Source: Thiosulfatihalobacter marinus (GTDB lineage: Bacteria; Pseudomonadota; Alphaproteobacteria; Rhodobacterales; Rhodobacteraceae). Taken from it: 64,000 bases of DNA. The position numbers and the translations under genes are program-made. Under the pieces are notes generated by a model that was not told the origin of the DNA, searched no databases, and saw nothing but the letters and a program-made list of their open reading frames with translations. Within the stretch, counting starts at the first letter, position 1. Each line of letters begins with the position of its first letter. Below are positions 1 to 64,000 of the stretch, in pieces. Location: NCBI RefSeq assembly GCF_016019955.1, contig NZ_JAECRZ010000011.1, forward strand, positions 1-64,000, read 5' to 3'.

Positions 1-1482
1 CGTTTCGCCATCTCGTATCCCTCCAAAAAGTTCGGGATACACCTTAGCTAACTGTCCGGATTTCCGGGACCACTTCACGATCAGTGCTTGCTGACTTCGT
101 GACGAGACGCCTTCCTGAACACGATAGGTGATGGATGCCGCTTGCTGGACAAATTTCTTCACCTTTCCCTCGCGCTCGATAACAAGCTCCCCGTCAACGA
201 CATCCGTTTTCAGCCCGCCGGTGGTGAATGTGCCGGCAAAAATCAATCGTTCGGCATTTTGAGCGATGTCTATGAAGCCCCCGGCCCCGGGGTTCGCCGC
301 GCCGAATTTCGACACGTTTACAACACCCTCGGCATCAAACTCGGCAAAGCTCAAAGCCGTGAATTTGCACAATCCGCCGTCAATCGCGTCGAACTGCGTG
401 ACTCCGTCCAACAGGGCGTCGGGGTTGATATTGGCCGAAAACTGCCAGCCGGGCATTACAATGCCGCCATAGGCACCATGCTCTGTAGTGCCGGGATAGT
501 CGTAAATACCTCCATTGGCAAAGGCACCATTCTCGGCCATCACGAGGGGCACATCCGTCGCGGCGCCGAACCCGAAGATCGACAACTCGTGCTTTCGCAC
601 CTCCGGCGCGATGCGATTGGCGATAATCCGGTCTGCCGAAAATCGCGGGGCGGACAGGGTGGAAATGTCCTTTTGCTGACCGCCGAAATAGGCCGCGTCA
701 TAGGGCACATTCGTGGTCATCATCATGTCGGGATCGACCACAACCTGATCGACAAAGACACCAGGCAGCCTGTTCTGGCTTGCTGGACGGCTACCCACAG
801 GCACCACCCGTCGGACCTGGGCAATCACCGTGCCACCACTGGCCTTGGCCGCAAGCGCCAGCGCGATGTTTGACGTGGTCAGCGGTTCGTCTTCCCAGCT
901 GAGGTTGCCATGTTCGTCTGCAGTCGCGGCCCGCAGGATCGCCACGTCGACGGGCCAGCTGGGGTAGAACAACAACTCTTCCCCGTCCAGTTCAATCACG
1001 CGGATCAGGTCTTCGGTTGCCTTTTCGGTGAATTTGCCCCCACCGTGACGCGGATCAGCATAAGTGCCGAGTCCGACACGGGTCATGTATCCTGGAGAGT
1101 TGCGCGCCACCTCGCGCAGCCAGTGCATCGTCGCACCAATCGGCCAGCTATAGGCCTCGATCTTGTTCTCACGGATCAGCCGCATCAACTCGGGACGTTT
1201 GCCGGTTTGTGGATCGACCGGATTGATGTAGCTGCCCGAAACGATGCGTTTCATCAACCCTTCGCGGGCCACATGATCCATTCCCTTGATGCCCATCGCG
1301 TCGCCGGTTCCGCATGGAAAATAGAAGGTCAGGTCGCGTGGTGCGGCAGTTTCGGCAAACCGGTCGCCAAGCGCTTTTAGAACCATGTCTGGCGTCACCC
1401 ATCCAATCACCCCCGCACTTGCAACAGTGGCGTTTGACGGAATGGACGCGACGGCATTTTTGGCGGTGGTGATCTTGCTCAT
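1..1482 (-). CDS. Acyl-CoA:acetate/3-ketoacid CoA-transferase, partial at window edge
   Basis: Family I CoA-transferase with alpha and beta halves fused in one chain (YdiF/acetate CoA-transferase type). It moves CoA between an acyl-CoA and a carboxylate such as acetate, in the cytoplasm. About 494 residues are visible; the frame is still open at base 1, so only a short C-terminus is missing compared with the usual 520-530 residues. The catalytic Glu lies in the ENG motif at about residue 317, inside MAENGAFANGG. The start ATG overlaps the stop of the enoyl-CoA hydratase gene (ATGA), with GGGGAAAAG just upstream as ribosome site. It is the third gene of a catabolic operon with a hydratase and a flavoprotein, controlled probably by the divergent GntR gene. 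The family is clear; the true acyl substrate is not. Confidence 0.87.
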   Translation of the reverse strand, partial: MSKITTAKNAVASIPSNATVASAGVIGWVTPDMVLKALGDRFAETAAPRDLTFYFPCGTGDAMGIKGMDHVAREGLMKRIVSGSYINPVDPQTGKRPELMRLIRENKIEAYSWPIGATMHWLREVARNSPGYMTRVGLGTYADPRHGGGKFTEKATEDLIRVIELDGEELLFYPSWPVDVAILRAATADEHGNLSWEDEPLTTSNIALALAAKASGGTVIAQVRRVVPVGSRPASQNRLPGVFVDQVVVDPDMMMTTNVPYDAAYFGGQQKDISTLSAPRFSADRIIANRIAPEVRKHELSIFGFGAATDVPLVMAENGAFANGGIYDYPGTTEHGAYGGIVMPGWQFSANINPDALLDGVTQFDAIDGGLCKFTALSFAEFDAEGVVNVSKFGAANPGAGGFIDIAQNAERLIFAGTFTTGGLKTDVVDGELVIEREGKVKKFVQQAASITYRVQEGVSSRSQQALIVKWSRKSGQLAKVYPELFGGIRDGET

Positions 1483-2231
1483 GACTTTTCCCCGAATTTT
1501 GCCAGGACAGCCTTGGCGGCGTCACTTTCGCAATCGGTCCCAAAGAGCCTGTTTGCCTCGGCATCCTGCCGCTCGGCGTCTGCGGTGCAGGTGGTCTCGA
1601 AGAAACGTTTGGTCGAGGCCACAGCGTTGCCCGGCAATGCCGCCAGTCGCGCGGCCATTTCACATGCCAGTTCAAGGGCTTCGCCGTCCGGGGCGACCAT
1701 GTCAGCGATGCCAAGACGCAGTGCTTCGGCACCATCGATCTCGGTAACACCCCAGGTGATCAGGCGGGCGTTGGCCGGGCTGGTGCGGGCCAGCAGGGTT
1801 TGCAGCCCCCAGGGCGGGATCCAACCATTGCGCACTTCCGGCAGATTCCACCTTGTGCTGGCAGCGCTGATCACGACATCGCAGGAGGTCGCAAGAATAA
1901 ACCCACCTCCCAAGGCATACCCCTCGACCGCCGCCACTACCGGTGTAGACAACAGGCCGATGCCCCGCGCCACCCGAGCCGTTTCGGCTTCATGATGACA
2001 CATTCCGCGAATGCTCAAGCCACCCAGCTCTTTCAGATCGCTGCCGGCACAAAACGCAGGTGCGGCACCAGTCAGAACGATAGCGCGGCACGAGGGATCG
2101 CGGTCGAGATCCCCCAGCGCGACCTCAAGCGCGGCAATGCTTTCGGTGCCAAGCGCATTGCGACGTGCGGGCTTGTTGTTTGTGACAATGGCAAAGCCAT
2201 CCCGGCGGTCCACCAGAATTTGGTCACTCAT
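1479..2231 (-). CDS. Enoyl-CoA hydratase/isomerase family protein
   Basis: Crotonase-fold protein of 250 residues, the usual family length. It probably hydrates or isomerises an acyl-CoA intermediate in the cytoplasm. The start was set at the ATG giving MSDQILVDRRDG; the open frame runs further upstream but that extension is antisense-like and lies over the next gene. Visible family features are the N-terminal VTNNKPARRNALGTES segment, the CoA/oxyanion-hole region PAFCAGSDLKELGG, and VVAAVEGYALGGGFILA, the conserved glycine-rich second oxyanion segment. It lies between the flavoprotein and CoA-transferase genes, overlapping the latter by 4 bp, so the two are probably translationally coupled. 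The exact reaction cannot be read from sequence. Confidence 0.88.
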   Translation of the reverse strand: MSDQILVDRRDGFAIVTNNKPARRNALGTESIAALEVALGDLDRDPSCRAIVLTGAAPAFCAGSDLKELGGLSIRGMCHHEAETARVARGIGLLSTPVVAAVEGYALGGGFILATSCDVVISAASTRWNLPEVRNGWIPPWGLQTLLARTSPANARLITWGVTEIDGAEALRLGIADMVAPDGEALELACEMAARLAALPGNAVASTKRFFETTCTADAERQDAEANRLFGTDCESDAAKAVLAKFGEKS

Positions 2232-2239
2232 GATCTTTC

Positions 2240-3574
2240 TCAATCCAATTGGGCGTTTTCTTTGTTCAGGATCGCGCGAATGTCGGCACCATTGATGTCG
2301 CGGGGCTGTAGATTGTCCCGGGCCGCGATCACCGATGCGTGGCCAACGGCATGACCGTAGCCAAAGCATTGCGCAGTCACGCGCGCCGACGCGACGGCCT
2401 CGTGTTCGGCCGACAAGCAACGCCCGGCCACCATCAGGTTCTGTCCCGCCTGCGGTACGAAACACCCAAACGGAATCTCGTAGACATCGTTCAGCAACCA
2501 TTCGACCTTGGGTTTCGTTCCGGCATGCAGTTCGATTGGCCAGGGCGAGCGCGCGATACCATCGGCGAATTTTGCACCTCTCACGACATCCGAATTCAGC
2601 AGCTTGTGCACACCCTCGACCTGTCGCGTCTGTCGCACCCCGACCTGCACGGCCATGTCGTTGACAAAGGCGTTTTCGCATCCCGTCAACTTGTCCTTGA
2701 AAAACCGCGCATACTCACGTGCCTGCCGCCGCCCCTGAATTTCTGCCTCCGAAAAATCGCGCCAGAACAGCGGATTCAACTCTCGGCCATCTTCGCCGAT
2801 GATCCGGGTGCAGTTGCACAGCAGTTCATCCGGGCGGGTTGTCGGGAACAGCCAGATCTTGGCCCGTGGTAGAAGATACTCGCCGGACTCGTTGGCCTCG
2901 ATGATCATCTCCGAGACGTCCGGCGGCATGATCGTATCTGTTCCGTAGGCGGCTTTGAACGCAGCCACATCGACGCCCAGCAGCCGGAAGATCATCGTCG
3001 GGTTCTGCACCCGCCCATTGTCGCCCACGAAATTCGGCAACCCGGCCATCGCCACCAGGTCGGCATCCCCCGAGGCGTCGACCGTGATCTTTGCACGAAT
3101 GTCCAGCGGACCCTGCTTGGTCCAGACCTCGACACCTTCAATCGAGTCGCCATCCACTAGGACGCGCGTCGCAACCGCATGGTAGATCGTCGTGACGCCG
3201 GATTCTATCAGCAAATCGTCGGACACCTCGCGCCAGACGATCGGGTCATGCACCCGGGTAAAGGTCTTGCCGTATTGCACGGGCGCGGCAAGTCCGCCCC
3301 GAGCCTCGAGCCGCGAGATGAACTCGCCCGCAAAGCCATGCACGGCCAGTACTGGCGCGGTGGTGCGATTGTCTGTTGCCTCGTATAGACCGCAAATCGT
3401 GCCCGAGTGACCGGCCACCGCGCCGCCACCGGCAAAGCCGTGCCGCTCGACCAGCACAACGTGCAGCCCGTTGCGCGCCGCCACCGTTGCCGCCGTTACA
3501 CCTGCAGCGCCGCCGCCAACCACAAACAGGTCGCAATCCAGCCGCTCTCTAGGTCTCACATCCTGTGCGGTCAT
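2240..3574 (-). CDS. FAD-dependent oxidoreductase (FAD_oxidored family)
   Basis: Flavoprotein of 444 residues. A Rossmann FAD site lies at residues 17-29 (FVVGGGAAGVTAA) followed by VVLVERHGFAGGG, the ribose-binding acid and a glycine-rich turn. The middle and C-terminal parts (ITVDASGDADLVAMAGLPN, LMVAGRCLSAEHEA, TAQCFGYGHAVGHAS) match the FAD_oxidored family, whose members are mostly of unknown substrate and often encoded in catabolic operons. It is the first gene of the operon, 8 bp before the hydratase, and faces the GntR regulator. It may oxidise the starting substrate that is later thioesterified by the CoA-transferase; that is inference from position. No signal peptide is seen. Confidence 0.85.
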   Translation of the reverse strand: MTAQDVRPRERLDCDLFVVGGGAAGVTAATVAARNGLHVVLVERHGFAGGGAVAGHSGTICGLYEATDNRTTAPVLAVHGFAGEFISRLEARGGLAAPVQYGKTFTRVHDPIVWREVSDDLLIESGVTTIYHAVATRVLVDGDSIEGVEVWTKQGPLDIRAKITVDASGDADLVAMAGLPNFVGDNGRVQNPTMIFRLLGVDVAAFKAAYGTDTIMPPDVSEMIIEANESGEYLLPRAKIWLFPTTRPDELLCNCTRIIGEDGRELNPLFWRDFSEAEIQGRRQAREYARFFKDKLTGCENAFVNDMAVQVGVRQTRQVEGVHKLLNSDVVRGAKFADGIARSPWPIELHAGTKPKVEWLLNDVYEIPFGCFVPQAGQNLMVAGRCLSAEHEAVASARVTAQCFGYGHAVGHASVIAARDNLQPRDINGADIRAILNKENAQLD

Positions 3575-3597
3575 AGTCGCCCCTTCTGATCACCATC

Positions 3598-3638
3598 TGA
3601 TATATCATATGTTGATTTGACTAATATCCAATTGATAT
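3598..3638. promoter_or_regulatory. Candidate GntR operator region (two AT-rich palindromes)
   Basis: The 112-bp divergent gap between the flavoprotein and GntR genes holds a perfect 10-bp palindrome TGATATATCA at 3598-3607 and a second inverted repeat ATATC-CAATT-GATAT at 3624-3638, about 26 bp centre to centre. Placement and AT-rich symmetry in a GC-rich genome suit operators for the adjacent FCD-type GntR protein. Binding is inferred, not shown. Confidence 0.55.
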
Positions 3639-3686
3639 GCATCTTGTCAACAATCTCGATAGAAGCATGAAACCGGAGGCCGCCGA

Positions 3687-4373
3687 ATGTCGCCAGACAA
3701 GGGAAGAAAGGACGCGAAAAAGATTTCGACCGACAGATCCCTAACGGATATCGCGTATGACGCCATCCAGAGAATGATTGTGACAGGCGCCCTTGGGCCC
3801 CATCAGCTGATTTCCGAAAGCGAATTGGGGCGTGAACTGGATTGTGGCCGGACACCCATCCGTGAAGCGCTCCAACGTCTTAAATTTGAAGGGTTTGTCG
3901 AGGTTCTTCCGCGTCGCGGCATTCTGGTAACAGCGGCAGATGTCAACGGACAGCTTGAGTTGCTGGAGATGCGCCGCCCTCTGGAACGGCTGGTTGTGAA
4001 ACTGGCAGCGAAACGCGCCAAGCCCGACCAGCGTCAAGCAATGCGACATCTGGCAGACGAACTGGAACAGGCCATCCAGAAGAATGATATCGACCGTTAC
4101 CTTGATATCAACAAGTTGATTCACCAAATCCAGGCCGAGGCAACCGGCAACCGATTCTTGAAGAGCCAGATCACCATTGTGCACAACCAGTCACGACGGT
4201 TCTGGTACTCATCCATCTCCGACACAGAGAGCTTTTCGATCGCCGCAAAGCACCATGCGGAAACACTGCGCGCCATTGCTGACGGCGATGAGGAAGACGC
4301 GATCTTGCACAATCAAGACCTGCTGGATTGCCTCGAAAAAGTGACACGGGACGCAATTACCGGGATGAGTTGA
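3687..4373 (+). CDS. GntR family transcriptional regulator, FadR/FCD subfamily
   Basis: Regulator of 228 residues. The N-terminal winged helix-turn-helix covers about residues 15-85 and shows the typical GntR signature ISESELGRELDCGRTPIREALQRL followed by the wing GFVEVLPRRGILVTAAD. The C-terminal half (about 90-225) is an all-helical FCD effector domain with conserved metal/ligand histidines in INKLIHQI and AAKHHAETLRAI. Start ATG is preceded by GGAGG (CCGGAGGCCGCCG). It is transcribed away from the CoA-transferase operon, so it most likely represses that operon and itself, and is released by an organic acid. Effector unknown. Confidence 0.93.
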   Translation: MSPDKGRKDAKKISTDRSLTDIAYDAIQRMIVTGALGPHQLISESELGRELDCGRTPIREALQRLKFEGFVEVLPRRGILVTAADVNGQLELLEMRRPLERLVVKLAAKRAKPDQRQAMRHLADELEQAIQKNDIDRYLDINKLIHQIQAEATGNRFLKSQITIVHNQSRRFWYSSISDTESFSIAAKHHAETLRAIADGDEEDAILHNQDLLDCLEKVTRDAITGMS

Positions 4374-4414
4374 CCTCGCCAAAGAGGCGTCGCGGAACCG
4401 CCGATCACGCAAAA

Positions 4415-5234
4415 GGGTGCTGTCAGACAGATTCGAACTAGTCTCAGCTTGGACATTGATACTGTCTTTTAATCCGCACGAAGTTGGCGCCACTCAGCAA
4501 GAGCAGCGGCACGGTTCAGCTTGAAATTTGGTCTGGAATGGAGCCTGCGTTCCGAATTGAAGAGGTTGAGAACCGAGGCGTGGACGGAGACGAATTTCTG
4601 CAAACTTCGCAATCTCCGGAAGCGCTGCATCGCCCTCTCCCTTCGTCGGAACGGGAGCTGGGAATTCTCGGCGCGATTGTTCCGCCAACGCCCGGTTTCC
4701 TGCAAATCTGCGTTTCCGATTTCCTTAAGGGCGGCCCCGTAAGAGCGTAGTTTGTCTGTCACAATCGTTTTCGGGCGGCCATACTTACGCATTGATTTCT
4801 TGAGGAATTTCAATGCAGCCTTCTTATCACGGGTCTTCGTGACAAAGCTTTCCAGCACTTCTCCTTCGTGGTCAACGGCCCGCCACAGTTAGTGCCGGTC
4901 GCCGTTGATCTTCACAAACATCTCATCCAGGTGCCACTTCCAATTCGAGTGGTCCCTCATTGATAGAGCCCGCCTCTTGCGAATATCGGACGCGAATTGA
5001 GGTCCAAACCTCTGCCACCAAAAGCGGACGGACTCATAGCTGACGTCGATCCCTCGCTCATGCAACAGGTCTTCGACGTTCTTGAGCGAAAGAGGAAACC
5101 GGACATACATCATCACCGCCAAGCGGATAATCTCGGGTGAGGTTCGAAAGTAGCGGAACGGCGATTTCTTTGTCATGGGGCGACGTTACGAAACCACCTT
5201 AGCCTCCTCAAGCGCCATCCCTCTAACAAGCCCC
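4415..5234. mobile_element. IS6-family insertion sequence remnant
   Basis: About 820 bp around a transposase gene. Candidate imperfect terminal repeats are GGTGCTGTCAGACAGAT (4416-4432) at the left and, on the opposite strand, GGGGCTTGTTAGAGGGAT (5217-5234) at the right; they align over roughly 14 of 17 positions with one gap. Size and transposase match the IS6 family. No clean 8-bp target duplication is visible, so the exact ends are uncertain. The element lies between the GntR gene and tRNA-Ser. Confidence 0.55.
4469..5176 (-). pseudogene. IS6-family transposase interrupted by one in-frame stop
   Basis: The whole 236-codon frame reads as an IS6 (IS26-like) DDE transposase, except for a single TAA at 4889-4891 after residue 95 (KINGDRH-stop-LWRAVDHEGE). 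IS6 relatives have Tyr there, so one base change TAT/TAC to TAA explains it; the frame is kept on both sides. The first part has the N-terminal helix-turn-helix region (SLKNVEDLLHERGIDVSYES) and first catalytic Asp in WHLDEMF. The second part has the Asp of RAVDHEG, the Asp of VTDKLRSY region and the Glu of the final catalytic segment near NRAENSQ. Unless read through, the enzyme is dead, although the element could still be moved in trans. Confidence 0.85.
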
Positions 5235-5387
5235 TCACCGGCAAAAATGGGTCTCTGAGACTTCTGAGATTGTCCCGGGAGTTACCGAGGTACGGTGCGT
5301 CTCAATGAAAAACACACAGCCGTAACCGACGGGAAACACGCCACTATTCAAAGCCAATTCTGCAGGGAAAACCGAGACAGGGATCGG

Positions 5388-5477
<90 letters not shown>

Positions 5478-5671
5478 GGCATCGGTATCACTAATCGGGC
5501 GCTTGTATCGGCGCAAGGCTTTGCGGGGTGATTTTTTGCCGATTCCCAAGGCTGGACTTTCAATGCCTTCGCCATGAAGGTAAACTCTGCGCAGCAATTG
5601 GGGAGACCTGTCGCCATGATCCTTGGCGGGCGGGCTTGCGGCAACGACCGCGGACAGGCAAAGGGCGTAGA

Positions 5672-6553
5672 ATGAGCATTGATTTTCAACCGTTTCGCAA
5701 GCGCGGCCACGGTGTTTTGCCGCTGGCGGCTCTGGTGGCTCTGCTCGCCATTGCGGGCTGCACGGAAGGCGAAGACTTTGCCCTGTTCAAGAAGCCGGTG
5801 GATACGGGAACGGCGTCAAGCGCCGGGCAAACAACAAAGCTGGTCGAGCGCGACGTTGAAGCTCCGGACGTTTTTTCCGCAACCGAAGCGGGCCTTTGGG
5901 ACGGTCGCCCTTCGCTTGGTGGTGTTTGGGCGGCGCATCCTGACGTATCGGATCCCGAGCGGGTCATCATCCGCAATCAGGCCAACGGCAAATTCGTGAT
6001 CGGGGCCCTGTTCCGGCGCGAGCGGGAGATCCCCGGGCCGCGTATTCAGGTATCCTCGGACGCCGCCGAGGCGTTGGGAATGCTGGCCGGACAACCCGTG
6101 GAGCTGAACATCACGGCGCTGCGGCGCGAAGAGGTGCCGCAGGAAGCGCCGCCAAATCCCGAGGAAGCCGGATCCGCGGCAACCGAGGCGGTTGAAGAAT
6201 CGCCATTGGCACCGATCGCCGCGGCCACTGCCGCGATTGCCGCGGCCGAGGCGAAGGAAGCCAAGCCTGCGTCGGCGGCCGCGCAATCCGAGGTGGCGCC
6301 CACGCCACAGTCCAGCTCTCTTGATAAGCCCTATGTTCAGATCGGAATTTTTTCTGTCCAGGCCAATGCCAGCAACGCCGCGGAACAGATGCGGACCGCT
6401 GGATTGACGCCACTGATCAAGAAAACCACTTCTGGATCAAAGACGTTCTGGCGGGTGCTGGTTGGGCCAGCTTCGGGCAGGTCGGAATTGAACACAATGA
6501 TCAAGAAAGTGCATGGCACAGGCTTTACCGATGCCTATGCCGTGACCAACTGA
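5672..6553 (+). CDS. SPOR-domain lipoprotein, RlpA-like
   Basis: Protein of 293 residues. The start was taken at MSIDFQPFRKRG because it gives a lipoprotein signal: basic start, hydrophobic stretch and lipobox IAGC, with lipidated Cys at about residue 30. Then comes a globular part of about residues 70-150 (GVWAAHPDVSDPERVIIRN, IQVSSDAAEALGMLAGQPVELN) that resembles the double-psi barrel of RlpA-type proteins, an Ala/Glu/Pro-rich linker, and a C-terminal SPOR domain (about 218-293, YVQIGIFSVQANASNAAEQM and FWRVLVGPASG). SPOR domains bind denuded glycan strands at division sites. The next gene, 12 bp on, is a peptidoglycan carboxypeptidase, supporting a cell-wall role. Confidence 0.83.
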   Translation: MSIDFQPFRKRGHGVLPLAALVALLAIAGCTEGEDFALFKKPVDTGTASSAGQTTKLVERDVEAPDVFSATEAGLWDGRPSLGGVWAAHPDVSDPERVIIRNQANGKFVIGALFRREREIPGPRIQVSSDAAEALGMLAGQPVELNITALRREEVPQEAPPNPEEAGSAATEAVEESPLAPIAAATAAIAAAEAKEAKPASAAAQSEVAPTPQSSSLDKPYVQIGIFSVQANASNAAEQMRTAGLTPLIKKTTSGSKTFWRVLVGPASGRSELNTMIKKVHGTGFTDAYAVTN

Positions 6554-6565
6554 CGGAGAAAACGC

Positions 6566-7744
6566 ATGTTCCGGTCCGCCGTCCACAGATCACGTCTTGT
6601 GGTACTCGCGCTGTTGTTACTGTTGCCTGTCACCGCCGCTGTCGCGTTCGAAACGCGCGCCGGCGCGGCCTTTGTCATTGATCAGCAGACCGGCACAGTC
6701 CTGATGGCCAAGAATGCCGATGAGCCTCTTCCACCCGCGTCGATGTCCAAGCTCATGACTTTGTACATGGCATTCGAGGCTATCCGCGACGGCCGGCTGT
6801 CTACCGAAGAGCGGCTGCCTGTCTCGCAGAAGGCGATGAGCTATGGCGGCTCTACCATGTTTTTGGACACGACAGACCGTGTGCGAGTGATAGACCTGTT
6901 GCGCGGGATCATCGTGCTTTCGGGGAATGATGCCTGTGCGGTCATTGCCGAAGCGCTAAGCCCGGACGGCACGGAGGCGGGGTTTGCGCGGCTCATGACA
7001 CGGCGCGCCCGGCAACTGGGGATGACGAACTCCACCTTCGTCAATTCCAACGGATGGCCGGCGCCCGGCCAGCGTATGTCAATGCGTGATCTGGCCCTGC
7101 TGGCCAACCGGCTGATCGTCGATTTCCCGGAATTTTATCCAATGTTCGCGGAAACGACCTTTGAGTTTGATGGTCGCGCGCCGCAGAACACCCAGAACCG
7201 CAACCCGCTGTTGAGGCTGAACATCGGCGCTGATGGCCTCAAGACCGGACATACGCAGGAGGCGGGGTATGGGCTGGTCGGTTCTGCCGTGCAGGACGGG
7301 CGCCGTGTGATTTTCGCGATTTCCGGGATGGAAACGGCCAAGGACCGGGCCGAGATCAGCGAGCAGATCGTCAATTGGGCGTTCCGCCAGTTTTCCGAAA
7401 GCACGCTGGCGCGACAGGGCGAACGCGTGGCCGATGCCGAAGTGTGGATGGGCAAGCAGCCGCGCGTGGGTCTGGTGCCTGCCGAGGATGTAACGGTTTT
7501 GCTGCCGGTGCTGGCGCAAAACAAGGTCAAGGCGGAAGTGGTTTACAATGGACCGGTGCAGGCACCCGTTGAAAAGGGGCAGGAACTGGCCCAGTTGATT
7601 CTGATGCCGGAGGAATTGCCCGAAATCCGCATACCGCTTGTTGCTGAGAACGCGGTGCCCGAAGGTGGCTTTGCGGTCAGGATGCGCACGGCGACATCTG
7701 TCTTGATGAAGCAATTCGGCCGAACGCCAGTGGGCGCGTTGTAG
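6566..7744 (+). CDS. dacC: D-alanyl-D-alanine carboxypeptidase (PBP5/6 class)
   Basis: Removes the terminal D-Ala from peptidoglycan pentapeptides in the periplasm. The 392-residue chain has an N-terminal signal peptide (basic start, LVVLALLLLLPVTAAVA). The three penicillin-binding motifs are present: SMSK (Ser59 nucleophile, Lys62), SGN (119-121) and KTG (226-228). A C-terminal PBP5_C-type beta domain and terminal helix (EGGFAVRMRTATSVLMKQFG) would hold it to the inner membrane. ACGGAGAAAACGC gives a good ribosome site. It follows a SPOR lipoprotein and precedes tmk by only 5 bp, an arrangement giving one wall/replication operon. The symbol dacC is by family resemblance; dacA would be equally fair. 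Confidence 0.93.
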   Translation: MFRSAVHRSRLVVLALLLLLPVTAAVAFETRAGAAFVIDQQTGTVLMAKNADEPLPPASMSKLMTLYMAFEAIRDGRLSTEERLPVSQKAMSYGGSTMFLDTTDRVRVIDLLRGIIVLSGNDACAVIAEALSPDGTEAGFARLMTRRARQLGMTNSTFVNSNGWPAPGQRMSMRDLALLANRLIVDFPEFYPMFAETTFEFDGRAPQNTQNRNPLLRLNIGADGLKTGHTQEAGYGLVGSAVQDGRRVIFAISGMETAKDRAEISEQIVNWAFRQFSESTLARQGERVADAEVWMGKQPRVGLVPAEDVTVLLPVLAQNKVKAEVVYNGPVQAPVEKGQELAQLILMPEELPEIRIPLVAENAVPEGGFAVRMRTATSVLMKQFGRTPVGAL

Positions 7745-7749
7745 CCTGT

Positions 7750-8367
7750 ATGTCTGCTTTCATCACCTTCGAGGGAATTGACGGATCTGGAAAATCCACA
7801 CAGGCCGGATTGCTGGCCGACACTTTGCGCGACACGGGGCGGGACGTGGTTCTGACGCGCGAGCCTGGTGGCAGTCCGGGTGCCGAGGAGATACGGTCTC
7901 TGGTGTTGGAGGGCGATCCCGACAGGTGGTCGGCCGAAACGGAAATTCTGCTGTTTACCGCTGCCAGGCGCGATCATCTGGAACGCACTATCCTTCCGGC
8001 CCTTGCGCAGGGCAAGGTGGTGATTTGCGATCGGTTCGCGGATTCCACGCGCATGTATCAGGGGCTGTCGCGCGGCGACCTTCGAGGGATCGTTGATCAG
8101 CTTCATCACCTCATGATCGGGCGCGAACCCGACCTGACCCTGCTGATCGACATGGACCCGGCCATTGGATTATCCCGCGCCAAGGCGCGCCAGACTTCCG
8201 AGGAAAGGTTCGAGGATTTCGGGCAGGCGCTTCAGGACCAGATGCGCCGGGGCTTTCTGGAACTGGCGAACGAGTTCCCGTCGCGTATTCGGGTGGTCGA
8301 CGGCGCGCGGAACACCCAGGATGTGGCACGTGATGTCAGCCGCATTGCATTGGAGTATCTGGCGTGA
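7750..8367 (+). CDS. tmk: Thymidylate kinase
   Basis: Phosphorylates dTMP to dTDP with ATP in the cytoplasm, needed for dTTP supply. At 205 residues it has the normal length. Walker A is GIDGSGKST (residues 9-17); the catalytic/dTMP-binding DRF motif is in VICDRFADST; TREPGGSPGAEEIR is the conserved dTMP-binding P-loop neighbour; the lid region is around SRAKARQTSEERFEDFG. The stop overlaps the GTG start of holB (GTGA), so the two replication genes are coupled, as is common in alphaproteobacteria. Confidence 0.96.
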   Translation: MSAFITFEGIDGSGKSTQAGLLADTLRDTGRDVVLTREPGGSPGAEEIRSLVLEGDPDRWSAETEILLFTAARRDHLERTILPALAQGKVVICDRFADSTRMYQGLSRGDLRGIVDQLHHLMIGREPDLTLLIDMDPAIGLSRAKARQTSEERFEDFGQALQDQMRRGFLELANEFPSRIRVVDGARNTQDVARDVSRIALEYLA

Positions 8368-9515
8368 GCGACACGGCCGCCCCGGAACCGGATTGCGTGC
8401 AAGGGGCGCCGCATCCGCGTCAAACCAGACTCCTCTACGGGCAGCAGGACGCCGAGAAAGAATTCCTTGATGCTTTTGTGACCGGGCGGTTGCATCACGG
8501 CTGGATATTGACTGGCCCGATCGGGGTGGGCAAGGCGACGTTGGCCTGGCGCATCGCACGCTTTTTGCGCGCCACCCAGGAACCGGAATCTGGCGGCGGC
8601 CTGTTCGCTCCGCCGCCCCCGCCCACATCGCTTGATATTCCCGAGGACCATCCCGTGGTGGCGCGCACCCGTGCGCTTACGGAGACCGGGCTTTACCTTG
8701 TGCGTCGGGGGGGCAAGGGCGATCGTGAAGAAAAGCGCAGGGAAAACTTTCTACTCGGCGAATTTTCGGAGGTTATTCGCATCGAAGAGGTGCGGGGGCT
8801 TGCCAACTTTCTACACATGTCCAACACCGAAGGCGGTCGGCGGGTGGTTATTGTGGATTGTGCCGACGATATGAATGCCCAGGCTGCCAACGGCCTGTTG
8901 AAGATGCTCGAAGAGCCTCCGGCGCGCACGACATTGTTGTTGATCTCGCATCAGCCGTCGCGGCTGTTGTCGACCATCCGGTCTCGGTGTCGCGCGTTGC
9001 GCCTGAAGCCGCTTTCAGTTGAAAACATGCACTCTGCCTTGCAGCAAACCGGGCTGGATGTGGTTGAAACCCCGGCGCTTGCGGAATTGTCGGCGGGATC
9101 GGTGGGCGAAGCGATACGGCTGGTTCGCCTGGGCGGGTTGGAAATGTACGAGCGGCTTGTTGCAATGTTCGCAACGCTTCCTGTGCTGGATCGGCAGCGC
9201 GCGCTGAAACTGGCGGAGTTGGCGGCGCAACGGGGCGGCGGAGAACGGTTCGAGCTTTTACTGACGCTGATCGACGTTTTCGTGACCCGGGCGGCCCGCA
9301 CCGGAGCCACCGGTCGCCCCCCCACAGTTGAAGCGGCGCCCGGTGAAATTGACTTGCTGGCCCGATTGGCCCCTGATGCCCGCGCCGCCCGCACCTGGGC
9401 GGTGGCCGCACAGGAAATCACCGATCGCAGCCGCCACGGCAAGGCGGTGAACCTTGACCCTGCCGCGCTGGTGCTGGATACGGTTTTCAAGATCAAGAAA
9501 ACCGCCACCGTGTGA
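8364..9515 (+). CDS. holB: DNA polymerase III subunit delta'
   Basis: Clamp-loader subunit of the replicative polymerase, 383 residues, GTG start overlapping tmk. An AAA+ domain has Walker A-like GPIGVGKATLAW (residues 51-62), then the sensor/arginine region LISHQPSRLLSTIRSRCRALRL with the SRC motif of clamp-loader subunits, and a C-terminal helical collar. The zinc-binding cysteines found in the E. coli protein are not evident, as in many alphaproteobacteria. The order tmk-holB-tatD is a frequent bacterial arrangement and supports the call. Confidence 0.92.
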   Translation: MSDTAAPEPDCVQGAPHPRQTRLLYGQQDAEKEFLDAFVTGRLHHGWILTGPIGVGKATLAWRIARFLRATQEPESGGGLFAPPPPPTSLDIPEDHPVVARTRALTETGLYLVRRGGKGDREEKRRENFLLGEFSEVIRIEEVRGLANFLHMSNTEGGRRVVIVDCADDMNAQAANGLLKMLEEPPARTTLLLISHQPSRLLSTIRSRCRALRLKPLSVENMHSALQQTGLDVVETPALAELSAGSVGEAIRLVRLGGLEMYERLVAMFATLPVLDRQRALKLAELAAQRGGGERFELLLTLIDVFVTRAARTGATGRPPTVEAAPGEIDLLARLAPDARAARTWAVAAQEITDRSRHGKAVNLDPAALVLDTVFKIKKTATV

Positions 9516-9519
9516 GCAC

Positions 9520-10326
9520 ATGACCGACTTGCCAGAAATCACCGATAGTCATTGCCATCTGGACTTTCCGGATTTCCAGGGTGCAATCGACGACATCGTT
9601 GCACGTGCGGCGCAATCGGGCGTGACGCGGATGGTGACGATTTGCACGCGTCTTCGGCTGGAACCGTCGGTGCGCGCCATTGCAGAGGCACATGCGCCGG
9701 TATTTTATGCCGCCGGAACCCATCCGATGAGCGCCGCCGAGGAACCTTTGGCCAGTGTGGACGAGTTGGTTGCCATGGCGCAACACCCCAAGTTTGTGGG
9801 TATTGGCGAATCCGGGCTGGATTACCATTACACGGCCCAAAGCAAAGACATCCAGCAGACTTCCCTGCGCGTACACGTTTCTGCGGCGCGGGAAACCGGT
9901 TTGCCGCTGATCATACACAGCCGGGACGCGGATGAGGACATGGCCCGAATCCTGACCGAAGAATACGGCAAGGGGGCTTATACCTGCGTCATGCATTGTT
10001 ACAGTTCGGGGGCGGAACTGGCCCGTCGGATGCTGGATCTTGGGTTTTACCTGTCGATGTCGGGTATCGCCGCGTTTCCGCGATCGCAAGAGGTGCGCGA
10101 TATCTTCGCCGCCGCGCCCGTGGATCGCATCCTGGTGGAAACCGATGCGCCGTATCTTGCGCCGCCACCCTATCGCGGCAAACGGAATGAACCGGCCTAT
10201 GTGGAAAAAACGGCGCGGGTCGGCGCCGAACTGTTTGGCATGGACTACGCGGATTTCGCGGCACACACGCAGGCGAATTTCGACCGGCTGTTTGGCAAGG
10301 CGCGGCGATGGGCCGAGGCGGCATGA
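9520..10326 (+). CDS. TatD family metal-dependent DNase
   Basis: TIM-barrel metallohydrolase of the amidohydrolase superfamily, 268 residues. Start ATG (MTDLPEITDSHCHLDF) is 4 bp after the holB stop; an in-frame upstream start would overlap holB by 60 bp and lacks family sequence. Metal ligands are H11 and H13 (SHCHLD), Glu in IGESGLDYH, His in IIHSRDADEDM, His in VMHCYSSG and Asp in VETDAPYLAPPPYRGKRN. Family members are 3'-5' exonucleases or DNases, and YcfH-type members accompany tmk-holB. Its stop overlaps the next start (ATGA). Confidence 0.93.
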   Translation: MTDLPEITDSHCHLDFPDFQGAIDDIVARAAQSGVTRMVTICTRLRLEPSVRAIAEAHAPVFYAAGTHPMSAAEEPLASVDELVAMAQHPKFVGIGESGLDYHYTAQSKDIQQTSLRVHVSAARETGLPLIIHSRDADEDMARILTEEYGKGAYTCVMHCYSSGAELARRMLDLGFYLSMSGIAAFPRSQEVRDIFAAAPVDRILVETDAPYLAPPPYRGKRNEPAYVEKTARVGAELFGMDYADFAAHTQANFDRLFGKARRWAEAA

Positions 10327-11123
10327 GCGGGCAACTGACATTCACGATCCTGGGCTGTGGCAGTTCTGGCGGAGTGCCGCGTTTGGGTGGGCATTGGGGT
10401 GATTGTGATCCCGGGAACCCGAGGAATCGCCGCCGCCGATGCTCGATGCTGATCGAGCGCATAACGGGTGCCGGCACGACGACCGTGTTGATCGACACAT
10501 CTCCAGACATGCGTGCACAACTGCTGGATGCCGGTGTGGGCCGTCTGGATGCCGTCGTGTACACCCATTCCCACGCCGACCATGTACATGGCATAGACGA
10601 TCTGCGCATGATCGTGTTCAATATGCGCCAGCGCCTGCCGGTCTGGGCCGATGGCCCGACACAGGAGGCGCTGTATTCGCGGTTTGGCTATGCCTTTGTT
10701 CAGCCCGAGGGATCTCCGTATCCGCCGATTCTGGACATGCATACGATCAAGGGGGACGTGACGATTTCCGGTGCAGGTGGTGACATTATCCTGAAACCCA
10801 TCAAGGTGAATCACGGCAGCATTGATGCGCTGGCGTTTCGTGTGGGCGGGCTGGTCTATATGCCGGATGTGGCCGACATCTACGACGATGCGTGGCGCGA
10901 GCTTCGCGATATGGACTGCTTTGTGGTCGATACCCTACGCCGGACGCCGCATCCGACCCACAGCCATTTCGAGAATACGCTTGAGTGGATCGAACGTGCA
11001 GCGCCGCGACGCGCGGTGCTTACCAACATGCATATCGATCTGGATTACGCCATTGTCGATGCCCAAACCCCTTCTCACGTCAGCCCGGCCTATGATGGGA
11101 TGCAGATCGTTTACGACATCTAG
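10323..11123 (+). CDS. MBL-fold metallo-hydrolase (PhnP-like)
   Basis: Metallo-beta-lactamase-fold enzyme of 266 residues. The metal motif HSHADHVHG (H82, H84, D86, H87) is intact, with later ligands HGSIDALAFRVGG and the C-terminal LTNMHIDLDYAIV. The beginning, FTILGCGSSGGVPRLGGHWG, with CDPGNPRNRRRRCS, is typical of the PhnP/cyclic-phosphate diesterase group usually found next to tatD. It probably hydrolyses a cyclic nucleotide or phosphodiester in the cytoplasm. The ATG overlaps the tatD stop. A role in phosphonate use is possible given the 2-aminoethylphosphonate genes 6 kb away, but position next to tatD is the common housekeeping setting. Confidence 0.87.
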   Translation: MSGQLTFTILGCGSSGGVPRLGGHWGDCDPGNPRNRRRRCSMLIERITGAGTTTVLIDTSPDMRAQLLDAGVGRLDAVVYTHSHADHVHGIDDLRMIVFNMRQRLPVWADGPTQEALYSRFGYAFVQPEGSPYPPILDMHTIKGDVTISGAGGDIILKPIKVNHGSIDALAFRVGGLVYMPDVADIYDDAWRELRDMDCFVVDTLRRTPHPTHSHFENTLEWIERAAPRRAVLTNMHIDLDYAIVDAQTPSHVSPAYDGMQIVYDI

Positions 11124-11132
11124 GCCGGTCCG

Positions 11133-12062
11133 GTGCAAACGCTGATCTCTGTCATTCTGCCGGTCTTTGTCCTGATCGGGTTCGGATATGTTGCCGTTTG
11201 GCGTGGGTACTTCACGGCAAGCAATGTCGACGGGCTGATGCGCTATGCCACCAGCTTTGCGGTGCCGGTCCTGCTTTTTCGGGCGATCTCGGGGCTGGAC
11301 CTGGCGGTGGAATACGATCTGCCGATGATGGCCAGTTTCTACGCCGGCGCGACAGCAAGCTTTCTTGCGGGGATGTTCGGTGCAAGGTGGCTGTTCGGCC
11401 GGGATTGGGAAGATTCTGTCGCGATCGGGTTCACCGGGCTGTTTTCCAACTCGCTTCTGTTGGGGCTGGCGATTACCGAAAGAGCCTTTGGCGCCGAGGC
11501 GCTTGCCGGCAATTTTGCGATCGTGTCGATCCATGCGCCGTTTTGTTATGGGCTCGGGATCACTGTGATGGAGGTGGTACGCGCGCGGGGCAAGAGCCGG
11601 TTGGCCATCGTGCCGACCGTGTTGCGCGCGGTGTTTTCCAATGCGCTGATCCTGGGAATCGGTTTGGGGTTCGCGGTCAATCTGACGCAGCTAACCTTGC
11701 CGGCGCCGGTGTCCGTTGCGGTTGATCTGATGGCCGAGTCCGCGTTGCCCGCCGCATTGTTCGCGATGGGGGGGGTGTTGTTCCGGTATCGCCCCGAGGG
11801 CGACATACGGGTGATCCTTTATTGTTGCGCGGTGTCGCTTGCCTTGCACCCGGCGATCACATGGTCCCTGGCGCGCCTTTGGCAGGTGGACACGGACGGG
11901 TTCCGTTCGGCGGTGCTGACGGCCACGATGGCGCCCGGGGTCAATGCTTATCTGTTCGCGAGTATGTATGGCCGCGCGCAGCGTGTGGCGGCGTCCACTG
12001 TTCTGATCGCAACAGGTGCTTCGGTGATTACCGTTTGGCTGTGGCTTTTCGCGATTCCGTGA
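11133..12062 (+). CDS. AEC family transporter (auxin-efflux-carrier type)
   Basis: Integral membrane protein of 309 residues with a GTG start (GTG CAA ACG), 9 bp after the hydrolase gene. About ten hydrophobic segments in two halves can be seen: ISVILPVFVLIGFGYVAVW at the start, an LLFRAISGL helix, then GLFSNSLLLGLAIT and in the second half VFSNALILGIGLGFAV and ALFAMGGVLF. The repeated N-(S/A)-L-(L/I)-LG motif and the terminal MAPGVNAYLFASMYGRA are typical of AEC permeases, which export or import organic acids such as malate or malonate. Substrate unknown. Confidence 0.88.
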   Translation: MQTLISVILPVFVLIGFGYVAVWRGYFTASNVDGLMRYATSFAVPVLLFRAISGLDLAVEYDLPMMASFYAGATASFLAGMFGARWLFGRDWEDSVAIGFTGLFSNSLLLGLAITERAFGAEALAGNFAIVSIHAPFCYGLGITVMEVVRARGKSRLAIVPTVLRAVFSNALILGIGLGFAVNLTQLTLPAPVSVAVDLMAESALPAALFAMGGVLFRYRPEGDIRVILYCCAVSLALHPAITWSLARLWQVDTDGFRSAVLTATMAPGVNAYLFASMYGRAQRVAASTVLIATGASVITVWLWLFAIP

Positions 12063-12117
12063 ATTGCGGGCACCGGGCCCATGCGCCATGATTCAGCCAC
12101 CTGACCGGAGTAGTCCC

Positions 12118-12777
12118 ATGCCCATTGAACCGATCCGCGTTGACATTGTCTCGGATGTCGTTTGCCCGTGGTGTATCATCGGGTACCGTCAGCTTGTCAT
12201 GGCAAGCAAGGAAACCGGCGTGCCGATTGTTACTTTCTGGCACCCGTTCGAATTGAATCCCGACATGCCCCGGAAAGGTGAACTCCTTTCGGAACATATT
12301 GCCCGAAAATACGGCAGTACGCCTGAGCAATCGGCCGCGGCCCGAGCCCGGCTGGTGGAATTGGGTGCCGAGTTGGGGATTGCATTCGCATTTTCGCCGG
12401 AGAGCCGGATTTACAATACGTTTCAGGCGCACCAATTGTTGCATTGGGCGGCGCAGGCAGGCCGCGCGCAGGATCTGAAGCTGGCGCTGTTCGAAAGCTA
12501 TTTCGCGCGCGCCCAGGACATCTCCGATCCCGAAATCCTGATCGCGACGGCGGCACTTGTGGGGTTGAATGGCCAAGACGCGCGGGCGGTTCTGGCCGAG
12601 AGCCGCTTTGGCGAAACGGTTCGCGAAAAAGAGGCTTTCTGGACATCGCGAGGTGTCAGCGGGGTGCCGACCATGCTGTTTGATGCCCGGATTGCAACGT
12701 CTGGCGCGCAGGGGGTCGACACATTTTCCACTCTCCTTCTTCGCCTGGCGCGCGAGCCGCGCGAGGTTGCCGTCTGA
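12118..12777 (+). CDS. DsbA family oxidoreductase (FrnE-like)
   Basis: Thioredoxin-fold protein of 219 residues with the redox motif CPWC (C16-C19) near the N-terminus in VSDVVCPWCIIGYRQL, a helical insertion, and the cis-Pro loop GVSGVPTMLFD near the end. No signal peptide is visible, so it acts in the cytoplasm, as FrnE relatives do. The start at MPIEPIRVD was chosen because CCGGAG lies 7 bp upstream and the longer frame adds no family sequence. Probable role: disulfide exchange or isomerisation, perhaps under oxidative stress. Confidence 0.88.
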   Translation: MPIEPIRVDIVSDVVCPWCIIGYRQLVMASKETGVPIVTFWHPFELNPDMPRKGELLSEHIARKYGSTPEQSAAARARLVELGAELGIAFAFSPESRIYNTFQAHQLLHWAAQAGRAQDLKLALFESYFARAQDISDPEILIATAALVGLNGQDARAVLAESRFGETVREKEAFWTSRGVSGVPTMLFDARIATSGAQGVDTFSTLLLRLAREPREVAV

Positions 12778-12790
12778 CGCAGCGGGCGGC

Positions 12791-12860
12791 GTTGCGACAT
12801 CGCAACTGACGGGTGCAAGTTTGCACTGGCTGCGTGGCTGGGCGTGTGCCTTGCAAACTT
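12791..12860. promoter_or_regulatory. Palindromes in the leader of the Anbu cluster
   Basis: The 261-bp gap before the ATP-grasp gene has no supported gene. It holds a hairpin GTTGCG-acat-CGCAAC (12791-12806), a near-palindrome GTGCAA-GT-TTGCAC (12813-12826), and a further copy of the core AAGTTTGCA on the opposite strand (TTGCAAACTT, 12851-12860). The repeated core in both directions suggests a regulator binding region for the Anbu cluster. The binding protein is unknown. Confidence 0.4.
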
Positions 12861-13038
12861 TCGGGCCGGGGCAGGCTGAACCCGTCGGTTCCTGCGCGAA
12901 AGTATTGCCCAATTCGACAGCATCAAGACCAGCTCGCCAGAGCTTGCGGCGCCGCAATGCGGCCGGTTTCCGCTTTTTTTCTGTAATGTCGGGACAAAGC
13001 AGATAGGCTGGATGCGAAATGGCAGGTTGATCGGCACC

Positions 13039-14463
13039 ATGGATACAGCAGGACCATTTGACGAAATGTGGGGTACGGACGGGCAATTGTGCCCGCCCTA
13101 TCGGGGGTTTTACGATTGGTTTGATGGTGAAGACCTGACCCGCCTTCGAAAAAAGCAGCGTGACGCCGACGATTTGTTCCGATTGACCGGAATTACGTTC
13201 AACGTTTACGGAAAAGCCGAGGCCGAAGAACGTCTGATTCCGTTCGACATCATCCCGAGAATCATCTCCGGTGGTGAATGGCATCGGCTATCGCGTGGCA
13301 TCGAGCAGCGTGTGCGCGCGATCAATGCCTTTTTGCATGATATCTATCACAATCAGGAAATCATTCGCGCCGGGCGTATCCCCGAAGAGATGATCAGCCG
13401 CAATGCCGCGTTTCTGCCGCATATGATTGGAGTCAAGCCGCCGGGCGGCGTTTATACGCATATTGTGGGCATCGACCTGGTGCGCACGGGCCCGGGAGAG
13501 TTTTTTGTTCTGGAGGACAACGCGCGTACCCCATCGGGGGTGAGTTATATGCTGGAAAATCGGGAAACCATGTTGCAGATGTTTCCCGAGTTGTTCTCTC
13601 GAAACCGGGTGCAGCCGGTGCAGAACTATCCGACAGACCTGCGCCGGTCGCTGGCGGCCAGCGCGCCGCCGGCATGTACCGGCACACCCGTCGTCGCGGT
13701 TCTGACACCCGGCATATACAACTCCGCCTATTTCGAGCACGCGTTCCTGGCCGACAAGATGGGTGTGGAACTGGTCGAAGGAAATGACCTGCGTGTTGTG
13801 GATGGGCGGATTGCGATGCGGACAACGCGGGGCTACACACCGATTGACGTGCTGTACAGACGTGTCGATGACGATTTCCTGGACCCGCTTAATTTCAACC
13901 CCGAGAGCAGCCTGGGTGTGCCTGGCATTATGGATGTCTATCGGGCTGGCGGCATCACGATCGCCAACGCGCCCGGCACCGGAATTGCCGATGACAAGGC
14001 AATCTACAGCTATATGCCGGAGATTGTCGAATTCTATACAGGCGAACGCCCGTTGCTGCCCAATGTGGAAACCTGGCGCTGTTCCGAGCCGGAATCTCTG
14101 GCTTATGTTCTGGACAATCTTCATGAACTGGTGGTGAAAGAGGTCCACGGATCAGGCGGCTACGGCATGTTGATCGGCCCGACAGCCACCAAAAAGGATA
14201 TCGCAGCGTTCCGACGCAAGCTGATTGCCCGCCCGTCCAACTATATCGCGCAGCCCACACTCAGCCTTTCGACCGTCCCGGTCTTTTCCCGCGCCGGGCT
14301 GAGCCCACGTCACGTGGATTTGCGGCCCTTTGTCCTGGTCGGCCCGGATAAGATCCATGTCACGCCAGGCGGTTTGACGCGGGTGGCCCTGAAAAAGGGA
14401 TCTTTGGTGGTGAATTCGTCCCAGGGCGGCGGGACCAAGGACACCTGGGTATTGGAGGACTGA
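13039..14463 (+). CDS. Circularly permuted ATP-grasp protein of the Anbu cluster
   Basis: Protein of 474 residues of the DUF404/DUF407 type, a circularly permuted ATP-grasp fold predicted to make peptide or amide bonds with ATP. Visible blocks are FDEMWGTDGQLCPPYRGFYDW at the start, ERLIPFDIIPRIISGGEW, GVDLVRT-like IVGIDLVRTGPGEFFVLEDNA (metal/ATP region), PDLRR and the C-terminal VVKEVHGSGGYGMLIGP, a glycine-rich ATP loop, and YIAQPTLSLSTVP. The ATG giving MDTAGPF was chosen; an ATG 27 bp upstream is possible and neither has a strong ribosome site. It is the first of four tightly packed genes ending with Anbu, a combination known across proteobacteria and cyanobacteria. The real substrate is unknown. 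Confidence 0.9.
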   Translation: MDTAGPFDEMWGTDGQLCPPYRGFYDWFDGEDLTRLRKKQRDADDLFRLTGITFNVYGKAEAEERLIPFDIIPRIISGGEWHRLSRGIEQRVRAINAFLHDIYHNQEIIRAGRIPEEMISRNAAFLPHMIGVKPPGGVYTHIVGIDLVRTGPGEFFVLEDNARTPSGVSYMLENRETMLQMFPELFSRNRVQPVQNYPTDLRRSLAASAPPACTGTPVVAVLTPGIYNSAYFEHAFLADKMGVELVEGNDLRVVDGRIAMRTTRGYTPIDVLYRRVDDDFLDPLNFNPESSLGVPGIMDVYRAGGITIANAPGTGIADDKAIYSYMPEIVEFYTGERPLLPNVETWRCSEPESLAYVLDNLHELVVKEVHGSGGYGMLIGPTATKKDIAAFRRKLIARPSNYIAQPTLSLSTVPVFSRAGLSPRHVDLRPFVLVGPDKIHVTPGGLTRVALKKGSLVVNSSQGGGTKDTWVLED

Positions 14464-14467
14464 CGCC

Positions 14468-15409
14468 ATGCTTGGGAAAACTGCCAATGGTCTGTTCTGG
14501 ATGTCGCGCTATCTGGAGCGTGCGGAAAACACTGCCCGCCTGATCGAAACCGGCCAAAGGATCGCGCTGACGCGGCTTGGCAGCGGCGATGAGGAGTGGA
14601 CCTCGATCATGAAGACGGCCGGGGTGCTTTCCGGATTCATGGAGATATATGACGAGGTGACTCAGGACGCCGCGGTAGATTGGATGATGCGCGATCATGG
14701 CAACCCTTCCTCCATTCAGTCTTGTATTCTGGGCGCACGACAAAATGCGCGCATGGTACGGGCGGCGATCACCGGTGAAACCTGGGAAGCGATCAACGCG
14801 ACCTATATGTCGACAAAGAGCATTCTGGGGCGCAGGGTCAGTGAACGGGATTTGCCGACCGTGTTGAGTGCCATTCGCCAGCATACCGCGCTGGTGCGTG
14901 GAATGGTGCATGGCACGATGTTGCGAAATGACATCTACGATTTCTTGCGCGTTGGCACGTTTCTGGAGCGTGCGGACAATACAGCGCGTATTCTGGATGT
15001 GAAATACTATGTCCTGCTGCCATCGGTCAGCGCCGTTGGCAGCTCTATCGACAACGTGCAATGGGAAATCATCCTTCGTTCGGTTTCCGCGCGTGGCGGG
15101 TTTCGCATGGAATACGGAGCCGAGGGAGGACCGCAGGAAATCGCCGATTTCCTGATCCTGAACCGGCGGATGCCGCGCAGCCTTGCATTTTGTGTCGGCA
15201 AGATGCGGTCCAATCTGGCGTATCTCAATGCTGATCTGGAAGCACCGTCTGACTCGCAGAAGTTGGTCGCGGAATTGAACGATCTGTATCTTTCGCAGGA
15301 TATCTCGGCGGTGTTCGAATTCGGCCTGCACGAATTCATCCAGAAAATGCTGTCACTTATCGCCGGTATTGCCGGTCAGGTCGAAAAGGATTTTCGGTTT
15401 TATGAGTAA
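14468..15409 (+). CDS. Alpha-E domain protein of the Anbu cluster
   Basis: All-helical protein of 313 residues (DUF403/alpha-E). It begins MLGKTANGLFWMSRYLERAENTARL, the diagnostic first helix with the (M/W)SRYLERAENTAR signature, and repeats it near residue 158 as FLRVGTFLERADNTARILD. Conserved acidic and arginine residues sit in helices, so it may bind the same substrate as the ATP-grasp partner. It starts 4 bp after the ATP-grasp stop and ends 3 bp before the transglutaminase-like gene. Alpha-E proteins almost always occur with or fused to this ATP-grasp family, which supports a joint complex. No enzymatic activity is established for the family. Confidence 0.92.
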   Translation: MLGKTANGLFWMSRYLERAENTARLIETGQRIALTRLGSGDEEWTSIMKTAGVLSGFMEIYDEVTQDAAVDWMMRDHGNPSSIQSCILGARQNARMVRAAITGETWEAINATYMSTKSILGRRVSERDLPTVLSAIRQHTALVRGMVHGTMLRNDIYDFLRVGTFLERADNTARILDVKYYVLLPSVSAVGSSIDNVQWEIILRSVSARGGFRMEYGAEGGPQEIADFLILNRRMPRSLAFCVGKMRSNLAYLNADLEAPSDSQKLVAELNDLYLSQDISAVFEFGLHEFIQKMLSLIAGIAGQVEKDFRFYE

Positions 15410-15412
15410 CCC

Positions 15413-16210
15413 ATGCGCCTGAGCGTTCATCACACAACGCGCTATTTCTTCGATCAGCCTGTTAGATATGGCGTGCAGCAATTGAGAAAGACGCCGAAAA
15501 ACGCGCGACATCAACATGTCGTGGAGTGGCGCACCTCGATCGTGGGGGGGCGCAAGGAGGCCACGTTCGAAGACCATCATCACAACCTGACCGAACTGAT
15601 CAGTATCGACCCCGATATCCAGACCCTGGAATTGGTTTCGCAAGGAACCGTGGAAATGAAGGAAACCCACGGGATCGTGGGGCCGCATCGTGGGCCGGCT
15701 CCGCTGTGGCTTTATGCGCAGGCCACGCGCCGCACAGAGGCGGGCAGTGGCGTTCGGGATTTTTTGTCTGAAATCGACGGGAATATTTCGCTGGATAATC
15801 TTCACCGGCTTTCCGCCAGGATCGGATCGGAGATCCGATACGAGTTGGGTGGATCCTATCCGGACTGGACAGCGGAAGACGCGATCAAGGCCGGTCGCGG
15901 TGTGTGCCAGGACCATTCCCATGTCTTTATTGCCTGCGCCCGAAAGCTGGGTCTACCGGCGCGATATGTCTCTGGATACCTGATGCTGGATGACCGAACG
16001 ACGCAGAATGCAATGCACGCCTGGGCCGAGGCCCATATCGATGGGCTGGGCTGGGTTGGATTCGATGTCTCCAACGGAATATCCCCGGATTCCAGGTATG
16101 TGCGTGTCGCAACTGGACTGGACTATTCCGATGCCGCGCCTGTATCTGGCACACGGGTCGGAGGCGCAGGCGAATCGCTTGAGGTCCAGATAGAAGTGGC
16201 CCAGCAATGA
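15413..16210 (+). CDS. Transglutaminase-like cysteine protease of the Anbu cluster
   Basis: Protein of 265 residues with the Cys-His-Asp triad of transglutaminase-core proteins: C165 in GVCQDHSHVF, H202 in AMHAWAEAHI and D218 in WVGFDVSNG. An N-terminal beta domain (about 1-95, starting MRLSVHHTTRYFFDQPV) is the bacterial transglutaminase N-terminal region. Bacterial members are thought to be peptidases or amide-cutting enzymes rather than cross-linkers. It sits between alpha-E and Anbu with gaps of 3 and 7 bp, so it is probably made together with them. No signal peptide is visible; action is cytoplasmic. Confidence 0.92.
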   Translation: MRLSVHHTTRYFFDQPVRYGVQQLRKTPKNARHQHVVEWRTSIVGGRKEATFEDHHHNLTELISIDPDIQTLELVSQGTVEMKETHGIVGPHRGPAPLWLYAQATRRTEAGSGVRDFLSEIDGNISLDNLHRLSARIGSEIRYELGGSYPDWTAEDAIKAGRGVCQDHSHVFIACARKLGLPARYVSGYLMLDDRTTQNAMHAWAEAHIDGLGWVGFDVSNGISPDSRYVRVATGLDYSDAAPVSGTRVGGAGESLEVQIEVAQQ

Positions 16211-16217
16211 GGCGTTG

Positions 16218-16958
16218 ATGACATATTGCGTTGGAATGATGCTGGAAGCCGGGTTGATCTTTATGTCGGACACCCGCACGAATGCCGGACTCGACAATAT
16301 TTCGACCTTCAAGAAGATGAGCGTCTGGGAGACACCCGGAGAGCGCGTTATCACGCTCTTGTCCTCGGGCAATCTTGCGACGACGCAGGCCGTTGTCAGC
16401 TTGCTGGATGAGCGCCTGAAGTCGCCAGAGGACAGAGACCCGACGTTGTTGGGCGCACCGTCGATGTTCCAGGCCGCCAACCTGGTGGCCGATACGCTAA
16501 GAGAGGTGATTGGCCGCCATGCCCAATCGGGCCAGCGGGCGGACAGTGCCTTTGAAGCCACGCTGATTCTGGGCGGGCAGATAAAGGGCGGGCCGCCGCG
16601 TTTGTTTTTGATCTACCCAGAGGGCAATTTCATAGAGGCCAGTTCGGACACGCCGTTTTTTCAAGTCGGCGAAACGAAATATGGCCGTCCGATTCTTGTG
16701 CGGGCCTATGATTCCGCGATGTCATTCGAGGCGGCGATGAAACTGCTTCTCGTCAGTTTTGACTCGACCGTGAAGGCCAATCTGTCGGTTGGTGCACCGT
16801 TCGATTTTCATTTCTTTCGGACGGATTCTCTGAAGGTTGGCCATGTCGGACGTATCGAACAGGATGACGCCTATCTTCAGGCCATTGCCCAGGATTGGGG
16901 AGATGCGCTCAGAAATGCATTGGAGGGTATGCCGGATTTCACGCTGCCCGCGACCTGA
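16218..16958 (+). CDS. Anbu, bacterial proteasome-homologue peptidase
   Basis: Ntn-hydrolase of the proteasome/HslV superfamily, 246 residues. The ATG giving MTYCVGMM was preferred over a TTG three bases earlier because it places Thr2 as the N-terminal nucleophile after Met removal, as in proteasome subunits. The family block (G)LIFMSDTRTNAGLDNISTF follows; this is the Anbu signature with the conserved Asp and Ser of the active site. The later block IYPEGNFIEASSDTPFFQVGE fits the subunit core. Anbu forms ring or spiral assemblies, and its peptidase activity is poorly defined. It is last in the ATP-grasp/alpha-E/transglutaminase operon, suggesting it degrades or trims a peptide made by the ATP-grasp enzyme. 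Confidence 0.92.
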   Translation: MTYCVGMMLEAGLIFMSDTRTNAGLDNISTFKKMSVWETPGERVITLLSSGNLATTQAVVSLLDERLKSPEDRDPTLLGAPSMFQAANLVADTLREVIGRHAQSGQRADSAFEATLILGGQIKGGPPRLFLIYPEGNFIEASSDTPFFQVGETKYGRPILVRAYDSAMSFEAAMKLLLVSFDSTVKANLSVGAPFDFHFFRTDSLKVGHVGRIEQDDAYLQAIAQDWGDALRNALEGMPDFTLPAT

Positions 16959-16972
16959 CCACAACCGTTAAT

Positions 16973-17001
16973 CCGGGCACCCACCATGGGTGTGTTCCCG
17001 G
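16973..17001. terminator. Hairpin between convergent Anbu and pbfA genes
   Basis: Stem CCGGG-CACCCA with loop CCA and return TGGGTG-(TGTT)-CCCGG: six perfect pairs plus five more after a 4-nt bulge. It starts 14 bp after the Anbu stop. No T tract follows on either strand, so it could be a Rho-assisted end or a 3' stabiliser rather than a classic terminator. The rest of the 146-bp gap holds nothing recognisable. Confidence 0.4.
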
Positions 17002-17104
17002 AGGTCGCAGTGAAGGGCAGACAGCTGTGGTGATTTGGACAGAGCCACGCACCCGTGCCCCAGCCACGATCCGGGCCCTTTGTAGGGTCGTCCGATTGAG
17101 CGGC

Positions 17105-18469
17105 TCAGCCTGTGCCCGCCTCGGCGGTGATGGCTGTTTCCACAATCGTCAGGGCTGTTTCCAGATCCCGTGAAGAGATGGTCATTGGTGGTGAAAGCGT
17201 CAGAACGTTGCCCGCGCTGATCTTGAAGCTGAGCCCGTCGTTCAGGCATCGATAATATATCCGTTCGGCGGTGGCGAAATCGGGCTCTTTCGTGATCCCG
17301 TCTTGCACGATCTCGATGCCGAACATCAGGCCGCGCCCGCGAATATCTCCGATCAGGGGGCAGGTTTGCGCGAAGGCGCGCAGCCGATCCATCGACCGCG
17401 CCCCAAGCTGCGCCGCGCGTTCAATCAGGCCTTCCGTTTCGATAACGTCCAGTGTCGCCAACGCGGCGGCGGCTGTCACCGGGTTCTTTTCATGGGTGTA
17501 GTGGCCAATGGCGAAATCACCGCAAATATCCAGATCCGCCCGTGCGATCACCGCCGCGATTGGCAGGATACCACCGCCCAGTGCTTTGCCCAGGGTAACG
17601 ATATCCGGGACGATCCCGTCATGTTCGAACGCAAACATCCTGCCGGTTTTCCCAAGACCGGTTGGAATTTCGTCAAGGATCAACAGTGTTCCATGCTTGT
17701 CACAGGCCGCCCGGACCGCCTTCCAGAACCCCGGTGGCGGTACGTAAGGCACCGCGCGCATCGGCTCGGCGATAACGGCGGCCACGTCGCCTTCGCGCCC
17801 CAGAACGTAATCCACCATGTTCGCGCAGGCCAGCGCGCAGCTTTCCGGACCGGCGTGACCATAGGGACAGCGATAGCAGGTGAATGGGGCGACATGTTCG
17901 GTTCCCGGCAGAAGGGGGCCGGCGATGTGACTGCGGAATGTCGCTTCGCCGCCAACCGAGGCCGCGCCGAACCCGGCGCCGTGAAAGGACTCCCAGAATG
18001 ACAGCGTCTTGAACCGTCCCGTCGCCGCGCGGGCGATCTTGAGAGCGACCTCGTTGGCGTCCGATCCGCCGGTTGTGAACAGAACCTTGGACAGGTTGTC
18101 CGGCGCAATGGCCGCCAGTTTTTCGGCCAGTTGCACGGCGGGTTCGTTGGTAAACCGGCGTGGCGCAAAAGGCAGGGCATCCAGCTGCGCCTTGATCGCG
18201 GTGATCACACGGGGGTGGCCATAGCCGATATGGTGGACCGAGTTGCCATGGAAATCCATGTAGCGCCGCCCGTCCAGATCCTCGATCCAGATCCCTTCGG
18301 CCCGTACAATCGTGGATAGGCAGGGGCTGGAGAGGCTTTGATGCAGGAATGCGTTTGCGTCCCGTTCCAGCAAAGGCGCAGAGACCGGACCGATCCGATC
18401 CCGCGCCCATTTTTGCCGCTCTGGCGAGGTATTGGATTCACCCTCGGTATGCGCGATATCCCGCGTCAT
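17105..18469 (-). CDS. pbfA: PLP-dependent (R)-1-hydroxy-2-aminoethylphosphonate ammonia-lyase
   Basis: Class III aminotransferase-fold PLP enzyme, 454 residues. Key residues are D266 ([10 protein letters not shown]) and the PLP lysine K295 (LGKALGGG), with the phosphate-binding [13 protein letters not shown] segment. Sequence alone would suit many omega-aminotransferases; the assignment rests on position after phnY, phnA and phnW, where the PbfA group converts hydroxylated aminoethylphosphonate to phosphonoacetaldehyde with loss of ammonia. The ATG was chosen because it overlaps the phnY stop (ATGA); the longer frame lies over phnY. An insertion with cysteines ([19 protein letters not shown], about residues 198-215) is unusual for plain aminotransferases. 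Confidence 0.8.
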
Positions 18470-19914
18470 TCCGGCCAGGGCAGCGAATAGGTTTTGACGT
18501 TCGTGAAAAATTTCATCGCTTCGATCACACCTTCCTTGACGCCATTGCCGCTGTCCTTGATGCCGCCGAACGGGGACATTTCGATCCGGTAGCCGGGTTG
18601 CTCCCAGATATTGCAGGTGCCGACATTCAGCCCGTTGATAAAGGCGATGGCCCGGTTGAGATCGTTTGTGCACACCCCCGAGGACAGGCCGAATTCCGTC
18701 GCGTTCGAGATTGCCATGACCCGCGCGTCATCGTCGGGAACCCGCACGATCGGGATGATCGGGCCAAAGGTTTCTTCCATCACCAACGCGCTGTCATACG
18801 GAACCTTGTCGACAACGATCGGGGGCAGCAAGGCGCCCTGGCGCCCCGGGTGATACAGGATTTCGGCCCCCTGTTGCGCCGCTTGCAGAACGCGGTCTTC
18901 AAACAGCGCGGCGGCCTGTTCGTGGATCACACAGCCCAGTTCGGTGTCGGGGTCCAACGGATCGCCGAAGCGGATCCTGCGCGCCTTTTCCAGAACCAGC
19001 GGCACAAATCTTTCGGCCACGCTTTCCTGCACCAGAATACGCTTGATCGCCGTACAACGCTGGCCGGAATTGCCTGTCGCCCCGGCCACGGCGATGGCGG
19101 CGGCCTTGTCCAGATCGTCATCGCCCAGATCGTTCAGCACGATCAGCGGGTCATTGCCGCCCAGTTCCAGCGCGGTTCGCTTGTAGCCTGCCTTGGCCGC
19201 AATCATCTTTCCGACAGGCACACCGCCGGTGAAAGTGATGATGTCGATATTGTCGTTGACGATCATCTCGTCGCCGATATCCCCGGGCCAGCCGGTGACC
19301 ACCTGGAACATTTCCGGCGGCAATCCGGCCTCGTACAGGATGTCGGCCAGCGCCAGGGCGGTCAGCGGGGTCAGTTCGGTAGGTTTGCAGACCATGCAGT
19401 TGTTGGTGGCGATGGCGGGAGCGATCTTGTGGCTGACCATGTTCAGCGGATGATTGAACGGGGTGATCGCGCTGATGGCGCGGACCGGTTCGCGCTTGGT
19501 GAAGATCTTGCGCGCCTTGCCGTTATGCGTCAGATCGCAGGAAAAAATCTCGCCATCGTCCTTCAGTGCCTGGGCGGCCGCGAACTGATACACATCCTGG
19601 GCACGCTTGGTCTCGTATATCGCGTGCTGGTGGCAAATACCCAGTTCCAACACCAGCCACCTGGCCAGATAATCACGTTTTTCCCCGATCAGCTCTCCGG
19701 TGCGTTGCAGGATCTGGCTGCGCTCGTACCGTGTAAGGCGGGGGTGATAATTCGCGGCGATTTCAAAGGCTTTTCGCGCGTGTTCGGCTGTGCCGGCGGG
19801 AACGGTGCCAACCAGTTCGCCGGTATAGGGATAGTGAACCGGCACGGTGTTTTCGGCAAACACGACCTTGCCACCGATACGCATACCTTCGTTTCGAATT
19901 TGGAGTTGCGCCAT
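18466..19914 (-). CDS. phnY: Phosphonoacetaldehyde dehydrogenase
   Basis: NAD-dependent aldehyde dehydrogenase of 482 residues that oxidises phosphonoacetaldehyde to phosphonoacetate. Catalytic residues are C287 in NSGQRCTAI and E250 in [10 protein letters not shown]; the coenzyme region shows ITPFNHPLN and FTGGVPVGK. The family is broad, but it lies between phnA and pbfA in a phnWAY arrangement, so the substrate is well supported. The ATG at 19914 ([10 protein letters not shown]) was chosen because AAGG is immediately upstream; an ATG 15 bp earlier is possible. It begins 16 bp after the phnA stop. Confidence 0.9.
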
Positions 19915-19930
19915 TGCCTTGTCCCGCATC

Positions 19931-21175
19931 CTAAAGTGCCGCCGCCATTGTGGCGTAGAAAAACGCATCGAAATTGCGCAGCACCGGAGCGTCGGGCAGG
20001 TCAAGTGCCTTGTTGACGATGAAGGGCACTTCCTGTTCTGTCAGCCCCCCATGGCTGCGCAGGGGTTCCTTGAGCGCGGCGAGATCGTGGCGATGCTCGG
20101 ACGTGCCGATACAGATATTTTCGCCCGAGACCATCACGATATCCCCGATCCGGTCGCCCGGCAGTTCGAAGCGACGGATCGCGTCTTCCCTGGGGATGAC
20201 CAGCATCATGCCCTCCAATGCGCGCAGCCGGGTGATGATGTCGTCGCGGTCTGCCCCTTCGGGCAGATAGGCCGTCGCGAAAGACCCCAGCGCGCCGTGG
20301 TGCACCACGTAAGGATCGGTAATCGGCAGGATCACCCGGCCCGCATCCTTGCCCAGCCACGTATCCAGAAGATCCTGCGCGTAGATCACATTGGGCGTGC
20401 CATCGGCGTGATGTTTCGGCTTCATGCCATGGTCCGCAGTGACCACAATGGCCGCGCCAAGCGCATCAAGCTGCGCCAGATAGCGATCGAACATGGCATA
20501 AAAATCCAGCGCGCCCTGTTCGTGGGGGGCGAATTTGTGCTGAATGTAGTCGGTTGTCGACAGGTACATCACGTCGGGCTTGAATTCGTTCAGCAGCTTG
20601 ACGCCGGCTGCGAACACGAACTCGCTCAGCTCTGCCGAATACACTTCGGGCACGTCCATGCCCAACCATGCGCTGGCATTGTCGATGCCGTGCTTATCCC
20701 TTGTTGTCTCGCCCGCGCGTTCCGAGGAAAACGCCACCGCGCGATCTTCGTCGAATTTCAGGCCCGCCCCCAGCAAGGCTCTCAGCTTGTCCTTGGCCGT
20801 CACCACCGCCACGCGGGCACCGGCCTGATAAAACTGCGAAAACAAGGTTGGCGCGCGCAGAAAGCGCACGTCATTCATCATCACCTCTTCGCCGCTGTCC
20901 GGATCGATCAGATAGTTGCCGCAAATGCCGTGAACGCTTGGCGGGCGCCCGGTTGCGATCGACAGGTTGTTGGGGTTGGTAAAGCTGGGGATGACGGAAT
21001 GGGCCAGCCGGTCTGTTCCGGTTTCGCGCATGTGCTTGAGCGTGGGCATCAGCCCCTTGGCGATGGCCACATCCAGATATTCCGGCTCGCAACCGTCCAG
21101 ACAGATCGCGACCGCAGGCACTTTGGGAAACGGATATGCGCGGTCGTTGGCCGTGACCGGGGCTTGGATGTTCAT
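19931..21175 (-). CDS. phnA: Phosphonoacetate hydrolase
   Basis: Alkaline-phosphatase superfamily enzyme of 414 residues that cuts the C-P bond of phosphonoacetate, giving acetate and phosphate, with zinc. The nucleophile Thr66 is in [15 protein letters not shown]; the first metal Asp is D27 in [11 protein letters not shown]; further ligands are in [18 protein letters not shown] (Asp, His) and [16 protein letters not shown] (Asp-His), and HGGL near the C-terminus. Length and motifs match phosphonoacetate hydrolases rather than nucleotide pyrophosphatases. It is the second gene of the 2-aminoethylphosphonate operon. Confidence 0.94.
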
Positions 21176-21199
21176 AGGGGATTTCCTTTGTCAGTCATT

Positions 21200-22375
21200 T
21201 CAGGCGGCCAGCTTGCCGCGTTCTTTCAGGGCTTCGGGCGAGGGCGCCGCCGATTCAACCCCCATATCGTCCAGTGCGCGACGGGCCGCCCGGACCACCT
21301 GCCGCATGACATGTTCGTCCATTTGCCCGATACAGCCAATCCGAAAGCTGTCGGCGACGGTCAACTTGCCGGGATAGATGATAAAGCCCTGCTGTTTCAT
21401 CAGCGCGTAGAAGCGATCAAAGCCGAATTGGGGATCGGCCGGGCAGAAAAACGTCACGATGATCGGGCTGAGCCAACGGTCTTTCAGAAGCGTTTCAAAG
21501 CCAAGCCCGCGCATCCCGTCCACCAGCACATCGCGATTGCGCGCATAGCGGGCACCGCGCGCGGCCACGCCGCCTTCGGCCTCGTGCGCCTTCAGGGCGG
21601 CGGCGAATGCCGCAACCACATGCGTCGGCGGGGTAAACCGCCATTGGCCGGTGCGCTGCATATGCGCCCACTGATCATGCACATCCAGGCAAAGCGAGTG
21701 GCTGTTGCCCTCTGCCCGGATCAGCGCCTCTTTTCGCGCAAGCACAAACCCGAAGCCCGGCACGCCCTCGATGCATTTGTTGGCCGATGACACCATTGCC
21801 TCGCATTGAACGCTGTCCGGGTTCAGCGCAACGGCGCCGAATGCCGACATCGAATCGATCAGAAGCGTCCTGCCTTCGCCCTGTACGGCCCGTGAAATTT
21901 CCTCGATCGGGTTGAGAATGCCCGAGCTTGTTTCGCAATGCACGGCGAACACATGGGTGATGGCCGGATCGTCGCGCAGAATCCGGGTCACTTCATCGGC
22001 ACGCGGGGGAAAGTAATCGCCCTTGTTCAGAACCACGTGATCCCGCCGCAGATATTGCAGTGTCCTGGCTGCGCGAAGCCCATAGGCGCCATTGGCCAAT
22101 ACAAGAACCTTACCGGTGTCCGGGACAAAAGAGCCAAGCATCGCCTCAACCGCAAACGATCCCGACCCCTGTATCGGAACGCAGTCGTACGCCTCGTTCC
22201 CGCGCCCCAGCATCGCGACGAGGCGGCTGCGGATGTCCTGGGTCATCTGCCGGAAATCGCCGTCCCAGCTGCCCCAGTCGCGCAACATGGCCTGCTTGGT
22301 TTCAAATGAGGTAGTCAGGGGGCCTGGCGTGAGCAAATAGGGCTCGCCCAGATGAGGGGGCGGTAGTGCCTGCAT
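21200..22375 (-). CDS. phnW: 2-aminoethylphosphonate--pyruvate transaminase
   Basis: Class V aminotransferase, 391 residues, transferring the amino group of 2-aminoethylphosphonate to pyruvate to yield phosphonoacetaldehyde and alanine. The PLP lysine is K200 in MVSSANKCIEGVPGF, the PLP aspartate is in LLIDSMSAFGAV, and the start LLTPGPLTTS and DWGSWDGDF are diagnostic for PhnW. A good ribosome site AGGAG precedes the ATG. It is the first gene of the phnW-phnA-phnY-pbfA operon, read away from the LysR regulator. Confidence 0.95.
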   Translation of the reverse strand: MQALPPPHLGEPYLLTPGPLTTSFETKQAMLRDWGSWDGDFRQMTQDIRSRLVAMLGRGNEAYDCVPIQGSGSFAVEAMLGSFVPDTGKVLVLANGAYGLRAARTLQYLRRDHVVLNKGDYFPPRADEVTRILRDDPAITHVFAVHCETSSGILNPIEEISRAVQGEGRTLLIDSMSAFGAVALNPDSVQCEAMVSSANKCIEGVPGFGFVLARKEALIRAEGNSHSLCLDVHDQWAHMQRTGQWRFTPPTHVVAAFAAALKAHEAEGGVAARGARYARNRDVLVDGMRGLGFETLLKDRWLSPIIVTFFCPADPQFGFDRFYALMKQQGFIIYPGKLTVADSFRIGCIGQMDEHVMRQVVRAARRALDDMGVESAAPSPEALKERGKLAA

Positions 22376-22415
22376 CGAAAATCTCCTGATCGACAGGACT
22401 GTTGTCGCAGAAAAT

Positions 22416-22434
22416 CAATGGATATATGAAATTG
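22416..22434. promoter_or_regulatory. LysR-type box between phnW and its regulator
   Basis: The 107-bp divergent gap contains the dyad CAAT-N11-ATTG (22416-22434), which includes the T-N11-A core of LysR-type binding sites, centred about midway between the two genes. A TATACT hexamer on the minus strand nearby could be the phnW -10 box, though no good -35 was found. Function inferred from position and symmetry. Confidence 0.55.
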
Positions 22435-22482
22435 AAAAAAGTGTCGGTAGTATAGGCCAGATTTATATAAGGGCGGAATGCC

Positions 22483-23364
22483 ATGAACCACACGCAAATA
22501 CGTGCGTTTCACGCCGTTGCGATGCTGGGCAGTTTCTCGAAAGCCGCGGAGAAGCTGCTGCTGACCCAGCCAGCCATTTCCGAACAGGTCAGGCGGCTTG
22601 AACAGGAAAACGACATGTTGCTGTTTCAAAGAAGCCGCAAGGGCGCGCAGCTAACGCCGGATGGCGCAAGCCTGTTTCACCTGACCAAACGGTATTTCGC
22701 CATCGAGGATGAAATCGACGACTGCCTGAAGGAATGGAATGCGCGTTTGGCTGGTCATCTTCGGCTTGTGGCCGATTCCGCGCAGCATGTTACCGATCTG
22801 GTCTGTCGCTTTCGGGCGCGGTATCCTTCGGTCAGGATCACGATCCGGTCGGGAAATACACAGACCGTTTTCAATGAGTTGCGCGCCTACAACGCAGAGA
22901 TCGGCGTGGTTGGCAGCCCACCCCAGGCCAGAGAAATGGTCGCTCTGAACATCGGAGCTTCGCCCATCATTGCCTTTGCACATCGTGATTTCCTTTCCGA
23001 GGCAAGAAGCGGCATGACCCTGGCGGAACTTGCGCAATACCCGCTTGTCCTGCGAGAGGACGGTTCCAAGACCCGCCAGCATATCCTGGACGGAGCACGG
23101 CAATCAGGGGTCAGGATCGCACCGGCCTTCGAGGTGGAGGGGCGCGAAGCGGTCCGGTCGATAGTACTTTCGGGCGGGGGCATCGGGTTTGTGTCCGAGG
23201 CGGAATTTGGCCCCGACGAACGTCTGGCGCCCATTCAAATCCTGGATTTGAAAGCCCGAATGCCCGAATCAATCGTTCATCTGTCCCAGCGCGGCGACGT
23301 GCGCCTGATCCGAACCTTCATGGACTTTGCCGTTGCCTCCACAAGGCAGGAGGGCACAGGCTGA
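22483..23364 (+). CDS. LysR family regulator of 2-aminoethylphosphonate genes
   Basis: LysR-type regulator, 293 residues. The winged HTH is at 1-60 (MNHTQIRAFHAVAMLGSFSKAAEKLLLTQ split by usual spacing, then QPAISEQVRRLEQENDMLLFQRS). The C-terminal two-lobed effector domain starts about residue 90 (LRLVADSAQHVTDLVCRFRARYP). It is divergent from phnW, with a T-N11-A box between, so it most likely activates the operon in the presence of aminoethylphosphonate or an intermediate, as AepR-like LysR proteins do in other proteobacteria. The ligand is inference. Confidence 0.92.
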   Translation: MNHTQIRAFHAVAMLGSFSKAAEKLLLTQPAISEQVRRLEQENDMLLFQRSRKGAQLTPDGASLFHLTKRYFAIEDEIDDCLKEWNARLAGHLRLVADSAQHVTDLVCRFRARYPSVRITIRSGNTQTVFNELRAYNAEIGVVGSPPQAREMVALNIGASPIIAFAHRDFLSEARSGMTLAELAQYPLVLREDGSKTRQHILDGARQSGVRIAPAFEVEGREAVRSIVLSGGGIGFVSEAEFGPDERLAPIQILDLKARMPESIVHLSQRGDVRLIRTFMDFAVASTRQEGTG

Positions 23365-23406
23365 ACCGGCATTGGGAATGCGTGTCCCCCCAAAAGTAAC
23401 GTATGT

Positions 23407-25455
<2,049 letters not shown>

Positions 25456-25482
25456 TCACCAAAACGTAAACCCCCGCGCCTG

Positions 25483-25656
25483 TCACGCGGGACGCCGCGT
25501 CATGGCCGCACCCACCGCGCGGTGCCGTTGCGTCGGATCCGGCGACTCACGGTTAATGGCCTTGCCCTGCTGCAAATCCGGCATCGGTATCGCGTCGGTT
25601 TCGCGGCGGTATCGATCCGCCAGATCGCACGGTGAACACACCGCCCGATGCGTCAA
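25483..25656 (-). CDS. Possible small protein, 57 residues
   Basis: A short open frame upstream of fadH on the same strand, with a TTG start at 25656 or an ATG at 25584 for a 33-residue form. The product reads plausibly (DLADRYRRETDAIP, INRESPDPTQRHRAVG, ending MTRRPA) with polar, coding-like codon choice, but there is no recognised family and the ribosome site is poor. The frame stays open further upstream into the hairpin region without an ATG. It could be a degenerate gene or part of the fadH leader. Confidence 0.27.
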   Translation of the reverse strand: MTHRAVCSPCDLADRYRRETDAIPMPDLQQGKAINRESPDPTQRHRAVGAAMTRRPA

Positions 25657-25683
25657 CGCTCCGTCACGGACCCAGAACCGCGC

Positions 25684-25771
25684 CCGGCCTTCTTTTGGCC
25701 GGAAATATCCCGGGGGAGTCGCCCCTTGGGCGACGGGGGCAGCGCCCCCCCAGGCTCAGCTCGGCTGAGCC
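25684..25771. repeat. Array of four adjacent perfect hairpins
   Basis: CCGGCC-(7)-GGCCGG at 25684-25702; GTCGCCC-CTT-GGGCGAC at 25718-25734; GGGGGC-AGC-GCCCCC at 25735-25749; GGCTCAGC-TCG-GCTGAGCC at 25753-25771. The last three have 6-8 bp perfect stems and exactly 3-nt loops, back to back. Between the first two lies a minus-strand copy of the local extragenic motif (CGGGATATTTCCGGCCAAAAG). The array follows the 3' end of the 125-residue gene on the minus strand, so it may stop or stabilise that transcript. Confidence 0.7.
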
Positions 25772-25820
25772 GCCGAAAGCCGCCCAGCCTGGCGCCGGCC
25801 CAACAGGCGCCGCCCGGGCG

Positions 25821-26198
25821 CTACATGGTTTCCACGCAATGGCGGCGGAAGGCGCGCTTGAGCATGTCCAGCTCGGCGCGCAAAAGATCGATCTCTGCGC
25901 GGATATCATCGGCCAGCGCCTCGCCGGCGATGAAGGTGATCGTGTCCAGCCGCTCGCCCGAGGCGCGGTCGCTGATGACAAGCGTCTGCACCCCGTCATT
26001 CAGGCTTTCGGACGGGATCGGGATGCGCAGCGCCCAGCCATCGCTGTCGTCATGCGGCGCGACCGCGACATCGGGCACCGGTTTCTGCCGATAGGTGACA
26101 TCGACCACCGGTTCCGGCCCGCTGCCGCCCTCGTAGCGCAGCACGCCCTCCCAGGCGCCTTCGAACAGCCGGGTCTTGGTCAGGGTCAGTTGGCTCAT
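25821..26198 (-). CDS. Conserved hypothetical protein, 125 residues
   Basis: Unrecognised protein. It has an N-terminal beta-rich part (TLTKTRLFEGAWEGVLRYEGG ... PVPDVAVAPHDDSDGWALRI) resembling a small carbohydrate- or ligand-binding sandwich, and a C-terminal amphipathic helix rich in Glu, Leu and Arg (IRAEIDLLRAELDMLKRAF) suggesting a coiled coil. It starts 33 bp after the stop of the DUF6478-type gene on the same strand, so the two are probably co-transcribed. The hairpin array follows its stop. No catalytic motif is visible. Confidence 0.72.
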   Translation of the reverse strand: MSQLTLTKTRLFEGAWEGVLRYEGGSGPEPVVDVTYRQKPVPDVAVAPHDDSDGWALRIPIPSESLNDGVQTLVISDRASGERLDTITFIAGEALADDIRAEIDLLRAELDMLKRAFRRHCVETM

Positions 26199-26231
26199 GG
26201 TCCGTATCCTTGGGGTTGGCTTGCGGCAGGG

Positions 26232-27005
26232 TCAGAATTCCGCGCGCGGGCGGCGCGAAAAGGTCAGGTCCCGCAAGATGACCTGGTTCATCTCGGGGCC
26301 TTCGAAAATCAGATCGAGCCACATCTGCTCGACACGTTTTTCATTGAGGTTGGAATAGGCGAGATCGAATTCGACACGGATATCTTCTTCGTGCAAGGGC
26401 AGTTCGCGCACGATCTGTTCGGTATTGGGGCCGTGGCGGATATTGAGCCGGGCAAAGATTTCCAGCGGTTTTTCCATTTCCACGATGGTATCGACGCGCA
26501 CCACGTGGTTGCGACGCAGCCCCTCGACCGAACTGGGCGGCAGGTCCACCACCAGCGACAGGAACGATCCGTCAAAGCGAAACACGTCCATGCGCAGGCC
26601 AAAAGGGGCCAGATCGCGATCGCGGGTGTTGCGCAGCTGGCGCAGCGTCAGTTCCGAAATCCGGCAATCGTGAAACAGGGTGACCTCGTTGCCCAGCATC
26701 TGCTTGTTCTGCACGGCCGCGCGTCCCTTGAGCGCCAGCGGCTCGCGCCACAGCGCGGGGCGCCACGCCCAATCGGTGCCGTGGGGTTTGGGAAAGGCGT
26801 TGGAACCGATCACCGGCAGGGCCAGCCGGCTTTCGGCCACCGAGATCAGCGTATCGAGGTGCTGGCGCAAGACGCGCGCGCCCCGGCGCTGGGTGCGCAG
26901 GGTCGCCAGATCCGCATCCGCCGCCCTGCGTGCATTGCGCGCCCAATAGCGGGCGAGCCCGTTCTGGTAGATTCGCTGGAGAAAGTTTCTGCCCTGCGCC
27001 ATCAT
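26232..27005 (-). CDS. DUF6478-type protein
   Basis: Protein of 257 residues, probably the DUF6478 family of Rhodobacteraceae; the family name is from memory, the gene itself is well supported. The start MMAQGRNFLQRIYQNGLARYW was chosen because upstream sequence is antisense to the divergent CPBP gene and looks non-coding. Conserved-looking blocks are LPVIGSNAFPKPHGTDWAWRP, EVTLFHDCRISELTLRQLRN, RMDVFRFDGSFLSLVVDLP, EIFARLNIRHGPNTEQIVRE and the acidic end block MWLDLIFEGPEMNQV. It has no signal peptide or membrane segment. Function unknown; co-transcribed with the 125-residue gene. Confidence 0.8.
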   Translation of the reverse strand: MMAQGRNFLQRIYQNGLARYWARNARRAADADLATLRTQRRGARVLRQHLDTLISVAESRLALPVIGSNAFPKPHGTDWAWRPALWREPLALKGRAAVQNKQMLGNEVTLFHDCRISELTLRQLRNTRDRDLAPFGLRMDVFRFDGSFLSLVVDLPPSSVEGLRRNHVVRVDTIVEMEKPLEIFARLNIRHGPNTEQIVRELPLHEEDIRVEFDLAYSNLNEKRVEQMWLDLIFEGPEMNQVILRDLTFSRRPRAEF

Positions 27006-27173
27006 GCCCCCGTTTGCCCCGAATTGTTTCCGATGACGCAACAATGCGCGCCCGGCTTTTTCATTATTTACCCAATTGGTTGCCATGAAACAAACGCACA
27101 TTTTCGGATTATTCAGGGAAGACGCCAGAAACCGGTGGTTTCCCTGTCGCGTGGGATAAGCTAGGGCGATGTC

Positions 27174-28055
27174 ATGAGCGCATATGATCCCCATGACACC
27201 CTGATAGCCCCGGCCCGCCCCAGCGCGGCGCTGGGGCGGCTGATTTTTGGTATTGCCGTTCTGGTGATGACGTTTGTCGTGCTGAACATCCTGTGGTTCG
27301 GCATGGTGCGCCGTCTGCCCGAGGCCGCAGAGATTTTCCGCGAGATCCAGCAGGGCGACACGGTGCGCGGCATGGTGTTCTTGCTGGGCAGTTTCATCTC
27401 GTTGCTGGGGGCGTTGGGTGTGGCGCTGCGCGTGGCGCATGGGCGCGGCATGAGAAGCCTTCTTGGGCCGTTGCGGCACCTCCTGGGGCAGGGCGCCCGG
27501 GTGTTTCGCGCCAGCGCCCTGGTGTTCCTGGTGGTGTTTTTTTTGCCGATGCCCGCCGACCTGGCGCCGGAGCGGGCGATGGGCCTGGGGCGCTGGCTGA
27601 CGCTGGTGCCGCTTAGCCTGGGGTTGTTGCTGTTGCAAAGCGGGACCGAGGAGCTGCTGTTTCGTGGCTATCTGCAAAGCCAGCTGGCGGCCCGGTTCCG
27701 CCACCCGGCGATCTGGATCGGGGTGCCCAGCCTGGTGTTTGGCCTGCTGCATTATGATCCGGCCACTTATGGCGATGCCGCTGTCTGGCCAGTGGTCTGG
27801 GCGTTTTTCTTTGGGGTGGTCGCGGGCGATCTGACGGCGCGGTCTGGATCTCTGGGGCCGGCGCTGGCGCTGCACGTGGCCAATAATTTCGCGGCTGTCA
27901 GCCTGACCGCGATGGATGGTTATTGGGACGGCCTTGCGCTTTATACCCTGCCGGTCGGGCCGGGAGACAGCGCGGCGCTGATGCGGCTGATGCCGATCGA
28001 GGGGGCCGTGCTGCTTTGTGTCTGGCTGGCGGCGCGGATTGCCTTGCGACGTTGA
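27174..28055 (+). CDS. CPBP family intramembrane metalloprotease
   Basis: Membrane protein of 293 residues of the CAAX/ABI (CPBP) family. The core motifs are GTEELLFRGYL (E159, E160, R164), FGLLHYD (H193) and LHVANN (H234, N237/238), which form the intramembrane zinc site. At least six hydrophobic helices are visible, including LIFGIAVLVMTFVVLNIL and FRASALVFLVVFFLPM. Bacterial members process prenylated or other membrane proteins, or give bacteriocin self-immunity. It starts after a divergent AT-rich gap and precedes accD by 63 bp. Target unknown. Confidence 0.9.
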   Translation: MSAYDPHDTLIAPARPSAALGRLIFGIAVLVMTFVVLNILWFGMVRRLPEAAEIFREIQQGDTVRGMVFLLGSFISLLGALGVALRVAHGRGMRSLLGPLRHLLGQGARVFRASALVFLVVFFLPMPADLAPERAMGLGRWLTLVPLSLGLLLLQSGTEELLFRGYLQSQLAARFRHPAIWIGVPSLVFGLLHYDPATYGDAAVWPVVWAFFFGVVAGDLTARSGSLGPALALHVANNFAAVSLTAMDGYWDGLALYTLPVGPGDSAALMRLMPIEGAVLLCVWLAARIALRR

Positions 28056-28118
28056 TTGCATTTCGCGTCCGGTCGGCCTATTTCAGCTGTGTTGCGAAGG
28101 CAAAAGGCGAAAGAGCGC

Positions 28119-29069
28119 ATGAACTGGATCACCAACTATGTCCGCCCGCGGATCAACTCGATCTTTTCCCGCCGGGAAGTGCCGGACAATCTGTGGAGCA
28201 AGTGCGACGAGTGCGGCACGATGCTGTTCCACCGTGAATTGACGGCGAATCTGAACGTGTGCACGCAATGCGGCCACCATATGGCGATCGGCCCGCGCGA
28301 GCGGTTCGAGGCGCTGTTTGACGGTGGTGTGTTCGTCGAGGTGGATGTGCCCGAGCCGCTGGCCGATCCGCTGCATTTCCGCGACCAGAAGAAATATCCC
28401 GACCGCATGAAGGCGGCGCAGAAGAAGACCGGAGAAAAAGAGGCCATGCTGGTGGCCGAGGGAGAGATCGGGCGCACCCCGATCGTGGCCGCGGCGCAGG
28501 ATTTCGATTTCATGGGCGGGTCCATGGGCATGTATGTGGGCAATGCGATCATCGCCGCCGCCGAGCGCGCGGTAAAGCGCAAGCGCCCGCTGATCCTGTT
28601 TGCCGCCGCCGGGGGCGCGCGGATGCAGGAAGGTATCCTGAGCCTGATGCAGATGCCGCGCACGACGGTGGCGGTACAGATGCTGAAGGAGGCCGGGCTG
28701 CCCTATATCGTTGTGCTGACGCATCCCACCACCGGGGGTGTGACCGCGTCTTATGCGATGCTGGGGGATGTGCAGATTTCCGAACCCAATGCGCTGATCT
28801 GTTTTGCCGGGCCGCGCGTGATCGAGCAGACCATCCGCGAAAAGCTGCCCGACGGGTTCCAGCGGGCGGAATACCTGCTGGATCACGGGATGCTGGACCG
28901 GGTGACGCCGCGCACGGAGTTGCGTGCCGAGTTGATCACCATCACCCGGATGTTGCTGGGCCTGCCGCCGGCGGTTGCGGGCGATCTGCCCGCGCCCGAA
29001 ACCGTGTCCGCGCCACAAGTGACCAAGGCGGATGTTGCGGTTGACAAGAAAGCGCCCGGCGGGAAATGA
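28119..29069 (+). CDS. accD: Acetyl-CoA carboxylase carboxyltransferase subunit beta
   Basis: Makes malonyl-CoA from acetyl-CoA with the alpha subunit, the first step of fatty acid synthesis. 316 residues. The N-terminal zinc ribbon has C29, C32, C48 and C51 (WSKCDECG ... CTQCGHH). The crotonase-like carboxyltransferase core has GGSMGMYVGNAI, AAGGARMQEGILSLMQM and HPTTGGVTASYAMLGD, and the oxyanion Gly-Gly pairs. The start at MNWITNYVRP is the family standard. The stop overlaps folC (ATGA); accD-folC is the classic alphaproteobacterial and enterobacterial pairing. Confidence 0.97.
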   Translation: MNWITNYVRPRINSIFSRREVPDNLWSKCDECGTMLFHRELTANLNVCTQCGHHMAIGPRERFEALFDGGVFVEVDVPEPLADPLHFRDQKKYPDRMKAAQKKTGEKEAMLVAEGEIGRTPIVAAAQDFDFMGGSMGMYVGNAIIAAAERAVKRKRPLILFAAAGGARMQEGILSLMQMPRTTVAVQMLKEAGLPYIVVLTHPTTGGVTASYAMLGDVQISEPNALICFAGPRVIEQTIREKLPDGFQRAEYLLDHGMLDRVTPRTELRAELITITRMLLGLPPAVAGDLPAPETVSAPQVTKADVAVDKKAPGGK

Positions 29070-30340
29070 CGCAGCCGTCATCTGACATCATCCTGGAGCG
29101 GATGATGGCTCTGCATCCCAAGATCATCGACCTGACGCTGGACCGGATGTGGCGGTTGCTGGCGGCGCTGGACCATCCTGAACGCAACCTGCCGCCGGTG
29201 ATCCATCTGGCCGGAACCAATGGCAAGGGATCGACCCAGGCGATGATCCGGGCCGGGCTGGAGGCGATGGGCAAGGTGGTGCACGCCTATACCAGCCCGC
29301 ATCTGGCGCGGTTTCACGAGCGGATCCGGCTGGCCGGAGAGCTGATTTCCGAAGACCATCTGAGTGCGGTGCTGGACACGTGCTATGGCGCCAACAAGGG
29401 CGCGGACATCACCTATTTCGAGATCACGACCTGCGCGGCGCTTCTGGCCTTTGCCCGCTGCCCGGCGGATTACACCTTGCTGGAGGTCGGGCTGGGCGGG
29501 CGGCTGGACGCGACCAATGTGATCGACCGCCCTGCGCTGACGGTGATCACGCCGGTGTCGATAGATCACGAGCAGTATCTGGGCGATACGCTGGGCAAGA
29601 TTGCCTTTGAGAAGGCCGGGATCCTGAAGCGCGGCGTGCCATGCGTGGTAGGGCCGCAGCCGGACGAGGCGCTTGACGTGATCGAGCGGCAGGCGGCGCG
29701 GCTGGGCGTACCGGTGATGGCCCATGGGCAGCATTGGCATGTGCATGAGGAACGCGGGCGGCTGGTGTTTCAGGACGAGAGCGGGCTTCTGGATTTGCCG
29801 ATGGCGGGCTTGCCGGGGGCGCACCAGATGCAGAATGCCGGCGCGGCGCTGGCGGCGCTGCGCCACCTTGGGGCCACAGAAGACGCCTGTCGCGCCGCCA
29901 TGGAAAACGTTTTCTGGCCCGCCCGGATGCAGCGGCTGCGTAGCGGGCCGCTGACAGAGGCCGCGCCCGGCGTGGAGCTTTGGCTGGATGGCGGGCACAA
30001 TGCTGCCGCGGGCCTGGCGCTGGGCGCGCATCTGGCGCGGTTGCCCGAACGCCCGACCCATCTGATTTGCGGGATGCTGAACACCAAGGATGTCGCCGGT
30101 TACATGGCGCCGCTGGCGCAGCACGCGCAAAGCCTGCGGGCGGTGTCCATTCCCGGCGAGAGGGCCACCTTGTCCGCCGCGGAAACGGCGGCGGCGGCGC
30201 GGTCGGTGGGATTGCGGGCGCATGAGGCCGGATCGGTGGCCGCGGCGCTGGACGGGATCGCGGCAGAAGACGCGACGGCGCGGGTGCTGATCTGTGGTTC
30301 GCTTTACCTGGCCGGCGCGGTGCTGCGCGAAAACGGCTGA
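29066..30340 (+). CDS. folC: Bifunctional dihydrofolate/folylpolyglutamate synthase
   Basis: Mur-ligase family enzyme of 424 residues adding glutamate to dihydropteroate and to tetrahydrofolates. The P-loop is GTNGKGST (residues 50-57); then TSPHLARFHERIRL, the substrate-binding omega-loop region EVGLGGRLDATNVI, and the ATPase Mg-site region SIDHEQYLGDTLGKIAFEKAGI. C-terminal domain includes LDGGHNAAAG. It overlaps the accD stop by 4 bp. The ribosome site lies inside the accD 3' end. Confidence 0.95.
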   Translation: MTQPSSDIILERMMALHPKIIDLTLDRMWRLLAALDHPERNLPPVIHLAGTNGKGSTQAMIRAGLEAMGKVVHAYTSPHLARFHERIRLAGELISEDHLSAVLDTCYGANKGADITYFEITTCAALLAFARCPADYTLLEVGLGGRLDATNVIDRPALTVITPVSIDHEQYLGDTLGKIAFEKAGILKRGVPCVVGPQPDEALDVIERQAARLGVPVMAHGQHWHVHEERGRLVFQDESGLLDLPMAGLPGAHQMQNAGAALAALRHLGATEDACRAAMENVFWPARMQRLRSGPLTEAAPGVELWLDGGHNAAAGLALGAHLARLPERPTHLICGMLNTKDVAGYMAPLAQHAQSLRAVSIPGERATLSAAETAAAARSVGLRAHEAGSVAAALDGIAAEDATARVLICGSLYLAGAVLRENG

Positions 30341-30367
30341 CACGGGTACAAGCCCATTTGACGAGGC

Positions 30368-30447
30368 GATTCGAACGGGCGATTCGCGGAAAACGAATCG
30401 TTTTGCGAATCACCCCATTGACGGGGTCGAATCACTGCGCCTATAGT
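30368..30447 (+). promoter_or_regulatory. GANTC (CcrM-type) site cluster with a sigma-70-like promoter
   Basis: Five GANTC sites lie within 66 bp, at 30368, 30381, 30395, 30407 and 30429. They sit in an inverted repeat GGGCGATTCGC (30377-30387) / GCGAATCACCC (30405-30415). Just after comes TTGACG (30418-30423), an 18-bp spacer carrying the fifth site, and TATAGT (30442-30447), a good promoter pointing at the amino-acid oxidase operon 217 bp downstream. Methylation control by a CcrM-type methylase is inferred from the motif. Confidence 0.6.
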
Positions 30448-30527
30448 CGAACAGCCACGGTTTTCCGCCAATGCTCATAGCGAAACGGGAAAGCCACGGG
30501 ACTATCGGGACAGGCAGGCAGGCAATC

Positions 30528-30546
30528 GGGGGGCATTGTGCCCCCC
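30528..30546. terminator. GC-rich hairpin in the leader of the dehydrogenase operon
   Basis: Perfect 8-bp stem GGGGGGCA-TTG-TGCCCCCC, 81 bp after the promoter's -10 box. A T-poor AAATAATTT follows, so it is not a standard intrinsic terminator. It could be an attenuator or could end a short RNA of roughly 95 nt. The rest of the 323-bp gap (30341-30663) holds no gene. A CTGAGA near 30630 was checked as a TPP riboswitch part and not supported. Confidence 0.35.
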
Positions 30547-30663
30547 AAATAATTTGTGCCTCAAAAATATTTACCTGGGCCGTGCTCCGGTGGTTGGCAG
30601 GGCGGCCGGGTTGGCGATAATGGGCCTGAGAGCGTGAGATTGCACGCGGCGCCGGAGGATTGC

Positions 30664-31764
30664 ATGGACGCGGATTTTGCCATTGTCGGAGGCGGGATTG
30701 TCGGCCTGTCGGTGGCATGGGGTCTGTTGCGGGCCGGTCAGAGTGTTGTGGTGGTGGACGGGGCGGATGACGCGCTGCGCGCCAGCCGGGGCAATTTCGG
30801 GCTGATCTGGGTGCAGGGCAAGGGGCTGAACGCGCCGCATTATGCGCGCTGGAGCCGGCGCTCGGCGGCGCTGTGGGGCGATTTTGCGCAAGAGCTTGAG
30901 GATAACACGGGGCTGGATCTGGCGCTGCGCCAGGAGGGAGGGCTGGACCTGCATTTCAGCGATGGCAGCCTGGCCGATTGCGCCACCCGCTACGCCGCGT
31001 TGCGCGCTGAACTGGGCGGGGATTATCCGTTCGAGGTACTGACCGGCGCGGCGCTGATGCGCGAAGAGCCCGGGATCGGGCCGAAAGTGGCTGGGGCGGT
31101 GCTGCATCCCGAAGATGGCCACGCCAATCCGCTGATGTTGCTGCGCGCCCTGAGCGAGGATGTGCGCCGCCTTGGCGGGCGGCTGGAAACCGGGCGGATG
31201 GTATCGCAACTGCTGCCGCCGGGGGAGGGGTTTGCCCTGGGCTGTGCGGATGGCACGGTGTTTCATGCCGGACGGGTGGTGTTGGCGGCAGGACTGGGCG
31301 CGGCGGCGCTGGGCCCGCAGCTGGGGTTTGCCGCGCCGGTCACGCCCGAACGGGGGCAGGTTCTGATCACGGAAAAGCTGCCGCCGCTGATCCGGCGGCC
31401 GTCGCTGATTGCCCGGCAGGTGGGCGAAGGCGCGGTGCAGATCGGAGCGACGAACGAGCGCGCCGGGCTGGATGATCGCAGCACCCGAAAGGGCATGGCG
31501 CAGCTGGCGGCCGAGGCCGTGGCCGCCTATCCGGCGCTGGCCCAGGCGCAATTGGTGCGCAGTTGGGGCGCGTTGCGGGTGATGTCGCCCGACGGATTGC
31601 CGATCTATCAGGAAAGTGAGGCGGTGCCGGGGGCGTTTCTGATAACCTGCCACAGTGGCATCACGCTGGCCGCCGCGCATGCGCGGCTGATGCCGAATTG
31701 GATTCTGGGGCGCGACGGTGCGCCCGATCTGGAGGTGTTTGGTGAAGCCAGATTTGCGGTTTGA
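30664..31764 (+). CDS. FAD-dependent amino-acid/opine dehydrogenase, beta-like subunit (DadA/HcnC type)
   Basis: D-amino-acid oxidase-fold protein, 366 residues. The FAD motif is FAIVGGGIVGLSVAWGL at residues 6-22; VVVDGADDALRASRGNFGL is the ribose-binding region; the C-terminus has SWGALRVMSPDGLPIYQES and ITCHSGITLAAAHA, the usual GHG-like flavin contact. The ATG was chosen because GGAGG lies 5 bp upstream. The three overlapping genes here match the three-subunit hydroxyproline, octopine/nopaline or HCN-synthase type enzymes (HcnC-A-B order). The substrate is probably a D-amino acid, hydroxyproline or opine; which one cannot be read. Confidence 0.85.
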   Translation: MDADFAIVGGGIVGLSVAWGLLRAGQSVVVVDGADDALRASRGNFGLIWVQGKGLNAPHYARWSRRSAALWGDFAQELEDNTGLDLALRQEGGLDLHFSDGSLADCATRYAALRAELGGDYPFEVLTGAALMREEPGIGPKVAGAVLHPEDGHANPLMLLRALSEDVRRLGGRLETGRMVSQLLPPGEGFALGCADGTVFHAGRVVLAAGLGAAALGPQLGFAAPVTPERGQVLITEKLPPLIRRPSLIARQVGEGAVQIGATNERAGLDDRSTRKGMAQLAAEAVAAYPALAQAQLVRSWGALRVMSPDGLPIYQESEAVPGAFLITCHSGITLAAAHARLMPNWILGRDGAPDLEVFGEARFAV

Positions 31765-32056
31765 GTTGCTGGACAAGGACGCGCCGCGCGTGACGGTGCG
31801 TTTTGCCGGGCAGGCCTATGACGTGCCAGAGGGCGCGAACCTGGCGGCGGCATTGCTGGCGGCCGGGGTCGATGCCTTTCGCCAGACTGCCCATCGCGGG
31901 GTGGGGCGGGCGCCGTTTTGCATGATGGGGGCGTGTTTTGACTGTCTTGTCGAGGTGGATGGCGTGTCGCGGCAGGCCTGTCTGATGCAGGTGGCACCGG
32001 GGCTGGACATCCGGCCGGCGCGGCAGTTGCGGGAGGGGCCGTATGCCGCGCGCTGA
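31742..32056 (+). CDS. [2Fe-2S] subunit of the dehydrogenase (HcnA type)
   Basis: Small ferredoxin-like protein of 104 residues. Cluster ligands are C60, C65, C68 and C80 in CMMGACFDCLVEVDGVSRQAC, the C-x4-C-x2-C pattern of the Fer2_4 family. GTG (31742) was chosen as start, overlapping the preceding gene by 23 bp; the alternative upstream start adds eight unrelated residues. It passes electrons between the two flavin subunits. Its stop overlaps the next gene by 14 bp. Confidence 0.85.
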   Translation: MKPDLRFELLDKDAPRVTVRFAGQAYDVPEGANLAAALLAAGVDAFRQTAHRGVGRAPFCMMGACFDCLVEVDGVSRQACLMQVAPGLDIRPARQLREGPYAAR

Positions 32057-33449
32057 CCTGACGATCATCGGCGCCGGCCCGGCGGGCATGGCTGCGGCGG
32101 CCGAGGCGGCGGGGGCCGGGCTGAACGTGTTGCTGCTGGACGAACAGCCCACGCCCGGCGGGCAGGTGTACCGCAATGTCGACGAGGCGGCGGCGCGGCG
32201 CGGCAAGATTTTGGGCCGGGATTTCACGCGCGGGCGGGCGCTGACGGGTGCCTTGAACCATCCCCGGATCACGCATGTCGCACAGGCCAGCGTCTGGTCT
32301 GTGGAGGGGACGAACGTGGCCTATACGGCACCGGATGGCGCGCGCGAGGTGGTCTCGGACCATGTGCTGATCGCGACCGGCGCGCTGGAACGGGCGATGC
32401 CGATGCCCGGCTGGACTTTGCCGGGCGTGATGACGGCGGGCGCGGCACAGATCATGCTGAAACAGTCCGGGATTGCGGTGCGCGAGGCTGTGCTGGTCGG
32501 GTCCGGGCCGCTTTTGTATCTGGTTGCGGTCCAGTTGTTGCGGGCCGGGTGCCCGCCGCGCGCGTTGGTCGAGACCCAGACGCGCGGCGACATGCGCCAC
32601 GCGCTGACCCATTGGCGGGCGGCGCTGCGGGGCTGGCGCTATCTGCAACGCGGCGCGGCGATGCTGAACGAGCTGCGCAATGCCGGGGTTCGCCGGCATG
32701 TGGGCGCGCGCGATCTGGCGTTGTTGGGGTCGCGTCGGGTGGAGGCGGTGCATTTTTCCTGTGGCGGAGACCTGCATGAGCTGCCGGCGGAGACAGTTCT
32801 GTTGCATCACGGGGTTGTGCCCAATGTGCAGGCGACGCGTGCGCTGGGACTGGCGCATCGCTGGGCGCCGCGTCAGCACGCCTTTGTGCCGGTGCTGGAC
32901 CGTTGGGGGCTTGGCGCGCAGCCCGGGATTTGGGGCGCCGGGGACGGGGCCGGGATTGGCGGTGCGCGGGTTGCGGAACTGTCCGGGCGGATTGCCGGGC
33001 TGGGCATCGCGCACGAGATGGGGGCGCTGAGCGAGGCGGAGCGGGACAGGCGCGCGGCGCCGCTGTTGTCGGCAAGGGCGGTGGAGATGAGCATTCGCCC
33101 GTTTCTGGATCGCGCCTTTCCGCCCTATGCGGCGGCGCTGGTGCCGGCGGACGCGGTGACGGTGTGCCGCTGTGAGGAAGTGAGCGCCGGTGAAATCCGG
33201 CGCGCGGCAGAGCAGGGATGTGCCGGGCCCAATCAGGCCAAGGCCTTTACGCGGGCAGGAATGGGGCGCTGTCAGGGGCGGTTCTGTGGGTTGAGCGTGA
33301 CCGGTATTCTGGCCGAGATGCAGGGGCGAGACCCCGGTGAGATCGGATATTTCCGCGCCCGTCCGCCGTTGCGCCCGGTGACTTTGGGCGAGGTGGCGGC
33401 CCTGCACGACCCGGATGATCCGTTGGTGCAGGCGGGGCCGCATGGCTGA
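32043..33449 (+). CDS. NAD(P)/FAD-binding oxidoreductase with BFD-type 2Fe-2S domain (HcnB type)
   Basis: Protein of 468 residues. The FAD motif LTIIGAGPAGMAAAAEAAGAG begins at residue 6, a second dinucleotide motif is near VLVGSGPLLYLVAVQLL, and a C-terminal bacterioferritin-associated-ferredoxin-like domain carries C375, C377, C410 and C415 (CRCEEV ... CQGRFC). This layout is that of the alpha subunit of hydroxyproline, opine or cyanide-forming dehydrogenases. It overlaps both neighbours, so subunits are probably made in equal amounts and work at the inner membrane, passing electrons to the respiratory chain as in relatives. Confidence 0.87.
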   Translation: MPRADLTIIGAGPAGMAAAAEAAGAGLNVLLLDEQPTPGGQVYRNVDEAAARRGKILGRDFTRGRALTGALNHPRITHVAQASVWSVEGTNVAYTAPDGAREVVSDHVLIATGALERAMPMPGWTLPGVMTAGAAQIMLKQSGIAVREAVLVGSGPLLYLVAVQLLRAGCPPRALVETQTRGDMRHALTHWRAALRGWRYLQRGAAMLNELRNAGVRRHVGARDLALLGSRRVEAVHFSCGGDLHELPAETVLLHHGVVPNVQATRALGLAHRWAPRQHAFVPVLDRWGLGAQPGIWGAGDGAGIGGARVAELSGRIAGLGIAHEMGALSEAERDRRAAPLLSARAVEMSIRPFLDRAFPPYAAALVPADAVTVCRCEEVSAGEIRRAAEQGCAGPNQAKAFTRAGMGRCQGRFCGLSVTGILAEMQGRDPGEIGYFRARPPLRPVTLGEVAALHDPDDPLVQAGPHG

Positions 33450-34068
33450 GATCCTGACGGATCCGCTGGCGCATATGCTGCTGCTGCTGACGGTGCTGGC
33501 GACGGCGGTGATGGCGGCATCGGCGGCGTTGCAGGGGGTGCGCCACGAGCTGGATCTGTTCGGGGCCACGGTGATCGCGGTGGCGGCGGCCGTGGGCGGG
33601 GGCACGGTGCGCGACCTGTTGCTGGGGCGGATGCCGGTGTTCTGGATCACGGATCTGACCTATCTTCTGACGGCGATCCCGGTGGGGGCGCTGGCCTTTC
33701 TGGTTGGGCGGACGTTGCCGTCCGGGAATGGGCGGCGGTTGCGGCTGTTGATGATGTTTGACGCGGCGGGGCTGGCGCTGTTCACGCTGGTGGGGATCGA
33801 GGTGGCGCTGGGGGCGCAGGTTCATCCGTTCGTCGCGGTGGTCATTGGCTGCATCAACGGAACCGTGGGCGGGATGATCCGAGATATCCTGTGCAACGTG
33901 ACGCCTTCGGTGCTGCGCGAGGATCTGTATGCCACGATCTCGCTGGCGGGCGGCGCGGTGTTCGTGCTGATTCAGCCGCTGATGGATGTGCGGGCCGCGA
34001 TGGGGGTGAGCTTTGGCCTGATGCTGGTGGCGCGGCTGGTGGTGATCCAGCGCGGCGCGCGGGGGTAG
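33442..34068 (+). CDS. TRIC/UPF0126-type membrane channel
   Basis: Membrane protein of 208 residues with seven hydrophobic segments and the internal repeat typical of trimeric intracellular cation channels. The paired motifs AAVGGGTVRDLLLGRMPVFWI (about 49-69) and INGTVGGMIRDILCNVTPSVL (about 134-154) mark the two halves. Prokaryotic TRIC proteins conduct K+ or Na+; related glycine importers of this fold have been described, which would fit its overlap with an amino-acid dehydrogenase operon. It overlaps the previous stop by 8 bp. The role in amine uptake is inference. Confidence 0.88.
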   Translation: MAEILTDPLAHMLLLLTVLATAVMAASAALQGVRHELDLFGATVIAVAAAVGGGTVRDLLLGRMPVFWITDLTYLLTAIPVGALAFLVGRTLPSGNGRRLRLLMMFDAAGLALFTLVGIEVALGAQVHPFVAVVIGCINGTVGGMIRDILCNVTPSVLREDLYATISLAGGAVFVLIQPLMDVRAAMGVSFGLMLVARLVVIQRGARG

Positions 34069-34097
34069 GGGCGGATCGCGCGGCGCGCCCGGCGCGG

Positions 34098-34901
34098 TTA
34101 TCTTTCGGTTGGTTGATCCCTGATCCGTTCCCAGGCGGCAAGGGCCATGTCGGGGAGCAGGGTCAGGCCGAAGCGGGTGGTCAGGACCGTTTCGAAAATG
34201 TCCGCCCTGTCGATCAGCGTTATCTTGCGGTCTTCGCGATAGGCGCGGTTGAACAGGCTGATCCGTCCGTCGGGGCGGTGCAGGGACAGCATCAGGTTGT
34301 CGCGAAACGGGGCGCCGTGCCAGCGGGCGCTCAGGAAATTGGCGGCCTCGAAATCCACCGGGGCGACCTCGACCCGGTCAAAGCTGTAAAGCGCGTACCA
34401 GCCTTGCGGGGTTCGTTTTTCCACCACGGTTTCGTTGGTGGTGTCGTCATGGCGCACCCGGTAGGTGCCGCTGGCGGTGGCCTGTTGCGCGTTGGTGTCC
34501 AGTTGCAGCGGTGCGGGGCTGACGGGACCGCCAAACCCGACATCGGCCAGGTATTCATGCCGGTCGATGGCCACGATCCAGGCCTGGTGCGTGCGCGCGC
34601 CGCCATGGGGCGCGCCGTTGCGCACACGGGCCAGGAGCGGCTCGGCGGCAAAACCCCATTCGCGCAACGCAAGGCCGAACAACGCGTTCAGCTCGAAGCA
34701 ATAGCCGCCCCGACCGGCGCCAAGCAGCTTGTCCTGAAGCGCGTGCGGATCAAGATCGGGGACCGTGCCCAGCAGGGGATCGAGGTTTTCGAAGGGGATC
34801 GCGCGAAGTTGGGCGGCCTGAAGCCTGTGCAGCCCGTCCAGCGTGTGGGGGGCGGGGGCCGGGAGGCCCAGGCGGGCAAGGTAGGCGTTGGTATGCAGCA
34901 T
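34098..34901 (-). CDS. Arylamine N-acetyltransferase
   Basis: Transfers an acyl group from acyl-CoA to arylamines, hydrazines or related amines. 267 residues, standard for bacterial NATs. The Cys-His-Asp triad is C68 in RGGYCFELNALF, H105 in RTHQAWIV and D120 in YLADVGFGG. The N-terminal RLQAAQLRAIPFENLDPLLG is the conserved NAT block. Start ATG chosen just 4 bp after the stop of the glutamine-synthetase-like gene; the upstream frame is antisense noise. That spacing suggests co-translation with the ligase gene, which is an uncommon pairing. Cytoplasmic. Confidence 0.92.
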   Translation of the reverse strand: MLHTNAYLARLGLPAPAPHTLDGLHRLQAAQLRAIPFENLDPLLGTVPDLDPHALQDKLLGAGRGGYCFELNALFGLALREWGFAAEPLLARVRNGAPHGGARTHQAWIVAIDRHEYLADVGFGGPVSPAPLQLDTNAQQATASGTYRVRHDDTTNETVVEKRTPQGWYALYSFDRVEVAPVDFEAANFLSARWHGAPFRDNLMLSLHRPDGRISLFNRAYREDRKITLIDRADIFETVLTTRFGLTLLPDMALAAWERIRDQPTER

Positions 34902-34905
34902 GGCG

Positions 34906-36363
34906 CTAGTATAGGGAAAAATATTCGGCCTGCTCCCATTCGGAGAGGGCCGAGACATAGCGGGACCATTCGGCGCGCTTGATCGTGGTGAACCAATCCA
35001 CGAAACCCGCGCCAAGCGCGTCCCGGTACAGCGCGCTGTTTTCGAAATGCATGATGGCGTCGGCCAGGCTGGCGGGCAGGGCGGGTGCGGTGCCGTCATA
35101 GGGTTGTTCGCAGGGCGGCGGGGCGATCATGTCGCGATCCAGCCCCGACAGGCCCGAGATGATCTGGCTGGCAAAGACGAAATAGGGGTTGGCGGCGCTT
35201 TCGGGCACGCGGTTTTCGATGCGGCTGGCCGGGTCGCCGGGGGCGAGCAGCGCGCGCAGCATGGCGCCGCGATTGTCCTGGCCCCATTGGATACGGTCGG
35301 GCGCGAGTTGAAACGGCTGATAGCGTTTGTAGCCGTTCACGGTGGGCGTGGTCAGCAGGCAGCTTTCGTTGGCGTGCACCAGAAGGCCGGCGATCCATGC
35401 GGTGGCGTAGGGTGTCAGCGCGCCGTTGGAGCCGGGGGTGAACAGGTTGTCGCCGTTGGCGTTGCACAAAGATTGGTGCAGGTGCCAGCCGGAGGCGGCG
35501 GCGTTTTCCAGCCGGGGGCGGCACATGAAGGTGGCATGCAGCCCGCGCCGGGCGCAGAGCTCTTTCGCCATGGTGCGGAACATCACCATCGTGTCGGCAT
35601 GGGTCATCGGGTCGGCGGGATCGAAGGTGAATTCGAACTGTGACGGGCCCATTTCGACCTCGGTCGAGCGCACCGGCATCCGCATGGCCTGCGCGGTGCG
35701 GCGCAGATCGTCCATCACCGGCTCTAGCTGATCGTAAAGCGCATCGGTGAGGAACTGGTAGCCGGTGGCCAGCGGGCGGGTGCGCGGCGGATGTGGCGGC
35801 ATGGTGGTATCGCGGTGGCGCGGATGCGGGTCGCGTTTTTCGAAGACGTGGAATTCCAGTTCAAGCCCCACGGTCAGCGACAGGTCGCGCGCGCCAAGCC
35901 GGTCCAGCGCGGTGCGCAGCACGCTGCGCGGGGCAAATGGGATCGGGGCACCGGATTTGAAATGCGCGTCACACAGAAGCCACGCGGAATGGGGCGACCA
36001 TGGCAGGGGGTGGAAGGTGGCCGGATCGGGAACCAGCAGGATATCGCCCGCGCCGCGCATCGGATCGGCATCGGTGGCGGCCGCACCGGACCAGACCGGA
36101 AAGACGGTGCGGTGCGATGTGTCCTTGAGCAGCAGGGTGGACGGCGCGGCCATGCCGCCCGCCAGGATCGCGGGCAGGGCGGCGGCGGTGACGGTCTTGC
36201 CGCGCAGGACGCCATGCTGATCGGGGAACAGCACGCGGATGGTTTCAAGATCCGAGGCGGCCACGGTATCGGCCAGCGTGGCGGCGGCGTGGATCCGCGC
36301 ATCCGGCATCAGGCCAAGGCGCGCCAGGGCGCCGTTTGCGATCATGTCCTTGTGGCGGGTCAC
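34906..36363 (-). CDS. Glutamine-synthetase-like ligase
   Basis: Glutamine synthetase-superfamily enzyme of 485 residues. Start set at GTG (36363), because AGGAG is ideally placed (CAACAGGAGCCGCC); the longer open frame starts inside the adjacent mobile element. Glu ligands of the metal sites are seen in TVGLELEFHVFE and STEVEMGPSQFEF; the ammonia/substrate region is GWHLHQSL and the ATP-binding arginines are in ASRIENRVPESAANPY. It lacks the usual GlnA adenylylation context and is distant from GlnA, so it more likely gamma-glutamylates an amine. The operon partner is an arylamine N-acetyltransferase; the substrate is unknown. Confidence 0.83.
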   Translation of the reverse strand: MTRHKDMIANGALARLGLMPDARIHAAATLADTVAASDLETIRVLFPDQHGVLRGKTVTAAALPAILAGGMAAPSTLLLKDTSHRTVFPVWSGAAATDADPMRGAGDILLVPDPATFHPLPWSPHSAWLLCDAHFKSGAPIPFAPRSVLRTALDRLGARDLSLTVGLELEFHVFEKRDPHPRHRDTTMPPHPPRTRPLATGYQFLTDALYDQLEPVMDDLRRTAQAMRMPVRSTEVEMGPSQFEFTFDPADPMTHADTMVMFRTMAKELCARRGLHATFMCRPRLENAAASGWHLHQSLCNANGDNLFTPGSNGALTPYATAWIAGLLVHANESCLLTTPTVNGYKRYQPFQLAPDRIQWGQDNRGAMLRALLAPGDPASRIENRVPESAANPYFVFASQIISGLSGLDRDMIAPPPCEQPYDGTAPALPASLADAIMHFENSALYRDALGAGFVDWFTTIKRAEWSRYVSALSEWEQAEYFSLY

Positions 36364-36466
36364 GGCGGCTCCTGTTGTGATGGCTTTGTTCCGGGGATCA
36401 AACACCAGTGGCGTGTGCGCGGCAAGGTTTGCGCGCGCGCTCTTTGGCCCTGGGCGGGCCGCTTCG

Positions 36467-36734
36467 CTAGGGTCAGGACCCATTAATCCTGCGCCACTAG
36501 TTTAACAGATTTGCTGTCTGACTACGTACAATGCCGCAGGAATAGTGGTTCTATTTCAAGGCATTGAAAGGACGTCAGGCGGCAAATCCGTCAAATCCGT
36601 AGGACGCCAAATCCACTTCATCCCAGCGGCTTGGCACGCTTGGAAATAGAGCCACTATGTCCGGCGCGCGCCAAACCCCCGATATTTCGTGGATTTGGCG
36701 CCAGTGGTGCAGGATTAACGGGTCCTGACCCTAG
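36467..36734. mobile_element. 268-bp fold-back MITE
   Basis: A non-coding element with 34-bp terminal inverted repeats identical at 31 of 34 positions: left 36467-36500 (CTAGGGTCAGGACCCATTAA...), right 36701-36734. Internal arms pair too (ATAGTGG-TTCTATTTC near 36543-36562 with its complement near 36639-36656), so most of it folds back on itself. The ends are CTAG on both sides, compatible with a TA or CTA(G) target duplication as made by IS5-family enzymes. There is no internal frame for a transposase. The right end supplies the TAG stop of the Rieske gene. Confidence 0.75.
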
Positions 36735-38050
36735 ATCGTGGCGTCCCAGTCGGCGCAGGCGGCGCGGCGGGCGGCGTCGCCTTTTTCGAAGGACAAGCGC
36801 CAGTTGCCGTCGGCGGTGAGCGTGTCGTTGGAGATCGGGCCGCGAATGGTCGCCGGGTCCACCCCGTTGCGCATCGGCAGGGCGGTTTCGTCGCCGTCCT
36901 GAAGCGCCTGGATCGCGGCGCGCAGCTTGCGGCGGTTGGCGATGATCGCCACGTCTGTCTTGCCCAGGTGTTCGCGGGTGCGATCCTGGATCGCGCCCAT
37001 GCTTTCGACCGCCCATTGATCGTGTACGTTGATATCCAGCCCCATGCCGGTATAGGTCTCGCGCGCCTGTTCGTCCGGGTCATAGCCGTAATTGTTGCGC
37101 CTGTTCTTTTTCGGCGCATAGGTCGGCAGGACGTGTTCGGCAAGGCGCTGGGCGCGCATCCTGTCCTTGTCCACTGGTTTGTCGAAGCTGGTGAACATCG
37201 AATACCAGTAGCAGGTTTCATCGTCGATCGGGACGTGCCACTGGGTGATGATCATCTCGCGCGACATGGGGATCGAGATCGCCTCGGGGAAGATCTGGTT
37301 GGTGACGCGCACATGGGTGCGCCCGTCATCCAGATGGCGCAGGGCGATGATGCGCAGGCCGTACTCGGTATCTTCGACGGTGATGTCGGGACGGGGGTAT
37401 TCGCGCAGAAGGCGGGTCATGGGGATTTCGGTATCGGCGGCGGTGTCGCGAAATTGCTTGCCATAGCTTTCGGCGGGGTCTTCATCCTGAAGAAAGCGGT
37501 GCAGGAACGAGGCATGGGCCGGGTCTATGCCGACTTCGAGCGCCTGGAGCCAGTTGCATTCCCACAGTCCCTTGAAGGCAAAGACATGGGTATCGGGCGC
37601 GCGGAAGCAATCGAGATCGGGGAAGGCGGGCGGTTCGCCGGGGCCCATATAGGCAAAGACGATGCCGTTCCTTTCGACCACCGGATAGGCGGTGGCGCGG
37701 ATACGTTCATGCATCCGGCTGCCGTCCGGCTCGCCGGGTTGTTCGACGCATTGGCCCGCGCGGTTGAAGTGCCAGCCGTGAAAGGGGCAACGCAGGCCGT
37801 TGTCTTCGAGCCGGCCAAAGCACATGTCGGCGCCGCGATGCGGGCAGGCGCGCTGGATCAGGCCCAGCTTGCCCTCGCTGTCGCGAAACAGCACGAGATC
37901 TTCGCCCAGCAGGCGCACCGGCACCACCGGACGGTTCCCGGCAAGTTCGTCCGACAGCGCGGCGGGCTGCCAGTAGCGGCGCAAGACCTGGCCCGCCGGG
38001 GTGCCGGGGGTGATGCGGGTAATAAGGTCATTCTGTTCCTGGCTGATCAT
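36731..38050 (-). CDS. Rieske non-haem iron oxygenase, alpha subunit
   Basis: Ring-hydroxylating or O-demethylating oxygenase, 439 residues, phthalate-dioxygenase-like. The Rieske [2Fe-2S] centre has C69-H71 (CPHRG) and C88-H91 (CPFHGWHF). The mononuclear iron site is in LQALEVGIDPAHASFLHRFL (the D-x2-H-x4-H pattern). A C-terminal SRPBCC catalytic domain follows. No reductase or ferredoxin gene is nearby in the window. Its stop codon TAG (36731-36733) lies in the end of the MITE, so the last residues may differ from relatives. Substrate unknown; the amine-modifying genes beyond the MITE hint at an aromatic or amine compound. Confidence 0.9.
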   Translation of the reverse strand: MISQEQNDLITRITPGTPAGQVLRRYWQPAALSDELAGNRPVVPVRLLGEDLVLFRDSEGKLGLIQRACPHRGADMCFGRLEDNGLRCPFHGWHFNRAGQCVEQPGEPDGSRMHERIRATAYPVVERNGIVFAYMGPGEPPAFPDLDCFRAPDTHVFAFKGLWECNWLQALEVGIDPAHASFLHRFLQDEDPAESYGKQFRDTAADTEIPMTRLLREYPRPDITVEDTEYGLRIIALRHLDDGRTHVRVTNQIFPEAISIPMSREMIITQWHVPIDDETCYWYSMFTSFDKPVDKDRMRAQRLAEHVLPTYAPKKNRRNNYGYDPDEQARETYTGMGLDINVHDQWAVESMGAIQDRTREHLGKTDVAIIANRRKLRAAIQALQDGDETALPMRNGVDPATIRGPISNDTLTADGNWRLSFEKGDAARRAACADWDATI

Positions 38051-38157
38051 GTGAAGGCCTCCGCTTTCGTTGTGGGGATGGTTGCGCAGGTCGGCGCCTA
38101 TCGCAAGGGGTCAGTGGATGCACAAAGGTGATCGCAGGTTACGGCGCAATCGCAGCC

Positions 38158-38175
38158 ATGTCACAAGGGTTTCAC
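38158..38175 (+). promoter_or_regulatory. Candidate Pho box upstream of phoX
   Basis: Two direct heptamers, ATGTCAC (38158-38164) and GTTTCAC (38169-38175), stand 11 bp apart, as do the CTGTCAT half-sites of PhoB boxes; together they read ATGTCACAAGGGTTTCAC. They lie 62 bp before the phoX start. Spacing to the nearest TATGAT (38204-38209) is longer than usual, so the promoter position is uncertain. PhoB control is expected for phoX. Confidence 0.5.
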
Positions 38176-38236
38176 GCAATGCCCTTAGCGGTTCCCCGCG
38201 ACGTATGATCCGTCACACCAGAACAAGGAGATTCGC

Positions 38237-40129
38237 ATGACCCGTATCGACGCCACCGAGCTTACCTTTGACGAACTGGATGAACTGAATTTTCCCCGCC
38301 CCGACGAGAACGATTTTGACCGCGTGGTCGAGCGCGCGATTTCGCGGCGCGGGTTCCTGGGCGGCGTGCTGGCCTTTGGGTCGGGCGCGGCGGTGATGGG
38401 CACCGGCCTGCTGGGCGGCGCCTCGGCCCGGGCGATGGGCGCGTCGCGCTTTGCCTTTACGCCGATCCCGATCCAGACTGATTTCGAGGTGCATGTGCCC
38501 GATGGCTATGGCACCCAGGTTCTGGCCCGCTGGGGGGATCCGCTGTTTTCGGATGCCGATGGCTATGACGTGGCAGAGGGCGGCCCGGTCGCGGGGTCGG
38601 ACCGGGTATTCGGCGAGAATACCGATGGCATGGAGACCTTTACCCACAAGGGGCGCCAGCTGATCGCCGTCAACCACGAGTACACCAATCGCAAGATCAA
38701 CCTGCCCGCCGCGCAGGAAGGCACGCCAGCCAACGCGGGCGACGTGGTGAAGTTGCAGAACCTGCAAGGCGTCACGGTGATGGAAATTCGTGAGGGCGAC
38801 AGCGGCTGGGAGGTGGTCAGGGACAGCCCCTATAACCGCCGGATCACGCATAACACGCCGATGAAGATCGTTGGCCCCGCCGCCGGGCACGCGCTGATGC
38901 AGACCGGGGCCGATCCGACCGGCACGATGTCGCTGGGCACGATGAACAACTGTGGATCGGGCACGACGCCCTGGGGCACCTATCTGACCTGCGAGGAAAA
39001 CTTCAACGGGTATTTCGGGGCGACGGGCGCGCTGCCCGGCGGGGCCGCTCTGGAGGCTGGCTACTCCCGTTATGGGATCGGTGCCGACGGTTGGGGGTAT
39101 GACTATCACAAGCACGATCCTCGGTTTGATGTCTCGGAAAATCCCAACGAGCCGCATCGCGCGGGCTGGGTGGTCGAGATTGACCCGACCGACCCCGAGA
39201 GCACGCCAGTCAAGCACACCGGTCTGGGCCGGTTCAAGCATGAGAACGCCGAGGTCGTGCTGGCCCGCGACGGGCGTGTGGTGGTTTACATGGGCGACGA
39301 CGAGCGTGGCGAGTTCCTTTACAAGTTCGTGTCGAACGGCACCTATAGGCCGGGCGGATCGACCGAGGGGCTGTTGGATGACGGCACGCTGTACGTGGCC
39401 CGGTTCGAGGAGGACGGCACCGGCCGCTGGATCGCGCTGACCCCCGAAAGCACGGGCATGGAGCCGGCCGAGATCCTGATCTTTGCCCGGATGGCCGGGT
39501 CCACGGTGGGCGCGACAACGATGGATCGCCCGGAATGGATCGCGGCCAACCCCCATGCGGTCGAGGCCTATTGCTGTCTGACCAACAACAAGAACCGCGG
39601 GGTCAAGCCCAATGCGGGGGGCGACGAAACCCCGGTCAACGGCCCCAACCCGCGCGAGACCAACCGCTATGGCCAGATCGTGCGCTGGTTCCCGAAGGAC
39701 GATGACCACGCCGCCGAGGCGTTTGACTGGGATCTTTATGTGATGGCGGGCAATCCGGGCGTCTATAACAACGTCTATGGCGGGTCGGAAAACATCAACG
39801 AAGGCAACCTGTTCAACGCGCCGGATGGCATGGCGTTCGATTCGACCGGGTTGGTGTGGATCCAGACCGATGGCGACGACGGCAACGCCGGGGATTTCGC
39901 CGGCATGGGCAACAATCAGATGCTGGCGGGCGATCCGGCGACCGGCGAGATCGTGCGGTTCCTGACCGGGCCGCAGGGCAGCGAAGTGACCGGGCTGGCC
40001 TGGTCGGCGGACCGGCGCACGATGTTTGTCGGCATCCAGCACCCCGGCGGCAGCTGGCCCACCGGCAGCGGCCTGCCCCGGTCGGCGGTGATCGCGGTCA
40101 AGCGCGACGACAACGGGCTGGTCGGCTGA
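38237..40129 (+). CDS. phoX: PhoX-type alkaline phosphatase
   Basis: Calcium/iron-dependent phosphatase releasing phosphate from phosphoesters in the periplasm, 630 residues. The Tat signal SRRGFLGG (36-43) follows a 35-residue leader, so it is exported folded. The DUF839 core shows AVNHEYTNRKIN, MNNCGSGTTPWGTYLTCEENFNGY with the metal-binding Cys and Glu of PhoX, LGRFKHENAEV (Glu and adjacent His of the active site) and PDGMAFDSTGLVW. PhoX is the dominant phosphatase of marine roseobacters under phosphate shortage. Possible Pho box upstream; hairpin downstream. It stands alone as a unit. Confidence 0.93.
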   Translation: MTRIDATELTFDELDELNFPRPDENDFDRVVERAISRRGFLGGVLAFGSGAAVMGTGLLGGASARAMGASRFAFTPIPIQTDFEVHVPDGYGTQVLARWGDPLFSDADGYDVAEGGPVAGSDRVFGENTDGMETFTHKGRQLIAVNHEYTNRKINLPAAQEGTPANAGDVVKLQNLQGVTVMEIREGDSGWEVVRDSPYNRRITHNTPMKIVGPAAGHALMQTGADPTGTMSLGTMNNCGSGTTPWGTYLTCEENFNGYFGATGALPGGAALEAGYSRYGIGADGWGYDYHKHDPRFDVSENPNEPHRAGWVVEIDPTDPESTPVKHTGLGRFKHENAEVVLARDGRVVVYMGDDERGEFLYKFVSNGTYRPGGSTEGLLDDGTLYVARFEEDGTGRWIALTPESTGMEPAEILIFARMAGSTVGATTMDRPEWIAANPHAVEAYCCLTNNKNRGVKPNAGGDETPVNGPNPRETNRYGQIVRWFPKDDDHAAEAFDWDLYVMAGNPGVYNNVYGGSENINEGNLFNAPDGMAFDSTGLVWIQTDGDDGNAGDFAGMGNNQMLAGDPATGEIVRFLTGPQGSEVTGLAWSADRRTMFVGIQHPGGSWPTGSGLPRSAVIAVKRDDNGLVG

Positions 40130-40148
40130 GCCCGACCTGAAGAACACT

Positions 40149-40172
40149 TGCCGCGCGGGCGACCGCGCGGCA
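40149..40172. terminator. Hairpin after phoX
   Basis: Perfect 10-bp stem TGCCGCGCGG-GCGA-CCGCGCGGCA, 19 bp after the phoX stop and 36 bp before the CocE-type gene. No T tract follows, so it may be a weak or Rho-assisted terminator, or shield the phoX 3' end. Confidence 0.55.
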
Positions 40173-40208
40173 GGGTGAGGTGAGCCTATCGGCCTTGGGA
40201 GGTGCCTC

Positions 40209-42197
40209 ATGCAGATTGTCGAAGACTTCCCGTTCGAGGTGGAGGAAACGCCGCATGTGGCCATTCCCATGCCCGACGGTGTGAATCTGTCGGCGCGGAT
40301 ATGGCGGCCCGTAGGTGCCGGTCCGGTGCCAGCGATCCTGGAATACCTGCCCTATCGCAAGCGCGACGGCACGGCGGTGCGCGATGCGCTGACCCATCCC
40401 TATTTGGCCGGGCATGGATACGCCTGCGTACGGGTTGACATGCGCGGTTGCGGTGACAGCGAGGGATTGTTTGACGACGAGTATTCCGAACAGGAACTGG
40501 CCGATGGTGTGTCGGTGATCCACTGGCTGGCCGCGCAGGGCTGGTGCAGCGGCAGCGTGGGCATGATGGGAATCAGCTGGGGCGGGTTCAACGGATTGCA
40601 GATCGCCGCGCTGGCGCCGGAGCCGTTGAAGGCGGTGGTCAGCATCTGTTCCACCACGGACCGTTATGCGGACGACATCCATTACAAGGGCGGCCTGATG
40701 CTGGGCGAAAATCCCGGCTGGGCGGCAACCGTGCTGGGCTGGTTTGCCCTGCCGCCGGACCCCGAGATCGTGGGGGAGGGCTGGCGCGAGATGTGGCTGG
40801 AGCGGCTGGAGAACACGCCGTTTCTGGCGGCGAAATGGGTGGAGCATCAGCTGCGGGACGATTACTGGAAGCACGGTTCGGTTTGCGAGGATTACGGTGC
40901 GATCAAGGCGGCGGTGCTGAGCGTGGGCGGCTGGCATGACGGGTATCGCAACACGATGGCGCATCTGGTGGAGAATCTGGACGCGCCGGTCAAGGGACTG
41001 GTGGGGCCGTGGAACCACAAATACCCGCATTTCGCGGTGCCGGGGCCGCGGATCGATTTTCTGGGTGAAATGCTGCGCTGGTGGGACCGCTGGCTGAAGG
41101 GCGTGGACAACGGGGCCGAGGACTGGCCCGAGATGCGCGTCTGGGTGATGGACAGCGTGGCCCCGAGAGTGAGCTATGAAGAGCGGCCCGGGCGCTGGGT
41201 GGCGATTCGCGACTGGCATGGCGAAAGATCACCGGAGACCTGGCATCTGAACGGGGCAATGCTGGCCGGCGGTCCGGGCGACGTGGCGCGCAAGGTGGTT
41301 CCGTCGCTGGCCTGCGGGCAGGGGACGGGTGAGTATTTCCCGTTTGGCTTTGGCCCCGGAGAATTGCCCGACGATCAGCGGCGGGACGATGCGCTGAGCT
41401 GTTGTTTTGACAGCGCGGAAACCCCTGGTGCGCGCGATATCATTGGCGCGCCGGAGGTGACGCTGCGGTTGTGTTCGGACAAGGCACGGGCCCAGGTGGC
41501 GGTTCGGTTGTGCGATCTGCGCCCGGACGGCACCAGCGCCCTGATCGCCCATGGGTTCCTGAACCTGCGCCAGCGTCAAGGGCGCAGCGCCATGCAGGAT
41601 CTGCCGGTGGGAGAGGTGGTCGAGGCGCGCGTGGTGCTGGACCAATGCGCCTATCACCTGCCGGCCGGGCATCGGTTGCGGCTGGCGGTATCGTCCAGCT
41701 ATTGGCCTTTTGTCTGGCCGGAGGCGGAGCAGGCGGTGCTGGAGATCGTCGGAGGGCATATGTCGCTGCCGCTGCGTCCGGTGGCGCAGGGCGACGAATG
41801 GGTGTTTGACCCGCCGAAAGCGGCGCCGCCGCTGGCCCGGGAGCGGCTGGAAAAAGCGCGGGAATCCAAGCGGTTGATTCTTGATGCCGGGAGCAATACC
41901 CTGAGTTTGGAGATCACCGGAGATGACGGCAAGCTGCGCGATCTGCCCACCGGGCTGGATCACGCGACCCGCGTCGAGGAACGGTTTGTCATTCGCGAGG
42001 GTGATCCGCTTTCGGCCGAGGCCAGCTTTCGCTGGGACCGGTCCCTGGGGCGCGGGGCTTGGGGCGCGCGGGTGATTTCCGGGGTGACGATGCGGGCGGA
42101 TAAAGCCGGTTTCATCGTCGAGGCCGACATGGAGGTGCGCGAGGGAGACGCGACCGTTTTTGACCGCAAATGGCGGGCGCAGGTGCCGCGCGCCTGA
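40209..42197 (+). CDS. CocE/NonD family hydrolase (X-Pro dipeptidyl-peptidase-like)
   Basis: Alpha/beta hydrolase of 662 residues. Nucleophile S123 is in MMGISWGGFNG; the catalytic Asp and His are expected in KGGLMLGENPG/ PWNHKYPHFAVPG, where the His of GPWNHKYPH is seen. A C-terminal jelly-roll domain (about 420-560, VTLRLCSDKARAQVAVRLCDL, YHLPAGHRLRLAVSSSYWPF) is typical of CocE and X-Pro aminopeptidases. Relatives cut esters, beta-lactam side chains or N-terminal dipeptides. Its neighbour on the same strand is a peptide/nickel-type ABC transporter 107 bp on, so the substrate may be an imported peptide or amide. Cytoplasmic; no signal peptide. Confidence 0.87.
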   Translation: MQIVEDFPFEVEETPHVAIPMPDGVNLSARIWRPVGAGPVPAILEYLPYRKRDGTAVRDALTHPYLAGHGYACVRVDMRGCGDSEGLFDDEYSEQELADGVSVIHWLAAQGWCSGSVGMMGISWGGFNGLQIAALAPEPLKAVVSICSTTDRYADDIHYKGGLMLGENPGWAATVLGWFALPPDPEIVGEGWREMWLERLENTPFLAAKWVEHQLRDDYWKHGSVCEDYGAIKAAVLSVGGWHDGYRNTMAHLVENLDAPVKGLVGPWNHKYPHFAVPGPRIDFLGEMLRWWDRWLKGVDNGAEDWPEMRVWVMDSVAPRVSYEERPGRWVAIRDWHGERSPETWHLNGAMLAGGPGDVARKVVPSLACGQGTGEYFPFGFGPGELPDDQRRDDALSCCFDSAETPGARDIIGAPEVTLRLCSDKARAQVAVRLCDLRPDGTSALIAHGFLNLRQRQGRSAMQDLPVGEVVEARVVLDQCAYHLPAGHRLRLAVSSSYWPFVWPEAEQAVLEIVGGHMSLPLRPVAQGDEWVFDPPKAAPPLARERLEKARESKRLILDAGSNTLSLEITGDDGKLRDLPTGLDHATRVEERFVIREGDPLSAEASFRWDRSLGRGAWGARVISGVTMRADKAGFIVEADMEVREGDATVFDRKWRAQVPRA

Positions 42198-42303
42198 GCC
42201 GTTTCGCGAAAAAGTTTGAATGAGTGTTTAAGTTTTTCCTTGATTTGTGATCCGGCTGGACCGCAGCATGGGAAAAAAGCAAGTGACCAACGGGAGATCA
42301 ACA

Positions 42304-43887
42304 ATGAATGACGAACTGAAATATCTGAGCAGCCGGGCTGCGATGGGGCGTTTGACACGCCGGAATTTCCTGGGCCGGGCCAGCGCGCTGGGTCTGAGCG
42401 CGGTTGCCGCCAATACCATGCTGGCCGGTGCCGTGAAGGCCGCCGGACCGAAAAAAGGCGGGACGATCAAGGTTGGCGTGGAGGGCGGCAGCTCGTCCGA
42501 CAGCCTTGATCCGGCGCTGTCGACCAACACCACCATGGGGACGGTGACACGGCTTTGGGGTGAACCGCTGGTGGAACTGGCGGCGGGCGGCGGGCTTGAT
42601 GGCCGCGTTGCCGAGAGCTGGGAAGGATCCGCCGACGCCAGCGTGTGGACGTTCCGGATTCGTCAGGGCATCACGTTCTCCAACGGCAAGGAAGTGACTG
42701 CCGAGGACGTTGTCGCCACGATGGATCGTCATTCGGGCGAGGATACGAAATCTGGTGCACTGGGTGTGATGCGCGGCATCAAGGCGATGCGCGCGGAAGG
42801 CCGTGACTTTATCGTCGAACTGCATGAAGCGAATGCGGACCTGCCGTTCCTGATGACCGATTACCACCTGATGATTCAGCCCAATGGCGGCAAGGATGAT
42901 CCCAGCGCCATGATCGGCACCGGCCCCTATATCATCAAGAGCGCCGATCCGGGTGTGCGCTATGTGGCCGAGAAGAACCCCAATCACTGGGATGACAGCC
43001 AGGGCCATGCCGACACGATCGAACTGTTGGTGATCAACGATGACACGGCGCGCGTTGCGGCGTTGCAGTCGGGTCAGGTTCACATGATCAGCCGGGTGCC
43101 GCCGCGCACCGCCGGGCTGATCGCGCGGGCGCCAACCATCAACGTGCACACCAAGAGCGGACCGGGCCATTACGTGTTCATCGCGCATGTCGATACCGCG
43201 CCGTTCAACAACCCGCACGTGATGATGGCGCTGAAATACGGCATCAACCGTCAGGAAATGGTCGACAAGATCCTGTTTGGTTATGGGTCTATCGGCAACG
43301 ACATTCCGATCAACGCGTCTTATCCGCTTTTCACCCCGCTGCCGCAGCGCGAGTATGATCCGGAAAAGGCCGCGTTTCACATGAAGAAATCGGAATATGA
43401 CGGCCCGATTCTGCTGCGGACCTCGGACAACTCCTTCCCTGGAGCGCCGGATGCGGCGGCGTTGTTCCAGCAATCCTGTGCCGCGGCGGGGATCAAGATG
43501 GACATCAAGCGCGAGCCCAATGACGGTTACTGGTCGGAAGTCTGGAACAAGCAACCCTTCTCTACGAGCTACTGGAGCGGTCGCCCGGTTCAGGACCAGA
43601 TGTATTCGACGGCGTATCTGTCAACGGCGGACTGGAACGATACCCGGTTCAAGAACCCGCAGTTCGACCAGTTGCTTGTTGCCGCACGGGCCGAGCTTGA
43701 CAGCGCCAAGCGCAAGCAGATGTATGCCGACATGGCCCTGATCCTGCACAATGAAGGCGGGCTGATCGCGCCAATGTTCAACGATTTCATCGATGGCGTG
43801 AGCGACAAGATCGGTGGCTGGGATGAAACCGCCGGGTTCGGCCTGATGAACCTCTACGCGCCGGTGAAAACCTGGGTCACTGCCTGA
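42304..43887 (+). CDS. Peptide-type ABC transporter substrate-binding protein
   Basis: Periplasmic binding protein of the SBP_bac_5 (DppA/OppA) family, 527 residues. A Tat-type signal is visible: TRRNFLGRAS at 18-27, then ALGLSAVAANTMLAGAVKAA, so the start was placed at MNDELKYLSS with GGGAGA upstream. The core shows SLDPALSTNTTMG, WEGSADASVWTFRIRQGITFSNGKEVTAEDVV and YGINRQEMVDKILFGYGS. It delivers oligopeptides, glutathione-like or other amphipathic solutes to the permeases. Tat export is less common for this family. First gene of a four-gene transporter operon (1 bp, 4 bp overlap, 4 bp overlap). Confidence 0.92.
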   Translation: MNDELKYLSSRAAMGRLTRRNFLGRASALGLSAVAANTMLAGAVKAAGPKKGGTIKVGVEGGSSSDSLDPALSTNTTMGTVTRLWGEPLVELAAGGGLDGRVAESWEGSADASVWTFRIRQGITFSNGKEVTAEDVVATMDRHSGEDTKSGALGVMRGIKAMRAEGRDFIVELHEANADLPFLMTDYHLMIQPNGGKDDPSAMIGTGPYIIKSADPGVRYVAEKNPNHWDDSQGHADTIELLVINDDTARVAALQSGQVHMISRVPPRTAGLIARAPTINVHTKSGPGHYVFIAHVDTAPFNNPHVMMALKYGINRQEMVDKILFGYGSIGNDIPINASYPLFTPLPQREYDPEKAAFHMKKSEYDGPILLRTSDNSFPGAPDAAALFQQSCAAAGIKMDIKREPNDGYWSEVWNKQPFSTSYWSGRPVQDQMYSTAYLSTADWNDTRFKNPQFDQLLVAARAELDSAKRKQMYADMALILHNEGGLIAPMFNDFIDGVSDKIGGWDETAGFGLMNLYAPVKTWVTA

Positions 43888-43888
43888 T

Positions 43889-44845
43889 ATGCACGTGGCG
43901 TTAAAACTGGTGTCCCAGCGTCTTGCGCTGGGGCTTCTATTGCTGTTCATGGTTTCGGCGCTGATTTTCGCCGGCACGAATATACTGCCCGGTGACGTCG
44001 CCCAGAGTATTCTGGGCCAATCGGCAACTCCTGAAGCGTTGGCGAACCTGCGTGAAGAGCTCGGGCTGAACGAACCGGCGCTGAACCGCTATTTCAGCTG
44101 GCTGGGCGGGGTTTTGCAGGGCGACCTGGGCACGGCATTGACCAGTGGCCAGGACATTGCCGAAAGCATGGGCAAGCGCCTGTCGAACACGCTTTTCCTT
44201 GCCATGTGGGCGGCGATCATTTCGGTTCCGCTGGCCGTTTTCCTTGGGCTGGTTGCGGTGCGGTTTCGCGATCGTTGGCCGGACAAGCTGATTTCCGGCG
44301 TTACGCTGGCGTCGATTTCGATCCCCGAATTCCTGATCGGATATGTGCTGATGTATTTCATTGGCGTCAAGCTGGGCTGGGCGCCGACGGTGGCAACGAT
44401 CTATGACGGCATGAGCCTTGGCGAAAAGCTGCAAACCATCGCGCTGCCGGTGGCCGTTCTGACGCTGGTGGTTCTTGCGCATATGATGCGTATGACCCGC
44501 GCGGCGATATTGAACGTGATGCAGTCGGCCTATATCGAAACGGCCGAACTCAAGGGGCTGACGATGTTCCTGATCATCTGGAAACATGCGTTCCCCAATT
44601 CTATCGCGCCGATCGTGAACGTGGTGATGCTTAACCTGGCCTATCTGGTGGTGGGTGTGGTGGTGATCGAGGTGGTGTTCACCTATCCCGGCATGGGGCA
44701 ATACCTTGTGGATCACGTGTCCAAACGCGACCTGCCGGTGGTGCAGGCCAGCGGGCTTGTGTTTGCGGCCGTCTATATCGGGCTGAACATGGTTGCCGAT
44801 ATTGTCGCCATCCTGTCCAACCCGCGATTGAGGCATCCGAAATGA
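43889..44845 (+). CDS. Peptide ABC transporter permease (DppB type)
   Basis: Inner-membrane permease, 318 residues, starting 1 bp after the binding-protein stop. Six hydrophobic helices are visible, the first MVSALIFAGTNILPGDVA typical of DppB-like proteins. The EAA loop lies in YIETAELKGLTMFLIIWKHAFPNS, which contacts the ATPase. The N-terminal periplasmic loop contains ALNRYFSWLGGVLQGDLGTAL, characteristic for DppB. Partner permease overlaps by 4 bp. Confidence 0.92.
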   Translation: MHVALKLVSQRLALGLLLLFMVSALIFAGTNILPGDVAQSILGQSATPEALANLREELGLNEPALNRYFSWLGGVLQGDLGTALTSGQDIAESMGKRLSNTLFLAMWAAIISVPLAVFLGLVAVRFRDRWPDKLISGVTLASISIPEFLIGYVLMYFIGVKLGWAPTVATIYDGMSLGEKLQTIALPVAVLTLVVLAHMMRMTRAAILNVMQSAYIETAELKGLTMFLIIWKHAFPNSIAPIVNVVMLNLAYLVVGVVVIEVVFTYPGMGQYLVDHVSKRDLPVVQASGLVFAAVYIGLNMVADIVAILSNPRLRHPK

Positions 44846-45660
44846 TCAAGAATATGCCAGTCTCGGCGATGGTCGGGCTGTTTTTCATGGCCCTCTATTT
44901 CCTGATGGCGATCTTTGCGCCGTTGCTGGCGCCCTATGGCATGGCCGAATCGGTGGGTGACGTATGGGAGCCAGCCAGCGCGGAGCATTGGCTGGGCACC
45001 GACAATATCGGGCGCGATCTGTTGACGCGGATGATCTATGGCGGCCGGACGACGATATTCATCGCGACGGTGGCGACGATCCTGAGTTTTGTCACCGGGT
45101 CGGTTCTGGGGTTTCTGGCCGCTGTTGTCGGGGGCTGGGTGGATCAGGCGCTGAGCCGTTTTGTTGATCTGCTGATGTCGATCCCGTCGCTGATCTTTGC
45201 GCTGGTGATCCTGTCCGTGATGCCGGTGACGGTGCCGGTTCTGATTGTGGTGATGGGATTGCTGGATTCGACGCGCGTGTATCGTCTGGCCCGCGCGGTG
45301 GCGGTGGATATCAACGTGATGGACTACGTTGAGGCCGCCAAGCTGCGTGGCGAGGGGCGGCGCTGGATCATTTTCCGCGAGATCCTGCCGAATGCGCTTA
45401 GCCCGCTGGTGGCGGAAATGGGGCTGCGGTTCATCTTCATGGTGCTGTTTGTCTCGACATTGTCGTTCCTGGGGCTGGGCGTGCAGCCGCCGCAGGCCGA
45501 TTGGGGCGGGATCGTGAAGGAAAACAAGGACGGGATCGTCTACGGCATCGGTGCCGCGCTTTATCCGGCGGTCGCGATTGCGACGCTGGCGATCAGCGTG
45601 AACCTGGTGGCCGACTGGGTGCTGAACCGCACGACCTCGCTGAAAGGGGGCCGGGGATGA
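44842..45660 (+). CDS. Peptide ABC transporter permease (DppC type)
   Basis: Second permease, 272 residues, ATGA overlap with the first. Features are the N-terminal helix MVGLFFMALYFLMAIFAPLLAP, the DppC-type extracytoplasmic WLGTDNIGRDLLTRMIYGGRT, and the EAA loop YVEAAKLRGEGRRWIIFREILPNA. C-terminal LGLGVQPPQADWG is a DppC/OppC signature. The stop overlaps the ATPase start by 4 bp. Confidence 0.92.
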   Translation: MIKNMPVSAMVGLFFMALYFLMAIFAPLLAPYGMAESVGDVWEPASAEHWLGTDNIGRDLLTRMIYGGRTTIFIATVATILSFVTGSVLGFLAAVVGGWVDQALSRFVDLLMSIPSLIFALVILSVMPVTVPVLIVVMGLLDSTRVYRLARAVAVDINVMDYVEAAKLRGEGRRWIIFREILPNALSPLVAEMGLRFIFMVLFVSTLSFLGLGVQPPQADWGGIVKENKDGIVYGIGAALYPAVAIATLAISVNLVADWVLNRTTSLKGGRG

Positions 45661-47294
45661 GTGAGTCCTTGCTGAAAGTCCGCGACCTGAAGATCGGCGC
45701 GACGGTGTATCCGCCGGGCGAGAAGCCGCATGATATCGAGATTGTGCATGGTGTGTCCTTCGATCTGGAGAAGGGCAAGGTGCTGGGCCTGATCGGAGAG
45801 TCGGGCGCCGGGAAATCGACCATCGGGCTGGCGTCGATGGCCTATGGCCGGGGCGGTGTGGAGATCACCGGCGGCGAAGTATGGGTCAACGGGCGCGATA
45901 TTCTGAAGACGCCGTTGCAGGATGTGCGCAGTTTGCGCGGTGGCGAAGTGACCTATGTCAGCCAGTCGGCGGCGGCGTCGTTCAACCCGGCCAAGAAGAT
46001 CATGGACCAGGTGATCGAGGCCTCGGTGCGTCACGGCAAGTTTTCCAGGAAAGACGCCGAGGCGCGGGCTATCGAGCTGTTTGCCAGGCTGGGCCTGCCG
46101 GATCCGGAGACCATCGGCAACCGCTATCCGCACCAGGTGTCGGGCGGGCAGTTGCAGCGCTGCATGACGGCGCTGGCGCTGTGCCCGGAACCGGATCTGG
46201 TGGTGTTTGACGAGCCGACGACGGCGCTCGACGTGACCACGCAGATCGAAGTGCTTATGGCGATCAAGGAGGCCATTCGCGACACCGGGGTTGCCGCGCT
46301 TTATATCACCCATGATCTGGCCGTGGTGGCGCAGGTGAGCGACGATATACTGGTGCTGAAGATGGGCGACATGGTGGAATACGGATCCGTCGACCAGATC
46401 ATCAACGCGCCACGGGAAGAATATACCCGGGCGCTGGTGTCCGTGCGCTCGATCGACCACAAGGAAAAGGAGCCAACGTCCGAACCGGTGCTGAAGGTTG
46501 AAAACATCACGGCGCGTTATCGGGGTACGAATTTCGACGTGTTGCATGATGTAAACGTGGAATTGCATCCGGGCCAGACGCTGGCGGTGGTGGGTGAGAG
46601 CGGATCGGGCAAGTCGACGCTGGCGCGGGTGATCACCGGGCTGTTGCCGCCCAAGGAGGGCAGTATCCATTTCGCGGGACGTGATCTCTCGGCCGCCCTT
46701 GGCGGGCGTTCTCGAGAGGATCTGCGCGAGTTGCAGATGATCTACCAGATGGCGGATGTGGCGATGAATCCGCGCCAGACGGTGGGCACGATCATCGGGC
46801 GGCCGCTGGAGTTCTATTTCGGGCTGCGCGGCGCGCAGAAGCGCAAGCGGATCGTGGAATTGCTGGACGAGATCGAGATGGGGATCGAGTTTATCGACCG
46901 CTATCCGGCCGAGCTTTCGGGGGGGCAGAAGCAGCGAGTGTGCATCGCGCGCGCGCTGGCGGCCAAGCCGAAGATGATCATCTGCGACGAAGTGACCAGC
47001 GCGCTGGACCCTTTGGTGGCGGATGGCATTCTCAAGCTTTTGCTGAACCTGCAAAAGATCGAGGATGTGGCCTATCTGTTCATCACCCATGATCTGGCAA
47101 CGGTGAAGGCGATCGCGGATTCGATTGCGGTGATGTATCAGGGCGAAGTGGTGCGGTATGGCGGCAAGACGGAGGTGTTGAGCCCGCCCTTTGACGATTA
47201 TACCGACCTGCTGTTGAGTTCGGTGCCGGAAATGAAGCTGGGCTGGCTGGAAGAGGTGATCGCGAACCGCAAGATGGAGAGCGCGGGCAACTGA
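45657..47294 (+). CDS. Peptide ABC transporter ATPase, two nucleotide-binding domains fused
   Basis: ATPase of 545 residues joining DppD- and DppF-like halves, as in YejF or GsiA. First domain: Walker A GESGAGKST (47-55), signature VSGGQLQR, Walker B LVVFDEPTTALD. Second: Walker A GESGSGKST, signature LSGGQKQR, Walker B MIICDEVTSALD. Between them are the oligopeptide/dipeptide C-terminal regions. The start ATG overlaps the permease stop (GGGGATGA, in which GGGG serves as ribosome site); longer frames over the permease are not real. It powers uptake by the two permeases. Confidence 0.92.
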   Translation: MSESLLKVRDLKIGATVYPPGEKPHDIEIVHGVSFDLEKGKVLGLIGESGAGKSTIGLASMAYGRGGVEITGGEVWVNGRDILKTPLQDVRSLRGGEVTYVSQSAAASFNPAKKIMDQVIEASVRHGKFSRKDAEARAIELFARLGLPDPETIGNRYPHQVSGGQLQRCMTALALCPEPDLVVFDEPTTALDVTTQIEVLMAIKEAIRDTGVAALYITHDLAVVAQVSDDILVLKMGDMVEYGSVDQIINAPREEYTRALVSVRSIDHKEKEPTSEPVLKVENITARYRGTNFDVLHDVNVELHPGQTLAVVGESGSGKSTLARVITGLLPPKEGSIHFAGRDLSAALGGRSREDLRELQMIYQMADVAMNPRQTVGTIIGRPLEFYFGLRGAQKRKRIVELLDEIEMGIEFIDRYPAELSGGQKQRVCIARALAAKPKMIICDEVTSALDPLVADGILKLLLNLQKIEDVAYLFITHDLATVKAIADSIAVMYQGEVVRYGGKTEVLSPPFDDYTDLLLSSVPEMKLGWLEEVIANRKMESAGN

Positions 47295-47348
47295 GCTTCG
47301 CTGCCCCCCTTTCGGGCGGCGGGCAGGAGAATTTCTGGCAAAATGAAG

Positions 47349-47376
47349 CGGCTCCGGGATCGGGGCCGTTTTTTTT
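47349..47376 (+). terminator. Intrinsic terminator of the peptide-transport operon
   Basis: Stem CGGCTCCG-GGAT-CGGGGCCG (8 bp, one G-U pair) directly followed by eight T, 54 bp after the ATPase stop. It is preceded by the local extragenic motif GAGAATTTCTGGCAAAATGAAG (47327-47348). Confidence 0.9.
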
Positions 47377-47446
47377 GTGCGTGGTGCGACGGATCTACGG
47401 GTGGGCGCGTATCAGGGTCAAGTGAACAAGAAAGGACTTCGTTGCG

Positions 47447-47773
47447 ATGACCGTTAAGCAGTATCTATTCATCGCCGTGTTGGGCTTTGCCTCGTTGGCC
47501 GGGTTCTACCTGAGCGAAACGGCGGCGCAGGAGCGGCACGCGACAGCGCCGCGATTTGCGGCCATTGGCGCCGATCTGGGGGTGCGCGCGGATCAGGTTG
47601 CGGCCTGTTTTCCCGGGTCGGACCTGAGTGGTGGCGGTCAGCCTGCGCGCCGGGACATGCGCGCGGTGGCGGCCTGTCTGAAAAGCGCGGATGCGGGGCT
47701 GAGTGACGCGCAGATCGCGCAGGCGTTGGCGGGCAACGCGCCTGTGCGCGGCGGACGGGGGCAAGACGGCTGA
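47447..47773 (+). CDS. Small exported protein of unknown function
   Basis: 108 residues. N-terminal signal sequence (MTVKQYLFIAVLGFASLAGFYL ... TAAQ), then a compact helical part with two cysteines (VAACFPG and VAACLKSAD), perhaps a disulfide. Sequence AIGADLGVRADQVAACFPG and DAQIAQALAGN resembles the small cysteine-pair exported proteins of alphaproteobacteria that form EF-hand-like or helical bundles, but no family is claimed. AAGAAAGGACTT precedes the ATG. Neighbours: terminator before, phosphodiesterase 126 bp after. Probably its own unit. Confidence 0.7.
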   Translation: MTVKQYLFIAVLGFASLAGFYLSETAAQERHATAPRFAAIGADLGVRADQVAACFPGSDLSGGGQPARRDMRAVAACLKSADAGLSDAQIAQALAGNAPVRGGRGQDG

Positions 47774-47899
47774 TCCGGGGATCTGAACGTCCTGGAAATG
47801 GGGGGTGACGTGGCTGGACAAGGGCCGCGGCGAATTGCGGGAAGGTCCGTGTTGTGCCTAGGGTAGTGGCAATGCAAATCACGCGATGCGAGGGCGAAG

Positions 47900-48736
47900 A
47901 TGGACAAAAAGCTACTGCTGATCATTCTGGACGGGGTGCCGTGGCGCAACTGGGAGCGGTTGTTCGGCAATCTTGAGGGATGGGTCGAAAGTGGCGAGGC
48001 CAGGAAATGGCGGATGTCGGCGGTGCTGCCGTCGATCTCGGCCAGTTGCTATGCGTCGATCCATACCGGCGTGACGCCGCAGGAGCATGGGTGCACCGGA
48101 AACGGCAATGTGTTCCGCATAAGCCAGCCGGATATATTCAGCGAAGTGCGCAAGGCGGGCGGCGTGACCGGGGCGGTGGCGCATTCCTTCTGGTCAGAGT
48201 TTTTCAATCGGCATCCGTTCGATTTCGTGCGTGACATTGAGTATGACGAACCCGACAGCGAGACCATCAACCACGGGCGGTTTCACACGATGACGGGGTA
48301 TGGCGCGGCCAACCAGATGACGCCGTCGGATGTGGACCTGTTTGGCACGCTGACCAATCTGTGCCTGCGGTTCGGGCTGAATTACGGGATGTTGCACACC
48401 TGTACGCTGGACAGCATGGGGCACCGGTTTCAGCATGAAAGCCACGAGATGGATCATGCCTGTTTCGTCATGGACGAGATGTTGGCACCGTTTATCCCGA
48501 AGTGGCGCGCGGCGGGTTATGAGGTGATCGTGACGGCGGATCACGGACAGGACGAACGTGGGCATCATGGCGGGCGCGGGACGTTGCAGCAGGAATTCGC
48601 GCTGTATTATTTTGGGCCGGGCGAGGGGCCTTCGGCGGATACCGTGCTGCACCAGTTGCAGCTGGCGCCGACGGTTTTGAGCCGCCTGGGTGTGCCGGTG
48701 CCGGAAACCATGAAGGCGCGGCCATTTCTGAGTTGA
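47900..48736 (+). CDS. Alkaline phosphatase family protein (nucleotide pyrophosphatase/phosphodiesterase type)
   Basis: 278 residues, AP superfamily. First metal Asp in LLLIILDGVPWRNWERLF, nucleophile Ser or Thr in AVLPSISASCYASIHTGVTP, second-site His/Asp in TLDSMGHRFQHESHEMDH, and metal-binding DHGQDERGHHGG near the end. It looks like a soluble cytoplasmic phosphodiesterase; no signal peptide. It ends 1 bp before the convergent nasA stop. Possible substrates are phosphodiesters or nucleotide diphosphates, not resolvable here. Confidence 0.83.
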   Translation: MDKKLLLIILDGVPWRNWERLFGNLEGWVESGEARKWRMSAVLPSISASCYASIHTGVTPQEHGCTGNGNVFRISQPDIFSEVRKAGGVTGAVAHSFWSEFFNRHPFDFVRDIEYDEPDSETINHGRFHTMTGYGAANQMTPSDVDLFGTLTNLCLRFGLNYGMLHTCTLDSMGHRFQHESHEMDHACFVMDEMLAPFIPKWRAAGYEVIVTADHGQDERGHHGGRGTLQQEFALYYFGPGEGPSADTVLHQLQLAPTVLSRLGVPVPETMKARPFLS

Positions 48737-48737
48737 G

Positions 48738-51380
48738 CTATTCGGCGGCGGCTTGGCCCAGCGTGGCGTTCAGCAGCGCGGCAAGTTCGGGGCGGCAGGA
48801 GCCGCAGTTGGAGCCGGCCTGAAGGGCGGTGCCGATCTCGTCCACGCTGAGCAGGTTCTGTTGGGTGATGGCGGCGATGATGGTGTTCACCCCGACATTG
48901 AAACAGGCGCAGACCGTGGCGCCGGGATCGGGCTGGTCCTGACCCGGGCGGCCCGCGAGGGCGGCGGCGCCGGGGGTGCCCAGCAGGGCCGATATATGGG
49001 CGCGCGCCACGGCGACGGGTTCGGGCGCGGTATAAAGCGCGCCGATCAGGGCGCCGTTGTCGTGCAGGGCGATGCGGGTTGTGGATTTCGCAGGATCGAT
49101 GACGCTGGAGACCTGCGCGCCGGGTGCGTCAAAGAGGGCGCGGGCAAAATCCTCCCAGTTGTCGGGCGTTTGCAAACCGGCCAGTTCGCTGCGCCAGCCG
49201 GAACTGTGGCGGGCGTTGGCCCAGTAATCGGTTTTTGGCGCGAGCGGTGTGGAGGAGACCGCGAACCCATACCATTCGGGTGCGTATGGCGCGATCGAGA
49301 CCATGGCCGATTTACTGTCGGGCTGGCCCGAGACCGGATCGGTGCGGGGGGGGACCAGTGTGCCTATGCGTCCTGCCGAGGCGGTTTCGGATGTCCAGTG
49401 GATCGGGGCAAAGACGGTGCCGGGGCGCAGTCGGTCGGTGATCAGAACACGCAGGACGGCATGGCCGTGCTGGTTCGAAACCCGGGCAAGTTCGGCGGGT
49501 TTCAGGCCAAGGGCGAGCGCGTCTTCGGGGTGGATTTCCAGAAAGGGCTCGCCATAGTGCTGGTTGAGCCGGGGCGCGCGGGCGGTGCGGGTCATGGTGT
49601 GCCACTGATCGCGGATACGGCCGGTGTTGAGGCGAAAGCGGTGGGGTGGGGTGCGGACGGAAGGGGCCTGTTCCACAGCCAGCATGTTGGCGCGTCCCGA
49701 CGCGGTAAAGAAGCGCCCGTCGCCGAACAGGCGGTCGGCGGGTTTGTTGCGGGCGCTGACGGGCCAGCGTATGGGGCGCAGGGCATCGTATTCCGTATTG
49801 GACAGGTCCGCGAGGCCGGAGATGTCAAAATCCTTGCCCTGCGCGGCGGCCAGGCCGGAAAGGGCGGCGTATTCGCGGAAGATCTCGGCGGGGCAGGAAT
49901 AATCGAACGCGGCCTGCCAGCCCATGCGGCGACCGATTTCGGTGATGATGTCCCAATCGTGGCGCGCCTGGCCTGGGGCGGGCAGGACGCTGCGCTGGCG
50001 CGAGATCGTGCGGTCTGAATTGGTGACGGTTCCGTCCTTTTCGCCCCAGCCGGTGGCGGGCAGCACCACGTCGGCAAGGCGCGCGGTGTCGGTGGTGCCG
50101 GTGAGGTCGGAGACCACGGCAAAGTCACAGCCCGCGATGGCATCACGCACGGCATCGGCATCCGGCATGGACACGGCAGGATTGGTGCACATGATCCAAA
50201 GCGCCTTGATCCGGCCATCGGCCACGGCGCGGAACATGTCCACCGCCTTCAGCCCGGGCCGTTCGGGCATGGCGGGGGCGGACCAAAAGCCACCGACAAG
50301 GGCGCGGTGATCGGGGTTTTCGATATCCAGGTGGCAGGCGAGCATATTGGCCAGCCCGCCCACCTCGCGCCCGCCCATGGCGTTGGGTTGGCCAGTGACA
50401 GAGAACGGTCCCATGCCGGGCTGGCCGATGCGGCCCGTGGCAAGGTGGCAGTTCAGGATCGCGTTCACCTTGTCCGAGCCCTGAGCGGATTGGTTCACAC
50501 CCTGGGAAAAGACAGTGACAACCTTTTCCGTGCGCACCCAGAGGTTCAGGAAATGCATCAACTGGTCGTCGGGAAGGCCGGTTTCGGCGGTGTCTGTGGA
50601 ACTGGCGGTATCAAGGGCTTCGCGCAGGCCGGACACGTGGTTGGAAACGAAATCCGCGTCCACGGCGCCTTGTTGGTGGATCTCCGCGAGCAGGCGGTTG
50701 AACAGGGCCACGTCGGTGCCGGGGGCGATTGCAAGGTGCAGATCGGCGATGTCGGTGGTGGCGGTGCGGCGCGGGTCGATGACCACGATGCGCATGTTGG
50801 GACGGGTCTTTTTGGCGGCCGCGATGCGTTGATAAAGAACCGGGTGGCACCAGGCCAGGTTGGACCCGACCAGCACGACCAGATCGGCCAGTTCCAGATC
50901 TTCGTAGGTGCCGGGCACCGTGTCGGTGCCGAAGGCGCGTTTGTGGCCAGCGACGGTGGAAGCCATGCAGAGGCGCGAGTTGGTGTCGATGTTGGCCGAT
51001 CCGATGAAGCCCTTCATCAGCTTGTTGGCGACGTAGTAATCCTCGGTCAGAAGCTGGCCCGAAACATAGAAGGCCACCGAGTCCGGCCCATGCATGGCGA
51101 TGGTGTCGGAGAACCGGGTGGCGACCAGATCGAGCGCCTCGTCCCAGCTTGCGGAACGGTTGGCGATCTGCGGCGTGAGAAGACGACCGTCGGTATCGAC
51201 GGTCTCGCCGAGCGCCGACCCCTTGGAGCAGAGCCGGCCGAGATTGGCCGGATGGGCCGGATCGCCCTTGATCGCCAGCCCGCCCGCGCCGTCCGGGGCG
51301 GCCAGAACGCCGCAACCGGTGCCGCAATAGGGGCAGGTGGTGCAGGTCGCGTTGGCGGGGGTCAGATCAAGGTCTTTCAT
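48738..51380 (-). CDS. nasA: Assimilatory nitrate reductase catalytic subunit
   Basis: Molybdopterin enzyme reducing nitrate to nitrite in the cytoplasm, 880 residues. The N-terminal [4Fe-4S] site has C16, C19, C23 (CPYCGTGC) and the fourth Cys in LGRLCSKGSALG. Mo-bisMGD segments include NIDTNSRLCMASTVAGHKRAFG, GRIGQPGMGPFSVTGQPNAMGGREVG (with the molybdenum-side chain region) and RDQWHTMTRTARAPRLN. A C-terminal BFD-like [2Fe-2S] domain carries VCACFNVG and GSNCGSCRPEL, the type that takes electrons from NAD(P)H-linked partners. Last gene of the nitrate operon; start overlaps nirD stop by 1 bp (TGATG). Confidence 0.96.
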   Translation of the reverse strand: MKDLDLTPANATCTTCPYCGTGCGVLAAPDGAGGLAIKGDPAHPANLGRLCSKGSALGETVDTDGRLLTPQIANRSASWDEALDLVATRFSDTIAMHGPDSVAFYVSGQLLTEDYYVANKLMKGFIGSANIDTNSRLCMASTVAGHKRAFGTDTVPGTYEDLELADLVVLVGSNLAWCHPVLYQRIAAAKKTRPNMRIVVIDPRRTATTDIADLHLAIAPGTDVALFNRLLAEIHQQGAVDADFVSNHVSGLREALDTASSTDTAETGLPDDQLMHFLNLWVRTEKVVTVFSQGVNQSAQGSDKVNAILNCHLATGRIGQPGMGPFSVTGQPNAMGGREVGGLANMLACHLDIENPDHRALVGGFWSAPAMPERPGLKAVDMFRAVADGRIKALWIMCTNPAVSMPDADAVRDAIAGCDFAVVSDLTGTTDTARLADVVLPATGWGEKDGTVTNSDRTISRQRSVLPAPGQARHDWDIITEIGRRMGWQAAFDYSCPAEIFREYAALSGLAAAQGKDFDISGLADLSNTEYDALRPIRWPVSARNKPADRLFGDGRFFTASGRANMLAVEQAPSVRTPPHRFRLNTGRIRDQWHTMTRTARAPRLNQHYGEPFLEIHPEDALALGLKPAELARVSNQHGHAVLRVLITDRLRPGTVFAPIHWTSETASAGRIGTLVPPRTDPVSGQPDSKSAMVSIAPYAPEWYGFAVSSTPLAPKTDYWANARHSSGWRSELAGLQTPDNWEDFARALFDAPGAQVSSVIDPAKSTTRIALHDNGALIGALYTAPEPVAVARAHISALLGTPGAAALAGRPGQDQPDPGATVCACFNVGVNTIIAAITQQNLLSVDEIGTALQAGSNCGSCRPELAALLNATLGQAAAE

Positions 51381-51712
51381 CAGGCGGCGGCCTCGGTCGC
51401 GAGGTGGGTTCCGTCCAGCATGACCCGCCCATCAAGGATGCGGGTGGGGTAGGTGGCGATCTGGCCGTCATCGGCGCCCTGGGCCTCGCCGGTCTCAAGG
51501 CTGAAAACCCAGTTGTGCAGCGGACAAGTTACCTTGCGCCCGTGCACGATGCCTTCGGAGAGGGGGCCGCCCTTGTGCGGGCAGCGGTCCGAAGTGGCGA
51601 ACACTTCGTTGTCGTCGGTGCGGAACACGGCGACACAGCCCAGTTCGGTTTTCACGATACGCGCGCCGCGCAGGGGGATGTCGGTGATGGCGCCAATGTC
51701 GATCCAGCTCAT
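51380..51712 (-). CDS. nirD: Nitrite reductase small subunit, with intact Rieske ligands
   Basis: 110 residues, Rieske-fold partner of NirB. All four [2Fe-2S] ligands are present: C44-H46 (CPHKGG) and C63-H66 (CPLHNWVF), unlike enteric NirD which lost them. The start MSWIDIGAITD overlaps the nirB stop (ATGA). It helps deliver electrons in nitrite reduction to ammonium. The longer open frame upstream lies over nirB and was dropped. Confidence 0.95.
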   Translation of the reverse strand: MSWIDIGAITDIPLRGARIVKTELGCVAVFRTDDNEVFATSDRCPHKGGPLSEGIVHGRKVTCPLHNWVFSLETGEAQGADDGQIATYPTRILDGRVMLDGTHLATEAAA

Positions 51713-54153
51713 TCTGCGGCCTCCAGTGTCAGGTTGGCGATAGGGTGATAGGTGGCCGCCTTTTCGCGGGCGTGTTCGGCCCATGGGTCGGTGCGATAGA
51801 CGGATTGGGAGATCTCGAACCGGTCGGCCAGCGCCTTGCGGTTTTTCAGATCGTCGACGATCTGTTCCCTGACCCAGTCGAGACCCACCTTGGCGACCCA
51901 TTTGAAAACGCGGTCAAGGTATTTGGCATTTTCGCGGTAGATCTGGGTCATGGCCGAGATCACTTCGATGGCGTCTTCCTCGGTGGCGACCTTGCACAGC
52001 AATTCGGTTTCCTTGACCTCCATGCCAGCCGCGCCGGCGATGGAAATCTCGTAGCCCGAGTCGACACAGATCACGCCGATATCCTTGCAGGTGGCCTCGG
52101 CGCAGTTGCGCGGACAGCCCGAGACCCCGAGCTTGAGTTTGTGCGGTGTCCACGACCCCCAGAGGTGTTTTTCCAGCTTGATGCCAAGCCCGGTGCTGTC
52201 TTGTGTCCCAAAACGGCAATGGTCCGCGCCAACACAGGTTTTTACCGTGCGCAGGCCCTTGGAATAGGCGTGGCCCGAGACCAGCCCGGCCTGGTTGAGA
52301 TCGTACCAGATGGCGGGCAGGTCTTCTTTCCTGACGCCAAGAAGGTCGATGCGCTGACCGCCTGTGACCTTGACGGTGGGCACGGCGTATTTGTCGGCGG
52401 CATCGGCAATGGCGCGCAGTTCTTCGGGGGTGGTGATGCCGCCCCACATGCGCGGCACGACGGAATAGGTGCCGTCTTTCTGGATATTGGCGTGGTTGCG
52501 TTCGTTGACAAAACGCGATTGCGGATCGTCGGCATAGTCCAGCGGCCAGTCGGCCAGCAGGTAGTAATTGATCGCCGGGCGGCAGACATGGCAACCGTTG
52601 GGCGTGCTCCAGCCGAGTTCCTGCCAGACGGCGGGCTGGGATTTCAGTGCGCGGGATTTGATCAGGCGGCGCACGTCCTCGTGGCTCAGGTCGGTGCAGC
52701 CACAGACCGAGGCGGCGGCGGGCATGACGAAATCGTCCCCCAGCGTGGTGGCGAGCACCTGTTCCACAAGCCCGGTGCAGGTGCCGCAGGAGGCGGATGC
52801 CTTTGTGGTGGCACGGATCGCGCCAAGGTCTGTGGCGCCGTTGTTGATGGCGTCGACGATCTGACCTTTGCAAACGCCGTTGCAGCCGCAGATTTCTGCG
52901 TCAGCCGGTAAGGCTGCAACGGCCGCCATAGGGTCCAGGGCGGCCCCCCCTTGGTAGGCGGGTCCAAAGATCAGGGTGTCGCGCATTTCGGATATGTCGG
53001 TGCCGTCTTTGATCAGGCCAAAGAACCAGTTGCCGTCTGCGGTGTCGCCATACATCACGGCGCCGATGAGGCGATTTTCCGCGATCACCAGGCGCTTGTA
53101 GACGCCGCGCGCCGGGTCGCGGAAGACGATGTCCTCGCGCCCCTCGGCTTCGGCAAAATCCCCGGCAGAGAACAGGTCACAGCCCGTGACCTTGAGCTTG
53201 GTCGAGACTTCCTTGTTCCTGAACGCCGCCTCTTCGCCGAGCAGGGTCTTGGCGAGCACCCTGGCCTGATCATAGAGAGGGGCGACGAGGCCGAAGATAT
53301 TGCCGTCATGTTCGACACATTCGCCAAGGGCGAGGATGTTGGCATCGGAAGTGACCATCTGATCGTCGACATGGATGCCGCGACCGGTGGCGAGGCCCGC
53401 GTCAGCGGCCAGCGCGATGGCGGGGCGGATGCCGACGGCCATGACCAGCAGGTCACAGGGCAGTTCGGTGCCGTCATCCAGCAGCAGGGCCTTGACCTTG
53501 CCATTCTCGCCCAGAATTTCCCTGGAGTTGGCCGAGCATTTCACCGTGATGCCCTTGTCGACCAGTGCCTTGCGCAAGAGATACCCGGCGGCCTCGTCAA
53601 GCTGGCGCTCCATCAGGTGGCCCATGATATGCACAACGGTCACGTCGACGCCGCGCGCCTTGAGGCCCGCCGCCGCTTCGAGACCCAGAAGGCCGCCGCC
53701 GATGACAACCGCCCTGGCGCCGGGCCGGTCGCCAAGGGCGATCATGGCGTTGGTGTCTTCGAGGTCGCGGTAAGCGATCACGCCGTCAAGATCGTGGCCG
53801 GGAAGCGGGATGATAAAGGGGGCGGAGCCGGTTGCGATGATCAGCTTGTCATATTCCAGCACATCGCCGTTTTCCGCCGTGACCGTCCTGGCGGATTTGT
53901 CGATGGCGGTGATCTTTTCGCCAAAGCGGCAGGTGACGCCGTTTTCCTCGTACCATTCGGCGGTGTGGGTGACGATCTCGTCGAATGTCTTGTCGCCGGA
54001 GAGCACGGGGGACAGCATGATGCGGTTATAGGTGCCGCGCGGTTCGGCGTTGAACAGGGTGATGTTGTAAGCGTTGGGGGCGTGTTCCAGCAGGTGTTCG
54101 AGCGCGCGGCCCGAAGCCATGCCAGCCCCGACGATGATCAGTTTCTGTTTCAT
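51709..54153 (-). CDS. nirB: NAD(P)H-nitrite reductase large subunit
   Basis: Reduces nitrite to ammonium with six electrons, 814 residues, cytoplasmic. N-terminal FAD/NAD domains (LIIVGAGMASGRALEHLLE, later VVIGGGLLGLEAAAGLKARG). A BFD-like [2Fe-2S] domain is in the middle (CGCNGVCKGQIVDAI ... CGTCTG), with a further CGC/CHVC segment. The C-terminal sirohaem/[4Fe-4S] part has CVGADHCRFG and VSGCPRNCAEATC, giving the four cluster cysteines. ATG at 54153 was chosen over a GTG 9 bp upstream that overlaps the preceding gene. 5 bp after the ATPase gene. Confidence 0.96.
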   Translation of the reverse strand: MKQKLIIVGAGMASGRALEHLLEHAPNAYNITLFNAEPRGTYNRIMLSPVLSGDKTFDEIVTHTAEWYEENGVTCRFGEKITAIDKSARTVTAENGDVLEYDKLIIATGSAPFIIPLPGHDLDGVIAYRDLEDTNAMIALGDRPGARAVVIGGGLLGLEAAAGLKARGVDVTVVHIMGHLMERQLDEAAGYLLRKALVDKGITVKCSANSREILGENGKVKALLLDDGTELPCDLLVMAVGIRPAIALAADAGLATGRGIHVDDQMVTSDANILALGECVEHDGNIFGLVAPLYDQARVLAKTLLGEEAAFRNKEVSTKLKVTGCDLFSAGDFAEAEGREDIVFRDPARGVYKRLVIAENRLIGAVMYGDTADGNWFFGLIKDGTDISEMRDTLIFGPAYQGGAALDPMAAVAALPADAEICGCNGVCKGQIVDAINNGATDLGAIRATTKASASCGTCTGLVEQVLATTLGDDFVMPAAASVCGCTDLSHEDVRRLIKSRALKSQPAVWQELGWSTPNGCHVCRPAINYYLLADWPLDYADDPQSRFVNERNHANIQKDGTYSVVPRMWGGITTPEELRAIADAADKYAVPTVKVTGGQRIDLLGVRKEDLPAIWYDLNQAGLVSGHAYSKGLRTVKTCVGADHCRFGTQDSTGLGIKLEKHLWGSWTPHKLKLGVSGCPRNCAEATCKDIGVICVDSGYEISIAGAAGMEVKETELLCKVATEEDAIEVISAMTQIYRENAKYLDRVFKWVAKVGLDWVREQIVDDLKNRKALADRFEISQSVYRTDPWAEHAREKAATYHPIANLTLEAAE

Positions 54154-54158
54154 GGGGT

Positions 54159-55850
54159 TCACTCGGCTGCAATCGGCGCGGGGGCCGGGGTTTTGGGTGT
54201 GGGCTTGGCGCCGTGTTCATATTCCTCGAGAAAATCGAGAACTTCCTGGCGGAACTTGTAGTAGTCGGGATGTTCCAGCAGCGCCTTGCGGGTGCGCGGG
54301 CGGGGCAGATCGACATCGACGATCTTGCCGATGGTGGCCTGGGGGCCGTTGGTCATCATCACCACGCGATCGGCCAGCAGGATGGCTTCGTCCACGTCAT
54401 GGGTGACGCAGACCGCCGTGACCTTGGTGCGGTCCCAGACTTCCATCAGCACCTCTTGCAGCTCCCAGCGGGTGAGGCTGTCGAGCATTCCGAAGGGTTC
54501 GTCCAGCAAGAGCAGTTTGGGCGAGAGGGCAAAGGCGCGGGCGATGCCGACGCGCTGTTTCATGCCGTTGGACATGGAATGCGCGGGGCGGTCCATCGCA
54601 TCGCCCAGACCGACCCGTTCGAGGTAGTATTCGACCACGTCCTGGCGTTCGGCCTGGGAGGCGCGGGGATAGACCTTGTCCACGCCTATGGCGACGTTCT
54701 CCCTGGCTGAGAGCCATGGGAACAGGTTGGGCGACTGGAACACCACGGCGCGTTCGGGATCGGCGCCGACCACGCCGCGCCCGTCAAGATTGATGACGCC
54801 TTTGGAGATGTCGTTGAGGCCGGCTGCCATGGTGAGCACGGTGGATTTGCCGCAGCCCGAATGGCCGATCAGCGAGATGAACTCGCCCTTGTCCAGCTTG
54901 AGGTCGAAATCCTCGACCACGGTGAGCGGGCCTTTGGGGGTCGGGTAGATCTTGTGGAGTTGCGAAAACTCGAGATAGCGGTCGGTACGCTGGGATTGCG
55001 TGGCTTGCACGTCTGCCTGGGCCTTGGGCAGGTTGTGGATTGCGGTGACGTTGGGAAGCTCGCGCGCGGTATCCACCTTGGCCTTGATCCCGACATCCAT
55101 CAGGTAGGTGGTGATTTCGGCGCGCAGCTTCTTGAAGCCGTCATGGTGGTTCATTTCCATCCGGTCGCGGGGGCGCGGGATGGTGACAGTGAACGCGTCG
55201 CCCAGGGTGCCGTCCGGGTTCAGCGCGATGATGCGGTCGGCGAGGATGATCGCCTCGTCCACGTCATTGGTGATCAGGACGCAGGTTTTCTTGTCGGCGT
55301 CCCAGATCGCCTCGATCTCGTCGGCGAGATTGGCGCGGGTGAGCGCGTCCAGCGCGGAGAGCGGCTCGTCGAGCAGGAGCATTTCGGGGTTCATGGCCAG
55401 CGCACGGGCGACATTGACCCGCTGGCGCATCCCGCCCGAAAGTTCGGCCGGGCGGCGCGTGGTGGCATGGGAGAGGCCGACCATGTCAACGTAATGGGCG
55501 ACCTTCGCGGCCTTTTCGGCCCTGGGCATGTTCGGAAAGACCGAATCGAGCGCCAGCATGACGTTGCCGTTCACCGTGAGCCAGGGCATCAGCGAGTAGT
55601 TCTGGAAGATCACGCCGCGTTCCGGCCCCGGACCGGTGATCGGTGCGCCCTTGAAGGTGACGCTGCCTTTGGTTGGCTGTTCCAGACCCGCCATCAGGTT
55701 GATCAGCGTGGTCTTGCCCGAGCCGGAAAAGCCGAGCAGGACAAGGAATTCGCCTTCCTGCACATCGAGCGTGATGTCTTTCAGAACATGGGTGCGGGCG
55801 GTGCCCTCGCCGAAATCCTTGGATACGTTTTCGAACTTGAGAATGCTCAT
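54159..55850 (-). CDS. nrtC: Nitrate ABC transporter ATPase with two ATP-binding domains
   Basis: 563 residues: two NrtD/TauB-like ATPase domains fused. First: Walker [10 protein letters not shown] (about 39-47), signature LSGGMRQR, Walker [13 protein letters not shown]. Second: Walker [10 protein letters not shown], Walker [13 protein letters not shown], but the signature reads MSNGMKQR, with Asn in place of the usual second Gly. This makes the second site degenerate on the signature side. Unlike cyanobacterial NrtC it has no solute-binding domain. The linker (about 230-290) is charged. It drives nitrate/nitrite import with NrtB. Position: after nrtB (6 bp), before nirB. The name follows the operon, nasD is also used. 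Confidence 0.9.
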
Positions 55851-55856
55851 GTCGGA

Positions 55857-56939
55857 TCACCGGTTCGAGGAGAAGGTAAAGAGCGACTGGATGGCATACA
55901 TCAGGCGGTCCAGCAGGAAGCCGATGATGCCGATGGTGAGAACCGCCACCATGATCTTGGCCAGCGAGCTGGACGAGCCGTTCTGGAATTCATCCCAGAC
56001 GAATTTGCCAAGACCGGGGTTCTGGGCCAGCATTTCGGCGGCGATCAGTACCATCCAGCCCACACCGAGGCTCAGGCGCAGGCCGGTGAAAATCAGCGGC
56101 AGGGCCGAGGGCAGAACCAGCTTTGTGATCTTGGTATAGGTGTTCATTTTCAAAACCTTGGAGACATTCACCAGATCCTTGTCGATGGAGGCGACCCCAA
56201 GCGAGGTGTTGATCAGCGTCGGCCAGAGCGAGCACAGCGTGACGGTGATGGCCGAGTTGAGGAAGGATTTGGAGAACAGCCCGTCATCGACCGTGTATGT
56301 GGCGGACACGATCATGGTGACAATCGGCAGCCACGCCAGCGGCGAGACCGGTTTGAAAATCTGGATCAGCGGGTTGATGGCGGCGCTGGCATAGGGCGAC
56401 AGGCCGGCGAGGATGCCCAGCGGAATGGCGACAGCCGAGCCGATCAGGAAGCCGAAGAACACGGTTTTGATGGAGGTCCAGATCTGATCGTAATAGCTGG
56501 GCGCGCCGGTATAGGTGATCTGTTTCACCTTTTCGGGCTGACCGTTGTCGATGAATTTCTGGTTGCGCGCGTCGACCCGGTCATAGAATTTCTGCTCTTT
56601 CGTGGCCTTGGCCTGAGCGTCCTCGTGCAGGTTGACGGCTTCGGTCCAGACCTGGGAGGGGCCGGGTACGGCGCCCAGCGAGGTTTGCACCGTCGGGGCG
56701 AGGCTGGCCCACACAAACAGGAACAGGAGGATTGCCAGAACCGGCACACCGAGCAGGCGCCAGATTTCCCTGGCCTGCGCTTTGGGGTTGTCGCCGGCGG
56801 CGGCCTTGAGGATCGGGGTGATGAAGCTGAGGCCCAGAACCTGGAACCAGGTGTCGGCCTTGTTGATGCGGGTGAAGAGGCGCGCGCGGCGGGCTTCGCG
56901 TGCGTCATCGGCAAGGGCTTGGGGGTCTGTCGCGGTCAT
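55857..56939 (-). CDS. nrtB: Nitrate ABC transporter permease
   Basis: Membrane permease of 360 residues, longer than the 270 of cyanobacterial NrtB because of an N-terminal cytoplasmic stretch and a periplasmic insertion (TEAVNLHEDAQAKATKEQKFY ...). Membrane segments include VPVLAILLFLFVWASLAP and IGSAVAIPLGILAGLSPYAS. The EAA-like loop is in FKPVSPLAWLPIVTM and KNTYTKITKLVLP-type SKVLKMNTYTKITKLVLPSA. The ATG is 98 bp after the nrtA stop, with a stem-loop between. Works with NrtA outside and the double ATPase inside. Confidence 0.93.
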   Translation of the reverse strand: MTATDPQALADDAREARRARLFTRINKADTWFQVLGLSFITPILKAAAGDNPKAQAREIWRLLGVPVLAILLFLFVWASLAPTVQTSLGAVPGPSQVWTEAVNLHEDAQAKATKEQKFYDRVDARNQKFIDNGQPEKVKQITYTGAPSYYDQIWTSIKTVFFGFLIGSAVAIPLGILAGLSPYASAAINPLIQIFKPVSPLAWLPIVTMIVSATYTVDDGLFSKSFLNSAITVTLCSLWPTLINTSLGVASIDKDLVNVSKVLKMNTYTKITKLVLPSALPLIFTGLRLSLGVGWMVLIAAEMLAQNPGLGKFVWDEFQNGSSSSLAKIMVAVLTIGIIGFLLDRLMYAIQSLFTFSSNR

Positions 56940-56961
56940 GGGTCAGGTCCTTGGGGGGCTG

Positions 56962-57023
56962 GCCGCTCCTCATGCCCTTGCGGGCTTTCCTCGCGAGGAC
57001 GCCCGGTGGGGCGGAGGAGCGGC
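56962..57023 (-). promoter_or_regulatory. Stem-loop between nrtA and nrtB
   Basis: In the 98-bp gap the arms GCCGCTCCTC (56962-56971) and GAGGAGCGGC (57014-57023) pair perfectly over 10 bp and enclose a further palindrome CCTCGCGAGG (56989-56998). A structure after a binding-protein gene commonly stabilises its mRNA and lowers expression of the permease genes behind it. No T tract, so not an intrinsic terminator. Confidence 0.65.
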
Positions 57024-57037
57024 GCGTTGTGCGTTGC

Positions 57038-58405
57038 TTAGCCTTGGATCTCGGTGCCGATCACCTTCTGGTTGCCCTTCAGGCCGATGGGCAGGCTTTC
57101 GAGATAGGCGTTCGGGGCCTTGCCGTCATAGGCGATGCCGTCGATGATATCCGCCGCCGGGGTCGGGGCCTTGTAGCCATCGCTGTCCCAGGGGAAATCA
57201 GCCTCGTTGGCAAGACCTTCTTCGACCAGAAGCCGGGCGGCTTGCAGGTAGATTTCGGGCTTGTAGACCGACCTGGCGACTTCGTCATACCAGGTGTTCG
57301 GCTTGGCCTCGGCGATCTGGCCCCAGCGGCGCATCTGGGTCAGGTACCAGACGGCGTCCGAATAAAAGGGGTAGGTCGCGTTGTAGCGGAAGAACACGTT
57401 GAAATCGGGCACCTCGCGCACGTCGCCTTTTTCATACTCGAACGTGCCTGTCATCGAGGCGGCGATCACATCGGCATCGGCGCCCACATATTCCGGCTGG
57501 CTGAGCATTTCGACCGCCGCCATGCGATTGGCGTTGTCGTTTTCATCCAGCCACATCGCCGCGCGGATCAGCGCCTTGACCACGGCCAGCGTGGTGTTGG
57601 GGTTTTCCCGGGCAAATTCGTCGGTAATGCCGAACACTTTTTCGGGGTTGTTCTTCCAGAGTTCATAATCGGTGATCACCGGCACGCCGATGCCCTTGGC
57701 CACGGCCTGTTGGTTCCAGGGTTCGCCTACGCTGTAGCCATAGATTGTGCCGGCCTCCATCGTGGCGGGCATCTGCGGCGGCGGGGTGACGGAGAGCAGA
57801 ACGTCGGCGCCGATCTGGCCGGTGATGTTTTCAGGGCTGTAATAGCCCGGTTCCAGCCCGCCGGCCGCCAGCCAGTAGCGCAGTTCGTAATTGTGGGTCG
57901 AAACCGGGAAGACCATGCCCATGTTGAAGGGTTTGCCTTCGGTCTTGTAGCTTTCGACCACCGGCGCGAGCGCGGCGGCGCTGATCGGGTGGATCGGCTT
58001 GCCCTCCGCGTCGAGCGGCACGTTGGGTTTCATCTGTTCCCAGATCTGGTTGGACACGGTGATGCCGTTGCCGTTCAGATCCATCGAGAAAGGGGTGACG
58101 ATATGCGCCTTGGTGCCGAAGCCGATCGTGGCGGCCAGCGGCTGACCGGCGAGCATGTGGGCGCCGTCCAGCTGGCCGTCGATCACCCCGTCCAGAAGCA
58201 CTTTCCAGTTGGCCTGGGCTTCGAGCGTGACAAAGAGACCTTCGTCATCGAAAAAGCCCTGTTCATAGGCCACAGCCAGCGGCGCCATGTCGGTCAGTTT
58301 GATGAAGCCGAAGGTCAGCTCGTCCTTTTCCAGGTCCAGGAGTTCGGCCATGGCCGGTGTCACCAGCATGGTGGTGGCCGCGAGGAGAGAGGCGATGCGT
58401 TTCAT
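57038..58405 (-). CDS. nrtA: Nitrate-binding protein of the ABC transporter
   Basis: Periplasmic NrtA/CmpA-family binding protein, 455 residues. Sec signal [20 protein letters not shown] at 1-20, no lipobox visible, so it is soluble rather than lipid-anchored. Conserved nitrate-pocket segments: [51 protein letters not shown] and [14 protein letters not shown]. It is first gene after the leader terminator and probably the most abundant protein of the operon. AGGATA precedes the ATG. Confidence 0.94.
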
Positions 58406-58450
58406 GGTGCATTATCCTTTTGATGTGCCCCGCCGAAGAGGAAAGGGGCG

Positions 58451-58509
58451 AAAAAAACAAGAAAGCCGCTGACCGGACCTGTGGATTTCACAGGCGGTCG
58501 AGCGGCTTT
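58451..58509 (-). terminator. Leader terminator (probable NasT-controlled attenuator) before nrtA
   Basis: On the minus strand a long hairpin begins AAAGCCGCT and ends AGCGGCTTT (58462-58509), with inner pairs CGACCG/CGGTC-type and CCTGTG-CACAGG around a 5-nt loop, followed by CTTGTTTTTTT (58451-58461). It lies 46 bp upstream of the nrtA start and behind nasT-nasS, so it would stop transcription of the structural genes unless NasT allows read-through. A smaller hairpin CCCCG-CTGC-CGGGG is just upstream (58520-58533). Confidence 0.85.
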
Positions 58510-58625
58510 GCCCGGATGTCCCCGGCAGCGGGGAAGAGGAGATTTGCGAGGCGCCATTGCCCCGGCTTGAACTTATTTGGGCGCGGGGCGGGGCGGGGTG
58601 CAAGGATTCGCCGCGTGTTTTCCGG

Positions 58626-58672
58626 AAAAATTGCTGCACCGCCGCAATTCGCGCTGCGACTGCACAATTTTT
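58626..58672 (-). terminator. Inverted repeat just after nasS
   Basis: AAAAATTG (58626-58633) and CAATTTTT (58665-58672) form a perfect 8-bp outer stem on the 47 bp right after the nasS stop; CGCA/TGCG pair inside. On the minus strand the 3' arm ends in TTTTT, so it could end part of the nasTS message. Direct repeats of CTGCAC (58634 and 58660) in the same stretch could instead be regulator half-sites. Either reading means the nrtA message might start here from its own promoter. Confidence 0.45.
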
Positions 58673-58674
58673 GA

Positions 58675-59850
58675 TCAGCCGGGCGATTGAGGGTCAAAAA
58701 CCCGGCCATCGAAAAACGCATCCGGGCCCAGACTAAGCGTGCCGTTGTCCGACGCCACCGGGGTGGGGACGGCCAGTGCGCCTTCGAGTTTTTCGGAGGC
58801 GCCCGGCATATCGACCCCAAGCGGCGCGAGGTGCTGGCGATACAGGTCGGTGCGAAAGACGGCGGCGGCCTTGTCGGCGGCCCAGGCCGGATCAAGGCCG
58901 AGACGCCGCGCCATCCGGGAGCCGATCCAGGCGCCCTGGGATTTCCACGGGAAGGTGGCGGCCCCATCAAAGAAGGCGACCATGCGGGGAACATGACGCG
59001 CGGGGGCGTGGCGGGACAGGATCATGCGGCCGGTCAGGGCGCGTTCCAGGATTTCGGCGGGCAAGCCGAGATATTCCGGCCAGGCGAGAATGTCGGCGGC
59101 GGTCGAGCGTTTTGACGTATCGCCAAGCCAGCGGGCGGCCTTCCACACGGCGCGCATCAGGCGTCCGGTCAGATCCGGGTTGGCGGCGGTCCACCCGGCG
59201 CGGGCGGCAAGCACCTTTTCCGGGGCAAAGTTCCAGATTGCGGCGCCGGGCAGGAGCAGTTCGCCACCGCCGTTTTCCACCGTGATCGAGCCCCAGGGTT
59301 CGCCGACGCAGAAGGCGTCGATCTCGCCCGCCGCGATGGCGTCTGCCATGAGGGGCGGCGGGATGGTGCGGATGTCGAGAGACCGCGGATCGGTGTCGCC
59401 GTGCCCGCCCAGCCAGTAGTGCAGCAATTCGGTGTGCATGGAAAACGGGAACGGCACGCCGATCCGTAGCGGGCCGTCGATCGCGGCCAGGGCATTTCTG
59501 GCTGCTGTGGCGTTTGTGAAATCGGGTGTAAAGCCGGTGTCGTACAGGCGGGCGGCGACGGGGTTGGACAGCCCGATTACATTGCCGTTCACCGAAAGCA
59601 CGGAAAGGGCATCGAGCGGCGTGGAAATGCCGCCAAGCCCCAGCGCCATGGCGACGGGAACCGGGGCAAGCATGTGGGCGGCCTCGATCTGGCCCAGTAC
59701 AAGCCGGTCGCGCAGGGTGGACCAGGAGGGGCCGGATTGCAGGGTGAGACCGAGCCCTTCCTCCTCGGCAAAGCCCAACTCGCGGGCGACGATCAGCGGG
59801 GCGGCATCGACAAGCGGCATGAAGCCGACGGTGAGGGGCTGTATTCTCAT
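58675..59850 (-). CDS. nasS: NasS, nitrate/nitrite sensor
   Basis: Cytoplasmic relative of NrtA, 391 residues, without a signal peptide. It shares the family segments (LTVGFMPLVDAAPLIVARELGF, FPFSMHTELLHYWLGG, CVGEPWGSITVENGG). In Azotobacter and Paracoccus the homologue holds NasT inactive until nitrate or nitrite binds. The start overlaps the nasT stop (ATGA), so the two partners are made together, which fits a stoichiometric complex. The stop is followed by the nrtA leader. Confidence 0.93.
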   Translation of the reverse strand: MRIQPLTVGFMPLVDAAPLIVARELGFAEEEGLGLTLQSGPSWSTLRDRLVLGQIEAAHMLAPVPVAMALGLGGISTPLDALSVLSVNGNVIGLSNPVAARLYDTGFTPDFTNATAARNALAAIDGPLRIGVPFPFSMHTELLHYWLGGHGDTDPRSLDIRTIPPPLMADAIAAGEIDAFCVGEPWGSITVENGGGELLLPGAAIWNFAPEKVLAARAGWTAANPDLTGRLMRAVWKAARWLGDTSKRSTAADILAWPEYLGLPAEILERALTGRMILSRHAPARHVPRMVAFFDGAATFPWKSQGAWIGSRMARRLGLDPAWAADKAAAVFRTDLYRQHLAPLGVDMPGASEKLEGALAVPTPVASDNGTLSLGPDAFFDGRVFDPQSPG

Positions 59851-60431
59851 GACAGCAGGTCCGCCGCCGTGACCAGGGCCTGGGCGACATCGGCGATTTT
59901 CCGGCCCTGGCTCATCGCGGTCTTGCGGATCAGGGCATAGGCCTCGTCCTCGGAGAGGTTGCGCGCGCGCATCAGGATGCCTTTGGCGCGGTCGATGATC
60001 TTGCGTTCTTCGAGCGCGCGCCGGGTGGCTGCCAGTTCGCTGCGCATCCGCGAGAACATGTGAAACCGGGCAATGGCGGCATCCATCACCGGCTGGATCC
60101 GGTCGGCGCGCAGCCCGTCCACCACATAGGCCGAGACCCCGGCCTCGATCGCGGCCTTGGTGATGCTGTCATCCGACCGGTCGACAAACATCGCCACCGG
60201 GCGTTCGAGCGGCGAGGAGGCGAGGGTGAGTTCCTCGATCACGTCGCGGGACGGGTTGGCGATGTCGACCAGCACGATATCGGGATTCATCTCTGCGACG
60301 GAACGGGCCAGCCCGGTATGCCCGGCAAGCACCTTGATATGGTGATCCCCGGTGGCGACGAGGCTATCGATGATCGCCTCGGCGCGGGTCTTGTCGGGTT
60401 CGACGATCAAAATGGTGAGTTGGCTGGGCAC
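59847..60431 (-). CDS. nasT: NasT, ANTAR-domain antiterminator
   Basis: 194 residues with a GTG start. Receiver-like domain at 1-120, with D56 (VLVDIANP) at the phosphoacceptor place but a weak acidic pocket otherwise, then a coiled-coil link and an RNA-binding ANTAR domain at about 133-192 (ALEERKIIDRAKGILM, DEAYALIRKTAMSQGRKIADVAQ). ANTAR proteins bind two-hexaloop RNA and block terminators. Here its target is most likely the hairpin ahead of nrtA. Its release from NasS by nitrate is known in relatives. Confidence 0.95.
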   Translation of the reverse strand: MPSQLTILIVEPDKTRAEAIIDSLVATGDHHIKVLAGHTGLARSVAEMNPDIVLVDIANPSRDVIEELTLASSPLERPVAMFVDRSDDSITKAAIEAGVSAYVVDGLRADRIQPVMDAAIARFHMFSRMRSELAATRRALEERKIIDRAKGILMRARNLSEDEAYALIRKTAMSQGRKIADVAQALVTAADLLS

Positions 60432-60455
60432 GGGCGTGGCGCGGTCCTGAATTGG

Positions 60456-60488
60456 GTGTTGGGACCGTGGTAGGCGCTGTGTTGGGAC
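60456..60488 (-). promoter_or_regulatory. Direct repeat upstream of nasT
   Basis: GTGTTGGGAC occurs twice, at 60456-60465 and 60479-60488, 23 bp apart (about two helical turns), between nasT and the next gene. On the reading strand it is GTCCCAACAC. It may be a binding site for a regulator of the nas operon. It does not match the NtrC consensus TGCAC-N7-GTGCA. Confidence 0.4.
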
Positions 60489-60572
60489 GCAGCCAGAGGG
60501 GAGGGCAATGCCGGGGGCGGCATCGCCTGCTTTTTGGGCAAATGATGGCGGATTGGTGAATTGTTGGGCGTG

Positions 60573-61316
60573 TCAGATACAGCGCCCGCCATCGACCTCC
60601 ATCAGGGTGCCGGTGATCATGCTGGCCTCGTCCGAGCAGAGGAAGGCGGCGGCGTTGCCCATGTCCTCGGGTTGGGAAAAGCGGCCCAGGGGAATGGTGG
60701 CGAGGAATTTGGCGCGCATCTCGGGGGTGTCTTCGCCCATGAAGGATTTCAGCAGCGGAGTTTCTCCGGCGACCGGGTTGAGCGCGTTGACACGGATGCC
60801 GAAGGGGGCAAGTTCCACCGCCATGGTTCTTGTGGCGGTGTTCACCCAGCCCTTGGAGGCATTGTACCAGTTGAGATTGGGGCGCGGGGAGAGGCCGGCG
60901 GTGGAGGAGACATTGAGGATCGCGCCCGATGCGCGGGCCTTCATATGCGGGACGAGGGCGCGGGCCAGAAGGTAGATGGATTTGCAGTTCACCGAAAAGA
61001 CCCGGTCGAAATCGTCTTCGGTGACGGTTTCCATCGGCGCGGGCAGGTGGGTGACGCCCGCGTTGTTCACGAGAATGTCGATATGGCCCCATTGGGCAAG
61101 GGCGCCGTCAATCATCGCCTGAACGCTGTCACTGTTGGCCACGTCCACGGTGCAGGGGGCGGCGTGTTCGTGTTCGGCGGCCTTGCGTTGCGCCGCGTCG
61201 GTGTTGATGTCGGCCACGATGACCCTGGCGCCTTCGGCGAGGAACTTGTCAACGATGCCGGCGCCGAAGCCCTGGGCGCCTCCGGTGACGATGGCCGTTT
61301 TGTTTGCAAGACGCAT
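60573..61316 (-). CDS. SDR family oxidoreductase
   Basis: Short-chain dehydrogenase of 247 residues. NAD(P) motif TGGAQGFGAG (11-20), acidic D36 in VIVADINTD suggesting NAD preference, NNAG at 84-87, catalytic S138 and YNASK (Y151, K155). C-terminus SEQDMG-like PEDMGNAAAFLCSDEASMITGTLMEVDGGRCI matches glucose/3-oxoacyl dehydrogenase-like members. Transcribed together with the aldehyde dehydrogenase and ABC ATPase upstream, so perhaps part of a sugar-alcohol or peptide-derived compound pathway. Substrate unknown. Confidence 0.9.
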   Translation of the reverse strand: MRLANKTAIVTGGAQGFGAGIVDKFLAEGARVIVADINTDAAQRKAAEHEHAAPCTVDVANSDSVQAMIDGALAQWGHIDILVNNAGVTHLPAPMETVTEDDFDRVFSVNCKSIYLLARALVPHMKARASGAILNVSSTAGLSPRPNLNWYNASKGWVNTATRTMAVELAPFGIRVNALNPVAGETPLLKSFMGEDTPEMRAKFLATIPLGRFSQPEDMGNAAAFLCSDEASMITGTLMEVDGGRCI

Positions 61317-61361
61317 GGGCGTGGTCCTTTTTGGCTGGTGCGCCGGGGCGGGCTGTTGGAT

Positions 61362-61399
61362 GCCTCCGGCGGGAGTATTTTCGGGAACAATGAAAGAGC
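61362..61399 (+). repeat. Extragenic repeat copy
   Basis: GCCTCCGGCGGGAGTATTT followed by TCGGGAACAATGAAAGAG, between the SDR and aldehyde dehydrogenase genes. Similar stretches lie near 47327 (+) and 25690-25717 (minus). CTCCGGCGGGAG can form a small hairpin. Confidence 0.6.
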
Positions 61400-61411
61400 G
61401 GGTGGCGCGGG

Positions 61412-62866
61412 TTATCCGTGCAGCGCGGCGACGGTTTTGAGCTGTGAGAAATGGAAGAGGGCCTCGAAGCCTTTTTCGCGGCCGTGGCCGGATTTGCCGG
61501 TGCCGCCAAAGGGCAGTTCCACCCCGCCGCCCGCGCCATAGTTGTTGAGGAAGACCTGACCGGAGCGGAGTGCCCTGGCGAGGCGCATCTGGCGGGCGCC
61601 GTTTTGCGACCAGACGCTGGCGACGAGGCCGTAATCGGTGCCGTTGGCGATTTCGAGCGCCTCTTCTTCGGTGTCAAACGGGATCAGCACCTGCACGGGG
61701 CCAAAGATTTCCTGTTGGGCCAGGGCATGGTCGGGGGCGACATCGGCAAACAGGGTGGGGGCGATATAGGCGCCGTTGGCCGGGGCGTTGGAGACGATCT
61801 GGCCGGTGGCGGCGGTGTCGAGATCGGCGCCCTTATCGAGGAAGGACTGTACGATCTGTTGCTGGCGGGTGGAAATCAGCGGGCCGAGTTCGAGATTGTC
61901 GGTGGCGGGCGCGGCGCGCAAGTTTTTGTAGGCGGTGCTCATGCGGGCGCGGACCTCGTCATAGACGGGGCGCTGCACGAGGATGCGCGAGGAGGCGGAA
62001 CAGGTTTGCCCGGCGTTCTGGATGCCTGCGTTCACGAGGAAGGGCAGGGCGGCGTCAAGATCGGCGTCCGCGAACACCAGTTGTGGGGATTTGCCACCGA
62101 GTTCGAGCGTGACCGGGACCACGTTCTTGGCGGCGGCGGCCTGAATCAGGCTGCCTGTGGCGACCGAGCCGGTGAATGAGATGTGTTGAATGCCGGGGTG
62201 TTCGGCGAGCGCGGCGCCCGCTTCGGCGCCGAGGCCGGGCACGACGTTGAGCGCGCCGGGGGGCAAGCCGGCCTGTTGGGCGAGATCAGCAAAGGCGAGC
62301 GCGGTGAGGCAGGCTTCTTCTGCCGGCTTGAGAACGCAGGCATTGCCCATCGCCAGCGCCGCGCCGACCGAGCGGCCGATGATCTGCATCGGGTAGTTCC
62401 ATGGTACGATATGGCCGGTCACGCCATAGGGTTCGCGCAGTGTGTAGACGGTGTAGCCGTCGAGATAGGGGATGGTTTCGCCATGCACCTTGTCCGCCGC
62501 GCCGCCGTAGAATTCGCAGTAGCGCGCCAGCGCGATCACGTCGTTTCGGGCCTGGGTGAGGGGTTTGCCCACGTCGAGCGCTTCGAGCAGGGCGAGCGTT
62601 TCGGTGTGCTGGAGCACCAGTTGGCCAAGACGGATAAGGATGCGGCCGCGTTCCACGGCCGTGGCGGCACCCCAGTCGCCTTGTCGCGCGCTGTGGGCGG
62701 CGGCGACGGCGGCGTTGATGTCGGGCGCGGCGCCACGCGCGATGGCGGCAAGCGGGGTGCCGTCGGACGGGTTGATCAGGTCGAGCGTGTCGCCGGAGGC
62801 GGGCGGCACCCAGGCGCCGTTGATCAGGCAGAGGGACGGATCGAACCAGAGGTCAGGCAGGGACAT
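61412..62866 (-). CDS. Aldehyde dehydrogenase family protein
   Basis: NAD(P)-dependent aldehyde dehydrogenase, 484 residues. Catalytic C289 (NAGQTCSASSRI), E255 (VTLELGGKSPQ), coenzyme segments IVPWNYPMQI and FTGSVATGSLI. Length and motifs fit betaine-aldehyde/gamma-aminobutyraldehyde-like members, but substrate is unknown. Start overlaps the ABC ATPase stop by 14 bp, so it belongs to the same minus-strand operon. The SDR gene follows 95 bp on, separated by the extragenic repeat. Confidence 0.92.
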   Translation of the reverse strand: MSLPDLWFDPSLCLINGAWVPPASGDTLDLINPSDGTPLAAIARGAAPDINAAVAAAHSARQGDWGAATAVERGRILIRLGQLVLQHTETLALLEALDVGKPLTQARNDVIALARYCEFYGGAADKVHGETIPYLDGYTVYTLREPYGVTGHIVPWNYPMQIIGRSVGAALAMGNACVLKPAEEACLTALAFADLAQQAGLPPGALNVVPGLGAEAGAALAEHPGIQHISFTGSVATGSLIQAAAAKNVVPVTLELGGKSPQLVFADADLDAALPFLVNAGIQNAGQTCSASSRILVQRPVYDEVRARMSTAYKNLRAAPATDNLELGPLISTRQQQIVQSFLDKGADLDTAATGQIVSNAPANGAYIAPTLFADVAPDHALAQQEIFGPVQVLIPFDTEEEALEIANGTDYGLVASVWSQNGARQMRLARALRSGQVFLNNYGAGGGVELPFGGTGKSGHGREKGFEALFHFSQLKTVAALHG

Positions 62867-64000
62867 GTGAATTCTCTTTGAGGTGGGAGAGATCGGGCAG
62901 CACGGGGGCGGCGGCGATCAGGGTTTGGGTATAGGGGTGTTGCGGATTGGAAAAGACCTGTTCGGTGACACCCTGTTCGACGATTTCGCCGGATTTCATC
63001 ACCAGCACGCGGTCGGTGACGGTGCGCACGACGGACAGGTCGTGCGAGATGAAGAGGTAGGAGAGAGTGTGAGACCGGGAGAGATCGGCGATCAGGTCGA
63101 GGATCTGGGCGCGGATGGAAACATCGAGGGCGGAAACCGCCTCGTCGAAGATGATGAGCTTGGGGCGGATGATCAGGGCGCGGGCAATGGCGATGCGCTG
63201 GCGCTGACCGCCGGAAAACTCGTGGATATATTTGGTGGCGTCGGACGGAGAAAGGCCAACGGCGGTGAGCGCCGTGGCGATTGCGGTGTCGCGGTCTGCG
63301 CCGCCGGGCGGATCGGGCAGGAGGTGGAACGGTTCGGTGATGATGCGGGACACCCGGTGGCGGGGGTTGAAGCTGCCATAGGGGTCCTGGAACACCACTT
63401 GCAGGCCGGCGCGCAGGGCCGGGTTCATTGCCGGGCCGACAGGGTGGCCGAAGGCGGTGATGTCACCCGATTGCAGCGGTTCAAGGCCAAGGATGGCGCG
63501 GGTCAGGGTGGATTTGCCGCACCCGGATTCACCCACGAGGCCGACGCGTTCGCCATTGTGGATGGTGAAGGAGATATCGTTGACCGCGCGGTGGTGTTCG
63601 CGGGGCGCAAACAGCCGGGTGCGTGGCAGGGGGTAGTCGCGCACGGCGTTCCGGACTGCAAGGATCGGGTCGGGGCCGTCAGGTGCGTCGGGCAGATCGA
63701 CGCGGTGGCCCGATGCCTCGAACAGGGCGCGGGTGTAGGGGTGTTTCATTTCGCCAAACAGCGCGCGGGTTTCGCCCTGTTCGACGATCTCGCCCTGGCG
63801 CATGACGATGATGCGGTCGGCCATGTCCGAGACGACGGCAAGGTCATGGGTGATCATCATCAAACCCATGCCGAATTCGGCGACGAGTTCCTTGAGCAGA
63901 TCAAGGATCTGGGCCTGGGTGGTCACGTCGAGCGCGGTGGTGGGTTCATCCGCGATCAGCAAGCGGGGACGCAGGGCAATGGCCATGGCGATGACAACAC
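62853..64000 (-). CDS. Peptide-type ABC transporter ATPase (two-domain), partial at window edge
   Basis: C-terminal 381 residues of a fused DppD-DppF type ATPase. The frame is open at base 64000 (RVVIAMAIALRPRLL), so its N-terminus with the first Walker A is outside. Seen: Walker B LLIADEPTTALDV, linker, second domain with Walker A GESGCGKST, signature FSGGQRQR and Walker B LIIFDEAVSALDV. It belongs to a second peptide/opine-like transport operon, with the aldehyde dehydrogenase and SDR downstream. Overlaps the aldehyde dehydrogenase start by 14 bp. Confidence 0.9.
   Translation of the reverse strand, partial: VVIAMAIALRPRLLIADEPTTALDVTTQAQILDLLKELVAEFGMGLMMITHDLAVVSDMADRIIVMRQGEIVEQGETRALFGEMKHPYTRALFEASGHRVDLPDAPDGPDPILAVRNAVRDYPLPRTRLFAPREHHRAVNDISFTIHNGERVGLVGESGCGKSTLTRAILGLEPLQSGDITAFGHPVGPAMNPALRAGLQVVFQDPYGSFNPRHRVSRIITEPFHLLPDPPGGADRDTAIATALTAVGLSPSDATKYIHEFSGGQRQRIAIARALIIRPKLIIFDEAVSALDVSIRAQILDLIADLSRSHTLSYLFISHDLSVVRTVTDRVLVMKSGEIVEQGVTEQVFSNPQHPYTQTLIAAAPVLPDLSHLKENSHVPA

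Follow-up and report, generated by a model that had tools for sequence, protein, structure and literature searches.

The Anbu operon and its proteins

A complete Anbu operon of four ORFs lies on the + strand at 13039-16958 of the window, that is, the whole stretch of 64,000 nucleotides of Thiosulfatihalobacter marinus DNA that was analysed. The genes follow one another on one strand in the order ATP-grasp, Alpha-E, TG and Anbu. The first (13039..14463; a mechanical call could begin it at 13012) encodes a circularly permuted ATP-grasp protein, a predicted amide-bond-forming enzyme. The second (14468..15409) encodes Alpha-E, an all-helical partner. The third (15413..16210) encodes TG, a transglutaminase-like Cys-His-Asp protein with Bact_transglu_N and Transglut_core domains, and the fourth (16218..16958) encodes Anbu, a proteasome-like Ntn hydrolase with a predicted Thr2 nucleophile. 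The gaps along the operon are 4, 3 and 7 bp, and from this tight packing we infer that the four genes are probably co-transcribed. A scan for promoters and terminators was no richer than shuffled sequences (3 vs 2.0; 7 vs 5.0). The intergenic region 5' of the operon, 3' of a DsbA-like gene, spans 12778..13038 on the + strand. In the genome of 4.16 Mb in 66 contigs there is one match each for Alpha-E, CP_ATPgrasp_2, Bact_transglu_N and Anbu, and the ATP-grasp and Alpha-E genes of the window are the sole copies.

The ATP-grasp protein matches Pfam CP_ATPgrasp_2 with 554 bits against a cut-off of 32, and it matches over its full length the structure 3n6x (E 1.3e-188), a putative glutathionylspermidine synthase by the depositors' label. 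Its residues E159, D160, N161, R163, K320, K367 and Q462, which we take to be ATP- or metal-binding, are kept in 48/48 aligned sequences. Alpha-E has a Pfam match of 291 bits. The motif LERA-D/E-NTAR occurs in it twice, at residues 15-24 and 165-174, and E17, R18, E167 and R168 are each kept in 48/49 aligned sequences. The AlphaFold2 model of Alpha-E is confident (pLDDT 93.1, pTM 0.91) and predicts an all-helical protein, so that this family now has a confident model in which an internal repeat is seen. No significant match to Alpha-E was found among solved structures, and no reliable fold match. The best VIA match of the model, the NasR NIT domain (4akk), falls short of the tool's own safe level for helical bundles, and a cullin-4B match in the profile search of solved sequences (E 0.0068) was taken as chance; neither was used.

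For TG, the Pfam matches are 76 bits (Transglut_core) and 58 bits (Bact_transglu_N), the match to 3isr has E 1.6e-12, and the triad Cys165, His202 and Asp218 is present in the window copy. The Pfam Proteasome match of Anbu is 24 bits. Its full length, including the C-terminal extension, aligns with solved Anbu chains (residues 1-241, E 8.9e-90 to 5.2e-68 for 5 sequences; 5loy at E 8.9e-90 and 5nyj at E 6.8e-75). The gene starts with ATG-ACA at 16218, which places Thr directly after Met with no propeptide, and Thr2 as well as the proteasome-site Asp18 and Lys33 are kept in 28/28 aligned sequences. NCBIfam gave no match for ATP-grasp, Alpha-E or TG, and for Anbu only a sub-threshold proteasome match. 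No active-site decay was seen in Anbu or ATP-grasp, the residues being kept in 28/28 and 48/48 aligned sequences. The original prediction held the system to be probably active and proposed family alignments as the check. The catalytic residues are intact in all four proteins, and "probably active" is a fair reading of the sequences because purifying selection holds these residues.

Is this a new kind of gene set? The Anbu operon has been published (Valas and Bourne 2008; Iyer et al. 2009, both cited through PMC5666114 and PMC6376114), and this copy is an ordinary, intact example of it. In the accessible parts of these two papers the four-gene operon is identical to this one, and the four genes, their order, their residues and the Anbu without propeptide are all alike. 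While the gene content is identical, here the operon lies in a genome without sigma-54, adjoins phosphonate genes and occupies a site not common to congeners. The original prediction of a complete, tightly packed operon, of a combination already known and with a substrate not established, is therefore borne out by the Pfam and solved-structure matches, the gene order, the short gaps and the printed descriptions. As far as the accessible text of PMC8665760 goes, no function is known for Anbu; its structures have been solved, yet these three papers, in the parts accessible, give no known substrate or activity. The accessible parts of PMC5666114 and PMC6376114 report ATP hydrolysis for the ATP-grasp homologue of Yersinia bercovieri, and neither a stable complex nor peptidase activity for the co-expressed operon proteins. 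What is new here is comparative: the dependence of Anbu on Alpha-E, the lack of a linked substrate gene, and a hint of a TG common to this operon and a sister system.

Co-occurrence of Anbu and Alpha-E

Alpha-E was found in 43/114 genomes of a class sample. Of the 42 other Alpha-E genomes 40 were fetched (G060 and G076 were left out), and Anbu adjoins Alpha-E in 21/41 class genomes, window included. An Alpha-E fragment in G121 sits where the contig ends, so a decayed gene was ruled out there. In a phylum sample, Anbu was found in 161/397 genomes. From these, 80 Anbu-bearing genomes were tested, one per genus, among the matches listed with an Anbu position, and Alpha-E is present in all 80. Within the genus, 9/25 genomes carry Alpha-E and the same 9 carry Anbu. 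Since Anbu was not found without Alpha-E, this co-occurrence shows that Anbu depends on the ATP-grasp/Alpha-E module.

Loss of TG and a second Alpha-E system

Does Anbu depend on the operon TG in the same way? The original prediction was of a joint four-protein system. A need for all four proteins in cis is not general: TG is absent or Cys-less in a minority of Anbu genomes, and these mostly carry a second Alpha-E system. In the second system (e.g. L177, L181, L207) the ATP-grasp, Alpha-E and TG domains are homologous to those of the Anbu operon, but ATP-grasp and Alpha-E are fused into a single chain of about 800-900 aa, an additional TG of about 1100 aa stands beside a small TG, and as a rule there is no own Anbu.

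In the class set, TG is intact at 15/21 Anbu loci, a count that includes L071, where TG is of another type and Anbu is encoded on the opposite strand. At the other 6/21 it is absent (G109, G080, G046, G067) or its Cys is replaced (G031, G078). A second, fused Alpha-E occurs in 6/6 TG-deficient genomes and a second Alpha-E in 2/15 TG-intact ones (p 5e-4), unfused in one of the latter (G054). The class set is the source of the TG-sharing hypothesis, and the 80-genome set serves as its validation. Among the contiguous same-strand operons of the latter, the second system occurs in 20/58 genomes with an intact TG beside Anbu and in 3/4 with a deficient operon TG (Cys to Pro in G448; absent in G458, G385, G162), which taken by itself is a weak validation (p 0.14). 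In a further 13 genomes Anbu and Alpha-E are encoded at separate places. Five of these have an intact TG beside Alpha-E, all five with the second system; seven have none (G152, G303, G314, G318, G407, G433, G209), six of them with the second system; and G034 was excluded from the TG count as ambiguous, for the TG of the fused system adjoins its ATP-grasp. With these Anbu-remote genomes, a class defined after the data were seen, the validation becomes 9/11 versus 25/63 (p 0.019). Weak TG-like ORFs of G407 and G433 (53-55 bits) and a TG-like ORF with Cys-Ala-Asp at L109 were not counted as operon TGs.

Altogether the second system is present in 15/17 genomes whose TG is absent or without Cys and in 27/78 TG-intact genomes (Fisher p 7e-5). 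When five genomes with Anbu on the opposite strand (G144, G151, G290, G353, G357; second system in 2/5) are added, the association weakens to 17/22 versus 27/78 (p 5e-4). The TG of the second system has Cys-His-Asp in 9/9 cases inspected among genomes deficient in the first (L177-L182; L220-L222). Bact_transglu_N is found elsewhere in 15/17 TG-deficient genomes; it is wholly absent in the other two, G162 and G209, as well as in the opposite-strand G353 and G357, and G290 has only a sub-threshold match. It is also absent in 14/14 Alpha-E-negative control genomes. The second system lies about 15 kb or less from the first in G303, G318, G407, G152 and G385, and "in trans" there therefore means a nearby second gene set. 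In the congener G136 the operon on one contig (L088) has no Anbu; the single Anbu of this genome lies on a second contig, flanked by a TG and the fused system (L207).

One explanation, possible though still doubtful, is a single pathway with the Anbu operon as one arm and the fused system as the other, the two drawing on a common TG pool and able to swap Anbu. The operon TG could then be lost or inactivated when the other arm supplies TG, and Anbu could stand beside either arm, as in G136. If so, the substrates of the two arms would be identical or interconvertible, and finding the substrate of one arm would identify that of the other. It is somewhat unlikely that genome size or lineage instead underlies the link, in that larger genomes would keep more copies. 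Such an effect would agree with the second systems in the 27/78 TG-intact genomes, and a single family (f142) supplies 6 of the 15 positives. However, the losses with a second system span 10 families, and counted with one vote per family they still give p 5e-4; in these counts genome size is uncontrolled.

Genomic site and mobility

Upstream of the window operon lie holB, TatD, an MBL-fold gene and a permease, which are syntenic in 20/20 congener regions (20 of the 24 congeners were fetched), and DsbA is next in the block in 17/20. Beyond the permease these 20 regions extend for about 9 kb (in G125 for 1.3 kb), and none of them holds a match to the operon or the phosphonate genes, although 8 of the 20 congeners carry the operon elsewhere. 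For nine genomes the operon tree conflicts with the housekeeping tree, and the AU test rejects each on the other's data. As the site is not common to congeners and the trees conflict, the operon has changed place within the genus, either by transfer or by relocation. ORFs past DsbA from six congeners, searched for the right border of the insertion, had no match in the window.

Regulation and nitrogen

Upstream regions of 80 operons were scanned, eight of the 88 loci being without a usable one. Sigma-54-like sites with a score of at least 9 of 11 precede 18/80 operons; the reverse strand gives 2 and shuffled sequences give 3.1. At a score of at least 10 the three numbers are 9, 0 and 0.4. NtrC-like palindromes with at most 2 mismatches occur in 12/80 upstream regions versus 3.2 in shuffles, and at 3 mismatches in 35 versus 24.5. 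Sigma-54 is above the cut-off in 65/80 operon genomes. Sites of at least 9 are not significantly more frequent in sigma-54-bearing than in sigma-54-less genomes (16/58 vs 2/15, p 0.21; 7 loci left out), nor are those of at least 10 (9/58 vs 0/15, p 0.11).

For the window operon itself, sigma-54 control is rejected, since sigma-54 (PF04552) has 0 matches in the T. marinus genome. The best upstream sigma-54 score is 8 of 11, at about -293 and inside the preceding gene, and the intergenic region has no good site; a candidate near 12845, found by eye, failed as a strong one. The same region holds an NtrC-like palindrome at 12801-12817 with 2 mismatches, and one as good is expected by chance in about 3.2/80 upstream regions by shuffling.

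The accessible parts of published expression data give induction on nitrogen limitation in P. putida. PP_2685 (Anbu) and PP_2688 (ATP-grasp) are at log2 4.44 and 3.99 in nitrate versus ammonium (PMC8050072), and one nitrogen-limited condition gives 11.1, 6.6 and 7.1 for PP2685, PP2686 and PP2687 (PMC3325844). In PMC7801951 the wild type has PP_2686, PP_2687 and PP_2688 at 12.6, 11.0 and 14.7 but Anbu at 1.12-fold, and the rpoN mutant has the three genes at 14.2, 16.0 and 19.6. The induction is thus kept in the rpoN mutant, which argues against strict sigma-54 control there. In Burkholderia, the sister set, a cluster of DUF404/407, DUF403 and TG, is NtrC dependent, and 95% of NtrC-dependent genes are also sigma-54 dependent (PMC5491218). 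A sigma-54-type site has been listed for a CP_ATPgrasp_1 gene (PMC13207237), and these domains have been linked to urea-metabolism domains in marine metagenomes (PMC3597751). Expression was unchanged under various other conditions in the accessible part of PMC5666114.

Possible mechanism and substrate

What might such a gene set do? The reading that we favour, tentatively, is that the Anbu operon makes and breaks amide bonds in a cycle, acting on a peptide-like substrate encoded elsewhere, that it is often induced by nitrogen limitation, and that it shares TG with the sister system. Judging from its family, the ATP-grasp enzyme, probably with Alpha-E, would activate a carboxylate by ATP and join it to an amine. 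TG, by its Cys-His-Asp triad, would cleave or transfer amides of the same material; it would usually be the operon's own, and where that is missing the genome patterns suggest that the fused sister system with its own TG usually supplies it. The N-terminal Thr of Anbu would then hydrolyse the product or an intermediate. Nitrogen limitation may switch the set on in many Proteobacteria, as in print for P. putida and, with NtrC dependence, for the Burkholderia sister set. T. marinus is without sigma-54, and any nitrogen control there must therefore run otherwise. Against this reading speak the published co-expression, which gave neither a stable complex nor peptidase activity, and the view of Fuchs et al. 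(accessible part of PMC5666114) that a role in peptide synthesis is less likely.

The original prediction was instead of a peptide tag or peptide-like molecule made on a protein and then removed, an idea that goes back to Iyer et al. 2009. In this view proteins receive a peptide or amine through ATP-grasp and TG, and Anbu either takes it off or degrades the proteins so tagged. That a proteasome homologue shares its operon with one or two bond-forming enzymes agrees with this, and the tagging or peptide-synthesis idea is cited in the accessible text of PMC5666114 and PMC6376114. A fixed substrate gene beside the cluster was to be looked for in related genomes. We clustered ORFs of at least 100 aa from the 4 kb that flank 88 canonical loci to the left and to the right, and ORFs of 25-99 aa within 700 bp. 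No fixed partner emerged among these linked genes: the commonest neighbour family, short-chain dehydrogenase-like, occurs at 11/88 loci and the next, ABC ATPase-like, at 10 (identities by eye), with varying positions and strands, and no conserved small ORF was found within 700 bp, the largest cluster being 4/88, from close relatives. Prior clustering of 41 class loci and 8 congeners gave the same picture, with no fixed neighbour. These results argue against tagging, which we consider unlikely, though a carrier encoded away from the operon would agree with them. In the literature searched, with most subscription papers outside the search, no paper on an Anbu substrate or on TG sharing between two systems was found.

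Still less probable is a stand-alone Anbu protease for protein turnover under nitrogen shortage, with neighbours that only modulate it: the induction in P. putida, the binding of epoxomicin and MG132 to Thr1 and the processivity argued from a many-site ring (accessible part of PMC5666114) speak for it, but Alpha-E accompanies Anbu in 80/80 genomes with a concordant pattern in the genus, standard peptides are not cleaved by Anbu in the accessible text of PMC5666114 and PMC6376114, and no unfoldase gene is among the recurrent neighbours (products judged by eye).

The comparative results narrow the search for the Anbu substrate: no gene linked to the operon encodes it, Anbu goes with Alpha-E, and a sister system may use the same TG. 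A clean genetic test becomes possible in one-system versus two-system strains.

Genes surrounding the Anbu operon

Directly after the Anbu operon (13039-16958, forward strand), NCBIfam models identify a set of phosphonate genes on the reverse strand (17105-21175), which encode PbfA, the (R)-1-hydroxy-2-aminoethylphosphonate ammonia-lyase, a phosphonoacetaldehyde dehydrogenase and the phosphonoacetate hydrolase PhnA, each scoring above the NCBIfam cut-off. At the matching site in 20 regions from the same genus, neither the phosphonate genes nor the Anbu operon is present. Third-position G+C of picked ORFs was compared between 8 to 22 kb and 25 to 64 kb of the window: it is about 0.61-0.75 for those picked up to 23 kb, while beyond 25 kb it is mostly 0.75-0.85.

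Elsewhere in the window, a reverse-strand gene group resembling nitrate/nitrite assimilation (48741-59850) includes a molybdopterin oxidoreductase, a NirB-like reductase, a pair of ABC ATPases and two NMT1_2 proteins. A glutamine-synthetase-like protein is encoded at 34909-36483 (reverse strand), and near its gene lies that of a DAO oxidoreductase (30556-31764, forward strand).

Anbu in other genomes

In the congener G136, the canonical operon is without Anbu; elsewhere in this genome (L207:4915-13356), Anbu is placed between a small transglutaminase-like gene on one side and the fused ATP-grasp/Alpha-E system on the other. For the Anbu match in genome G305 (locus L154), one internal TAA was reported, which is possibly just the end stop. 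Five genomes with Anbu and Alpha-E (G162, G290, G353, G357 and G209) have no genome-wide match above the cut-off to Bact_transglu_N, a Pfam domain of the operon's transglutaminase-like protein. They seem able to dispense with a transglutaminase of this type, or to employ another one.
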